This document shows, in pieces, positions 1-64,000 of a stretch of DNA of 64,000 nt. Under the pieces are notes generated by a model. That model was not told the DNA's origin. It searched no databases and saw nothing but the letters and a program-made list of their open reading frames with translations. Origin of the DNA: Nymphaea colorata (Eukaryota; Streptophyta; Magnoliopsida; Nymphaeales; Nymphaeaceae); assembly GCF_008831285.2 (NCBI RefSeq), contig NC_045143.1, positions 3,977,503 to 4,041,502 on the forward strand. Direction: 5' to 3'. Numbering within the stretch: position 1 is the first letter of the stretch; every line of letters begins with the position of its first letter. The translations under genes and the position numbers were made by a program.

Positions 1-478
1 TATGTAGATGAAGATGATGTAATTATGTAATGTAAAGCATATTTGACTTCTAGTACTGTGATATCATGAAGGTTCAATTTCCTCATGTGCTTTTGTCACA
101 TGAGTTTGCAAAAGAAAGTTTGTGATTCTTAGGGTCTGAAATTCAATTATAAAAATTTCTCTTCCAAGCTTGATTAGCAAGACCTTAGTTTGGTAAAAAT
201 TTAAGAGAAGAAGAACATTTCATGATAATCTTCAAATTGCTTTCCTTTTCAGAGCTAAGGTGGGTGGATTTTCAAAGGTGGATGTAGTTAGATTGGCAGC
301 TGAGTGGAAAGAAATGGCGGCATGCAGCATCTTTTATGGCTAGAAAGAAGTGATCCTAGTGTTAGAGCCTAATTATTGAAAGTGATGTTCAGCTATGAGC
401 CACAGATATCACAAAGCACAGGAATTAGGGTTCCTATGATGCATTTACAAAGGCCTACATGTTAAAGTAGATGACAAT

Positions 479-912
479 TAGGGGTGAGCACAAGCCGAGT
501 CGAGCCCGAATTCAGTCAGCTCTGTTGAGCTCGAGTTCGACTCGATTAAGACACGACAAACTCATTTTAATAGAATTGATATTCATCGTTACTTGTTGAG
601 CTTGAGCTCGACTCGATTAAAGCTCGACAAGCTCGTTTGAATAGTCATCGTCACGTGTTGAGTTCGAGCTCGACTCAATTAAGGCTCGGCAAACTCGTAA
701 ACTCATTTGAATGTATCGACTTGATGAAGGCTCAACAAACTCGATTAAGGCTCGAGCTTGACTCGGTAGTTACGTGTTGAGCTCGAACTCAACTCGATTA
801 TTTGAACAAGTCGACTCATGAACTCGAGCTCGACTCGTTAAGCAAATGACTCGGCTCGAACTCGTTCAAAGCCAAGCTTTAGTGAGTCGCTCGAGCTCGT
901 TGTTCACCCCTA
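479..912. mobile_element. hAT-like non-autonomous miniature element
   Basis: The 434 bp element begins TAGGGGTGAGCA and ends TGTTCACCCCTA. These termini are inverted repeats matching at 11 of 12 bases. The flanks ATGACAAT (471-478) and ATAACAAT (913-920) look like an 8-bp target duplication with one mismatch. An 8-bp duplication and a TAGGGGTG terminus are typical of hAT transposons. The interior has no coding capacity. It is a degenerate array of short units such as GAGCTCGACTCG and ACTCGATTAA. I infer a non-autonomous hAT derivative. Confidence 0.8.
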
Positions 913-920
913 ATAACAAT

Positions 921-3900
921 GCTCTGGTTGCTGAAATTCTGGCTCTCCTCATGGTTGAGATATTTCTTCCCAATGGCAAGGTTATAGTCTAGAAGAGAAG
1001 GATGTCTCCAAAGGCTAGAGGTTGATGGTGAAGATGATTATTGATGTCCCTGATCTATTTGTTTGTTTTTTGTGTTTTCATTCTTTTGTGTTATCTTGAT
1101 TCCTTTCTTGTACTTGTCTCTTTTTTGTCAATAAAAAGTTGGGGGGGCTATCACCCTACAGGTTTGTATGGGCAATAAACAGTTCTACCAATCACCATCA
1201 AAAGACAACTTTGGGAGTATGTGGGCCTGAGTTGGGAACCAATTGACATGCATGTTCATGCAAAGTGGGGGTGAGTCTAGTGATTGAATGTGAATGTGAA
1301 GCTACCAAATAAGCTACATATAGGCAACGTGTGGCGACGACGGCAAAAAACCACGTGTCATACATTATTCTTTTTGTTCTTTTATATACTTTAAAAGTTT
1401 TGTTTGTAATTATTTGTATTTCTAGATATGAATCACTGAATGGGAAGCTTGGGCAATCCAATTTGGTGTTCTATTTTAACAACACTGGTTTGAACAAGCA
1501 CCAGTTCTACTCGGTTTCAGAAAAAGAAAGTATTCTTAGATCAATGTGAATGTGGCACAAAGGAAATGACAAAATCTCCATATATACCATCTTTCAATGG
1601 ACCACTTTGTAAACCTGATCAACTTGCTTAGATCTCATTTGAATGCAGTACAACAACACATGACAAAATCTTCATGTAACCTAATCAATCTGGTTTCAAG
1701 ATTGATATCATGTGTTGCAGAAGGATTGCCAGAGTCAGAAATTTTCATGAGAATGACCGAATTAAAGTTTCTAAATTTTGATACGGGCCAAAATATCATT
1801 TTTCAAAATTTTTGTATAAAAAAATTAGATGTTTTTTTTTTTAATTTAAACTGTCATTTACCTTCCTTCGGATATCAGATATGCGGTTATCGATCAAACA
1901 TAGACAAAGATGATCTATTTAAGTCTTTTAAATTATAATCCTTAAAAGCCAAAACAGGAAGAAAAAAAATTGCAGGCTTCCTTCCCACCGAAGGAAAATC
2001 ACGAAGATCATGTGCCAAGCACAATAATTAACTTCAAGAAATATGATATTATATTGGAGACTTGAACGTGAAAAGCGGCCAGTGAAACATCTCATGTTAC
2101 TGGCAGTACTCTTTTTGATGCGCTTCTTCGAAAGAGGCCCCAGAAACAACGGTCAGCATCTATAACAGTTCATCAAAAATTTGATCACTGTATTATAAAT
2201 GACCGGAGCACGCAATGGTTTTGGTGCTCACATGCCACCCTGCCCTATTAAAACCAAAGAATGTCATATCCCCAATAATATCAACTCCTCCGCCCGCTCG
2301 TTTCTCTAGGAAAAATGCTTTTATATGACTTCCTGTCTAAGAAAGACCGCTTACCATTCCGATTTCTTGGATCATCCCATGTGGCTATATATATATATAT
2401 ATATATAAGATTATTTACTAAAATACTTTGTTGCAATTTAACCTTGTAGATATGATCTTAGTGACTTGATGAGAAACATATATTAGATTAACCGTTTTCT
2501 TCCTTAAATAATGTTTTTTAATAGGCAATAAAATGAATGTCTCTTATAACATCAAAATTTTGATGGTATAAAGATCAATTGTTTTTATAAAAAATGACTT
2601 GAATTAAAGCATGGTTTATAGTGTTTATAAATACATTAGAAGGTTCACTTTTTTGTTTAAAACACTTCTTAACATGGTTTTCATTCCTTACATAAATAAA
2701 TAGTCTAGTGTGTGCGTGTATATATATATATATATATACATTCAATTTGTAGGTAGAAAAAAAATCAAAGAATAAGATACAAAAATTTGTATACTTTTGA
2801 ATTAATTTGTCATAGCTAGAAATTTTGAGACTTTGGAATATATAATGAGGGTGGGTCAATGTATGCAGAAACGTGGGTAGAAAGGTGTGGGTGTGACATC
2901 CTTGAATTCTTAATGAAGCAACGGAGAATTTTTTATTATCTTTTGACAATTTTGAGGTGCTTTTAAAGTTTTATACTTTTTTGAGTAATTATATGCCAAA
3001 CATGCTTCAGCAAAAGTTCATGATGCTGTTAGTTTCTTCTTGAAGGATCTTTGTTTCACTTTTTTTGGACTTGATTGTGAATTATAGAAAATGATTGTGG
3101 GTTTGTAGACAGAGGTTTAGCTCGTAGGCAACTTATCACGAGTTCAAAATAATGTTATGAATAATTGGGGGGAGCCATATGATGCGGACATTTGCCCACA
3201 CCAATCGATAAAATTTCATGATTCTTTTAATAATGTGCACTTTTGAATCCATCATTTATGAAAACCAAGTTCTTTTAATGAGTTGTAAAAATTTGTTTTT
3301 CTCGCTCCACCACTGGTTATAAAAGTATACAATAGAATCGATTTGGTCAGACTGCCAATTAGAAATCTGAATGACACTTCTAAGCATCATCAGTTTCGTG
3401 ACTTATAAGCAAAGATCTCAATCTACTGGTATTTTCTTGAGATGGTGCTGCATGAACGGTGTATTTTTTATTATTTTATATTATCCTTTAAACCAAAAGA
3501 GAAAAAGTATATATATTCCATCGTTACAAGTGAAATACCGGTAAAAACTAAGTTGCCATTAGTTTTACACTTTTATTGGACAGTTAGTTTGCTCCTTTAG
3601 AAACAGTAAATACCAGCGAGTACAGAATCAAAATGTTTCAAACATGCTGTCTAATTACATCAAGCCCCATTCGGTGCGCGTTTCAGAAATTTGAGGCGTA
3701 GGAAGCATTTCTTGTCGTTGTCGTATACAGTAACGTACTCGTCATCTTATGTCATATGGGCTATTTTGCTAACAAATGAACGATAACAAGAAGTTATATG
3801 TGTGTCCATGATTAAGCAATAGAAATTCAATGATTTTTATGACCCCACATATATGCAAACCCATAATCATGCATCTTGATTGTAGGACCTTCTCAGTGGT

Positions 3901-4775
3901 TGTTAATCTTATGATATACATAAATAAATTTAATCTTTCTTAGAAAATTTCTTCACATGCAAAACTGAAATATGTATAAGCGTGTAAAAATGTAAATTCA
4001 AAGGCTATAGATAACGCAAGTGAGTAACATTCTGATGACATTAACAAGTTGTGATAATTCAAAACATTGCGACATGGATTTGGAGGTAAATAAGCTTTGA
4101 TATTGTTATTTTTCCAAAAAAAGATCCATTTTCTAACGTTATTAGTAAAAAAAAAAACAAAAAATCTCGACTTCTAATAATCAGCATCACTTGATGTGCA
4201 AATTTTTTATTTTTTTCAATTTCAGTGTTTACCGAAATTTCTAAAAAAAAAAGGTGATGCATATTTCGTTCCAAATTACAATTCCAAAGAAAGCATAAGC
4301 ACGCCAAGTCTTGTAATTCTCAGCACTTCTCCTTTTCAAATACTAAAAAGATAATCATGGCCGCCATCTGTGGAATCTCAGAAACACCTTCTCTACTCCA
4401 ACGCAGTAAAAATTAAAATCGTCGTTGGCGTTTTAGTAAACAACATAACATGCATTCTAAACCCTAAGGCCATTGATAGCTTCAGATCTGAAATCCGCGA
4501 CTGATCACGAATCCCTGTTGCCGTCAATTCACAGTTGAAACATCAACTGTGGATTCGAGAACCGCATTACTTTCTCAACGCATAAACTGAAAAGGGATCC
4601 AACTACAGTGTTAGCTTCAGATCTCAGATTCGACGCTATCAAACACAAAAGGAACAAAGAAAAGAAAGAGAGGATCAAACGAGGCATATAAATGCTCACT
4701 GTGGATGAAGAAATCTAGGGCAACTTTCTCACTCTTAGCAAAACACTGTGTTTTTCCCTCTTTTCTTTTATCTAT
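921..4775. other. intergenic, no supported gene
   Basis: No open frame here resembles a known protein and none shows a convincing exon structure. The stretch is AT-rich, with TA microsatellites at 2386-2407 and about 2719-2738. A telobox-like AAACCCTAA lies near 4460 and a TATA-like ATATAAAT near 4686, which may mark a promoter, but I find no gene to go with them. Confidence 0.6.
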
Positions 4776-4823
4776 TCAGCACAAGGCAGCAGCCATTACC
4801 GCACCTTCGCTTCCAGGCGCATT

Positions 4824-5110
4824 CACGTGACCTGCAAAAACAAAAGGAAATTAAGAAAAAAGAAGAGAGAGAAAAGTGAACAGAAAATAAAGTAGAGAGA
4901 GAAAGAGAGTGGGAGGAGTCTTTTTTTTTTTTCTTCTTCCCTCCTTTTTTATCTTTCCATGACCATCGGCGGAAGAATCAACCCCAAAGGACACGCGTCT
5001 CGCGGAGGTTGGGCAGATGTGCGCCACGTGGCTACAGAAGATATGGAGCGAACCAACCACTGGAGCTGCGCCACGTGTCCACGAGAATATCTTCCGCCTT
5101 ACGTCACGTG
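4824..5110. promoter_or_regulatory. cluster of four G-box/ABRE (CACGTG) motifs
   Basis: CACGTG occurs at 4824-4829, 5025-5030, 5072-5077 and 5105-5110. The contexts TCACGTGACC, GCCACGTGGC, GCCACGTGTCC and GTCACGTGAC are classic ABRE/G-box forms bound by bZIP factors. An RY-like CATGCATG lies at about 5124. Random sequence would give this hexamer about once per 4 kb. The cluster is about 2.7 kb upstream of the PP2C start codon. Clade A PP2C genes are commonly induced by ABA, so a distal role is plausible but unproven. It could instead serve an unrecognised transcript on the other side. Confidence 0.55.
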
Positions 5111-5810
5111 ACCTCATGGATGCCATGCATGTGATCGCCGAGTACATGTCATGTGATGCATCATGTCATGGCATATGTCAAACTTTTTTAAAAAAAATAT
5201 CGTTTGTATCGGATATTCCGATTACTTAACGTTATAAACGCCGTTCCGTTTGCTTAATCATTTATGGTGGATGCGGTCAGGGTGCGGGTCGACAGAGTGT
5301 TCATTTATGAGCCAAATACCGTACTTACCGATCCGGTTACTCTGGATTTGGATCCATGCCGCCCCTCTTCCACCTGGTTGCATACAAAAAGCGGGACCCA
5401 CCCGAAAACACCCCATGTGATACATTATGACATGCATTGAGGAATATTTTGTTTTTATACAAGCGGCTTCGTCAAACAGTATGTATAAATTTTTTATGGA
5501 AAATATACTGTAATAAAGGCTTCAGTTTAACTGAAAATATAATGTAAAAGTTTACTGTTAAAGATGTTGATAGAGATGAAGATGGCAAGAACAAGAACAA
5601 GAGAATGTTTTACATCAGAATGAAAGCAAATCAGAAATTGGAAGGAGAAGGCACAGGCAAGCAGAAATGTGAGTGGATAGAGACGGAAAGAGGTTCTCTG
5701 TTTACTCCTTTTCTTTAGTTGGAGGTTGATGAACTGAGTTTTAAATTTTCTTCTGTTGCTTTTCTTAGTCTAAGAAATGAGCTGTAGATTTAGTTTGTTC
5801 ATCTTTAAAG

Positions 5811-5912
5811 GGTGTTTGATATAAAGAATATCAGAACATGAGGACATGATCTCCGTGGAGTATGTGTTATAAGAAAATGCGTTTTAATAACAAAATATTC
5901 TTACCAAACACC
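5811..5912. mobile_element. small MITE-like terminal-inverted-repeat element
   Basis: The segment starts GGTGTTTGATATAAAGAATA and ends ATATTCTTACCAAACACC. These ends are imperfect inverted repeats of about 18-20 bases. The 102 bp length and the GGTGTTTGGTA-type terminus resemble plant miniature elements. No clear target-site duplication is visible, so the superfamily is not assigned. Confidence 0.55.
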
Positions 5913-6900
5913 ATTTTATGATTAAGTTACGATCATATTATTGCCTTTATTTGAGCATGAAGTAATGACTATTGAATTTGAATTTTATAGCAGGTTTGTG
6001 ATGGGCGAGCTCAACCCACTAAACCAATCTAATCTGCTTTAACTTCCAAGTTTTTAAACGCAAATCGGTTGAAAGATCCTTAATTATTTAAAGCTTCCTG
6101 AAATTAGCTTCAAACATTATAGAAGCATTCCTCTTTGATATCAAAATATACGTGCCTTGGAGTCTTGATCTTGATTTTATGTTACGTATATTTTACATGA
6201 AGAAGCGTCACAGGAGCTGTTAATTATATTGTTATTATACAACTATAAACTGTTAAAATAACTAGCAGATGGCAGTTGGCAGGTTCATTTTTGCATTTTG
6301 GGTCTATTTGTACTCCATTTCAGACGTTCCACCCGTGCTTCATGAATGCATCATGCTCAGCATCAATGGTCAACCGTGAAAAAATAAAATCAGGTTTGAA
6401 TGACTTGGATATGACTAGATATTCCACTTGAATCGGGCATCATTTCATCTGGAGATTCAAAGTCTTTTAATAACATTCAGATTGATGGTCTTGTTTGGCT
6501 TCACCAAACTCATTATTTCACGTTCACTTCTGACCGATCAACCTGAGTGCTTCATTTAATAAGATTCAGGAAAAGTTCTACCCAGATTCAACTTAAGTTT
6601 GTAAAAACCTGATTTCTGTTTTTTTTCCGCTGTTTTTGTTCTTTATCCAGATGCAGTTATCAGCATGTGCAATTGGATCTTGGGATTCTTGGCCGCCTCA
6701 TAAGATGATCTTGCGCTTGTGTTTGGTATCTGGCTTGATCTTGAGAGAGAAATCCAGTTCCTTGCACCCTACCCACAAAGCAGAAAAGAAGAAAGAAAAA
6801 GTGTCAACGAAATTTAAACCCCATCAATTTTTTTCGTAAGCAATATCTATCAGCGTCGCAAGAAGGTGGAAAAAAGACGACTACTTTAGACGATGCACGA
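5913..6900. other. intergenic / distal PP2C promoter, nothing recognised
   Basis: No coding region, RNA gene or strong repeat is recognised. The stretch leads into the pyrimidine-rich presumed 5' leader of the PP2C gene, around 6950-7180. A possible leader-intron donor, GAG followed by GTATGC, lies near 7180. I could not fix its acceptor. Confidence 0.5.
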
Positions 6901-7846
6901 GGAGAAAAAAAAATTGAGGGAGAGAGATGAGGGAGAAATGCTGCTGTAGTTGGTCCCGCTCATCACTTGACATCTGTCCGTCTCTCCCCCCTTCCCAACC
7001 CCTCCGCCTCCCTCTCTCCCCGTTGCGCTCTGAGTTGGGGACTGTCCTTGGTCTACATCTTCTCGTCTTCTGCTTCTGCCTCAAATTGCGCTACTCCTAG
7101 TACCATTCACTAGAAGCACTACTTTCCTCTCCCACCGTCTCCCCACTGTTGTCAGGTTACTCCACCCACCTTCTTCATGGAGGTATGCACTTTCTTGGCT
7201 CACTCGTTATCTGCTGATCTCTTGATCTTTTTGGGCGTCCTTTCTTGAAGTTGGCGGTCTAGAAATTGATGGTTGATATGTTTCTTCATTTCCTTTCTGG
7301 TGGGTATTTAATGAATCATGAAGGTTGGTGGGAACCTGCTGGGATTCATGCTCATTTTTGCTCTAGAGGCTGTGCTGGTTCCCCATTCCTGAGGGCAACC
7401 ATGACAGGAAAAAGGAGCAAGTGACGTTTGCTCAAAGTTGCAGATTCATACCCTCTTTCCCTGTTTCTTGCTTTCTTCGCCTGTGATCCCCTTTCTGGAG
7501 GTACCTTTTCTTTTGAAGTTTCTGAGGGGACCCAGATGCTAGAAATACGCGCTTGGTGGTGCTTTTCTTGCTAGGGTTTGTGGGTTTTGGATGTTGCCAA
7601 AGTGGGTCTGGCTTAGTCTTCCTGAAAGTGGTCGCCGTCTTTTGGTTTTCGATTCACGGCCGTCTCAATTTTGTCTTGCTGGTTTCGCCTTTGGGGTTGC
7701 GATTTCTGTCCATGAGTCATGGGAACTTGACGGGTAATGGTGGAGCGATGATGGGCTTGGGGAAGGAATTGGTGGTTTTGAGGTTGGGAAGATGGTAGGT
7801 GGTCGGAGTGCTGGTTTCTTGGAGGGGTTTCTTGAGGGCGAATGCG

Positions 7847-9796
7847 ATGGAAGACGTTTCTGCGTCGGCGATAGTTGCGGTTCCGTCATTTAGGATAGGT
7901 TCTAGTTGCGTCTGTGAGAATTCCCTACATATGGATGTTGGGCACTTCAAGATTGCGACTGATGCCCCTGCAACTGGCTTCGTTTCTGAGTCCACGACCG
8001 CGGCTCTGCAGCCCATGGCTTCTTCTGATGAAATTGCATCATGCGGTTTTAGATCAGATCTAGACCGCGAGGAGGTTGTTGGGTGCTCAGCCAAATCGTT
8101 GGAGACCAAATTTGCAGAAGCCTGTTCTGGCATTGGTGCCTCGGAAGGCGAGGATGATGGTACGACTACGAGACCGGAGTCTCTTGATGAAGTGAAACAG
8201 TTGAGTGTTAGTTCCGTGCCTTTTAGTAACGTGGCCGAGGAGGACGATTCCCTGGCTGCTCAAAGTGACCAGGTAGCAGAAGACTCTTGCTCTCTCTCGG
8301 TCCTGAGTGATAGTGGAAGCGTTTGTGGTGGGGGTGGTGAAGAGTCTGCTGATGATACTAGTCCTAGGTTGAACGATCTTGAGGCCATTCCCAAGGATGC
8401 CGGAGCTTTGTCGGAAGTATTTGACAATCACGACATTGCAAGGTCTCCTTTGGACAGTCGTCCGAACATTTCAAACGTTGAAGATGCTTTGACTGATCGA
8501 ACCACGCTGACCGACATCCCTGCTGTTCCTATTCACCGTGCTTCTTCTGATCTAACTGGTTCAGTTCTTGGAGGCAAGCGTAGATTTAGTCCTGACATGG
8601 ACTGCCAACCTCCCTGGGGATGTGTTTCTATCTGTGGAAGGCGACCAGAAATGGAAGATGCTCTTGCTGCTGTCCCAAGATTTACAAAGCTTCCAGCCAC
8701 GTTTCTATGTGATTCTCACTTGACCGGTGCCCAACCACAGAATCCAGAATCCTCTGCATTGCATTTCTTTGGAGTATACGATGGCCATGGCGGTTGCCAG
8801 GTGCACATTGGTTACTTTATAACTGACATCCTGCAGTTATGAATGGGATCAGCTGATGGAAATTTCTTTTTCTGAATTCTTTATATATCAATTTTCAGGT
8901 TGCCAATTACTGTCGTGATCGGATCCATGAGGCATTGGTCGAAGAGCTACGGAGCTTTGATGACGTTGGTCCTGATGAAAACAGCTGGAAGAAATGCTGG
9001 GAGAAAATACTTACTAGTTGCTTTCTTAAGGTTGATGCAGAAGTGGCGGGAACAACGGTCAATGAAGAACCACTTCCTCCTGATAGTGGCAAAGAGCCTA
9101 TTGCGCCCGAGACTGTAGGATCTACTGCAGTCGTTGCTATTCTGTCTTTCAACCAGATAATTGTGGCCAACTGTGGAGATTCGAGGGCTGTACTTTGCCG
9201 TGGTAAAGAAGCCATTCCACTTTCTGTCGATCATAAAGTAAGGGCAGATTTTAATATCATATGCTTCTTCTAAAGTTATTACTTTCAATGTCTGACCTCC
9301 TTTGACTGTTTCAGCCGAACAGAGAGGATGAGTACTCCAGAATCGAAGCAGCTGGAGGGAAAGTCATTCAGTGGAATGGATATCGTGTATTTGGTGTCCT
9401 TGCCATGTCAAGATCAATTGGTAAATAAAACCCTTTGAGCTGGTCTTTTCATGTCCCTCTAGTTCTTGCAATTGGGGCTTAAGCACAGCATTATATTTGT
9501 CACCACAACACTTTGTGGGCATCGTTAGCCGCTACAGACCTCTGGTTATTCTGTCCGCCTTTTTGGACCATTTGCAGAACTCTGTAGCTTGATGCCCATT
9601 GTGTTTTAAAATATGCATGCTTGGAAATGGACTCCGTATTTTGTTCACAAATTTATATGAGTTCTGAAGCCTCCTGTGTTTAAACTTTAAAGGTAATAGC
9701 AGACAAATATCTTTTGCATTTGCAATGGAAATAACAGATAGATGTTCCACTGGCTTTGCAACTGTCCAGAACCTACACGTTTTTTTTTCAATTTTC

Positions 9797-9836
<40 letters not shown>

Positions 9837-10286
9837 ACAAACACATGCACAAACGCGCGGGTAGACAATGTTAACAAGTGCATAAATATGTTTACCTTGG
9901 AAGATCTTTGTCTATTTATGCTTATGAATCTCATGTACACATCCGCATCAGGTGATCGGTATCTGAAACCATGGATTATTCCTGAACCTGAAGTGACATT
10001 TGTTTCTCGCATGAAGGAAGATGAATGCCTTGTATTGGCTAGTGATGGCTTATGGGACGTCATTCCTAATGAAGAAGCTTGTGACATTGCTCGCCGACGT
10101 ATTTTGCATTGGTATAAAAAGAATGGTTTGACATCTTCTATTGAGAGGAGTCAAGGTATAGATCTTGCAGCACAATCAGCAGCGGAGCATCTCTCTAAGC
10201 TTGCCCTTCAGCGGGGAACAAAAGATAATGTCACTGTTATTGTCATTGACCTAAAGGAAAGAAGGAAATTCAGAATAAAGACTTGA
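7847..10286 (+). CDS. clade A protein phosphatase 2C (ABI1/HAB1 type), intact
   Basis: Four exons: 7847-8800, 8899-9237, 9315-9420 and 9952-10286, all with GT-AG introns, predicting 577 residues. The start is the first ATG in frame with exon 1; the product begins [10 protein letters not shown]. Residues 1 to about 255 form an acidic, Ser-rich N-terminal extension. The PP2C domain follows, with GRRPEMED (E270, D271), DGHGG (D312), GDSRAV (D412), DGLWD (D498) and KDN (D558), which supply the metal-binding aspartates. QWNG contains W451, the position of the clade A lock tryptophan that inserts into ABA receptors. In this family the enzyme dephosphorylates SnRK2 kinases and is inhibited by ABA-bound PYR/PYL/RCAR receptors. 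The 531 bp third intron carries a CT/CA microsatellite. A near-identical inverted copy of 7971-10483 lies downstream. I do not decide between ABI and HAB subgroups. Confidence 0.95.
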
Positions 10287-10483
10287 AACATGCTGACATA
10301 GGTCACTCCTTGAGTTCAATTGTCAGAGAAAAATGATCATATAACCCAGGTTCAGTCCTTACAATTGATACGTACATTTTTAAGCCCATCCAGTTTTTTC
10401 ATTTGGGCATGATGGTTGTACGAATGTGATACTCTGTAATATAATGACTATGTTCAAAGTGGTAACCATCCAAAAGGTAAGCC
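7971..10483 (+). repeat. left arm of recent PP2C inverted duplication
   Basis: This 2513 bp arm runs from within exon 1 to about 200 bp past the stop codon. It matches 15218-17737 in reverse complement. Paired coordinates sum to 25708 over exons 1-3 and to 25701 over exon 4 and the 3' flank, so indels total only 7 bp. I found three amino-acid differences in the coding part. Identity stops abruptly at both ends. Confidence 0.95.
9797..9836. repeat. (CT)n(CA)n microsatellite in PP2C intron 3
   Basis: A CT run of about 18 bases passes directly into a CA run of about 21 bases. The inverted copy carries the matching GT/GA tract at 15869-15911 with a slightly different length. That tract accounts for part of the 7 bp difference between the two arms. 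Confidence 0.95.
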
Positions 10484-10687
10484 TTTCCACACTTTCGACT
10501 CTTTGTTTCTCTCCCTGTCTCTCTCTTTCTTCCTCATTCCCTCAAGTAAGACAACGTAAACCTGAGGCTGGATAACTATGGCCGTATGATTTCATTTGCA
10601 GCTCTTACTGCTGTACAAAATATGTTAGTCAGCCTACGCAGTTGAAAATTGTTGCCTTCCACTGGTGGTGCAACATCATCACACGCA

Positions 10688-11147
10688 TATGTTCATATCC
10701 AGTTTTCTCTTTTCTAATCTTGGTTTATTTATTCATACATAAGCATTTTATGCTTTTGTTTAATTTTTCACTACCTAACCTTGAAAGCGATGAGGGAATT
10801 GAGTTTTAAGGAAGATTCCTGGCTGAAAGTGAAACATAATTTCTAAGCAATGTACAAATTCCCCTTCTTAGCTAGTAGCCAGAAATATGTAAATGTTTGG
10901 GCTATTGTGTTCAGCCACCTATGTCATATGAATTTCGCATACATATGCAGTGTATACCATTGTTTGCTTACTGAAAAGCAATGCTGTAAATATTGGTTTT
11001 CATCAAGCACATTTATCACTAATGCACAATAGCTCACACATGTAATTCTTATGTTCATATCCAATTCTTTCTTCTTTTAATCTTGGTTTATTTTTCTATA
11101 CATATAAATATGCGTTTATTTACATTTTCACTACCTAAACTATGAGG
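10688..11147. repeat. diverged direct repeat pair in the spacer
   Basis: 10688-10797 and 11050-11147 share TATGTTCATATCCA, then AATCTTGGTTTATTT, then TTTTCACTACCTAA and GATGAGG or TATGAGG. They are roughly 100 bp direct repeats with substitutions and small indels. No coding potential is seen. Confidence 0.7.
10867..11022 (+). repeat. left half of older, diverged inverted repeat in the spacer
   Basis: About 156 bp here match the reverse complement of about 14625-14779 with many substitutions. Shared blocks include GGGCTATTG, TCATATGAATTTC and TTTTCATCAAGCAC. Paired coordinates sum to about 25646, close to the sum for the main PP2C arms. This is therefore the collinear continuation of the same inverted duplication, but much more diverged. 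Confidence 0.75.
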
Positions 11148-11149
11148 AG

Positions 11150-14100
11150 AATCATGGTGCTATAATAAACTTTCGTGGTGTTAGTGGCATACGAATACGA
11201 TAAACTTAGTCAGTGCTGCTGGATTAATGGTCAGTGTATCTGTACTGAATTTAGATAGCATTTTAATCTCCTTATTCAGGCTAGCAGTTATCTCAATCTT
11301 AGTGATTGTTGTTTTGTTTTGCATGAACAAGGTTTAAACCTCATCATTTTCTTTTGGTTTAGCAGACAATATGTTGGTTTCTTTGTCATTTTAAACTTTG
11401 GAGCATGAATAGTCGTTTTCCTCTTTCATGTGGTTTAGAGTGTGTAATGGTTACACAATATTGCACTTGCTAATTCCAAGTGAACAGGAGAGAATTTAAA
11501 AATCTCTCCAGCTGGCAGTAATGGTTACACAAGATTTCACTTGCACTCTGACCAATGTTGTTTGTTGATTTTCTGTATGCCTCGCAATCCACAAAAACCA
11601 TTAATCAAGCAAGCGAAATGAATTTGTCTAGCCCTATGTGCATATTTGTTTTAAGGGAGTAAAGTCTGTAGCAAATCTATTGAATATGGTTTGGACTTTT
11701 GACAGATGTTTGATTCACAACCCTTCATTCTGTGACATGCAAATTTTTAGCCTTCCATTTCCTAACAGAGTCGGTTGAATGAATTATTTTTAGAAGATAG
11801 AACATGGTATACCCTGTAGTTGGACGAGTTATTGTCAGGCTAGCTAGTGCATGGTGTAGGAGTTGGCATGGAAGCTATCTAGAGGATGGTACCTCTATGA
11901 ACTGTAATAAAGATGATAGAGATCTGCTGAACTAAACATTTATAAAACTGAACATAAAATGGTAACCAATTACCATGACTGTCATTGCCTCCACAAAAGA
12001 GAATGAAGCTATCCTGTCTGTCATTGACAAAGTTGTTTGTTGAGTTTACAGTTGAAATGTATGACAGATGAGGTGATGGCATTTGTAGTTAGCAGAGTGG
12101 AAAGGTTTATCTTGTAACTCAAAAGTGCTAGGCGAAGTCATATACCTGATTAGCTTCTTTCGATGCTTGGGCACGTGTTCCTAATGTCTTCTATCAATAT
12201 AAACTATATCGATCAGTTGGTAGTTAATGTTTTCAACTACAATGAATCACTGGTGGATACAAAAGGACTTTTTTTCTTGATAGACCTCTCATCATTAATT
12301 GTTTAATTCATGGGACCTAAGCAGCAGGATGTGTTTTTTTGCAAATGGGCCTCTTAGAACACTTTCAACGACTTCATGTTGTAATTTTTTCCAAATATTT
12401 GAATTACTACTTTTGGTGCTAGACATGAAAAGTATACTGCTCTTCATGCCTAAGAGAAATGGTTTAGATTTTTTTTCCCTCTCCCAATTTAGCTTGCAGG
12501 TGGCCTCATAAAATGTCAATTCTGTTTTGTTTTTTTTTTTAAAAAAAAATGTATTTTAGGCATATTTCTGTTGCCGTTCAATTTAAACTTCTGTTGCTTT
12601 AGTATTCCAGTGCAAGAATGGAGGCTCAATACGGAAAAATTTAAGTAGTTGAATGTCATTACTTTTAACTTCCAAAGGTAAAAAAGAAAATTAGTTAGGA
12701 GAAAAAATGTCTGTTAATTTGTAAAACCCAGTTCAGGGAGTAACCGATTCACTGTTTGCCCCACCCAGATGTAGTAGCCGACTATTGTACCACTTGTTAA
12801 GGATATCACAAGCTGGAGGTCTTTATCCAACCTGAAATGGACTAACAGGCCTTGGTGAAAGATTTGCCTTGAAATTGTCTTTTAAAGTGTCTACTTTCTA
12901 TAAAATTCCATGTAGCAAATATCCTTGACTTCATCCGACCTGTATGCTCTTCATGTATTATATCGAAGGAGTTTGCATCAGACCATTGTCAACTGATTGA
13001 TTGGAAATTTTCTATTCTAAAGTATTTAATTACCTTTTTTCTGTGGAAAAAGGTATTTGTGTTATGCTGGTAGCAGGCACTCCCGCAAAGCTACTTCTGA
13101 GCGCTGCCAGCAATCTGGAGACATATATGGAGCCGGACTTTTGAAATGGAATATTGAAATACAAAATTTGATAGATGTGCATTTAGAAGAAATATCGGAT
13201 GGTTTAAACATTTACTGACTTGGCTTACTTTTTCTGAAGAAAGATAACAAGTATCAGCATCACCATAGTCTGTTCTGTTGTTCAATCTTTTGAATCTTGT
13301 CATTCAATAAATTTCACAATTTCTTTTGTTTAAGAGCCCTATCCATTTCATGGTCAAGTATCGCAGAGATATTCTGGCCGCTGTTCTACTCTGCATTAGG
13401 TCATGTTTCTATGCTACATTAACTGGTACCTTATTCTATCCTGTCAAGGAGCTTTTTTATGGTGTTACGTTCTTCTTGATTTAATACCATTACGACCAAA
13501 CTCCAACTTGTAAGAAATTCTTGTCATTACTGGCACAAAAGGTCATTTGCTTCTTGCATTCAGCATGGCTCGCCATTGTCTTTGTATTAGTTTGCTTTGG
13601 TTAAGTAATTTTCTCTGTTAAATGAGATATTACTTCGAATTGCTTTTCTTCGTGTCTGTGTATTACATGCTTCTGGGTGACCAAGGCAGAGCGACCTGCA
13701 GTTTGTTTCAAGCATCATCCTCTTACAGATTCATGTGTCACTGTGATATGTGATTATGTGTGAGGACACATGCATATCTGAAGCTTACAAATATTTGGAA
13801 ACACAAAGGAAGAACTTCCAAATGCTAAGAATTCAAGAAGAGTATAATCCTTACAATTGAGGTTTGTCATCCAACGACATAAGCGTCGTGATGTATTGCT
13901 TGATTAAATCGTACCATAGGGAAAAGGTGGTACTAGTTTCAGCGGTGTAACCGTGCTATGTCCGTGCAATTTGTACAACTCCATATCCTATAGAATACTG
14001 CGATACTATGCTACCCTTTAAAATAAAACATTCACGTTTGATGACCGTTGAGTTGTCCGAGGAGCAAGCGATACACAATGAACGTACCTCTACACATCGA

Positions 14101-14500
14101 TCTTTTTTGCGATTAGATTGTCATTTGAATGTGAATTTGTATTTTCTTTTTGTAGAAACAAAATGTTTTCGTGTAATGTCTTGTTTGAGGCAAAACAAAT
14201 GAAGGTTGCATGCATATTTTACGACATTGCTATTATAATGTCCTCGGCTCCACACGTATCTCTGGCTCGAGTTATGAGGGCAAGCAGTTGTGCATCAACT
14301 TCTTTTGAGTGGAAATCTTCAGGGTGCAATTGTTATACTGCAATAAATGTCAGCCAATTGTATTAATCTGTGGACACACACGACCACAGTTGTAAAATCT
14401 ATTGACTCGAGGATCGACTGAGTGGGTGGACGCATGCCCCGTTAGAGCCGATAGTTGGCTTGGCAATGAACATTTCACCTCTTACGCATAGTAATGTATG
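11150..14500. other. spacer between the PP2C inverted arms, no supported gene
   Basis: The convergent PP2C genes face each other across this AT-rich spacer. No protein family is recognised in any frame, and open frames are short and lack exon structure. A weak short homopolymer (T then A) occurs near 12530-12548. Confidence 0.6.
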
Positions 14501-14514
14501 CTTTCACATTACAT

Positions 14515-14554
<40 letters not shown>

Positions 14555-14624
14555 AAGTTCACATGATGCTGCCGCAATTAACAGATCACTACATGCTTCT
14601 AAGGGGAGCTGCTTGTACCTGGCG

Positions 14625-14779
14625 ATGTACGTGCTTGATGAAAACAAATATTTACAACACTTCTTTAAGGACGCAAACGATGAATAATACACTGCACTGC
14701 ACATGTATGTGAAATTCATATGAATAGGTGGTTGAACGCAATAGCCCGAGCATTCAGCATGTTTCTTGCTAGCAGCTAA
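14625..14779 (-). repeat. right half of older inverted repeat in the spacer
   Basis: Reverse-complement partner of 10867-11022, visibly more diverged than the flanking 2.5 kb arms. Just beside it is a (TC)n microsatellite at 14519-14551. Confidence 0.75.
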
Positions 14780-15217
14780 CAAGGGTATCACATAAGTTCT
14801 GCTTGGATGGCACCCTTTAAAGAACGTCGTTTTGTGAAAAACAGGTTTTCTATTCAGTTTTTGGAACCCGGTATGCGTGTTTGTGTAGCAAAATCAAAAG
14901 ATGTCTTGAATTATAGAAGTCATGTTGGGTTATTCATGCCCTTTTGAAAATGTCGTTTTCTTAAACCAGGGTTTTTACAAAACCCAATTTCGAGTGTTGC
15001 CCAAACAAGCTCTAAATGCCTTTTTGGAGGATGTTTGGACTCCAAAATGGTGCTTAAGGATAATCTCACCCAAACAAGCCATGAGATATTATTCTTCATG
15101 CAGGAATTAATGCTTCCCTAAAAACCAACTTCATCTCTCTGTCTCTTTCTCTCTACTTTCAAGATTAAAGCATAAAGGATTATGTACAGATAAACAGATT
15201 ATGTTGCATTTGGGATG

Positions 15218-15867
15218 GGCTTACCTTTTGGATGGTTACCACTTTGAACATAGTCATTATATTACAGAGTATCACATTCGTACAACCATCATGCCCAAAT
15301 GAAAAAACTGGATGGGCTTAAAAATGTACGTATCAATTGTAAGGACTGAACCTGGGTTATATGATCATTTTTCTCTGACAATTGAACTCAAGGAGTGACC
15401 TATGTCAGCATGTTTCAAGTCTTTATTCTGAATTTCCTTCTTTCCTTTAGGTCAATGACAATAACAGTGACATTATCTTTTGTTCCCCGCTGAAGGGCAA
15501 GCTTAGAGAGATGCTCCGCTGCTGATTGTGCTGTAAGATCTATACCTTGACTCCTCTCAATAGAAGATGTCAAACCATTCTTTTTATACCAATGCAAAAT
15601 ACGTCGGCGAGCAATGTCACAAGCTTCTTCATTAGGAATGACGTCCCATAAGCCATCACTAGCCAATACAAGGCATTCATCTTCCTTCATGCGAGAAACA
15701 AATGTCACTTCAGGTTCAGGAATAATCCATGGTTTCAGATACCGATCACCTGATGCGGATGTGTACATGAGATTCATAAGCATAAATAGACAAAGATCTT
15801 CCAAGGTAAACATATTTATGCACTTGTTAACATTTGTGTCTACCCGCGCGTTTGTGCATGTGTTTGT

Positions 15868-15911
<44 letters not shown>

Positions 15912-17737
15912 GAAAATTGAAAAAAAAACGTGTAGGTTCTGGACAGTTGCAAAGCCAGTGGAACATCTATCTGTTATTTCCATTGCAAATGCAAAAGATA
16001 TTTGTCTGCTATTACCTTTAAAGTTTAAACACAGGAGGCTTCAGAACTCATATAAATTTGTGAACAAAATACGGAGTCCATTTCCAAGCATGCATATTTT
16101 AAAACACAATGGGCATCAAGCTACAGAGTTCTGCAAATGGTCCAAAAAGGCGGACAGAATAACCAGAGGTCTGTAGCGGCTAACGATGCCCACAAAGTGT
16201 TGTGGTGACAAATATAATGCTGTGCTTAAGCCCCAGTTGCAAGAACTAGAGGGACATGAAAAGACCAGCTCAAAGGGTTTTATTTACCAATTGATCTTGA
16301 CATGGCAAGGACACCAAATACACGATATCCATTCCACTGAATGACTTTCCCTCCAGCTGCTTCGATTCTGGAGTACTCATCCTCTCTGTTCGGCTGAAAC
16401 AGTCAAAGGAGGTCAGACATTGAAAGTAATAACTTTAGAAGAAGCATATGATATTAAAATCTGCCCTTACTTTATGATCGACAGAAAGTGGAATGGCTTC
16501 TTTACCACGGCAAAGTACAGCCCTCGAATCTCCACAGTTGGCCACAATTATCTGGTTGAAAGACAGAATAGCAACGACTGCAGTAGATCCTACAGTCTCG
16601 GGCGCAATAGGCTCTTTGCCACTATCAGGAGGAAGTGGTTCTTCATTGACCGTTGTTCCCGCCACTTCTGCATCAACCTTAAGAAAGCAACTAGTAAGTA
16701 TTTTCTCCCAGCATTTCTTCCAGCTGTTTTCATCAGGACCAACGTCATCAAAGCTCCGTAGCTCTTCGACCAATGCCTCATGGATCCGATCACGACAGTA
16801 ATTGGCAACCTGAAAATTGATATATAAAGAATTCAGAAAAAGAAATTTCCATCAGCTGATCCCATTCATAACTGCAGGATGTCAGTTATAAAGTAACCAA
16901 TGTGCACCTGGCAACCGCCATGGCCATCGTATACTCCAAAGAAATGCAATGCAGAGGATTCTGGATTCTGTGGTTGGGCACCGGTCAAGTGAGAATCACA
17001 TAGAAACGTGGCTGGAAGCTTTGTAAATCTTGGGACAGCAGCAAGAGCATCTTCCATTTCTGGTCGCCTTCCACAGATAGAAACACATCCCCAGGGAGGT
17101 TGGCAGTCCATGTCAGGACTAAATCTACGCTTGCCTCCAAGAACTGAACCAGTTAGATCAGAAGAAGCACGGTGAATAGGAACAGCAGGGATGTCGGTCA
17201 GCGTGGTTCGATCAGTCAAAGCATCTTCAGCGTTTGAAATGTTCGGACGACTGTCCAAAGGAGACCTTGCAATGTCGTGATTGTCAAATACTTCCGACAA
17301 AGCTCCGGCATCCTTGGGAATGGCCTCAAGATCGTTCAACCTAGGACTAGTATCATCAGCAGACTCTTCACCACCCCCACCACAAACGCTTCCACTATCA
17401 CTCAGGACCGAGAGAGAGCAAGAGTCTTCTGCTACCTGGTCACTTTGAGCAGCCAGGGAATCGTCCTCCTCGGCCACGTTACTAAAAGGCACGGAACTAA
17501 CACTCAACTGTTTCACTTCATCAGGAGACTCCGGTCTCGTAGTCGTACCATCATCCTCGCCTTCCGAGGCACCAATGCCAGAACAGGCTTCTGCAAATTT
17601 GGTCTCCAACGATTTGGCTGAGCACCCAACAACCTCCTCGCGGTCTAGATCTGATCTAAAACCGCATGATGCAATTTCATCAGAAGAAGCCATGGGCTGC
17701 AGAGCCGCGGTCGTGGACTCAGAAACGAAGCCAGTTG
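15218..17737 (-). repeat. right arm of recent PP2C inverted duplication
   Basis: This 2520 bp reverse-complement copy of 7971-10483 includes the rest of exon 1, exons 2-4, all three introns and part of the 3' flank. At 17737/17738 it joins an older PP2C exon 4 fragment with at most one shared base at the junction. At 15217/15218 it joins sequence unlike the left arm's continuation. Confidence 0.95.
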
Positions 17738-17864
17738 AAGATGTCAAACCATTCTTTTTATACCAATGCAAAATACGTCTGCGAGCAATGTCACAAGCTT
17801 CTTCATTAGGATTGACGTCCCATAAGCCATCACTAGCCAATACTAGGCATTCATCTTCCTTCAT
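15415..17864 (-). CDS. chimeric PP2C: inverted copy fused to relic exon 4 fragment
   Basis: Proposed exons, read on the - strand: 17864-16908, 16809-16471, 16393-16288 and 15749-15415, giving 578 residues with no stop. Exons 2-4 and most of exon 1 duplicate the intact + strand gene with three amino-acid changes (Leu to Pro, Val to Ala, Ala to Thr). Splice sites and all PP2C metal-binding motifs are kept, as is the lock tryptophan in QWNG. The normal first 41 or so residues are missing. They are replaced in frame by about 43 residues of catalytic-region sequence, [10 protein letters not shown] to KKNGLTSS, from a relic exon 4. Upstream DNA is relic and LINE sequence, not the original promoter. 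A shorter start at MASSDE (17693) is possible. Whether it is expressed is unknown. Confidence 0.6.
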
Positions 17865-18481
17865 GCGAGAAACAAATGTCACTTCAGGTTCAGGAATAAT
17901 CCATGGTTCCAGATATCGATCGATGATCTGCAGCAGAGTACATGAGATTCATAAGTGTAAAGTTCTTCCAAGGTAAAAATGTTAGATCTCATACTTGTTA
18001 ACATCTTATTTGTCTGCTGTGTGTGTGCAGGATCTGAATAGATAAGAAATTGCAAAGCCAACGAGTATCTTTCATTGATTTCCTTGCAGAGGTAAAAATA
18101 TTTGTCTGCTATTTCCTTTTATGACTAGAGGATTCATAACTCATACAACTTACAAGATTGTGAACAAGATATAGCCTTTCAGAACGTCAACTTCAGACGT
18201 CTGTTTTAAAACATAATGGGGATCGAGTTACAGAGTTCTGCTAACGATGTCATAAAGCGTTGCAGTGATAAATATCATGCTGTTCTTAATTAAGCTTCAG
18301 TCGCAAGAACTTGAGAGACGTGAAAAGAACAACTGTTATTACCAATTGATCTTAACATGGCAAGGATGTCCAATACAGGATATCCATTCCATTCTACAGC
18401 TTTACCTCCAGCTGCTTCAATTCTGGAGTATTCATCCTCTTCGTTTGGTTTATGATCGAAACAAAGATTTTCATGGTCCAA
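17738..18481 (-). pseudogene. older, diverged PP2C relic (end of exon 2, exon 3, intron 3, part of exon 4)
   Basis: On the - strand, about 18455-18344 encodes a diverged exon 3 ([18 protein letters not shown] onward). Its lock-tryptophan region reads EWNGY instead of QWNGY, and FGVLAMS has become LDILAML. Exon 2-like DHK joins exon 3 directly, so intron 2 is absent. Intron 3-like sequence of about 400 bp follows, then exon 4 from about 17925 to the junction at 17737. Exon 4 reads [10 protein letters not shown] and NPNEEA. Extra bases at its acceptor disturb the frame from exon 3. It is a truncated relic whose exon 4 end overlaps the chimeric frame. Confidence 0.8.
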
Positions 18482-18710
18482 TAAAGGGCTTTACTATGTA
18501 TTCGGCTTTTGGATCAAACCCTCCTTGCCTTTGAGGTTTTGGATGTCATTCTTGATATCACATCTCATACTCCTATCCAGTTGCATGTGTGGTGGCTATA
18601 CGATACGGAATTTGACGAGGCTTTTTTCATCATGGCATCATGATAAATTATAAGCAAGCTGCCCTTGTTTCAGTTTCTTTGCATCACATCTTGGGTGCCA
18701 TTTGGTAAAA

Positions 18711-19273
18711 TGGGATGAAGTTATCAAGCAGATTAATACTCATGGTGGCCTTGGCATTACATCCATTTGCTTGAAGAATGTTGCCTTATTGGTAAAATGG
18801 TATCCTTAATCCACATCACCCTCGGCTCAACTAATGAGAGAAACGTATGATTTGCAAAAAACCAGGCCACATGTGCCAACCAAAATGGCAGGATGTAAAT
18901 CAAATCTATGGATTTTATATATTAAAGAATTCAAAAGGTCAAGGATTGCAATGACAGCGAGGCAAAAATAATACCTAAATTGGAAATTAACACCTTCAGT
19001 AGAAAGTGACAAATGTATATCTTTCAATACTACCTCCAGGCATGAAATTATTTCCAAGGATTTTTTATGGGTTAAAGTCTTTCCGTTGGACGTTGTTGAC
19101 ATGACTGAACGTGCAAATACAGAAGGTCCGCACTTTGTTCAAATGAGGAAGAAAGCATAGAAAATTTGTTTTGGTATTGCCCATTTATGCAGCCGTTATA
19201 CACAAGAGTCTGCCATTCACTGAAAGCAATGGTTAGATGGCAATCTGTCGGTATAGATTTCATCAACGAGGGT
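18711..19273 (+). mobile_element. decayed LINE (non-LTR retrotransposon) fragment
   Basis: 18711-18809 reads WDEVIKQINTHGGLGI then NVALLVKW and a stop. This fits the conserved GGLGI...N.ALL.KW block at the end of plant LINE reverse transcriptases. From 19112, in another frame, comes C-x7-C then NEEESIENLFWYCPF, the zinc-binding (zf-RVT) region found downstream in the same elements. The two pieces are in order, on one strand, and broken by stops and frameshifts. No poly-A tail or target duplication was identified. Confidence 0.75.
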
Positions 19274-19674
19274 TAGGAGGCACATGAATAATGAGGTACA
19301 TAATTTGAGCACCAGAGAAATTCCTTTGTCGAACTTCAGGCATTAGGATCGACTGGAAGGGAGCTTTAGTTGACACCAGTTCTTCAAAGCAGCATGACCT
19401 ACATTCGGAGAACCAAATCAAACTGAGGGTAATGGAGCAGACATTAATAATGGAAATATCGATGATCTCGCAATTTTCAGATAGAATTCATTATAGAATA
19501 TTCAGATGATCATAGGCACCTTAACGGGTTCCACTGTAATGAAGGCCTCTTTTGCCATCCTCATCTTCATTGAACACCTCATTTTTCATCGATCATTGAT
19601 AATAATTTCTGGTTTATCTACTGCTTGCTAGCAAGGTTAGAAGCAGAGGAAATGATTCTAGTGGTGCAAGCCTG

Positions 19675-22600
19675 TCAAGGCATCAAGTGAAGAGCATCTC
19701 TTGGACGGCCTAAGAGACTTAAAACAGTAGCTGCTATATGGTGGCCTGTCAATCCTGCCATAGAAAGCTGCTCCCTGGGAGAAGCCTGCCCTATGTATTT
19801 GTCTGGTAAAACAATTGGCCGCCACTGCAAAAAGAGCAAATAAACAACCACATGTTAATCTTAGACAAAGGGAATACTTTTGCTATTATAAAGGGGAGAG
19901 AGAAAGGAAGGAAAAAACTATAAATAAAGAACCCTTCGACATCCTAAAACTGGGATCTGAAAGTTGAAAACGCTTCTCTCTCTCTCTCTCTCTCTCTAAG
20001 GTGGTGCACTGGAAATTCTAATATGCCCCCATGTGCCCTTGGGTCGAAAATAACTTGCTGAAACTTTGAAGGTACAAATGGACTCACCAAGGTTTTCAAG
20101 TCAGAAATTACCTTGAATCATGATTTTCTGAAACAAAAGCATGCATTTTTAACCAGCAAATTCTAATGCACTGGAAGATGGTGGGTATCGACACCCTCCT
20201 CATTCCTCCTTAAACCTAAACTTGTGTTTATTAGGTAAACCACATATAAGACATAAGACATCCATCATTTTCTTCAACCATCTGAACCAGTGTTGCACAT
20301 ATTGTACAATAAGTAATGTAAATTATAATACCAATAATATACACCTTTGAAACTAGTTTCAGACAGATAATTTTGTAGTTTGTACAAATCCAACCATATG
20401 AAATAATTCAAAATGTCCAAAACTACAGAACTGGAAAAAGAAATCCATCATGTAGATCATATTTTATAAGGGTTGAAACACCACTGATGTTGATTTTTTG
20501 GGTCACAAATCCGATTTACACTGTCAAAAAATTGTGTTATGTATTTATTTATTTTTGAACATTCTGGGTGCATCAGAATAGTTGGATTCGTAAAAAGAGG
20601 TCAATACAGTCAATACACTGGTTCCTAGAAGCTATGCCCAACTATACTAACAAGTCAAGAAATTACCTTAACCCTTCCGTCAAGCTGGCCATCAAGTGCA
20701 AGAAATTGAGCAACATGTGATCCAAAGCCCCCAACTGTTCCTTCCTCTACAGTAATGAGGAACTCATGATTCCTACAGAGCTGCCGAAGAAGCTCAATGT
20801 CAAGTGGCTTGCAAAATCTTGCGTCTGCAACTGTTATTTGGACCCCCAAGTTAGCAAGCAAGGATTTGGCTTGAAGGCAGTTATGCACCATTACTCCATA
20901 TCCTAACAATGCAACATCTTTTCCCTCTGCAACGACTTTACCCTTGCCAATCTGAAAAGAAACAGACGCTGGTGTTTCAGACTCTACAGGCCATAAGAAG
21001 TATAAAACTTGTTCTCAGTGAGGAATGCATTGCCAGGTTTCAGCAACTATGGCAGAGTAAAAACAGGGTTAACTAGGATTTCTTAAGAAGCCTTGCATGG
21101 GCAAGGGTCTTTTTGAGTTCTCACACAAAGAACAAAAGAGACAAACCAACACCAATGTATGGTCCATGAAAAGTTCACCTTCTGGAGAATTCAGCTCAAA
21201 TTTTAGCTTAAGTGATGAGGTGAAGAAGGATGATTAGATAAGTTAGAAACAGTTCTACAACTACAAAAAATAAACATACTTCAAGTGGTTCTACACTGCA
21301 AAATAGTGGTTTTCTCAGTTCCACAATGGCTCCTCTGGGATAACGAAAACAAACTGGCCGGTCATCAATACGTGCAGCCGTAGCAACCATGCGAATCAAC
21401 TCTATTTCATCTGATGGTGCCATAACAATCATATTAGGCAAGCATGCCATGTATGTAATGTCAAATGCACCACCTAATGCTGGTCCATCTGATCCAACCA
21501 ATCCTGCACTTGTGATAGCAAATCGAACAGGTAAACGCTGAAGGTCAACATCTTGCACTACCTGCAAAGTTCAAAGACTTTGAGATTTTATTTTCCATGC
21601 TATGCAAATATGATCCTGCAAAATGAAAGGTGCAGTGCGTGCTGCAGAAACTAGTGAAGAAACAAGTGTAATAAAGGCACGAGAACCACAAACTGCAAAA
21701 TAAATTTCAACTGCTAGATATCTGTATTTAGAACCTCAATGTGTGTTACTTGGATTATATAGAAGTCTAAAATTTTCACTAGCTCACAGTCAAGATATCC
21801 AGAACATTTTAATAAAGAAGAGATCTTAAAGGCCAAGTATTAGAAGACATTTATCTAGTTCAGACAATACATTTTTCTTTGCAAAATTGAGCTTATCTAG
21901 TTGACCATTTCATAGATGATCCAATATAGCTTCCTTTCAATTTCAAATGTTAAGCTAGAAAAGCAAAAAGTTAAAGTCATGCTAACTTGGTCAAATCCTC
22001 TCTGCAGAGATGAAGAACTTATGATGCAAAAGGGCTTCAATCCACCGCATGACAATCCAGCAGCGAATGTGACTGCATGTTGCTCAGCCATCCCCACATC
22101 AAAATATCTGTCAGGAAATCTTTTTTGAAAGGCATGAAAAGATCGCTCCAGGCCAATACCAGAGTGAACTGCTACAATATCATTGTCTATCTCTGCTTGT
22201 TCAATTAAGGCGTCAACAAAACATTCTGTATATGTCTTAGTCGCACTCCCGACGTTGAACTTTGGGTATGAGGTTGAAGTGTTGGAAGTTAATCCATCTG
22301 CTGCACAGATGTGAGCACTATCAGGCGAAAATCATATACATGTGCACAATATCTAAATATCTCAACTTGAACATGTGATAAAGGTCCTGCTTCTGAATGA
22401 AATAAATCAACAGAAGCATTCACCACTTACAAAATTTAAAAGCAAGTCAATATATCATAAGCATAAAAAAACACAATGAGAGATAAAAGGAAGAAAAAAA
22501 TTGTCCAATCTTGCCAAAACAACTCCATTACAGAGGGAATTTCAGAGGCCCCATATGATACAAGTACTACAAAACAGAGATGTGATAAGTGATAACACTG

Positions 22601-25600
22601 TTGTGCTCCACATACCCCTTACGAGAATCACCATGAGATATTATGAAGTTGCAAAAAATAGAATGAAATGGGAAACAGTGATTCATAGAAGTAATACAGG
22701 AAGTAGGATATTCCAGGACACAAACTCCTAAGAATCATGAAAATAGTTCATTTTTATCACAAAATAAGCAGAAAATTTAGATGGAAACAAATTAGTTGGA
22801 ACTCATGTGCGAAGAACCAGATCCTAATACAAACTAATTCAAACGGCAGGGAACTGGAAACCACAATAGCTGAAAATAGAATGGCCAAGAACATGATTGA
22901 CTCAGTAACCAGTTAAGCTAAGGTTCATTGTCCAACAAGGAGCATGAATCGTGGGGAACATTTCAATGATGCAAAAGCACCCTCTTCTCCTTCAAAACTC
23001 TGTTGTCCCCAGAGAAAATATCCCCTTTTAATTTAATTAATAGTGATTAACATGTTGGACGCTGTTGTCGTTAAAAGCTTATCATTTTATCTGTGTATAT
23101 TATCAATGTCTTTACCGTCATTACTCATTAGAACTTTATTACATTATTTGAAAGATATAATCAATTGGGCATGAGTGATTTAGCCAGCATATTAGATCCT
23201 TAATCTGATGTTGAATACTGGGTTGTTAAGAATATTACTAATGTAAACCGGCCCATATTCGAATAAACTTTCAGGAAGCCCCTGTTGCACAATTGCCAAT
23301 GAAACCATCCTAGGTAATGATAGAAAAAGAAAATTGTAAGACACAAGGAATAAAAGTTTAGGTAGTAGCAAGTAAAGAAAACAATACAATTTACAAGCCA
23401 TCGACCAGATAAAATGAAAAGCAGAGTTCAGATAAACAATTTAGCAGTTGCACACAAACTTTTGATATCTTCTACCTACCATATCTTGGCATATCGGCGC
23501 CTCGTCCTTCATCAGTGATGACGTGAACTAGGACAGGTCCAGTTGACTCCAATGAAGCTACCTCTTGAAGAACACAGACAAGATCTTTAATATTGTGACC
23601 ATCAACAGGGCCTATGTAGTACAAGCCAAGCTCCTCAAATAGTGTAGAACCAGGTGGACCAATCATGCCTCGAGCATACTCATCAACTTTTGCCGCCCAT
23701 TGATGCATCCCTTGACCAAACCTTTTGGTTATGCCCTAAAAACAATAGTGAAAACAATGTGAATAGCTACTGACAATTAATATTTCTGATCATTATGTCT
23801 GTTTAAACACAATATGTATCACAAAAGTCATTATTCCAAATGGTTGAAATGTGAAATTCCATTGAGATAGGAAGTTATGGAAAAGTGAAAACATCCGAAT
23901 GCTCGGATAGCAGTTACCAACCACAAATTGCGAGTGCACAATTGAAAAAACAAATTTGTCCACATGAAATGCATAATCTGCACTTAACTTCATGTCAATA
24001 CAGAGCAGTTTGTGATCATTCAACAAGTGCACAAGGACTTACTAAAAATAAAGGGACAAAAAAATGGCTTCACATGTCCATAATATAAAAAAATTAATAT
24101 ATTTTCTTGACAAAAGTAGCAGCCAAATTAGAAATTCTAGCAGATAAAATATGTCTAACAACCGTCTGACTGACCTTTAAAGCTTCTCTAAATCTTCTGA
24201 AGGATTTGCTAGACTGGATCTTACTTAACGTACTGGAGAGTATGTTTACAGACATCTTTGGAGCATTTTCTGGCCTAATCTGCTGTAATGAATGCCTGGT
24301 ATCATTTAGTATAACTACCATATTTGAGTCGAGATATCCAGCATTGTTCATTGCCTCATAAACCTGGCCCGCCATGGTTGTTCCATTACTTATTACAGTG
24401 ACAATGCAATCCTTTTTTCCTTTAAGATCCCGAGCAGCAGCCATTCCTAAGGGCATTGTACAACAACCAACAATGACAGCGGCAAGGTAGCATCTTAGCA
24501 CACAGCCTTGAAAAAGTGGGGAATTCAGCACTATAGCAAATATGAGATGTGAAACAGATAGTCTAAAACAATAGACAATTCACTAGAAACATCGCGTCTT
24601 CACAAATAGATGTATAGATGTTTATGTGACCATTACATCTGAGGAACTAACTTCTTTGATTAACACTGTTGGCCCTCGTTCTCACTCTCTCTCAAACACA
24701 CACACACACAGACACTTATGGTTCCTCACCTAGCCCAGCAGAAATGCTGTTACATCCATGGCCAGCACCAAATGCATCATACTCACTTTCAAAGCGAGAT
24801 GTATAACCTGAAAGTCCATCTCTCTGCTTCAAAGTGTGCAACCGTGATCTTCTTCCAGTCAGGATTTTATGTGCATACGCCTGCTTAGGAATAAGAAAAA
24901 ATTTCTGGAGTTAAATATGTATATAAGGAAACAGGAAGGCAAAAATATGAGATAGTACTTTAAAGTAAGATTACAGCAGAAGACAATACCAAAGGATAAT
25001 ATCATGCCATGGGTGTCATTGCTATAAACATGCTATGGGTTCAACATTTATATTCCATATTACATCAACCTCTTCACTGTTTCCTGTTCACATTTCAACT
25101 ATGTGATTCGATCATTTCCAGGTCATCAGTTTACTAGAAACGATTGCTAACCATGGTCCGTTGCCTTCTTCTCCCATCCTTAAATTGCTAGACAGGACAT
25201 CGATTTTACTCTAACAATATATATGGGTTTCAAGTTTAATTTTACTTTTGGAGATGTGACAATTTCCAGGTGCTATCAACAGAACCATAAATCATTGAAT
25301 TGGGTCCTGATTTGCAGCAAGTGGAATTAATTCCATTATGGTCATAATACCTACTCGTTAGATTTAATCCAATATCTCCTACTACTGCCTTTCCCTACAT
25401 GGCATTTCCAAAGGCAGGTTGCAATGGCATCCTGCAATAATATGCCAGGAGCAATTGCCTCTGCCGCAGCAATCTTTTCAATGAAAAGAAGATTTTCAAG
25501 GAGCAGATGTCATCATTCAAAGCAGCAGCGGGTTGAAACTTTGCTTTTTGTTAAGGGCTATAGACTTATAGTGGTTGTGCCTTGTACTACGAACTATGAA

Positions 25601-27579
25601 GTAGCACATGCATGCATAACCTGGATGCTTAGATTGATTTCTCCCTCTCCTTGGGCCACCCTCGAACCCTAAACCTCTAGGTGGGTCTCGTTACCACCAC
25701 TGACCCAGGGGACAGCTGTTGGGCATAACCTGATTTTACCTTAACTATCAGGAAAGTAGAATCAAAAGTTTTACCTCTTCACCAACATCCCAAAGTATCT
25801 TGTCCATTGGGGCATGGAAAACATAATGAATTGCAACAGTTAATTCGACAGCAGCAAGGCTGCAGTTAAGAGTCTTTTGTGTCTTTGACAAAACGAATGA
25901 CATCTCAGAACGAATTTCATCAGCTAACTGCTTCAGATCCTGCAGTCATAAACTAGGTCAAGCCTTGACTAAATACATAACGATCGTAGACATTTATAAG
26001 CAATTGCAGTAAGCTTTCAACATTGTACAAAACCTTGAGGGACAAGTTCTTCAACTGAATTGGGGTCTCAATCAGATCCAGTAATGGAGTGGGTGCCTTC
26101 TCCCAGAAGAAATCATCAAATTCTGGCAATGCACTCGCATGCACCTACATAAGATGGTTCCAATTCACATGTTACAAAGATCTATGCGCAAAATTATTAC
26201 CTAATCTGAAGAAAATAAAAGAAAAAAGAAACAAAAGGATGTCTTTTAACTTCCAAGAAAACAAAAAGATGTTATATCCCCAAAGCGTGGTGTCTTCTAA
26301 AAAGATCTTTCCTCGTTGCATCACCTTTCTTAAGTTGAAAAATGACAAGGAAATGGAAGAAAAAATCTAGTTAAGCTATTCTATGGCCTCTGTGGGATCA
26401 GCAAGTTAAAATATTGAAAAAGGAAAAAATTTAAAACATAATCTCCATTACTGATCCTTGGTGGCTCTAGCTTGTCAGCATGAAAGACTAAGGCTGCAAA
26501 AACAAGACCATTCAGAGCAATTATGAGTTATGTTCTATCAGTTGCTTTTGGATTCTGTATTATTCTACTCCAAGGCAGAAATTGGTTTAACTCAAGTTTC
26601 ACGTTTTTCAGGGCTTAAGTTTTGGCTGGCCAGCATTATACACCCGTTGCGTCGTCCAAATGTATGCGGCTCATAAATCTGGTACTTCTCATCACATAAG
26701 ACCAAATTACCAAGTCAAAGCTGTTCGCCTTATTCGAGGCTCTATCTGGAGGGTAAGAGGAAAAAATCAAAGGATTTTGCTTCATGCTTTCCAAATTCCT
26801 TTTTTCATTATTAACACGCTTTGTTTTTACTTTTTAAGAATCGGATACCATATATCCACGATTTGATTTCTCTCTTCTTCCCCAATTGATTTAATTGGCT
26901 TATGATTTGCTTTCGGTGGCTGAATCTGCAAATGAACCAAGTATAAAAACAGTTATGTTTTATGAACCAGGCTCAAGGGGAAATTTGCCCACCAGCTTAA
27001 TTGCTTCGGATAACTGACAGACCTAAATTCTAATTAAAATTACAACAGCACCTGATAAACTCTATAAATTGAAATAGGAAAAGGTTAAGAATTTAAAACG
27101 AGGAAGAATATTATAGGTTGCAATCACCAAGCACCGATTACTCGCGTCAAAATAAGGATTGGGGAACTAACAACCTATATATAAGGTGTATCAAACAAGG
27201 TGCCTCACACCTCAGCTATTTGCATCAAGCACAATAGCACAACTGTGCGATTACAACAATAAGGCTATCAAAAGAGCAATAAACATCAGAAGACTCAAAC
27301 CAGTGACAAAGATATAAAAGTGTGACACAATTGGGAAGTCATTGCCAACAAAAAAATACACAAATAGCAACCAAATAATTGAGGCGAACCACAATTAGGA
27401 CGGCATACCTTTGAAGGAGAAATGAGAACGGTATCAGACAATAGTTTGGGTAGGAAGGAAGGCCTCTTCCTAGAATAGTGATGAACAGGGAAGGATGAAG
27501 TCCTAGAAGCCGAACTCTCGAGCCTGGCTTGCCCCAGAACCCTGTTTAGAGTTGGGCAATCGAAAAGAGCACTCCCCAT
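19675..27579 (-). CDS. DXS3: 1-deoxy-D-xylulose-5-phosphate synthase, divergent plant class III
   Basis: Ten exons on the - strand: 27579-27409, 26144-26034, 25939-25775, 24880-24730, 24446-24175, 23735-23480, 22300-21987, 21561-21280, 20951-20667 and 19824-19675. They join in phase to 718 residues, the usual plant DXS length. An in-frame Met at 27645 would add 22 residues. The first 57 residues are Ser/Arg-rich, like a plastid transit peptide. The DXS/transketolase order follows: ILTGRR and [41 protein letters not shown] (catalytic Glu at E448), FRYPRGAIV, and the C-terminal domain with [12 protein letters not shown]. Canonical DXS condenses pyruvate and glyceraldehyde 3-phosphate using thiamine diphosphate, the first step of the plastid MEP pathway. 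Here the TPP motif GDG is S219-N220-G221, and the active-site His of DVGHQ is E148. Such changes mark the class III plant paralogues, so DXS activity is doubtful. Confidence 0.95.
19976..20000. repeat. (TC)n microsatellite in DXS intron 9
   Basis: A TC run of about 24 bases lies inside the 842 bp last intron of the DXS gene. No other element is recognised in that intron. Confidence 0.9.
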
Positions 27580-27649
27580 TTGTGAATTATCAAAAAGAGA
27601 TTCTTCAACGCCAATTGGATAAGAAAAGTACAGAGGAAGAGGCACTCCC

Positions 27650-28960
27650 TTTCATTTGAAGACAATAAACAGGGAAACAGTTAAAATGAGAGGGACGATG
27701 TGTTCCAGCTGAAGAACCAAGAAAGCGAAGAAGGATCGTGAGTAATGGCTGAGACTAGAAAGCGGGAGAGCCGACAAAATGGAAATTAATCAACAAAAAC
27801 CAGTGGTGAGAAGTCACCAAGTGTCGCAAAAATCGGAAAAAAAGAAAGACTTCTCTGGGCTGTCGAAAGAACAAGTGGGATACAAGGACAAGCTTGAAAT
27901 TGTCATGATATTTTTTCTTTTCTCGTTTAGACGGAGCGGAGAGTTTAGAAGAAGAGAAAGAAGATGCCTTCCGCCCTGGTGCTACCGCTGGTCCGCTACG
28001 ACAGGGACGAAAAAGTTCAATCTAAACTATCGTGATATTATTTCTTCTCTCGTTTCCTTGGTTAAAAAAAAAAAAAAAACCCATTGTGCAGAGTGGAATT
28101 TGAGAAAAAATGCGTCATTGGACAAATATAGATCAAAAGAATAGAATATAAACAAAGTTCCCTTTTTCCTTGATAGAACTGGTTGACGTAGATGTAAGGC
28201 AGTTGACAAATTCACATTTCGCTTTATTATTATTGAAATTCATTCTTGCTTTCCGATTAAATTGAGAAATTTCTACAACAAACACACTTAGTGGTTGCAT
28301 AGGAGCAGGCCGACTTGTGTGTTCAGCCCGTATGTAAGCCACCATGCTTCCTTTTGTAAAAGCTAGGAGGAGGAAATGAAGTTTTAGTTTGTCATGACGC
28401 CAAAAATCGAGCATGGTTTGCACAAATTTAGATTAAACTTGCTAAGAGAATGACTTTTTTTAAACTGAATTGGATCAGAAGGAAATGACTCACTAGAATA
28501 ATATACAAGTGATTTTCAAATGGTACTAACTTATTTAGAAGTGCATGATTATGGTAACTAAGTAGTTCGCCACAACAATTTAGCAGAAAGATGATCCATC
28601 TATCTTGAAAGAATGAATGTCACCCGTGGATTTGTTCACACTTGAAGCCAGGATGAATTAGAAGAAATTCTTGACGGTGCCTTCGAAAGACAAGAATTTG
28701 GAATTCATAGATAGAGTGCAGTACAGCCATCTTAGTGCCGGAGGAATTTAACAAAGCTAAAGTTATCAGGCCCCACCTGGACATGGTACACGGCGACAAT
28801 GTCGCCCCTTGCTTTACCTCGCCGTCCGGCATGAACGTGCCAATTGGCATGAGAAGCCGAGATTCTCTATTCTTTCTCCTCAATTTCAAGGTTTAAAGTT
28901 GTTTCGGGGTTCGGATGGAAAACAAGACACATATTATGCCACTGGCACCAGTCCAACCTG
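27650..28960. other. DXS upstream region, no supported gene
   Basis: This is the presumed promoter and 5' leader side of the - strand DXS gene. No confident TATA box was chosen. Open frames on both strands are short and unlike known families. An A-run lies at about 28063-28079. Confidence 0.5.
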
Positions 28961-28968
28961 CTACACTA

Positions 28969-29036
28969 CACTAAGTTTTTGAAGCATTTATGATAAAGGT
29001 GACACTAAGTTTTTGGAGCATTTATGATAAAGGTGA
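28969..29036. repeat. 34-bp tandem duplication
   Basis: Two adjacent 34-bp units, 28969-29002 and 29003-29036, differ by a single base (GAAGCA versus GGAGCA). No coding role is seen. Confidence 0.9.
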
Positions 29037-29039
29037 CTT

Positions 29040-30170
29040 TGGCACATGATGAACATATATGCACTTTTTTTTTTCCTTTTTTGAGGGTCAATTTTATCAT
29101 TTATCTATATATTTTAGTGTTTTTAATGAAAAAAAATGAGAATTAGATGAAAGCATTGAGGGCCAATCTGATATAGTTTAAAAGTTGGGCAGGTGTTTGG
29201 TGTTTGCTCAAACATTGGGCAGCATTTTAAAAAAAAATATTTTATAAATAGTTGCGAATACTCTCAAAATCGATTAGCCCGGTCAAGTTTTGCTTCAATT
29301 GCTCCAACACTAGAAAGTGCGTTTTTTTCCCTTTTGCTGAAAGCGGACGTTGATAAAGGAGAGTGACAGCCGTCATGCAATGGCGGATTTTTTTATCATG
29401 GCGACTGGTGTCCAGTGTTGTCTCATCACATACATTGAGTGGGGAAGATCTGACGTCTTGCTCAATAAAGTGTTAGAAAATACAGGAAAAGAACCAGACG
29501 GGTTTCCACAGTGAAATTGGGAAAAAGGTTTACTGTACAGTAAAATGAAAGAAGAAGCGCTAGTGGGCGGTGTTTGACAGGAGAGAGACATTTTCCTCCG
29601 ATGTTTACCAGGAGAGAATGTCCCGCCGATCAGACGTTCAGAAAATTAATTTGAATTTAACGTAATGTCATAACTTCTCGCTTTATGTGCAAAAGTATAG
29701 TAGGAACTTAATATGAGAACCATAAGCACCAATTATAAGTAAAACAATCGATCTTAGCCATTGATATTTTCTAGTTACATTTTTCTCTTGTTTTTTTGTC
29801 ATCATCCGGTCTAGAAAAGGTATAGGGTTGACATTTTTTCTTTATCTATCTTATATATGTGTGTGTGTAATGCATATAAGAATTTTGTATTGTTGTATGT
29901 TGTTTTTTTGCTGAATCGCTAAAAATTAAAATCAATTGCAAAAACCGCTATAAATTGTTGTTGAAAAACCACATGAACCATTGAGGATTTTTAACCATTT
30001 GACACATGACAAGAACTCCGACATATAATAAGCTTTCAGTTTATGAAGTTGTTTGATTTAGTAAAACAATAATAAAATAGTGAGATTGTAGTAATTCTAA
30101 TAAAAAATAGTTTCATTTAGCATTTTAGCAATAAGATACATAGTGGTAGTAATTAAAGATGATTAAAAAA

Positions 30171-30217
<47 letters not shown>

Positions 30218-31020
30218 TTGGATGGTGACGCTAACTTTTCAGAGTCAGACAACCATTTAATCAAAACTGTCCAATTCAACTTGATAAACAATAAAGAGAA
30301 AAATAAGGAAAAAAATGTGATAGTATTTTTGTTATCTAATATTAGTGCGCACCATTTTTTCTTTTTTTTTCTTCTTAAACATCCAATTGCTTTAGATGAG
30401 CGGTCCTAATTAGATGGCGCTATGTGTTTCTAATAAATAGCTAGAGTCAGTCATGATTCACTCGTGTGTGTATATATAATACAGCAGGGAAAAAGCAATA
30501 AACCTCAACGCCAACGACAATTTACAACTCAAAGATGCACTTTATAATCATTCTTAGTTACCAACACTAAGTATCGTATTGCGAAAGTGGCAGACGATAA
30601 TATTTCTTTTGCTAGAATTGTCATAATCTCACTATTTTATTTTTGTTTTACAAAACCCAAAAACTTGGTAAACTGAAAATTTAACTTCAGTTTCCACTAG
30701 ACATGTTTTATCTTGCATGTGCGACACAAAAGCAAATACTCAAACATATGCCATACAAACACGGAATGATCTATGAGAATTAAAACAAAACAAACCATGG
30801 CGCTTGGGATACCTCTGCTTTAGCAGAAATGAGATTATGACTTTCAAAACACCCTAATCATATTCATGCCTGGGAAAAAATGACACATTTCTCCATCCTG
30901 CGCATTGGGAACTCTCTTGAATATGGTCTTGCTGGTGGCTTTTATTTTATTTTATACAAAATGAAATATTATTTTAATGATGGCCGCTATGGGCTGATGC
31001 ATGGCTAAAAGGTCGTCTCA
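29040..31020. other. intergenic, AT-rich, with (TA)n tract
   Basis: No gene is supported. A TA microsatellite of about 40 bp spans 30174-30213. The remainder is AT-rich sequence with short unrelated open frames. Confidence 0.6.
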
Positions 31021-31024
31021 TTTA

Positions 31025-31187
31025 GGGGTTGTTTGGTGACATGGACATTTTGTGATTGTTCCATAAACATGTTTAAAAAATAGAAGCAAATTCATGAAAC
31101 ACTAATTCTAATGTTCCACGAATCTGCCTCATTTTTGGGGCAAATTCATGAAACATTCACATAGTGTTCAAGCTACCAAATAACCCC
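31025..31187. mobile_element. MITE-like element with GGGGTTGTTTGGT ends
   Basis: The 163 bp segment begins GGGGTTGTTTGGTGAC and ends GCTACCAAATAACCCC. These are inverted repeats with few mismatches. The terminus resembles those of many plant PIF/Harbinger (Tourist-like) miniature elements. A matching 3-bp target duplication is not evident, since TTA precedes and TGG follows. No coding sequence is present. Confidence 0.6.
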
Positions 31188-31348
31188 TGGGTATGATTCA
31201 TGAAAGAATCAAATTTTTACATCATTACTCTTTTCTAATTTGATGTTTTGTCAAAAGACCGCATCGAGTAGCAAACCTCAAGACCACTTTGGGAATGCAT
31301 GGTGTTAAAAGGAGGGAAATATAGACCTGTGACATTCATGATGCAAGG

Positions 31349-31527
31349 GTGGCATGACAATAGACTTGGTGTTGGAAGTGTTTGACAACAAATGTACATA
31401 ATGGAAAACGTTTTCTTACAATATATAATTGAAAGTGGCATGACAATAGACTTGGTGTTGGAAGTGTTTGACAACAAGTAGATTATGTAGATGTTGGAAA
31501 ACGTTTTCTTACAATATATAATTGAAA
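31349..31527. repeat. tandem duplication of about 86-93 bp
   Basis: Units 31349-31434 and 31435-31527 both begin GTGGCATGACAATAGACTTG and both end TTACAATATATAATTGAAA. The second unit has a small insertion and substitutions in the middle. Confidence 0.9.
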
Positions 31528-32640
31528 ACACCATATTTATGTTTTAATATACATGATGTGATCATGGATATTGTTAATTAGTATATCCAACAATCAAATG
31601 CTAGATGTATATGATTATATACCATGTTTTCTTTTTTAGTAAAAAACATGATATTTTTTGTACAATTTTTATGTTATTATGTGTTCTAAGCACAGCCAAC
31701 AACCATAGCCAGAAACCGTTGGACATACTCTTCGGCCTTTAATTCTCAATGCCAACCGGATAGTAATACCTACATGAAGTTGCTCGACCAATTATGCTAC
31801 AAAGAAAAAAAATCACATACGATGAAAAGGGTCCTTTTTTTCCTGATCATTTTGTTTCAACTCATTAATACATATGTATACAAGTTAAAATTAGGTCTCA
31901 TCAATATTTAAAACTTATCTACCACAGATGTGATCATCTTAGGTGTCGATATTGAGAGACTGCCACGCTTCAATTGATCACTAAGAAGGTCCTCCACACT
32001 TGCAGGAAATTAATGCAGTTTAGGATTGACTGGACCGGAAGAGACATCTGACGCTAAATCCATGGACCTGAAATTCTCAATGATCACAAATCACCTTAGA
32101 TCTCAGATATGACGCACTCTAAAAGAAATAACTAGACGATATTAAGTACAAGTATGGTTTTTTTGCAAATTATAAATGAGTTCACTTAGCCAGGATGGAC
32201 GTAAATGATCAGATCTACTAATTACCAGCTTTGACTTAGTCGGATCTTCCTTAACTGTGTATGAACTTGGACTTAGCTGAAATTCTGAAGCCAAATGATC
32301 TGGATCCAATGGCAGATGGGAATTGTTGGATCTTGGGTATGAACAATCAAGAAAGTGGCTCGGTTTATGCAGAAATGGGCTCAGTGCCTTGACCACCACG
32401 CACCCAGTTGGCCTTCTCATGAGATGCCATTCGAGAACTCAACGAAGGCGACAAAGTATCATATGCTTAATTCCCAGTTTAGAAGACCAATGTGAGGCCA
32501 CCATTGAAACAGGCCCCGCCAGGTGCATCTTCATAATCTCCCCAAGTGTTTTATCTGCTCATAGATATGAGAAATCTAAGTTCATGGCTAACTCCTGGCT
32601 GATTTTTATCATGAAACTGTGTTCTCGATGCTTGATTCTG

Positions 32641-32760
32641 ATCATGAATCCTCGCTTTTCTTTGGAGCTGGGCAGTCTGGTACATATGCCTAATTCTGAA
32701 TTATCATGAATCCATGCTTTTCTTTGTACCTGGGCAGTGTGGTACATATGCCTAATTCTG
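32641..32760. repeat. tandem duplication of about 58 bp
   Basis: Units 32641-32698 and 32703-32760 share ATCATGAATCC, CTTTTCTTTG, CTGGGCAG and GTACATATGCCTAATTCTG, with a few substitutions. They create two similar short open frames on each strand, which I do not treat as genes. Confidence 0.9.
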
Positions 32761-32776
32761 TAATGAACTACCACAT

Positions 32777-33222
32777 GAGACTTGAGCTTTGGTCCGGCAC
32801 ATTCCAACCGCCCCCTCATAATTTCAGTTCTAACTTTAAAAAGGTTAGAAACCATGACAGTCAACTACTTAACCAACCTTATTTTAATCTCCTCAGATTT
32901 CTCACAATATTAAATATAAGACTAAATTTTTCAATGAAGTGTTACCATCCATCCCCTTAAGTCACATGCATCCGTGCATGTAAAACCCTAGGTCCCAATG
33001 TTGCATTGTGCTCTAATACCACTATAACGACTTAACCAAGTCCCACACGGGCTCAGACTCTTGGTCCAGTGGACCTCAATTTGCCCCCCTAACAACTTTG
33101 GATCTAATTCCGAAAGAGGATAGAAACTAACACAATCAACCATTTAACCAACCCCATTTTAAGTATTCCCAAAATTTCTTACAATATTATATACGAGACT
33201 AAACTTTTCAATGAGGCCTTAC
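32777..33222. repeat. diverged direct repeat pair, about 167 bp each
   Basis: 32777-32943 and 33054-33222 share an ordered set of blocks: GGTCC, AACTTT, GAAAC, TTTAACCAACC or CTTAACCAACC, TTACAATATTA, GAGACTAAA and TTTTCAATGA. The sequence between them (CTCTAATACCACT, AAGTCCCACA) resembles dispersed plant repeats. No coding capacity is present. Confidence 0.7.
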
Positions 33223-33239
33223 AAATTTCTGAATTGGAT

Positions 33240-36200
33240 GAGCTAAGTTTCTAGTATAAAGGCGTTCAAATATGGGCTTAGTTCGGTAAGATATATATTC
33301 TTTTTCTAGAAGGGCACATAGTTTATGTGATGGTGGAGGGAGAGAGATTATTTAATATTGTTTGGAGTATAGAATGAGAGAACATTCCTGCCATAAAACT
33401 CAAGTCTGCTGATATTAATTCCTCTCGATGAAAGACTCCAGGTGAAATCTTATATATATATATGTTGTGGACTGTAAAACCTGTAAAAGTAAATGCTGGC
33501 AGCTAAATCACTCATTTCTTGATAGATATACAATCATATATTCTTCATTCCTGCTCATTTACTTCAGGCATCGCTAAATATTGAAGAATAATCACTTTGA
33601 TGCTTTTGCTGGCTTCAACTACCTTTTATGAGGTACAAGCCGCTGACTCTCTGTAAATGCCAGATGCCTAATCTACAGATGCTGTTTTCTAAGTGAGCTA
33701 TGGAGATCCTTCTGTAGGCTTGGATGACACAAAAGACGTATGCAACTATTTTTTTCCAAAAATCCCATATATGTCATTCCAGATTGTAGACTAGGGCAGT
33801 ACCAAAGGTGTGGGTGTGACGCATAATCAATCAAAACACGTAGGTTGAATCATTAGTGACTTTATTTTTAAAAGGATGACTCCAAGCATGTCAGCTTTTA
33901 GTAAGAAAATTATGTTGAATATATCTATGCAATAAAACTAAGGCTAATTTTGTGTTTTATAAGCTCGAGCCATTTCATGGCAGTCTAAAACTTTGGAAAA
34001 CAACACCAGTTCTCTCCCTCTCCCTCAGGTTGGTTGATTGATGGCAGTTAGTGGATCTGACATCAGTTCGATTCTAGTGGGTGTTTAAGTGTTGAGGGGT
34101 ACGTTTTCTCTCTCTTTCTCTCTCTATATATGTGTATGTGTATGTGGAGATGTTCTCATATCACTGTTGATGGTACACTCATGGTGGCTTCAGAGACATC
34201 CGATGATACACTCATAATTTTAATAAGTTCTTTCTTAAGAAAAAAGTAACATCCATTAGAATTTTATTAATTCATTGTAAACTGTGTACGCAGTCTTGGT
34301 ATATATATATAAAGATGCGATTGCTGTGGTGATAGTTGCATGTACGTTCTAATGGATGTTGGATGTTCGCAGTTTGGATCCTTTCTACGTGTATAGCAAA
34401 TAAAGTAGAACGTGTGGAGCACTATCTCTTTTATGATCATGGGTCCTAATCTTCACAAAGGGAGAGAAGACTCGCCCCTTCTTTTACATAATATAATACT
34501 ATACCAAATAAAGTATAAAGGATTGCCAAATAAACAATAATATCATACTGCAATGATACGAACATGATAGGGCTCGACAAAGGAGGAGGACAGCCATGTG
34601 CCATTGCCTAAAGCACATAGACGGGCAAGCATGTGCCGCTGCCAAAGTCACTAGAAGTCAAAGTGCCAATTCGCTTCCACTGGTCAACTTTTTTTCTGCA
34701 GAAATTCCTTCCAAACGCTTCTTTTCCCAATTTTTTTCAACTTCTTCTCCAAGGATATCTTTATTTAAAAATTTTAATCCAAGTAAATGGTCTTCATTTT
34801 AAGGGGCGTCCCTTGTGTCTTGAAGTATGACATCGAAGTTGATGATACAATATTGCTATTGTTGATGCCGACGCAATCATGCAGCACAGGACCCTTAAGA
34901 TAAGGCGTGTGAAGCGACCTTCAAACCTCATTTTGAGTAATAGGAATGAACCTCTTATTCACATAAAAGTATGTAATCTCATCAAGAAATCCAAACAAAG
35001 CAAAAATAGAGAATTCTTTAGAGCACATTATCTTTTGAAGCTTATTATTATCAAGAGAAACATAGAATCTTGATTGACGTAGAGGTTAGGAGCTAGGATC
35101 GCATGATTCCCCTCTTCCAACTACAAACATTTTCGATCATTTTATAACTCAACCTTTCAAGAGGAAAAGAAAAGGAAGTGCGATCCTTTAGACACCCCCA
35201 ACCGCCTCTTCTCTCCAAAGCACGCGGACCTGTGGCCCAATTAGTGAAGGTATCCAAGAATGCCACTCGTGGCTATGTAATTGGTCTGCACATTAATCAG
35301 GATAATTAAGTTTATTTTGTACGTCACATAGATGCCATTATATATTCATTCCGCTTCTTTTGCTCCACGGTCAAAAAACGTGTACCCTTTAGCTTTTTAT
35401 AAGTTTATTATGTGCCACTCGTGGCTATGTAATTGGTCTGCCACATTCATTAGGATAATTAAGTTTATTTTGTATGTTCTTTTGCTCCACGGTCAAAAAA
35501 ATTTGTACCCATTAGCTTTTCATAAGTTATTATATATATATATATATATACTCTAACAAAAAAGTATTATGAATAGTGTAAACCATTGTTTATCATCGAT
35601 CACGTATGATTTGATGGACAAAATTCAACTTCCTATACTTTTTTTCATCTCCCACTCTTGAAATGGGAGGCAGTTGGCCTGGGGCATGCTACAGATATTC
35701 TCTCTATACTGCTTTTTAGCTTTAGTGATTCCTTGGTGCCTAGCCATTAGATTTCACTTAGATGGACATTGGAGATTGGTTCATACAATCTACGGCTTTT
35801 AGAAATCAAATCATGAGGTGATTGATTGTTCATGAGTGTCTAGCTTGAGAAACCAAGTTAGCTAGGCCGTAAGGGTCTTAGGATTATTAAAAAGCTGGAA
35901 TTTCTAAGAGGGTAGAAGTAATTAGAGTAGTACCACAATTTCAAGAGCAAACTCTTGGCTTTCTTAAAGTTTAGACTATCCAAAATTTTTCAAACAATGC
36001 AGCGGCGCAGTTAAAGATTTTTCTCCGAAAGTCATTATGTAAATTCTCGAAAAATTTACCAAGGTTGAAACCAAAATTTTAAAACATTAAGCGGTAAAAT
36101 TAAAATTTACGAAAGCTGGGGAGGCCATGGCCCCCCTGAGTCAAATGAGTAACTCAAATAAATAAGCCCATTTCCTGCTGCCAATCTCGAACTTTCCTAG

Positions 36201-37480
36201 ATGAACAAATCTGTCTTCTCCGATGCTCTAAAATATAGCTAACTAGTACATACTCGGGACATGTGTCTTAATCTGCTCTTCATTTGAAAGCAATACTGCA
36301 AGCTGACTATTTCAGGATCAAGCAACGTTGTTGAGTTAATAATCAAATGGATATTTAACTATAATGGAGTTATATCTTCCTCAATTGGACATGGAAGGTC
36401 ATTAGAAGATCAAAATGTTTGTGTTGTTTGTGATGATGAATTTGGTACTAGACAATCTCGAATGCCCAAAACGATGGATTGCTACCCACCTCCAGTAAAA
36501 AAAACAAGGGAGCCAACTACAGTGGGGTTGATGGTTTTCAATAATATCGCAGGAAGAAACACTTGGTAAAAGGGGTTGGTCTTTAAGGAGCAACATATAT
36601 ACTGAACAGAATTGAGAAAAATCAGAGCGACATTCTGGGGACATCAGGATTCGACATTGTTCAAAGTTTCTGCGAAGCTTATGCACCTTCAGGTTCCAAT
36701 TACAGAGAATAAAGCTGCTGTATGTTTTTCAGATAACGTTAAAGTTCTTTTCATCCAACGTTGAAAAACTGTATATATGTATCAATCAAATTAGCGCAGA
36801 TAGGTTGCAGCTTGCACCGATAGAGATCATCTATGGACCTCCCCATTGGAGGTTGTTTTGGAAAACATGTCTTTAGTGGTTTTCTCGAATCGTTGCACTG
36901 AAAGAAGAAAAGATTCAAGGGCCGCCAAAAAAGTTGAGTAACAATAAATTAAGAAGACACCAAGTTAATAAATAATAAGAAATTTTACTTGTATATACTC
37001 TTAGTTGGCATTAGTTTCCTCTAAACAGTACTTACTTTACAGATGGAGGAAAAGATTTCTATGTGCTTTGAGAATGTTAAAAAAATTCCAAAACCTGGGT
37101 GCTCTACATATATATAAAGCTCCGCGTGACTAATCATTCTAACTGGCTAATTGAAAGGATGGTTTGGTTCTCTTAAAATGAGAAGGGGCGGGGCACAAGA
37201 ACCGAAAAAGCTTCTTCAAGTGCATGGGAATTTGAAAGGCGTGAAGGGCCGGGACAATGAATGGATGAACTAAATAAGGGTAGCGTGGCCTCCGGAGATA
37301 ATGAAATGAAAGTAGCAGAAGCATCGATGAGCGTAAAGGTCGTCGGTGATCCTCGGAATAGAATAACAGATGGCATCAGATTGATTGATTGAGAGCTAAA
37401 AAGAAGAGAAAATTGGACCTTTTTCTTCCTTTATTAATGTGACGGCCTTTATTCTCAACCATCCTCGATCGTTGCTGCTC
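33240..37480. other. mostly unannotated intergenic DNA
   Basis: Apart from the duplication at 35261-35531, no gene, RNA or clear transposon is recognised. Open frames are below about 95 codons and show no family resemblance. Confidence 0.55.
35261..35531. repeat. tandem duplication, second unit internally deleted
   Basis: Unit 1 (35261-35412) and unit 2 (35413-35531) both start TGCCACTCGTGGCTATGTAA. Both also contain AGGATAATTAAGTTTATTTT and TTTTGCTCCACGGTCAAAAA. Unit 2 lacks about 30 bp from the middle. A TA microsatellite follows at about 35531-35551. Confidence 0.85.
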
Positions 37481-37490
37481 TTCATCGAGC

Positions 37491-37501
37491 ATATATTTAT
37501 A
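37491..37501 (+). promoter_or_regulatory. TATA box of MIR156 transcription unit
   Basis: ATATATTTATAGG lies about 180 bp upstream of the miR156 hairpin, a usual distance for a plant pri-miRNA. The start site would be about 25-35 bp downstream. The array at 52.6 kb has a similar TATTTATA. Confidence 0.55.
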
Positions 37502-37674
37502 GGCCCCCACATACGGACTTTGATCATCGGGACGAGATCACCTCACCTCTACTGATCTTAATTACTTCTTTTCTCGGTTGTAAGGCTAAGACAAGACGGA
37601 GAAGGAGAGTGCGTGCAGTTGGTTCTTGAGGTTTCGTGTAGTGCTGTAAGTTCTATGCCGCAGCAGGTATTGAT

Positions 37675-37769
37675 GGAGGTGACAGAAGAGAGTGAGCACA
37701 CATGGTGTCTTCAGCATGAAAAGTACTCGTGCTCGAAGCTATGCGTGCTCTCTCTCTGTCTGTCACCCC
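37675..37769 (+). ncRNA. MIR156: MIR156 precursor hairpin (single copy)
   Basis: The mature 20-mer TGACAGAAGAGAGTGAGCAC lies at 37680-37699 and matches canonical plant miR156. The opposite arm GTGCTCTCTCTCTGTCTGTC (from 37745) pairs with it. GGAGG and CACCCC extend the lower stem, and about 45 bp separate the arms. miR156 directs silencing of SPL transcription factors and controls the juvenile-to-adult phase change. The hairpin resembles the tandem units at 53.4-54.0 kb, so it is probably a dispersed relative. An identical mature sequence, paired star arm and upstream TATA support function; expression is not shown. Confidence 0.88.
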
Positions 37770-38164
37770 TTTCTCTCTTTTTCCTTTCTCTATCTACAAG
37801 AATTCTTTTCATCTCCTGTCTGAATGGTGCGGGTAAAAGGCCTTAGTAGTAATATCTTGAAAGGTGAGGCAAATGGTACCCCTTTCTCTCTCTCTTTATA
37901 TATATATATATATATATAACTTGTATTTCTTCTTAGAGTTATTTAAGATAGAAAGTGGAGTTAGTCGCTCGATAAAGAAAAAAAAGATTGTTTGCGTAAG
38001 GACAATGATTAGAGAGAGATCAGCCGATCCAATGTTTTGCTTTACATTTTTTTAGATTTCCTTACATACGTCTCTCTTAACAGAAATCCGATGTTAAGGA
38101 CAATGATTAGTGGGAGAGTTTTTCATTACGCCTGCCATCCTTCCTTTTAATGGCTGGCTCCCTA

Positions 38165-38209
38165 GAGAGAGAGAGAGAGAGAGAGAGCCTAAAGAGAGAG
38201 AGAGAGAGA
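38165..38209. repeat. (GA)n microsatellite
   Basis: Two GA runs, about 38165-38188 and 38193-38209, are separated by a few bases. They generate Arg-Glu repeats in short frames, which are not real genes. Confidence 0.9.
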
Positions 38210-38599
38210 AAAAAGATTTCACTGATCCAAAGCATTTATTTCTTTCCTTTTTCCTGTTTTTTTTATTCTTCAGTCCTCACCTCTACATTGGGAACTTCGC
38301 ATCTCTTAACGAAATTTGATTCCTTTCTCTCTCTAGATTAGATTAAACAAAATCGCGCGTGATTCGTTTTGCTTCTTCCATCCGACCGATGCCTTCCCGT
38401 GGTGGTGGCAGCAGCGCGCATTTCCGGCGGGGAGAGCAGGAACAAAACCTGGCCACTGCCATAACACCTCTTTCTCTCTCTCTTCGAGAACCAGGAGCAG
38501 AACCGACATGCATCAGCGCGTGCACTCGACTGCCCCACGTTTCTTGGGGTGCTCCTTATGTTAGATGCCGGTAAAGGGAAGAGGTTTTAATCCTTCATG

Positions 38600-40310
38600 A
38601 TCAGTAAGTGGCAGCACATACTTGGTTCGGATCATGAGATGCTGCTTGATCAACAGGAAACTGTTCAATGAGAAAGAGTTAATTGTCCTTCTCGGCTCCC
38701 ATGGTGCTTTCTTATCGGATAAGAGAGACCCATTGAGTGATCTAACTGGATCTTGGTGGCTTTGTTGTCAAAGAACTTCTATTGAACAGTACTTACCATG
38801 GATTGGTCTTCTATTGTGAACTGTTATCGAGTGTGAAGTACCTTTGGTTACCGCTTGCTCTTGAATGAACCTTGCATTCACTAAAAGTTAGCTAATTGCT
38901 TCCTGAGATGTAATACAAGAATGGCCTTGAAGTTACACAATGTTCCCGTCCAAAGAGAAATCGACAAACACGTAACCAGAGTTTCGTTGGGACTCGAAGA
39001 TGCTTGTTGCCAATTATCAAATCCATTTCTTTTATGTTCAAGATGGGACTTCTTTCCTCAGCCATAAGGAGCAAATAGAGCGTAGAAATGGAGTTTTGAA
39101 AAATATGTAACGAGCAGGAGCAACAATCTGTGTCAGCTTCGTTGCGTGAAAAGTACAGCAATAATTACAAAAATCTTAAAATAAGTGCGTTGCCAATTGG
39201 TTTTCTTTACATGGTCTAATAGGATTTTAAATAACTTGTTTGTAAGTGCATCGTACGTACTTATTTCGTAGTAAACAATTTCAATCCTAAGCAAGTGCCA
39301 CAGGAGATTACATATCTTAAAGGCTGAAAGCCTGAAATCATGGAGAATAAATGACAACCTAAATGGTATTTAAATTAAACGCAAGAAATGAAACTCCTCA
39401 TACAAACTAGGATAATATATTTTTGACTCCACCGAAGAAACGTCAAAGTCGACAGCTTGCACAATGCCGTATATATTCCATATAAATCAAGAGATGACTG
39501 TGGCATTGTAGTTGAATTATTAAAAAACTCATACATGTTACACGAGGAGTCTGTCGACTCCCCTTTCAGATTATCTTGGGTAATTTTAGGAAAAGTAGAG
39601 CATGTGAAAAGAAGAAATATTTCTTTGTACTCAACGTAGAGAGAGAGAGGGAGAGAGAGAGAGAGTTAGCATTGCTCAAGAGTTGGCAGCACGAGAGAAA
39701 AGAACGGCGATGTCTAGAGCAGCACAATTACGAATCAACGGCAGCAACGGGTGAAGAACATTCTTCTTGCAAGAGCAATCTAGCAAAGTTCAATCCTCCA
39801 AGTACCCTCTTCAATCCTTTCAAGGAAGATGTCTTATTATGTACAAGTTCAAATTATGTTTAAGTTCAACCAGTTTGTATTTTTCTGCTAAACAGTACCT
39901 GCTGATCATGTGAGGCTTCTGCTTAATTGGTTGCGGTAAAGCTGAGGAGGAACCAACCAATCGATTGTTTCCATTAACTGATCATGCATTTGGGTATATG
40001 TTCGTGTATAAGTTTTTATATATTAGTAATTGGAGGCTCAAATTGTGCTATTTTAGAACAATACGGGGCGTTCGACGACAGGAAAACTGATACAACATTG
40101 TTTCGTGGATACATTCAAACCAGATTCATAAAATATTGTACTAGTGTTTCTATCACCCTGAAGGTTTGTTTAGCAAATAAAACAGTATATAACTATTCTC
40201 TAAATATGATCGAAAGATTGAGGGAGATTCATAAAACAACTTGAACTTGAGAAAAGTATAATATGAATCCGTTCAGAAAAATTATAAAGGTTAATTTGCA
40301 TTTATAGAGT
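38600..40310. other. intergenic, no supported gene
   Basis: Only short open frames occur, with no recognised domain. A GA-rich microsatellite lies near 39641-39665. Confidence 0.55.
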
Positions 40311-40319
40311 CATGGGGCC

Positions 40320-40428
40320 TTTATTTTTCCTAAGATAATGATATCATCTATCCCAAAACTGAACTTTAATAGAATTCTTATTTAACGACTTAGCCATTTA
40401 TTTTTCCTAAGATAATGATATCATCTAT
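40320..40428. repeat. 32-bp direct repeat pair
   Basis: The identical 32-base unit TTTATTTTTCCTAAGATAAT and following bases occurs at 40320-40351 and 40397-40428, 77 bp apart. The unit contains the palindromic core GATATC. Confidence 0.85.
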
Positions 40429-41552
40429 TAAGTGCATTTAAGTCAAATTCGTCACTCACCATGGGTTTGCATTTGCCGTTAAGCATGACAGATTATCCTA
40501 GATTCTAATTTAATTAAAGACTACGAAATAGGTTCATTGATACCCATAGGGATTGGTCTCCCTATTTGATTATCCATGTCCATCCCGTTAGTTCATTGCT
40601 TTTGCCTTATCGTAAAGGAAGTCACAGTTACGATCTACGCCATGATCGAACATGTTAGTTTATTATACAGCACCAAGGGGTGAACCTGAATAGAACCTTT
40701 TTGTATTGCAACTAATTTTCTAGGTGCCCCACAATTCTAGGAGTTTGTGAGAACCACTTAGAATACACATAACCCACCCTCTTAGAAAGATAATTAGGTT
40801 GTGTTTGGTATCCCTTGGATCTTAAATCACAGATGATCTCAGATCTCAAAATCTATGGGCCCTCACCTGTTGCAATGAGGACTTATCTCTCCCCTCCCCC
40901 TCTCTCTTACACACTGGTAACCATCTCTCTCTATCCCTTCTTCTTCACTGGCCAAAAGAGGAAAAACATCAGCCCAACGCTCCCTCCCTCTAATCACCGA
41001 TGAAGGTATGGTCGATCGAGAGTCTCTCTCTCACAGCTTGCCACTAATAAACTAGTGGCAAAACCACATGTGCTTTATTAACACGGAGATACTTTATTAG
41101 TTTTCACCTTTTTATGTACATACAAGTGCTCTTTAAAGATTGAAATTCAAAGTAACAATGCTCCTTAGCTGGAAACTTTTAGCTCCACCATTGGGTGAAA
41201 CCCTTGGTTAAACTCCCCTCTCTGACCAAAGTCCTTCCTTTTCTATTTGTCCCTCCTTGGTGGCTGAAGGTTTCGCTCTATCTCTCCTCATCGATTGAAT
41301 GATTTTTTGTCTCCCTTCCTTTCCTCTACCGAGACAGAGTTGAGTGTGCTGCTCGATGCATTGCAACATACATACACTAAAAGAAAAAGGGGGACGTATT
41401 TGAAATTATTAAAAAAAAATCTTTTTTATTATTATTTTTTGTTTCCTCTTTTGTCTTTGCAAAAAATTTCTTGTTCTATTTAAGTAAAGGCATTTTCGTT
41501 ATTAATGCATGAAATTTCATGCACAAGCACGACATACATAACCAGCTTAGCC

Positions 41553-41554
<2 letters not shown>

Positions 41555-41585
<31 letters not shown>
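41555..41585. repeat. (CT)n(CA)n microsatellite
   Basis: A CT run passes into a CA run, the same compound type as in PP2C intron 3 but not otherwise related. Confidence 0.9.
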
Positions 41586-41960
41586 TAGCGAGGGATTTCA
41601 ATAGTTGAAAACCTCCTAGGCAAATACTTATACATCAATACAACAATAGAGGATTAACCCTCCCACCATGGCTTCTTGTGGAGATTTGAAATCCAAGCTT
41701 GAATTCTGACTCACCCTCAGATCTAAGATCCTTCTATGTTATGTATGGGTTATGTATGGCCGTGCCTAAGGGCATATCCATTGAAGTAGATTCATCTTTT
41801 TTATCAATCAAAACCTCTTCCCAAATTGTACAAGCTTCTTCCAAAACATACAACTTTCTGGATATAGATGATGATATCTAGACAGATGGATCTTATATGA
41901 ACCACAAGTGAATATATAAGAACCCAAATATGCCGAATCACTCATGTTACGATCTTCTAA

Positions 41961-42070
41961 ATCATTGGTCTCCCCATCTCATAGATATGAAACTCATGGA
42001 ACTGAAATCATTCAGTCCGAGTGCTACATGAAGAACATAAGTTAGATGACGAAATGGGGAGACCAATGAT
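41961..42070. repeat. fold-back with 17-bp perfect inverted repeat
   Basis: ATCATTGGTCTCCCCAT at 41961-41977 is the exact reverse complement of ATGGGGAGACCAATGAT at 42054-42070. The 76 bp loop has further short complementary pieces. The 110-base segment could fold as a hairpin, but it matches no miRNA family I recognise. Confidence 0.8.
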
Positions 42071-42194
42071 GTAACCTCAGTACGAGGGTTATGAAGAGCA
42101 CCTTCAAATAATATACTAGAGATTATATGTTATTATGCTTTAGGTTCAATTACCTTACCTTGGTTAATTAATTCTAAACTTGTTATGGTAGTGC

Positions 42195-42297
42195 ACAATG
42201 AACGAGTTAGGGTTTATTACATATCCTTCTCACTCAACAACAACATTATCAAAGTAAAGTACAATTTTTGAGCACAATGAACGAGTTAGGGCTTAAA
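42195..42297. repeat. short direct repeat pair
   Basis: GCACAATGAACGAGTTAGGG occurs at about 42193-42212 and again at about 42272-42291, in AT-rich sequence. Confidence 0.8.
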
Positions 42298-42848
42298 TGT
42301 GTCCAACACAAACGTCACTCCATCAAGTAACTCATTAACCTTTTTTTTTTGGGTTCTATACTTCAATGGAGTATCAAGAAATGTTTTGCTTGTATGATAG
42401 AGAATATAGGGTTTCTTTTCTACATGTTGCATGAATCCGAGAGTACATTAGATGTATATCACAAATGAGAATCAACTGTTCGGATAACCTTGTAGCTTTC
42501 TGCTCATCACTCAAGGCTATATACTTAACATTTATTGAAGAGACAAAAAAATAGGATAAAGTTGTTTTAATAGATTATTGTCATGATGTCAACTCTCTCG
42601 CCCTTCTTTATATATATATATTGTGGATCATTGATATAAATATTAGAGTTTAATTTGAAAATATGGAAGCCAAACTATTTTTAATTAACCAATATACCCC
42701 TCAAACGAGGAGAGAGAGGGAGAAGAAAGGCCAAACCTTTTCTATGTTGTTTTTCTTATTCGTAGAAATCCTTCTTTTTGTAGTTGGATGCAGCCCTGGT
42801 TTCTTTGGATCCTTTTTTGCTGTTTTGTCATACGGATTGGCATGACAT

Positions 42849-42880
<32 letters not shown>

Positions 42881-43160
42881 CATGAATCTACAAGATTATC
42901 ATCCACCATACGTACCCCCTTCCTCTCGTTTTTCTTATTTCCTTGAATTTATGTTGAGAGAGAAAACCGATATGTCCACCAATCTTGACTACCCTATCTA
43001 CTAAGTTTATCTTTCTCCTTTGACTTGGCATATACAATAAGGAAAGATATAAACCATTACATGTGGTGCCATATTTATGCGAAATCAGGATCCAATTTCG
43101 CTATACATATATTGATAATTGATGTAAGAGCGATTCAAGCTGGTGTACCTACCCACATCT

Positions 43161-43575
43161 GGGTGTGTACAACAAGCCGGCTTGACTTGAACTTAGCTTT
43201 TGACTTTTTTTTTATAAACAAATCGAGCTCGAGGTAAAACTCAAGTTGTAAATGAGTCAAGTTTGAGTTACACGAGCTCGACTCATTTAAACTTGACCAA
43301 CCAACCTCGTGTCTTCCATGTTTGTTAATTTTTTGGGGTATGTAGTTTTGATGAATTTTAACACCTTTTTGTGGTTTTTATTTTTATTTTAAGAAATATA
43401 TGGATCAAATGGCACAAGCATAAATGAGTTAGGCTCAAACTCAAACTTAATTTAGCTTATCAAATCGAACTCGAACTCACTACATAAATCTCGACTCAAG
43501 GCCAAGTCAAGCTTGAGCCAAGCAATAAGAAATTCGTAACTGAAGTCCAGCTCGACATCGACTAGCTCGTGGTGC
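43161..43575. mobile_element. degenerate element with AGCTCG-rich interior, related in style to 479-912
   Basis: The segment opens GGGTGTGTACAACAAGCCGG. Its interior is rich in GAGCTCG, ACTCGAG and AAGCTTGAGC motifs, like the hAT-like element at 479-912. It ends near ACTAGCTCGTGGTGCAG. The right terminus is too degenerate to define inverted repeats or a target duplication. I infer an older relative of the same family. Confidence 0.5.
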
Positions 43576-43599
43576 AGTATTATTCCTACCTACGTCGCT

Positions 43600-46500
43600 C
43601 CAACTACCATTAAAAAAAGTTGCAGGAAGAAAAACAAGTTAATGCCGCCTGAGCCTGACTAGCTTTCGTGTTATCGTCTCTGTAGCGATCTGTGGACTTT
43701 CTTTTGGTGATTAAAGGAGGCATAGGCAAACATCTCTCGAAACAAAAAGGACAAAAGGAAAGGAAGTCACGGAACGCCACGTTTAGCAGTTATGTGTCGC
43801 TCATCCTCCCACGTTTAGCAGTCCTGCGTCACTTATAGCATGGGCAGATTAGAAGTTGCTTCGTTCAAACTTCCAAAGTTGAGGAGTTTGGCCAACAGCT
43901 TGACCTAAAGTCTGAATTATTTCGTCTTCACAACAGGCAAGTCCCATATTAGTTGACGCGACAGCTTGCAGTAATTCTCATTAAATATTTCATGTTCAGC
44001 TGCTCAATGCGTCTGGTTGATCTCCACAGGAAGGAAGAAAAGGTAGGAACCAAAATGCAGCACCTTTTACAGACCTGTACTGGCACCACAGTACACCATG
44101 TGCCATGCTTCCCGCTCAAGCTACTTTTTGACATGACAAACAGAAAAGGCAGCCGCAAAGTGGAAGCTGAGGGTGGAGGAAAAGAAACAAAAGCAAACCG
44201 ATCACGTCAATTCAGAAGCACCAACAGTTGCAGAGCTGAGGACTCTGACCAGACGCTGCAAGGTACAGAGCACCATGGAAGCCTTTGCCGCCTTTCCCAC
44301 CTCTCTATCTTCTTAAAAGATGCATATGGAATGGCGACAGCTGGGGAGGGGGGGGGGGGATCTTCTTGTCCTGTTGGAAGTATATGCTCTGTGCCGTAAT
44401 TGGCATGGAACATAATGGCAGCCTCTCATTCACTGCACCTCATGGACAAAGCAATATTCCAAAAATGGAAAAAAATGGATGGGGAATCTTTTGATGTCGC
44501 CCTTGAGAGCCCGTTTCTGTTGCAATTTGCCTTAAAATTATAGAAGTTATTCAGAGGGCTTGGTGAAAGTCCAGATCTGATGCTGGAAAGTTAAGGTAAC
44601 TGAGAAAAAGGTTAACGAAAGGCTGCTAGATGGTTATTTAAATCTTCATGGCTTCCATGAATTTAATTTTTCTTAACGAAATGATCAGTTTTTGTTCTTT
44701 TAAATCCGTAGAAAGAGACTGTTGACTGTGACATGGTTGAAAACAGGCGTAACATGGAGAATGACAGATGATTTTGGATTCACTATTTAATGATCAACGG
44801 TTGGGGAATAATTGTTGGGGAGATATTTCTATTCTGATTGTAAGGAGATGTGATATTCCATGATGGACGGCTAGGGCTTACTGTGATTGGAATGGGAATC
44901 CATGCATTGCACCTTCACTAACAAAGCTGCTTTCTTCTCACGTCCACAAAAGGAAAAGCATTGAAGAGAATCTTATTGACTGGTGATGGAGTTCCTGTAA
45001 AGCATGCTGAAGGTAAGAATCTCACGCCCTTTATTGACTCATGGGTTCATCATGTTGACATGTTCATGAGAAAAAAAGAGGTGTTTTGGAACATACCCAA
45101 AAAAGCATACATTTTTTTTTTAGTTTAAATGCATGGGCTCCATTTGCTTTTGTGCAAAATGATGAGTAATCCGCTTCTGAAGAAATGGTAAAACTGATGA
45201 GAAACTTATCTATACTGAAAGCAAAACTAGCTTTTTGGTTCATATGATCATGACTCCATGACAAAAATGAAGTTGACCCTCTTATGCAGAAACAGTAAAA
45301 CTGATGTGAAAACTTGTCTAGTGAAAGTAAAGATAGCAGCTAGTATCACAATTAACGAGCATGGGAGCTAGTATCACACTTACGAGAATTGGGTAGAACC
45401 CAAGTGTATTTCAGTAAGGTACACGTGCCCTTGTCATGTACCCATACTCAGTGAACACTTGGATACTTTTTAAATCGAAGTTAATCCAAACTGTTTAATT
45501 TTGTTTGATTTAATTATTTCTAACTCAATTTTTATTTTGTTTTTTAGAGTTATTGTTCATTTAATATATAATGTTTTTATTTAAAAGCACTTATTAAATG
45601 ATGCTATTTTGTGTGTGAGTGTCATGTCATACTTTCGTATCCACATTTTTTAAAGTTGGAGTATGTGTACCTGTATCTTCATGCTAATACCAAAACCATA
45701 CCGGTACCCATGTAACTTAAGGCTACTTATTACATTTTTTTTTGTAAGTTTATTTTTCAATGATTAAAACACGAGCTTGGCATCATAAAGATTTTTTTGT
45801 AACCAGAACAAATTGTTACAGTCTCATGAATAAAAAAAAAAATTAAACATATTGATGTACTTCATAAATCTTTCTTAACTTTTTTTTTTAAACTTCATCG
45901 CCAAAAGAGTCCATAGAAACACCAAAAAAAAAAAAAAAAATCAAGACTTTCGGTATCTTCTGCACGTTGATGACTGGAACCAACCAACCAATAAAAGAAA
46001 AGTACAGATTGACATGTCATCATCACTTGAAGTGGAAACAAATTCCAGCCGGTCCAACATGCGAGGGGTGTCATTTGGGTCCAATCATGCCTTGCAATGG
46101 GTCCCAACAGGCCTTTTTGAGCATGCTGATGAGAAGCTTTTGACTACTCAGGAGTCTCATCCACTGTCCTTTGAAGGTCCCAAACGAGCACTCCAAAAAG
46201 TTGACATGTGATGCATCAGGCCTGCTTTTCCACCAACTGTAATTTTGTCCTCCTCTTCATTGTTTAATCTAAAATATGTGGCCACTGTTGCTTAATATTA
46301 TTTTTTTTCCTCAACATTTTTGATTTGGGAATGTGTAAGTTGGGATGATTTAAAAATCTTCTCTGCTTTAGAAAAAAGATTAGATGCTTTTGGTGTCTTT
46401 TGTTCTACTTAATCTCCTCTTTTAGTTTAAGAATGATCAAGGGTAGGTACTTTATGTGTCATCGAGTTCGGTTTAATTAATGGTAAATATGTGCCGCATG

Positions 46501-47030
46501 CCTTTTGTTCCCTTAGGCAAAGAGAATCTTATTTGTTCAAAGTAAAGGCAAATATGTGCTAGATCTTACCAAATCATGATATCATGTTAACAATGGGTGG
46601 GACAAATTCTGCGTAGGCTAGATGGTTTCTCGCTTTAATTGCTTAATATTATTTCTACTTAGAAGAGGCAATTGTTTTTTGATGTATGAATATCATAGAC
46701 TTATAATATTCTGAAATTTTTTCTTGCAAAAAGATATTCTAAAAACAAACTGCTAAAAGATCGGATCGAACTGTGCCAATAAGATATCGATCATGTGGAG
46801 TATAGATGTTGAAATCATACATGAATATGTTCGATCAGATTTTCAGGACGATGCAAATTATCCTGCTGGGAACTCAGCCTCCTTCCTTTACGATCACATT
46901 TTCTGAAGGTTCTTTGTCTGAAGCCTCACAGTTTTGTACCAGATGATCTGTTGTAGCTACGAAAAAACTCTAGTCAAGTATGAAACTATTGCAGATAGCG
47001 AGATTCTCAGAACGAAAGATTCAGCTTTCC
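43600..47030. other. intergenic, no supported gene
   Basis: The longest open frame here (148 codons from 43953) is compositionally unremarkable and matches no family I recognise. A G-homopolymer of about 10 bases, in GGGGAGGG context, lies near 44349. Confidence 0.5.
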
Positions 47031-48252
47031 TAGAGAGATATATATATATATATATATATTTACGCAACAGAAAGCACACTTCTACGTACACAAAGAACGT
47101 TGCTTGCTATCTAAATGAAGAACATGCCTAGGGGTTGATCATGGAAAGTGGCCAGAGATGCCTAGTCTGTGGGCATGCAGTTGCAGGGTGTGTCCACAGT
47201 ATAAAAATTTCTGTAATCCTATGATACTGGTAGAAAGTGAACCTCTAGACTATGAAGAAGGGACAGAGTGGTGCCTATGTCTAAGAACTCCCCTGACTCC
47301 ACCTTTAATCGAGGACAAGAGAGAGTACGGGAGATTTTCCGGACACAAAGCATGATTGGAATGGCACAGTTCAGGAACAATGGAACGTTATCAATCTCCA
47401 CATAAAAGACATTTTGGGACATGGACGTGGACTGTAGGTCTAGCATGCAGCCATGCACCAGCGAGATTTTGAGGCATTTTTGAAGAGGAAATATATATTT
47501 TTAGAATTTGATCTTTTTCTTTTCTCATGTTCTTTTCCCATGTTTTTCTCTTGTTCTTTTCTCATGTTTTTTGTTTTTATAGGAACCTTTTCCTTTTGAC
47601 AGATCAGGGGTATTCGAGTCATTAAAAATTTACATTAGGTCTCCTCATAATTCTAATGCAAGATCGCAGGAAGATTCTTTAATGCTTTTTATTTACATAA
47701 TGGTGCCTCCATATCGTTTAGTTTATTACATATTGGTGCTACAAACTTTTGATTCAAGACGTTATGTCGCTCACTTGATGATTTTGCTGATTATGCATTC
47801 CCAACATCGGCCGGAATGTTTGGCCAGAAAACTCTATTAATTACTTGACGACAATGTTTGGCCAGAAAACATTCAATACCCTTATCATAATTATGAAGCT
47901 AACGGTCTCCTCGGTGCTTGTCTAAAACTTAAAAGATTATTAAACCAAGAGGCAGGTGCCCACCGGGTAGTCAAGCACTTCATGTTGACCTGAAATAGTT
48001 CAGGTGGAAGTGTTTGTATCGAAGTTGGGCCCAATCTAGCCGGACTAATAGTTAATGTGTCAGTTTGAATTGTTTATTGTATAAAGTACCCTCATTTTTC
48101 TCTCTCTCTTTCTCTCTCATATATATATATATTTATATGAGGAGCTGAAATTCTCTAACTATTTTTAGTTCCGTTTAATCATAACCACCCTCAATACAAT
48201 GCATCAGATTAAAAGATTTTCCCAATCAAACTTAACAGGATAATCTATAAAT

Positions 48253-48256
<4 letters not shown>

Positions 48257-48315
<59 letters not shown>
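48257..48315. repeat. (TA)n microsatellite, 59 bp
   Basis: An uninterrupted TA run, the longest in the window. It is likely length-variable and may be misjudged by sequencing. Confidence 0.98.
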
Positions 48316-48318
<3 letters not shown>

Positions 48319-48319
48319 T

Positions 48320-50900
48320 ACTCGGTTTTAAACTCAGTCAGAACCATGATTGTTGCTCTGCTGCATCTGGGACTCTGGGCCATCACTGGCCCACAACAGG
48401 GCTAGCACGGCCCAATCCTCACCTTGCCGTTGACAATTTTTTGGGATGTGCATTTAATGTTCCCCCATATTATGTTGTCGTACGTAGCCTAACATTGTTA
48501 GAAAAAAAAATCAACTATAAGATGGGGAAGTCATGTATTCTCCAGGTAGTATGTGCTTAATTAGAGAAGACACAAGAATTGTGATAAGGAAGAAAAGAAA
48601 AAGAAAAAGAGAAAGCAGAGTTCTAAAGGGATGCATTGAGGAGAACCAAGAGAACATAAACACGAAACGAATAACATGTGCAGGAAGAGAGAAAAATCTT
48701 ATCACTTTTTTTTTTGTAATTTAAGGGTAAGTAGTTAATTCTACTGCCCCTAAAAGAGACCACTGGAGGCCCCTAAGTTCACAAAGCATGTTTTTAAACT
48801 TTTTATGGTCCACAAAAAGAACATAGTGAGACCACTTCAAAATTTAAATACGAGTCCCTATAAAAGATGGACCACCTTAATGGACAGTACACTACCACCC
48901 ATCAGGGTAGATTATCGCAAGGGTTAAATGGTGGTATTTAAAGAAATAACTCATCATTGGTTGTGTTAATTTGCTTTGGAGTAGAGGCTGATATATTTTT
49001 TGTTACAGCTGTTGTTGCTTGTAGTTGTTAACATATTCTCAAAATTTGCCAAAGGCTTTAAGGTCTTCCTGCAGTCATGTTATGTCTATAATTTTTCTAG
49101 AAACTAATTAAATTTTATGTTTATATGGTGAAATTGAGAAACCACATTGAGATTCAAGTTCACCTCATCTTTGACCATGTAAAGGATAAAAGGTAAGATG
49201 AGTTGGTTTATTCCTAATTAAAGGAGCAAATAGTGGACATATTCATGGAACCGTTCAAGGCAGAAACCTTTTGTTACTTAGAATGTCCCTCAGAGAATTA
49301 GCAGTACAATTAGTTTTAATTTCTTGTTATTTTGCTTTTAGATAATTTGGTAAATGTGCCTTCTATGACGATTTTATTGGTCATCTTAGCTAATATTTAC
49401 AAAATCATATATTAGTGACAGGTCGATGGTGATGATATTATATCTTCCTATATTTTCCATCAATGCGAAATCCCGTTTTCGACACCTGTATATGGAAGTA
49501 CTTGCTTTTACATGGTCAATGTTCCCCTTGATCAAGTCAGATTTATGTCATTTGAGTTGGCTAATTTTCATCTTCCAATTTTAGGTTTATTTAATACTGC
49601 ATCTCAAGCATTATGTAACTTTGAGTGGTCACGCGGAGTGATCAGGAAGGGTTCTTAAATCATGTTTTATATTTAGAGTGCCCAAATAGTAACCCTTCGT
49701 CTGACTTGCAATGAAAAATTTACAAAGACACGGAGAAGTTTTGATGGAGTAAAAAAAAAAACACGCTTAAGTTTTGATTCCTTTCCGTGTATATCCGCCT
49801 ACATTTGATTGGAAACGGGCGGTTAAATGAAAGAAATCTAAACTTATTCATGTTGTTGTAGAAAACTTCATCTAGTTACAATGTCAGTCATCACTGTTCC
49901 AATGTACTACTGGTTATCCGAGATGGCTATATTCTAGACAGATTGACAGCTCTCCTTGTAAATGATTTTGGACGCCTTTACTCAATTTACGATGGTAGAT
50001 ATGATCTTATAACACTAGTTTCGGTAGAGAAAAGTATTAGCAGAGAAACTATGGCAAATTAAATTGGCCTTTCCGTGTCTACATGTGCTTTTTAAACAAC
50101 AAAACATTAATAGCTCATCTAAAGCCCAAAAATTTGATTGTAAGCAATATCTAATGCAAAAAGGGATCCGACTAGTTCATACATATATAAATGTGCAGGC
50201 CTTCCTCTTTCATGGAAATGAAGTTGCACAGCGTCCTGATCACCAACCTAGTTGTACACCTGAATGGGACTTCATTTTAGATGCAGAAAACTACTTTGTA
50301 GGTACCCTTGCCTCTTCCTTACCTGCTTCAATTTGTAACAGCATATGCAGCGATATAAGACCAAAAGAAAAAGACCATACCGAGCGCCCACACCAACTCC
50401 AGAATCATGTTTAATTTGCCAAATGGGAAGGCCAAGTTTCTATCCCAATCCTGAGCTAACCCAAATTGGGTTTGTTTTCTTTTACACAGTAAAAATGCTG
50501 AAACTAGACAAGAAATAATCGGTCCATTAATACGAAACAAATTTCTTCCTGTAATAATCAGATGAAAAATCAAACATAATCCTTTCCACATCCTTCAAAG
50601 TGATTTTCCTTTCAGTAACAGTATTATACATTCGGAAGCCATGTACGAGGAGTGACTGCGCACAGTACTTCTGCGCATTTTGAATGAATTCATGAATAGC
50701 TGCCCCTACTGGTATCTTATACTGCTTCCTGATTATCAGAAGACCTGTATAGTTAGGAATGTTCAGTAAGTTCAGCGTGATTTTTAGGAAAGGGTTCCTT
50801 CTTTAGAACAAAGAGAGTTTTGTTTGCTGTAATCCAGTCGTTCAAATCCAAAAGAAATGTTTGTTGCGGTTTCTAAAGTCCAAATCATCATTATTCACCA
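48320..50900. other. intergenic, no supported gene
   Basis: No coding region, RNA gene or clear transposon is recognised. A 116-codon open frame from 50064 has no family resemblance. Confidence 0.5.
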
Positions 50901-50905
50901 CTAAG

Positions 50906-51041
50906 CTCTAGAAGTATTTATGAATTATGTGCCTCACATATAAACCATCTCTGATCCTCAAGTGGGATCGCTTTTCTAGAGGTATTTATGATTTATATGC
51001 CTCATATATAAACCATCTCTGATCCTCAAGTGGGATCTCTT
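50906..51041. repeat. tandem duplication of about 68 bp
   Basis: Units starting at 50906 and 50974 both contain TATAAACCATCTCTGATCCT followed by CAAGTGGGATC. They differ by a handful of substitutions. Confidence 0.9.
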
Positions 51042-52599
51042 TTCTTGAGCACCAGCAACCTCTAGATTTTATTATTCGATTATCTGCCTAAAGGTATAGT
51101 GGGATACGTTCTCACAAGAAAATAAGCTTCTGCATATATTCTTTCTCGGGACTTTCGTCATCAAAGATGACCTACTTCTTCATAGCCATTACCTGTAAGT
51201 TAGATTCATTGAGGCTGATCATTGTCCCACGTAAATTTGAAGTTACTATAAAAAAATATGCAACTTGCAGTATGAATTGGTATGCCCTTCAGTTGACCTA
51301 CTATATAGAAAGAAGCTAGAGCGCGCTTTCAGAAGTTAATTTGTAGTGGTACCATTAATGTGTTTCTTTAATCTAGGGAGATTCTATATATTCTGCAGTT
51401 TATACCTTGAAGGCTTGCTGCTTCACCTCCTCCATATTGATGATGCATATCAAATCCACTTCGGATTCATGGCGGGATTGTCTAGTGGAGCTTGAGCATC
51501 TTTTTCATTTATAGAATTATTGTATCATAAGCCCATAAAATGCTGATCGAAAAGGTAATGATCAAATTCTTTGGTTCAGTGGTCCTGCTTAGCTCCTTCC
51601 CCAGGAATTTAGTGTAATTTTCTATTGCTTTAATTATACAACACAGATTTGTTGTGCGCTTTTAGCTGAAGGATATTAACATGGCATTAAATAATGAAGT
51701 GATATAGTCCAAATAATATTGCTTTGGAATCAAGATCGACGTCACAAAGACATATATACTTGTCCCGGCCATGTCCAAATGATGATAATGAGCAGGAAGA
51801 ATTTGTCCAGTGGACTTAGCGATGCCTACATGCTAAGGAGATCTATCAAAATGGTACACCAATAAATCCAAGTTCTGATGTTATGAAGCAGTTGGTTGTC
51901 GAGAAAAAAGATTGTTTATGGTTCATTTTGTAAGGGATGATTTAGACAAGGACTGTAAAGAAACATGTTCTGATTCTTCAGATCAGATATGTACAAATCA
52001 AGATGTGCGGTCCAAATAACAGGCATAAGAAATGCGCTACTTTTGCTAAAAAGTATGCAATTGTTCATGGCGTCCATAGTTATTATATTTAACTGCGTGT
52101 GGGAGAATGATTTTCTTTTTGAAAGAGCTATAGAAGAATGTTCGATCGGTTATATCATACGTCATCAAGCGACATATAGTTTCTGTCGGAATTAAGGCAC
52201 CCTCGTTGTAACGTAAGGGATGAGATTAGGCAACTTTATCTTTTTTAGGCAAGAAAGATTTATGAGCATAAAACAAATTGTGGGTGACGAGGAAGGACCC
52301 AAAGGAAAAGCAGAAGGCAGGAGAACCAACAAAACAACAAAATAAATACAATATAATATACATTGAATGCAGTGCAATTTGATTGGTTGGGAATGGAGGT
52401 GGTGATAAGGGAAAGGGAAGAAGGTTTGAGAATTTAAGAGGCATTGGTAGTCGTAATGGGGAGTAAATAACGGAATAAATGTTGGATAGCGTCGACTGGG
52501 AGAGGGAAATTGTTATTTTAATTACAAAAAGACCGAGTAGCGCGGCTACAGTTACCTTTATTCTCGGCCACATGGACTGCTTTCTTATCCTACAGCCGC

Positions 52600-52607
52600 T
52601 ATTTATA
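52600..52607 (+). promoter_or_regulatory. TATA box upstream of the MIR156 array
   Basis: TATTTATA followed by CCGGCCC lies about 150 bp before the first miR156-like segment and about 770 bp before the first perfect hairpin. I infer one promoter driving a polycistronic precursor. Individual units have no obvious TATA box of their own. Confidence 0.5.
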
Positions 52608-52752
52608 CCGGCCCATGTCCTCTGCAAAGTGGCCATGGAGTGCGGTTCCAAATTGTCCATGGCTGGCTTGAGCGTTGGGCATGATGAAGGAAGCCGTATC
52701 CTTCTTGCTTGTTGGTGTTTGCAGATAACGTTGAGAGGTTCTGTAAAGTAAT

Positions 52753-52830
52753 GGAGGTCACAGGAGAGTGGGCATGGATTGTGATCCCTCCGTGCTTAAC
52801 CTTACTTTGTGCCTTTCTCTCTTCTTTCTC
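52753..52830 (+). pseudogene. decayed MIR156-like unit A
   Basis: GGAGGTCACAGGAGAGTGGGC resembles the 5' arm but has several changes and a deletion inside the mature region. A pyrimidine-rich 3' arm (TTTCTCTCTTCTTTCTC) follows. It is unlikely to give normal miR156. Confidence 0.45.
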
Positions 52831-52870
52831 GAACCATCGATCGTGAATCATGGTTTTTCTGTCTAAACCA

Positions 52871-52940
52871 GGAGGTGACAGAAGAGACTGAGCATAAGGT
52901 GATCCGGCATGAGACCTGCTCACTCTCTTTCTGTCACCCC
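52871..52940 (+). ncRNA. variant MIR156-like hairpin B
   Basis: The 5' arm TGACAGAAGAGACTGAGCAT (52876-52895) differs from canonical miR156 by G to C at position 13 and by its last base. The 3' arm TGCTCACTCTCTTTCTGTCA (52918 onward) pairs well, and the loop is only about 22 bases. It folds as a compact hairpin and could make a variant miRNA, but the mature sequence has changed. Confidence 0.5.
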
Positions 52941-53071
52941 AAGCGAAAGAAATCATGCTGTGTGTGTCTGTGTTTCTGATGCCCGCAAGCCAGATATCTC
53001 CATTTATTTCATGGGTGTAGTTGGAACTCTGGATCATAGCTTCTCTCGCTTGGCTAAGAGTGGCCTAAAGC

Positions 53072-53099
53072 TGTGCATACTCACTCTCTTATTGTCACC
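53072..53099 (+). pseudogene. decayed MIR156-like unit C (3' arm only)
   Basis: The 3' arm TACTCACTCTCTTATTGTCA and its downstream flank (CAAGCGAGAGAAATTATGC) match those of unit B. The 5' arm is no longer recognisable. Confidence 0.45.
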
Positions 53100-53199
53100 T
53101 CAAGCGAGAGAAATTATGCTATTTCTTCCGTGTGTCTGTGTGCTCTTCACTGTTCTTTCGAACGGATTAGAACCATGGATCATGGCTTGTCCCTGGTGT

Positions 53200-53275
53200 C
53201 GGTGTGACGATAAGAGACTAAGCACAAATGGTGCTTTGGAGTTATGCGTCCTCACTCTCTTGCTGCCGGCCGTCA
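53200..53275 (+). pseudogene. decayed MIR156-like unit D
   Basis: The 5' arm TGACGATAAGAGACTAAGCA carries several substitutions. The 3' arm CCTCACTCTCTTGCTGCCGG contains an insertion before GTCA. The downstream flank AAGAGAAATCATGCC matches unit B, so B, C and D form one older subfamily. Confidence 0.45.
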
Positions 53276-53367
53276 AACAAGAGAAATCATGCCATTTTGT
53301 GTGTGTTGTTCTTGATCTTTATTAATTCTTCCAGGTTGCTTCACGACTATTGGCTTCTCTGAACTGT

Positions 53368-53460
53368 GGAGGTGACAGAAGAGAGTGAGCACACATGGTG
53401 CTTTCATGCATGAGTGTTCATACTTGAAGCTATGCGTGCTCTCTCTCTCTCTGTCACCCC
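53368..53460 (+). ncRNA. MIR156: MIR156 hairpin E (tandem array unit 1)
   Basis: Canonical miR156 lies at 53373-53392 within a 93 bp fold-back running from GGAGGTGACAG to CTGTCACCCC. The star arm is GTGCTCTCTCTCTCTCTGTC. GGTGACAGA and AGCAC pair perfectly, with a small bulge in the CT run. The spacer downstream carries CAGGTGAGT, a consensus 5' splice donor, at 53479-53487. This is the first of five units with the same mature sequence. Confidence 0.9.
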
Positions 53461-53511
53461 AAAGTAGGAGAAGTTAAGCAGGTGAGTTTGTAGTATGGCT
53501 TCTCCATGTAT

Positions 53512-53604
53512 GGAGGTGACAGAAGAGAGTGAGCACACATAGTGCTTTCATGCATGAGGTTTCATACTTGAAGCTATGCGTGCTCTCTCTCTCTCTGTCA
53601 CCCC
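53512..53604 (+). ncRNA. MIR156: MIR156 hairpin F (tandem array unit 2)
   Basis: Canonical miR156 lies at 53517-53536, exactly 144 bp after unit E. The loop differs from E by a few bases (ATAGTGCTTT, GAGGTTTCAT), and the star arm is identical. The following spacer has CAGGTGATT, so the donor-like motif seen in other spacers is damaged here. Confidence 0.9.
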
Positions 53605-53655
53605 AAAGAAGGAGAAGTCAAGCAGGTGATTTTAGAGTATGGCTTCTCCATGCAT

Positions 53656-53748
53656 GGAGGTGACAGAAGAGAGTGAGCACACATGGTGCTTTCATGCATG
53701 AGAGTTCATGTTTGAAGCTATGCGTGCTCTCTCTCTCTCTGTCACCCC
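53656..53748 (+). ncRNA. MIR156: MIR156 hairpin G (tandem array unit 3)
   Basis: Canonical miR156 lies at 53661-53680, 144 bp after unit F. The 93 bp fold-back has the same star arm as E and F. Its loop carries GAGAGTTCATGTTTG. The next spacer keeps CAGGTGAGT at 53764-53772 but has lost a few bases, which explains the 141 bp step that follows. Confidence 0.9.
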
Positions 53749-53796
53749 AAAGTAGAAGTCAAGCAGGTGAGTTTGCAGTATATCTTCTCCACATAT

Positions 53797-53887
53797 GGAG
53801 GTGACAGAAGAGAGTGAGCACACATGGGATTTTCTTGCATGAGAGCTCATGCTTGAAGCTATGCGGGCTCTCTCTCTCTGTCACCCC
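53797..53887 (+). ncRNA. MIR156: MIR156 hairpin H (tandem array unit 4)
   Basis: Canonical miR156 lies at 53802-53821. The star arm is shorter by one CT repeat and reads GCGGGCTCTCTCTCTCTGTC, so one base pair opposite the miRNA 3' end changes. The spacer after it carries CAGGTGAGT at 53905-53913. Confidence 0.88.
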
Positions 53888-53937
53888 AAAGCAGGAGAAG
53901 TCAGCAGGTGAGTTTATAGTATGGCTTCTCCACATAT

Positions 53938-54031
53938 GGAGTTGACAGAAGAGAGTGAGCACACATGGGGGTCTTCCTGCATGGGAGCTCATGCTTGGGG
54001 GTATGTGTGCTCATTCTCTCTCTGTCACCCC
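53938..54031 (+). ncRNA. MIR156: MIR156 hairpin I (tandem array unit 5)
   Basis: Canonical miR156 lies at 53943-53962, preceded here by T rather than G, so a 21-nt TTGACAG form is possible. The star arm GTGCTCATTCTCTCTCTGTC is the least repetitive of the array and pairs better through the centre. The loop is G-rich (CATGGGGGTCTTCC). This is the last perfect unit. Confidence 0.9.
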
Positions 54032-54115
54032 AGCTACGAGAATCCATCTGTTTTTATTACAATTTTCCCTTTTCTCCCCTTTAGCCATGGAATTGTGGCG
54101 AAGGACCCTCACTTT

Positions 54116-54202
54116 ATATGGAGCAGGGATGATGATTTTTGTATGCTAGGAGTTCAAGCCTGAAGAAATGCGTGCTTTCTAGCTCTCTGTCAGTCAGACC
54201 CC
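54116..54202 (+). pseudogene. decayed MIR156-like unit J
   Basis: The 3' arm remnant GCGTGCTTTCTAGCTCTCTG followed by TCAGTCAGACCCC matches the array star arms with insertions. The 5' arm region (TATGGAGCAGGGATGATG) keeps only the GGAG and spacing. Fainter, similar pieces may continue to about 54530. Confidence 0.4.
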
Positions 54203-54539
54203 TAAATGTTAGGAGCTATGTTTCATGTCTATATGCAGCCGGGTGTGATTTTGTCCCTTATTGGTACCTCCATGACTTCTGATTTCTTGCGGTGAAGGTA
54301 CAAGCCTAAAAAAGCTATGTTTCCTCGACTTTCTGTGACAAGTGCTAGGAGATCTCTGAAAGAGATAGAGAAAGAGAGAACAGCTTACCAGTTCCCACAC
54401 TTTTGGAAGCAGAAGATATGTTCTTGTCTGCCCTTTTTACTTTTTCCTTATGGTAAAGACTTTCTGTCTGTGTCAATTGTCACATGTATGGAGAAGGTAC
54501 TTTTCCTCTCTCCCTCTCTCTGTATGTTCTCTCTTCTTA

Positions 54540-57390
54540 TATCTCTTCACTCATTAATAGCTTTTGTCAGTAGTCAGTACAGGTCACTGCAGGTTTAGTA
54601 CTTTGATTAACTCCTTAGCTCGTGCACCTATTAAAGCTTGAGAAGAGAAGAGTGAGATGGGGACTTAACTGAAGAGTGATGCTTCATCCTTGTGCAAATG
54701 GATCCATTACAAGATTTTCCAAGTTGAACAAGAGCCTTCGTGAACGAATCTTTTAGAATCAAGCGGTTATTAAGGAGTACTGTATTTCTACAATCGGCTG
54801 TTTGTCATTCTGAGGAGAATAAAAGCTAGCAGTGCCGTCCTTAGCTCGTTTGAGCTTTGCTTCGAGAAGAGAACTGATGTTCAGAAGGTTAAAAACCTGA
54901 TTGAGGTCTTAAAGCTAAATATTTTTAGTGGTTTATTTATACTGTCTAAATGTAATTGGCTGAGATCTGCCCAGCTTCAGCTTTAGTAAAGAAGCAAGTT
55001 CACAAATAATGCGCCAGTCATACTTGGTTGTGAAAAGGATTTACATAATATCAAGAATTTGTTTATTGGCAGCCTTCTGCTAAAAGATGTGTGATTGTTT
55101 CCATGCCTAAGTGCCTGTCAAAGTCAAGTTTTCTCTTTTGCACCACAATATCAACTTCGTAGGATAAATCTATCCTAAGGTTGACGAGAAATATAAAGCG
55201 GCCACCGCCATAATAAACTGGACACTTAACCATAGCAAGAAATCACCGGCATTAAGATGCGCCTTACTGACTACAAGGGAAAATTTTTCTTCCGCAGTCA
55301 ACCCTTGTCATCTTCCCTTTATTAAACTAAATTTTTACCGAAGTTATTTTTTAGAATCATTTACTGAACTTTCGATCATGAGTCTCCTTAGAAGGCAATT
55401 CAGTGTTCAGTGCACAATAACTTGTTATCGTCTTCTGGATGTTGATCAGTTTGTATTGTGGCCGGCTGGTGCTTCGTCTCGGTTTCTTTCTGGTTTGGCG
55501 CCATCTAATTCGTTAATGGCTTCTACATTAAAGACGCACGTTCATAAGCACCTGGCACCATTCCTTCCAAAACAGTCTTGCTTCGTCGTCATGTATGATC
55601 TACAGGCTAGCTAACAGACCATAGATCAGGCCAGTGAATATTTTCCAGAAAGGAAAAGACATGTAATCTTATCATGTCCAGGGAATTAATTGTGACTTGA
55701 AAAGTCCAGCCTTTTGAGAAGAGATATGGGACGACCAACAGTATAATTTCACATACCGTCATTGAACAAGGTACCAACTACCAAAGCAAAAAGAACCTTG
55801 ATCTGATCACTTATAGAATTTTCTTTTTCACCGGTCATGATAACAATCTCTCTCTGGTTCTCATTTACAAGACACTCATTTACAATAACAACTGTTGCAG
55901 GAATACTGCTGCTACAGATTTGTTACAGATGATAAATTAAGAATCTGATCAAGTAACCGAAGCTTCAGGAGCTGGAGCATCTCTATCGCATGACGTCGAT
56001 TATCTTTATCACCAACAGAATTGTGTTGTCTTGATTACTATCACCAACAGAAACTGGTTGGTTATTATCTTCAAATCCGTAGCTGAGCAATGAAACTAAT
56101 GGTTTCAGAAAAAACTGACTGAATCAGATAAAACCTCCACATAAGAGGAATATTATTCAAACCCCCTCTTTAGCAAAGCATGGACGAGGATGGGGCTAAT
56201 TAGGACTAAGAAAGTCTACTAATGGATAGTTCGCGGTCCGGGGAGTTAAAGATGAGCTGGTGCCTGCAAAAGAATCCTCATTTGTACATTTTCCGTGAGA
56301 GCTTCTTCATGAGTTCATTATCTTAGAAAATTTGCTGTAAATTATATTCAGAGAATGCTTATCCAAGATAAAATCTTGTGAATACTTGGATTTCAATACT
56401 GTCCTAGATTGCCTTTTGGCCGTTTCTTATTTGCTCATGAATGCCTACACAGCTCCGACTGGATTGTCATGACCCTATAGAAAGATGACAAGGTTGTGTC
56501 CAACATCCTATTAATAGACGCCAACTTATAAGATGCCAATACTTTGATTAGACCATTCGAGACAGAGCAATGGTGCATCTAGACTTTATCTAACTAATCT
56601 CTTCATGAGCTAAATTGCATGGTTTGGTTTAATTCATTGGGGAAACTTGCTAGACTTGAAGACTCTAAACACAAAGACTCTAAACACAAAGGCTACACTT
56701 AGGGCAGGATTTTTTTCAAGGGTGAGTCAAAAAATCCAACCTTTGAAGAAGGTGGAGCCAAATTGGACCTGAATCCAAATAATATGTGGTCCAACTAAAA
56801 TTTTTTAATTTTTTCAATATAATTTTTTTTTTCAATTTGCTAGGGTGGGAGCCATGTAGTCCACTTCGCTCGCCACCCTCCCTGGCTACACCGTGTACTA
56901 TTGCAAGCACTATGCAATTGCTACTCTCCATGTTGAAATTAATAGAGACCAAATGGAGATGCCTGAAACCGCGGTCCCAAGGTCAACGACGTTGGACCGA
57001 ATTTTCGTAAAATATATGTCCTATACATGAATATCAGGAGACATATTTTGGCTATGTTACTGCAAGGCTCTTAGGCCATTTTTGAGGTCCTATGATATTG
57101 TCGAACTTAGAATCTCATGCTCTTATATATCTGAACAAACCTGCATATTTAATGAGCATTATGCAGCATAATAAGCGGATAAGCATGCATATTGCACCTT
57201 CTGGAGGAAATTTAATTAATGGCAAAACAAATTGCAGTGCTTTTCTATTCAAATATGCATGTCCATACTCTTTCCAAAACAAGCGGGCGTTCGCCTGTAT
57301 GCTTGCCAAGATCCACCTAACCAAGCTCATTAAGTGTGAATCTTCCTTCTAATTGCTTTGGTTTATTCAGGGCATTCCTTGATCGCATTT
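54540..57390. other. intergenic, no supported gene
   Basis: No protein family, RNA or clear transposon is recognised. A short 17-base tandem repeat (AGACTCTAAACACAA) occurs near 56660-56695. Confidence 0.5.
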
Positions 57391-57396
57391 CCTAGC

Positions 57397-57688
57397 CACC
57401 ACAGACCGTCGGTAAATAGTTAGCTAGCACTGAGGGTAAATCAAAACGTCTATGATATTCGATCAATAGCGACAAAAATTTCTTACCGTCAGTATAACGT
57501 TTTACAATAATGACTGAAAAGGATATCACCCTCTCATCAGTAAAAACTGAATATTTACAACAGAGATTTTCTTTTGTCGATAAAAAGCCTGATTTACTGA
57601 TAATTTTTATTGCCCGTTGGTAGAATTTCGTTATTACTGATGGTTTCTTTTCTTACCATCACTAACAGTATGTCGGTTTTTTGTAGTG
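57397..57688. mobile_element. CACTA-like miniature element
   Basis: The 3' end GGTTTTTTGTAGTG is the reverse of CACTACAAAAAACC, a typical CACTA (En/Spm) terminus. The 5' end CACCACAGACCGTCGGTAAA is an imperfect match. Between them lie many short subterminal-type repeats in both orientations: ACCGTCGGTAA, TTACCGTCAGTA, TTTACTGATAA, ATTACTGATGG and TACCATCACTAA. The length is 292 bp with no coding capacity. A 3-bp target duplication is not evident. Confidence 0.6.
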
Positions 57689-58310
57689 AAACCAAGATGA
57701 TACCTTAATTTAGATCTCACGGTACTACAAAAATTCCACTTCTCGAAGCTACGAGAAAATGTCAGTAAGGAGGGAAGAAGTGTCAATAACAGTTTTTGCT
57801 ATTGTGACTTGCTGCGTGGACAAAATTGCCGCTAAAGGTAATCGTGCTGATAACGGCAAAACATGCATGCAACCAGGGAAGAGACGTTTGACGAAGACGC
57901 AGTAAAAATACTCAGAAAAATGTCACAAAAGGCAGGCAGATGACTGCTTGTTTGTAATCCATAGACATCACCAGTGACACAGCATGATCAGTGAATGTCG
58001 TCAACAGTAACTCAAAATTTGAGTTAGTGAAAGTTGTCGACAACAACATATTCTTTCATGTCAGTGTTACTCCGCCGGACTTTTAGTGGGCGTTGTTTAG
58101 TGGCAGTGAAGATCTTCAGTAGCGCAAGCTAATGTGTCACTAGAGATCTAGACTTTTATTTTTTGCTCACTGAACTTATAACTAGTAAGCTTAATTTACA
58201 TAACGAGATACGAATAAAATGAGTGCAGGTTCGCCTGCTCTCCATGTTTCCTTTGCATTACCACAATAATTGACGGTTGTTCGCCAACAAAATCCAGTTG
58301 ATGTTCTTTT

Positions 58311-58683
58311 TGTTGGGTAATGGCCTTGAGCCCGATCCATTTCCCTCTATAACTGCAAAGGAGATCCTGCAGTTATGGAATTAAAGCAGGAAATAAATCA
58401 AATATTAAAGTTTCCGTTTTAATTCTTACCATAAATCTTCATGCCATAACCGTAGCTGGGATTTGGGGAAACCCTGAGAGGCGGTCTATATAGCCCAGCC
58501 TCTATTCATCTAAAGGTGACGTTGAGAAATCAACTGCGCGTCTCTCAGAAGCAAACCCCCAAAATCAATTTTACTCTTACTTCTTCCCTTTTCTCTTCTA
58601 TTTTGTCGCAGGTGCTGCTGTTGAATCGTGGCTAAAGAATCACCAAAACCTTCCGCTGCTATACTTCTTCAGAGTTTCCATCA
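58311..58683 (+). repeat. 5' LTR of the copia element
   Basis: TGTTGGGTAA to TTTCCATCA. A TATA box (TCTATATAG) lies at 58485-58493 and is the likely promoter for the genomic RNA. The 3' LTR differs only at the position matching 58579. Confidence 0.97.
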
Positions 58684-58684
58684 G

Positions 58685-58696
58685 TGGTATCAGAGC
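58685..58696 (+). other. primer-binding site (initiator Met tRNA)
   Basis: TGGTATCAGAGC starts two bases after the LTR end and is complementary to the 3' end of plant initiator methionine tRNA, the usual copia primer. Confidence 0.95.
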
Positions 58697-58712
58697 CACG
58701 GTTCTTCCAAAA

Positions 58713-61700
58713 ATGACTTCAAGAGTGGGAGCCTCTGAACTAGCTAAGACTGAAAAACTCAGTGGAAATAATTTTCATGCATGGAAACGTAGGATCATGT
58801 TGGCCTTAACTCTAGAAAGACTGATTTATGTTATCAACAAGCCCTTTCCTACTTTAGGAGACAAACCTACTGATGAGGAAAAGAAGGAATATGAGGCGTT
58901 TGAGAATGATGACTTGATGGCCAAAACCATCATGTTAACATTCATGGAAGATGATCTGATCAGAGTGTTTGAAGACTGTCCAACAGCAAAAGATATGTTA
59001 GATAGTATTTCATCCAAATTCAACACCACTACTACTATGCATGTTCAATTGTTGCTAGAACAGTATACCTCGTATAAAATGAAGGAATCAGATAGAGTTG
59101 TTGACCATGTTAACAAAATGTTGGTCATGGCTAAGGACCTAGCAGTAGTGGGAAATGTGATATCTGATAACATGCAAATATGCACCATTCTGAATAGTTT
59201 ACCATCTTCTTGGGATATGGCTGTCACTGCGTTGAGTCTACAATTTGACACTTTGAATCTAGAGAAACTCCCTATACAATTAGCTATTCATCAAGAACGT
59301 TTGACCAAGAGAAATGATGTAGAACTTATGAATGTTCAAGAAAAACCAACAAATCTTGCGCCTATAAGGTCTAAAGACTTTAAAAAGAAAAACGATGGCA
59401 AGTTCAAAGGAAATTTTGCAGGAACTCCAAGAACTCAAGGAACTGTAGTGAAATGTTACAGATGTGGGAAGCCTGGACACATCAAGAAGAACTGCAGGAC
59501 AAAATTCTCGAACAAGAAGGACAACAAGATTCAGAACAAAGGAAAAGACCATGAGAAATACAATGAAGAAATCATTTGTGTTGTGTCAGAGTGTTTGTTT
59601 GCAGATGGAGATTTAACTGGTTGGTGGGTCGACTCGGGAGCTACACGTCACATTGCAAAAACAAAAGAAGGCATGATTCGTATGGAAAACCTAAGTCTGG
59701 GAATGCAAAAGGTTTATATGGGTAACAACTCATACTGTGATGTAATGGGAGTTGGCACATATCGACTGAATATTGGGGGCACAAGCGTCATTCTTACTGA
59801 AGTCTTGTATGTTCCTTCTATGCGGAGGAACTTAGTGTCAGTCCCTGTTTTGACTGGAAAAGGTTTTGAAGTTCGTTTTGTTCCAGGAAAAGTCACAGTA
59901 GGAAAACATGGGAGGACCATGTTTGATGGAAAATATGTTAAGGAACATGGTATGTTCAAACTCAATGATATGAATAAATCTTCCAGTTCTGCTTATACTG
60001 ATTGTGCGATGAATGTGAGTACAAATCTATGGCATGAAAGATTAGGCCATGTAAGCATCAACAAAATGAAACTTCTAGCACAACAAGGTATTATACCTGA
60101 CATTAAAGCAAATGATTTCACGAAATGTGAAGTATGTTTATATGAAAAGATGACAAGAAAACCCTTTCCATCTGAAGTAATACGGGCCATTGATCTATTG
60201 AAAATAATCCACACCGACATTTGTGGACCTTTTAGAGTCCAAACACATAGTGGAAAGTTATATTTTATAACTTTTATTGATGACTTTTCAAGATTTGGAT
60301 ATATTTACCTTATTAGATATAAGTCAGAAGCACTTGAAAAATTCAAGGAATATAAATCTGAAGTCGAGAGACAACTTGGGAAAAACATCAAGGTTATAAG
60401 GTCTGATCGAGGAGGTGAATATACATCAAATGAATTCCTCGAACACTGCAAAGACCTTGGAATTAATAGGCAAAGAACAATGCCTAGGACACCGCAGCAA
60501 AATGGTGTCGCTGAGAGGTGTAACAGAACCCTTTTGAACATGGTGAGATCTATGTTGGCAGGTGCACAATTACCCAAAGTTTTTTGGGGAGAAGCTGTTT
60601 TAACAGCCATGTATACTATTAATCGAGTGCCCTGCAAGGCAGTCCCAACCACTCCTTATGAGAGATGGACTGGTATGAAACCAGACTTAAGACATCTTAA
60701 GAGATGGGGATCTGTAGCACATGTAAAAATTTTAGATTCAAAAATGGATAAACTGGATATCAGATCAGTAAGATGTGTGTTTATTGGATATCCAAAAGGA
60801 TCCAAAGGCCCAAAGGCTACAGATTATATCACTCTACTATGGGGCTCATAGAAAGTAGAGATGTAGAGTTCCTTGAAGAACTCAATAACATTGATAATAA
60901 TCCAGTAAAAGATCACAATGATCTATTGGAGGACCTGATTTATTCAGATGATCAGTCTGGCAAGGAACCGACTGGAGTACAATCTGGTAATGAACCGACT
61001 ATAGATCAGTTTGGCAATGAACCAACTGAGCAAGAATTGATTAGAATACAGTCTGGTAATGAACCGATTGTGGATCAGTCTGGTAATGAACCGACTGAAG
61101 ATCAGTCTGGCAATGAACCGACTGGGGATCAGTTTGGTAATGAACCAACTGAGTATGAAATTACTGGAATACAGTCTGGTAATGAACCGACTGGAGATCA
61201 GTTTGGTAATGAACCAACTGAGCATGAAATGTCTGGTGTACAATCTGGTAATGAACCGACTGGGGAACAGTTAGGCAATGAACCAACTGATCCAAATACC
61301 TTATCAACTCAGACTTTGTTAGGTCATAAAAGACCTAGGGCTCCACCTTCATATTTGAGTGATTATTATGTATATCTTGCAGAGGAGCTATGCTGTTTAG
61401 TAGATATTGACGAAATGTCTGACAATCTGACATATGATGATGCGATAAATTCGCATGAATCATCAGATTGGGTGAACGCTATGGATGAGGAAATTGAATC
61501 CATAGAAAAGAATAAAGTCTAGGAATTAGTAGATCTTCCTAATGACAGAAAACCCATTGGATGTAAATGGGTGCTAAGGAAGAAGTATAAAGCTAACGGA
61601 TCAGTCGAAAAATTCAAAGCCAGACTGGTAGCGAAAGGTTTTTCCCAAGAGGAAGGAATTGATTATTCAGAGACCTATTCGCCAGTTGCAAAGTTTGCAT

Positions 61701-62974
61701 CAATCAGAATAATTTTGGTTATTGCGGCATTCTATGACTTAGATATTTGTCAGATGGATGTAAAGACTGCTTTTCTGAATGGTGAGTTGAAAGAAACTAT
61801 ATATATGACTCAACCACAAGGATATGTTATCAAGGAAAAAGAAGACAAAGTGTACAAGTTGAATAAATCGTTGTATGGACTGAAACAGTCTCCTAGACAG
61901 TGGTATTTTGCTTTTCACAAAGCAATTACAAAACTTGGGTTTGTTGCAAACCAACTGGATCACTGTGTGTATGTTTGGAAAAGTGGGAGCCTTTTCTGTA
62001 TTCTATCATTATATGTTGATGACATATTACTAACTGGAAATGATAACGATATGATTGTCAAAACGAAGACTTGGCTGAACAAAAACTTCGAAATGAAGGA
62101 CTTGGGTGAAGCTTCATACATATTAGGAATAAAGATCACTCGAGATAGAGACTCAAGAATTCTGAGTTTGAGCCAAGAACGATATATTGATTATATCCTA
62201 AAGAAATTTCGAATGCAAGATTGCAAACCAATTGGAACTCCCATAGCTAAAGGAGCAAATCTAAGCAGGAACGATTGTCTTGGAGAAGAACATCAGAAAT
62301 TACATGTTCCTTATGCACAGGCTGTTGGTAGTCTAATGTATCTAATGTTGTGTACCAGACCTGACATAAGTTTTCCTATCGGTCTGGTAAGTCGTTATCA
62401 AAGTAATCCTGGATGGCCACATTGGCAAGCAGTAAAAAGGATTTTTCGGTATATTAAAGGAACAAAAGGACTGAAATTGTCCTACTAAGCTAATGAGCTG
62501 ACCTTAGTTGGCTATTCAGATGCAGATTTTGCAGGATGCAAAAACGATAGTAAGTCTACATCTGGTTATGTATTCCTTTTTGGAGGTGGAGCGATAGCCT
62601 GGTCCTACAAGAAGCAGGGATGTGTTGCTCAACACACACAAGAAGCAGAATATGTAGCATGTAATGTTGCCACCACATTTGCTGTCTGGATAAATCGGTT
62701 CTTGAAAGACTTGAAATTAGATCTTGATCATGAACCAGTTCAACTATATTGTGATAATCAGGCAGCGATATCACTTATGAAAAATGGAGCTGTGAGCTCA
62801 AAGAGTAAACATATAATGGTGAAATACCATTATGTTCATGAAATGATTGAGAAAAATGAAATCTCAGTCGAATACATGCCTACCAATGACATGGTAGCAG
62901 ATCCCCTTACCAAGGGAATATCAGAAGACTTGTTTACCAAGCATGTAGCCCATATGAGGCTGAGATATATTTGA
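58713..62974 (+). pseudogene. copia gag-pol polyprotein, one frameshift and two in-frame stops
   Basis: Frame 1 (58713-60851) holds gag with a CX2CX4HX4C knuckle (CYRCGKPGHIKKNC), the protease motif VDSGATRH, the HHCC zinc region (WHERLGH, CEVC) and the integrase core (HTDICG, RSDRGGEY, NGVAERCN). An exact 8-bp duplication, CCAAAGGC at 60802-60809 and again at 60810-60817, shifts the frame. The downstream frame continues through an SGNEPT repeat region to an in-frame TAG (61520-61522). RT follows (KARLVAKGFSQ; YVDD at 62012-62023), then a TAA (62486-62488), and finally RNase H (YSDADFAG, EAEYVA, YCDNQAA) to 62974. All later segments share one frame, so only these three lesions separate them. 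The element should be unable to make full pol by itself. Confidence 0.95.
60953..61288 (+). repeat. coding minisatellite (SGNEPT units) between integrase and RT
   Basis: About eleven units of a 24-base motif coding for DQSGNEPT-like octapeptides, with S/F/L and N/K variants. Some units are separated by spacers such as EQELIRI or EYEITGI. The region lies in the variable linker between integrase and RT. Other frames also stay open here because of the repeat and are not genes. Confidence 0.9.
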
Positions 62975-63127
62975 ATGGTTGCGATGGAAAAAACCTTGAA
63001 TGAAAAACCTCGCTAAGAACCTTGAACCAAAATTCAAGTTACGATGGACAAACCAATGATGGAAAACCTCGTAACTTAGAAACAGTAAACCCACATAAAG
63101 TGGAAGCAAACTGTCGGTCTCATGGCC

Positions 63128-63137
63128 AAGTGGGAGA
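63128..63137 (+). other. polypurine tract
   Basis: AAGTGGGAGA immediately precedes the 3' LTR and is the expected plus-strand priming site. Confidence 0.85.
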
Positions 63138-63510
63138 TGTTGGGTAATGGCCTTGAGCCCGATCCATTTCCCTCTATAACTGCAAAGGAGATCCTGCAGT
63201 TATGGAATTAAAGCAGGAAATAAATCAAATATTAAAGTTTCCGTTTTAATTCTTACCATAAATCTTCATGCCATAACCGTAGCTGGGATTTGGGGAAACC
63301 CTGAGAGGCGGTCTATATAGCCCAGCCTCTATTCATCTAAAGGTGACGTTGAGAAATCAACTGCGCGTCTCTCAGAAGCAAACCCCCAAAATCAATTTTA
63401 CTCTTGCTTCTTCCCTTTTCTCTTCTATTTTGTCGCAGGTGCTGCTGTTGAATCGTGGCTAAAGAATCACCAAAACCTTCCGCTGCTATACTTCTTCAGA
63501 GTTTCCATCA
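63138..63510 (+). repeat. 3' LTR of the copia element
   Basis: 373 bp, identical to the 5' LTR except G at 63406 in place of A. The LTR TATA box copy is at 63312-63320. Confidence 0.97.
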
Positions 63511-63515
63511 CTTTC

Positions 63516-64000
63516 CGTTCTCAATTGAGGCTGGAGCAGAGTTGAACACTTCTGACTAATGTCTTTGGGAAAATTTGGTTAACCTGAACTCTCCTCACAC
63601 CCAGCTAAACCTGATTACTTGTACACCATCTAACGCCATATACCATTCTGGGTTCCTTTGATCACACTGAACAGCTAGCAACTTAATGAAGCAAAGGCCG
63701 TTCAGCTCATCATGGATCCACTTAGTCGGGCAACACCAGATTTTGCAAGATAGTCATATGAAGACATTTCATCTAACATTTCATCAACAAATCTCGCTTA
63801 AGCATCAATATTAGCCCCGTTAACCATAGTTGCGCCATCATGATTAGACTTGTAGAAGTGCCATGACAGAACAAGTTTTTAAACTTCAAAAGAACAAGAA
63901 AATACTAATCGATCTTATTCTATTGGTACATCTAAAATCTCGTCGTCTATAAGTAGTTATTTGGTACTCCTCTAATACTTTTCACCGCCCTTAATCAAAC
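63516..64000. other. flanking DNA, nothing recognised
   Basis: This sequence follows the retrotransposon insertion. I see no coding region or repeat. Confidence 0.5.

What the first reader, a model, noticed from the sequence alone, without database searches (positions are those of the whole stretch)
52753..54202. Tandem MIR156 array with five identical mature miRNAs
Five complete hairpins (53368-54031) carry identical TGACAGAAGAGAGTGAGCAC at steps of 144, 144, 141 and 141 bp, all on the + strand with one TATA box upstream. Two-hairpin MIR156 clusters are known from grasses (maize Corngrass1, rice miR156b/c). Five intact units plus decayed neighbours is unusually large. If processed from one transcript, it would give a high-dosage source of the SPL-repressing miRNA.
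Basis: partly seen in the sequence, partly recalled or inferred. Interest (0 to 1): 0.85.

Follow-up and report, generated by a model that had tools for sequence, protein, structure and literature searches.

The report
Five-hairpin tandem MIR156 gene cluster
A plant chromosome carries five intact back-to-back copies of the microRNA156 hairpin, a known regulator of the juvenile-to-adult switch, behind what looks like a single promoter; the kind of cluster is known, but this one is larger than the two-copy clusters I found described for this microRNA.

Summary
In detail: five exact copies of the miR156 20-mer at 53373, 53517, 53661, 53802 and 53943, one strand, steps 144/144/141/141. All five hairpins pass Rfam's MIR156 cut-off and fold far better than shuffles. 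Tools add four things. (1) A sixth, divergent but well-paired hairpin (52876) and three decayed units belong to the array. (2) One promoter-like block lies upstream and none inside; the same block precedes the four other MIR156 units found and occurs nowhere else in the 144,000 bases scanned (the pattern was written from these five sites). (3) The array is the core of a wider locus: 9 of the 10 MIR156 hairpins over cut-off found in this 408-Mb genome lie in 41.7 kb of contig C6, all on one strand (counts are lower bounds). (4) Nine of 17 SBP-domain loci carry a matching target site. A single polycistronic transcript is likely but unproven; no RNA data were available. The MIR156 clusters I found described have two hairpins; larger homologous clusters are known for MIR395. 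This is a large member of a known kind. Assembly size fits Nymphaea colorata (inference).

The parts
52556..52607 (+). promoter-like block of the array: CTTTATTC at 52556, TATTTATA at 52600
   Evidence: activity not tested
52746..52784 (+). doubtful trace of a first, decayed unit
   Evidence: 7.5 bits, E 0.22; z -1.0
52875..52937 (+). divergent sixth MIR156-like hairpin; mature-like TGACAGAAGAGACTGAGCAT at 52876-52895
   Evidence: RF00073 45.2 bits (cut-off 62); 48.0 bits; one unpaired mature position; z -3.4, 1 of 200 shuffles as good
53063..53119 (+). decayed unit, 3' arm only
   Evidence: 18.5 bits, E 8.8e-5; z -2.7, 3 of 200 shuffles as good
53180..53292 (+). decayed unit, both arms recognisable, hairpin lost
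   Evidence: 32.3 bits; z 0.0
53372..53457 (+). MIR156 hairpin U1; mature 53373-53392
53516..53601 (+). MIR156 hairpin U2; mature 53517-53536
53660..53745 (+). MIR156 hairpin U3; mature 53661-53680
53801..53884 (+). MIR156 hairpin U4; mature 53802-53821; star arm 2 nt shorter than in U1-U3
53942..54028 (+). MIR156 hairpin U5; mature 53943-53962
54139..54207 (+). decayed unit after U5, mostly 3' arm
   Evidence: 26.0 bits; z 1.5
37447..37501 (+). promoter-like block of the single upstream MIR156
37679..37766 (+). single MIR156 hairpin of the same wider locus; mature 37680-37699

Best explanation
A MIR156 gene with five intact hairpins and one divergent one, grown by head-to-tail duplication of a unit of about 144 bp behind one promoter. 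RNA polymerase II would make one primary transcript starting a few tens of bases after the TATA-like box at 52600; DCL1 would cut each local hairpin and release up to five copies of the same 20-nt miR156 per transcript, which represses SPL genes and so prolongs the juvenile phase. Shown here: the sequence, the hairpins, an invariant mature arm in units that have otherwise diverged, one promoter-like block, target sites beside SBP-domain exons. Inferred: one transcript, processing of every unit, the dosage effect, the role in phase change (known for miR156 in other plants).
For: Five exact mature copies and five hairpins over the MIR156 cut-off, strong folds, duplexes with 0 to 2 unpaired mature positions. 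Among the five units 0 of 20 mature columns vary, against a mean distance of 0.18 in the loop, 0.21 and 0.30 in the flanks (0.07 in the opposite arm, 0.08 in the five bases before the mature); 0 of 20 by chance draw of columns has probability 1e-4. One promoter-like block upstream, none inside; the block stands before each of the five MIR156 transcription units found and nowhere else in the 144,000 bases scanned on both strands. Same strand and spacing under 150 bp; a survey of plant clusters calls same-strand clustering under 1 kb highly suggestive of co-transcription (PMC2812943, passages). Maize miR156b/c is one transcript by RACE (PMC2773440, passages). In this genome 9 of 17 SBP N-terminal segments have a miR156-complementary site on the matching strand 0.2 to 5 kb downstream.
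Against: No RNA evidence of any kind. With no limit on pairing distance the best fold of 53340-54060 pairs four of five units with one another and is 21 kcal/mol better than the all-local fold; folding of growing prefixes gives the local hairpin at once for U1, U2 and U4 but not for U3 and U5. The promoter pattern was written from these five sites, so finding them is by construction; for the unit at C6:4056759 the TATA-like part is weak (TATCTGTA). U4 has a shortened star arm. An extended lower stem is better than shuffles in U1, U2 and U5 but not in U3 and U4.
Confidence: 0.77

Rival explanations
1. The units are independent genes, each with its own start, or are transcribed by read-through from elsewhere.
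For: Four other MIR156 units found in the genome each have their own promoter-like block.
Against: No CTTTATTC in 52400-54800 other than 52556 and no TATA-like site in 52400-54400 other than 52600 for the patterns tried; the spacers between the five units are about 55 bp.
Confidence: 0.1
2. A decaying, silent tandem repeat: the five look alike because they are young, and no selection keeps them.
For: At least three units of the same array have decayed; U1 to U3 are 95-97% alike in the core, so partly recent; U4 has lost two star-arm bases.
Against: U4 and U5 differ from the others at 9 to 19% of core positions and by more in the flanks, yet their mature arms are identical; all five keep strong folds.
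Confidence: 0.1
3. An assembly error that multiplied or collapsed copies.
For: Tandem arrays are often misassembled (general knowledge); raw reads were not available.
Against: Each unit has its own substitutions and indels and the flanks are distinct; the array is under 1.5 kb, short for long reads (the N. colorata genome was assembled from PacBio reads, if this is that assembly).
Confidence: 0.03
4. Units pair with each other in the transcript and form long double-stranded RNA that is diced into siRNA-like products rather than miR156.
For: Without a distance limit the lowest-energy folds pair units with each other. Alternative folding with a shared stem arm in tandem MIRNA hairpins is reported in Brachypodium (PMC4053937, passages).
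Against: With pairing limited to 120-200 bases all six hairpins form locally; homologous MIR395 and MIR156 clusters face the same problem and are accepted MIRNA genes.
Confidence: 0.07

Closest known systems
Two-hairpin MIR156 clusters: rice, maize miR156b/c (Corngrass1), sugarcane, sorghum, Ipomoea nil (PMC2358906 and PMC2773440; passages seen)
   Same: Tandem MIR156 hairpins on one strand, under 600 nt apart; one transcript in maize by RACE
   Different: Two hairpins against five intact and one divergent here; here a regular step of 141-144 bp
MIR395 homologous clusters of rice and maize (PMC2812943 and PMC2773440; passages seen)
   Same: Many near-identical hairpins packed in a short stretch, presumed single promoter; in maize two clusters 10 kb apart, comparable to the wider locus here
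   Different: Other microRNA family and targets; rice reaches eight units in 497 bp, so the copy number here is no record among plant MIRNA clusters
MIR157-type hairpins of the same genome (C2 twice, C8, C11)
   Same: Related mature sequence TGACAGAAGATAGAGAGCAC on a strong hairpin
   Different: Dispersed, no CTTTATTC in the 520 bases upstream, below the RF00073 cut-off

Membership tests
MIR156 microRNA genes (RF00073) | canonical mature sequence on the 5' arm | tested here: met
   five of five units
MIR156 microRNA genes (RF00073) | covariance-model score over the curated cut-off | tested here: met
   five of five intact units; not met by 52876 (45.2 of 62 bits)
MIR156 microRNA genes (RF00073) | mature and star pair within one hairpin with few unpaired positions (annotation rules recalled, from no call) | tested here: met
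   1, 1, 1, 2, 0 unpaired mature positions in U1 to U5; U4 star 19 nt
MIR156 microRNA genes (RF00073) | complementary sites in SPL genes of the same genome | tested here: met
   9 of 17 SBP N-terminal segments; gene models not built, and a dedicated target search failed
MIR156 microRNA genes (RF00073) | small-RNA reads for mature and star | not testable with these tools
   no RNA data held
Homologous polycistronic MIRNA cluster | related hairpins, same strand, under 1 kb apart | tested here: met
Homologous polycistronic MIRNA cluster | one shared promoter | tested here: inconclusive
   one promoter-like block and none inside; activity not tested
Homologous polycistronic MIRNA cluster | one primary transcript | not testable with these tools
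   no RNA data held

The most novel reading that the evidence does not exclude
A six-hairpin MIR156 polycistron is the main source of miR156 in this plant, and switching between local hairpins and pairing between units sets how much miR156 each transcript yields, so that copy number and folding together set the length of the juvenile phase in an early-branching flowering plant.
Probability: 0.1. Interest if true: 0.7.

Novelty: new member of a known kind. Interest (0 to 1): 0.45.

Why it matters
miR156 acts by dose: its decline times the juvenile-to-adult switch in the plants studied. A locus that holds 9 of the 10 MIR156 hairpins found in a genome, five of them identical and probably in one transcript, would let copy number be tied to dose and timing in one place, and shows duplication, retention and decay of microRNA hairpins side by side in one array. 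If the plant is a water lily, it also shows that MIR156 clustering is not confined to grasses and Ipomoea.

Tried and rejected
Rejected: a twelfth unit at 54230-54350. Left open: a unit at 52746. Rejected as general: a conserved extended lower stem that would guide base-to-loop cutting; it is better than shuffles in U1, U2, U5 and in the decayed 53055 unit, but not in U3, U4, 52876 or 53203, and processing modes differ within the miR156 family (PMC8688358, passages). Compensatory changes: 2 of 27 consensus pairs over 12 sequences have a kept double change, and the covariation term is +0.83, so covariation gives little support. The hairpin tree is mostly unresolved (0 of 8 inner branches starred; U1, U2 and U3 group at 89/88), so I do not say which unit is ancestral. 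Matches on the minus strand are what near-palindromic hairpins give; I did not follow an antisense reading. Papers: ten searches listed no MIR156 cluster of more than two hairpins and no description of this locus in the titles, abstracts and passages I saw; the library holds open-licence papers only, and I read passages, no paper in full. The N. colorata genome paper has no occurrence of miRNA, microRNA or miR156 in its main text. No plant relative could be searched: the collections hold prokaryotes, phages, plasmids and E. coli.

Full report
Observation. The window holds five exact copies of TGACAGAAGAGAGTGAGCAC at 53373, 53517, 53661, 53802 and 53943, all on the + strand, in steps of 144, 144, 141 and 141. 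There is a sixth exact copy at 37680 and one with two mismatches at 52876. None is expected by chance (largest of 100 shuffles 0). Tandem Repeats Finder reports 53367-54032 with period 144.

Hairpins. All five units and the single one at 37679 pass the RF00073 gathering score of 62 bits (67.5 to 81.8 bits). The five units fold at -62.5 to -70.6 kcal/mol with z-scores of -6.0 to -9.2; none of 200 shuffles folds as well. For a 20-nt mature, U1 to U5 leave 1, 1, 1, 2 and 0 mature positions unpaired. The star of U4 is 19 nt against 21 in the others.

More of the array. A profile of the five units finds four further members: 52851-52959 (48.0 bits), 53180-53292 (32.3), 54139-54207 (26.0) and 53063-53119 (18.5). 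A trace at 52746 (7.5 bits) is close to a background hit (6.4 bits) and I leave it open. The unit at 52876 still folds into a duplex with one unpaired mature position and a short loop (z -3.4, 1 of 200 shuffles as good) but lies below the Rfam cut-off (45.2 bits). Its mature-like sequence, TGACAGAAGAGACTGAGCAT, differs from miR156 at two positions. I count five intact hairpins, one divergent hairpin and three decayed units.

Selection. Among the five intact units no mature column of 20 varies, while the mean pairwise distance is 0.18 in the upper stem and loop, 0.30 and 0.21 in the two flanks, 0.07 in the opposite arm and 0.08 in the five bases before the mature. If variable columns fell at random over the unit, 20 invariant ones would have probability 1e-4. 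Columns are not independent in near-palindromic repeats, so this is a guide. U1 to U3 are 95-97% alike in the core and probably the youngest copies; U4 and U5 are 81-91% like the others.

Genome context. The window is C6:3977503-4041502 of an assembly of 407,766,735 bases in 783 contigs. The exact 20-mer occurs eight times in it: five in the array, one at window 37680, one at C6:4056760 and one at C1:30487927. With RF00073, ten hairpins exceed the cut-off; nine lie in C6:4015181-4056844, all on the + strand, and one on C1. Only 59 of 22,009 first-look candidates were scored, so these are lower bounds. The nine are the single at 37679, the five of the array, a pair 231 bp apart (C6:4045883, whose mature begins with C, and C6:4046114, with one change), and a single at C6:4056759. 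Four MIR157-type hairpins (TGACAGAAGATAGAGAGCAC) lie on C2 (two), C8 and C11; they do not reach the RF00073 cut-off.

Promoter. Upstream of each of the five MIR156 transcription units found (single, array, pair, single, C1) stands CTTTATTC followed after 30-75 bases by a TATTTATA-like box. In the 144,000 bases scanned (window and eight 10-kb stretches, 1,502 bases counted twice) the combined pattern occurs five times, at these five places only. For the array it is at 52556 and 52600, and there is none inside. The pattern was written from these sites, so only its absence elsewhere, inside the array included, is informative. The last C6 unit has a weak box (TATCTGTA). None of the four MIR157-type loci has CTTTATTC in the 520 bases upstream.

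Targets. A 1-mismatch scan for TGACAGAAGANAGNGAGCAC gave 26 places, with one hit for the reversed control pattern: eight exact MIR156 copies, the two of the pair, four MIR157-type, nine on the strand opposite to SBP-domain exons, and three unassigned (C2:6404741, C2:6430140, C6:24910130). The nine lie 0.2 to 5 kb downstream of SBP exons in the orientation of the gene. One search lists 17 N-terminal SBP segments, so 9 of 17 have such a site. Gene models were not built.

Folding of the whole. When pairing is limited to 120, 150 or 200 bases, all five hairpins and 52876 form locally. Without a limit, units pair with each other: in 53340-54060 four of five do, with a gain of 21 kcal/mol (-371.3 against -350.0). 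Prefixes that end just after each hairpin give the local form for U1, U2 and U4 but not for U3 and U5. At a limit of 80 bases the mature arms of U2 to U5 pair partly with the arm before them. Any homologous cluster has this problem; stem sharing between tandem hairpins has been described in Brachypodium (PMC4053937, passages).

Mechanism. Most likely one RNA polymerase II transcript carries all hairpins and DCL1 releases up to five identical miR156 molecules from it, aimed at SPL genes. The first steps (sequence, hairpins, one promoter-like block, target sites) are shown; one transcript, processing and dose are inferred.

Known relatives. Two-hairpin MIR156 clusters are reported from rice, maize, sugarcane, sorghum and Ipomoea nil (PMC2358906, passages), and maize miR156b/c is one transcript by RACE (PMC2773440, passages). 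MIR395 clusters reach eight hairpins in rice (PMC2812943, passages). My ten searches listed no MIR156 cluster of more than two, in a library of open-licence papers only. The locus is therefore a large member of a known kind.

Organism. The N. colorata genome paper gives 409 Mb in 804 scaffolds, with 14 pseudo-chromosomes (PMC7015852, passages). The assembly here has 407.8 Mb in 783 contigs. The identification is an inference from size and contig number only.

Noticed in passing
window 7799-10286 (+) and 15415-17948 (-): Two near-identical copies of a protein phosphatase 2C gene in opposite orientation (PF00481 in both; ORFs); the second copy seems rearranged, with a C-terminal piece fused ahead of an N-terminal piece.
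   Followed up: partly
window 21208-24579 (-): Exons with transketolase pyrimidine-binding domain matches (for 21208-22331), probably a DXS-like gene (name recalled).
   Followed up: no
window 58494-62974 (+): Ty1/copia-type retroelement with an RVT_2 domain between the array and the two-hairpin MIR156 unit; it has a repeated insert around 60950-61290.
   Followed up: no
L020:5884-5903 (C6:4045884): A MIR156 hairpin with the highest score in the genome (85.2 bits) whose mature starts with C instead of T; the 5' base is known to steer Argonaute loading (recalled), so its product may be sorted differently.
   Followed up: no
C2:6404741 and C2:6430140 (L030, L031): TGACAGAAGACAGTGAGCAC twice, 25 kb apart, without a miR156-like hairpin in the folds tried and without an SBP match nearby.
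   Followed up: partly
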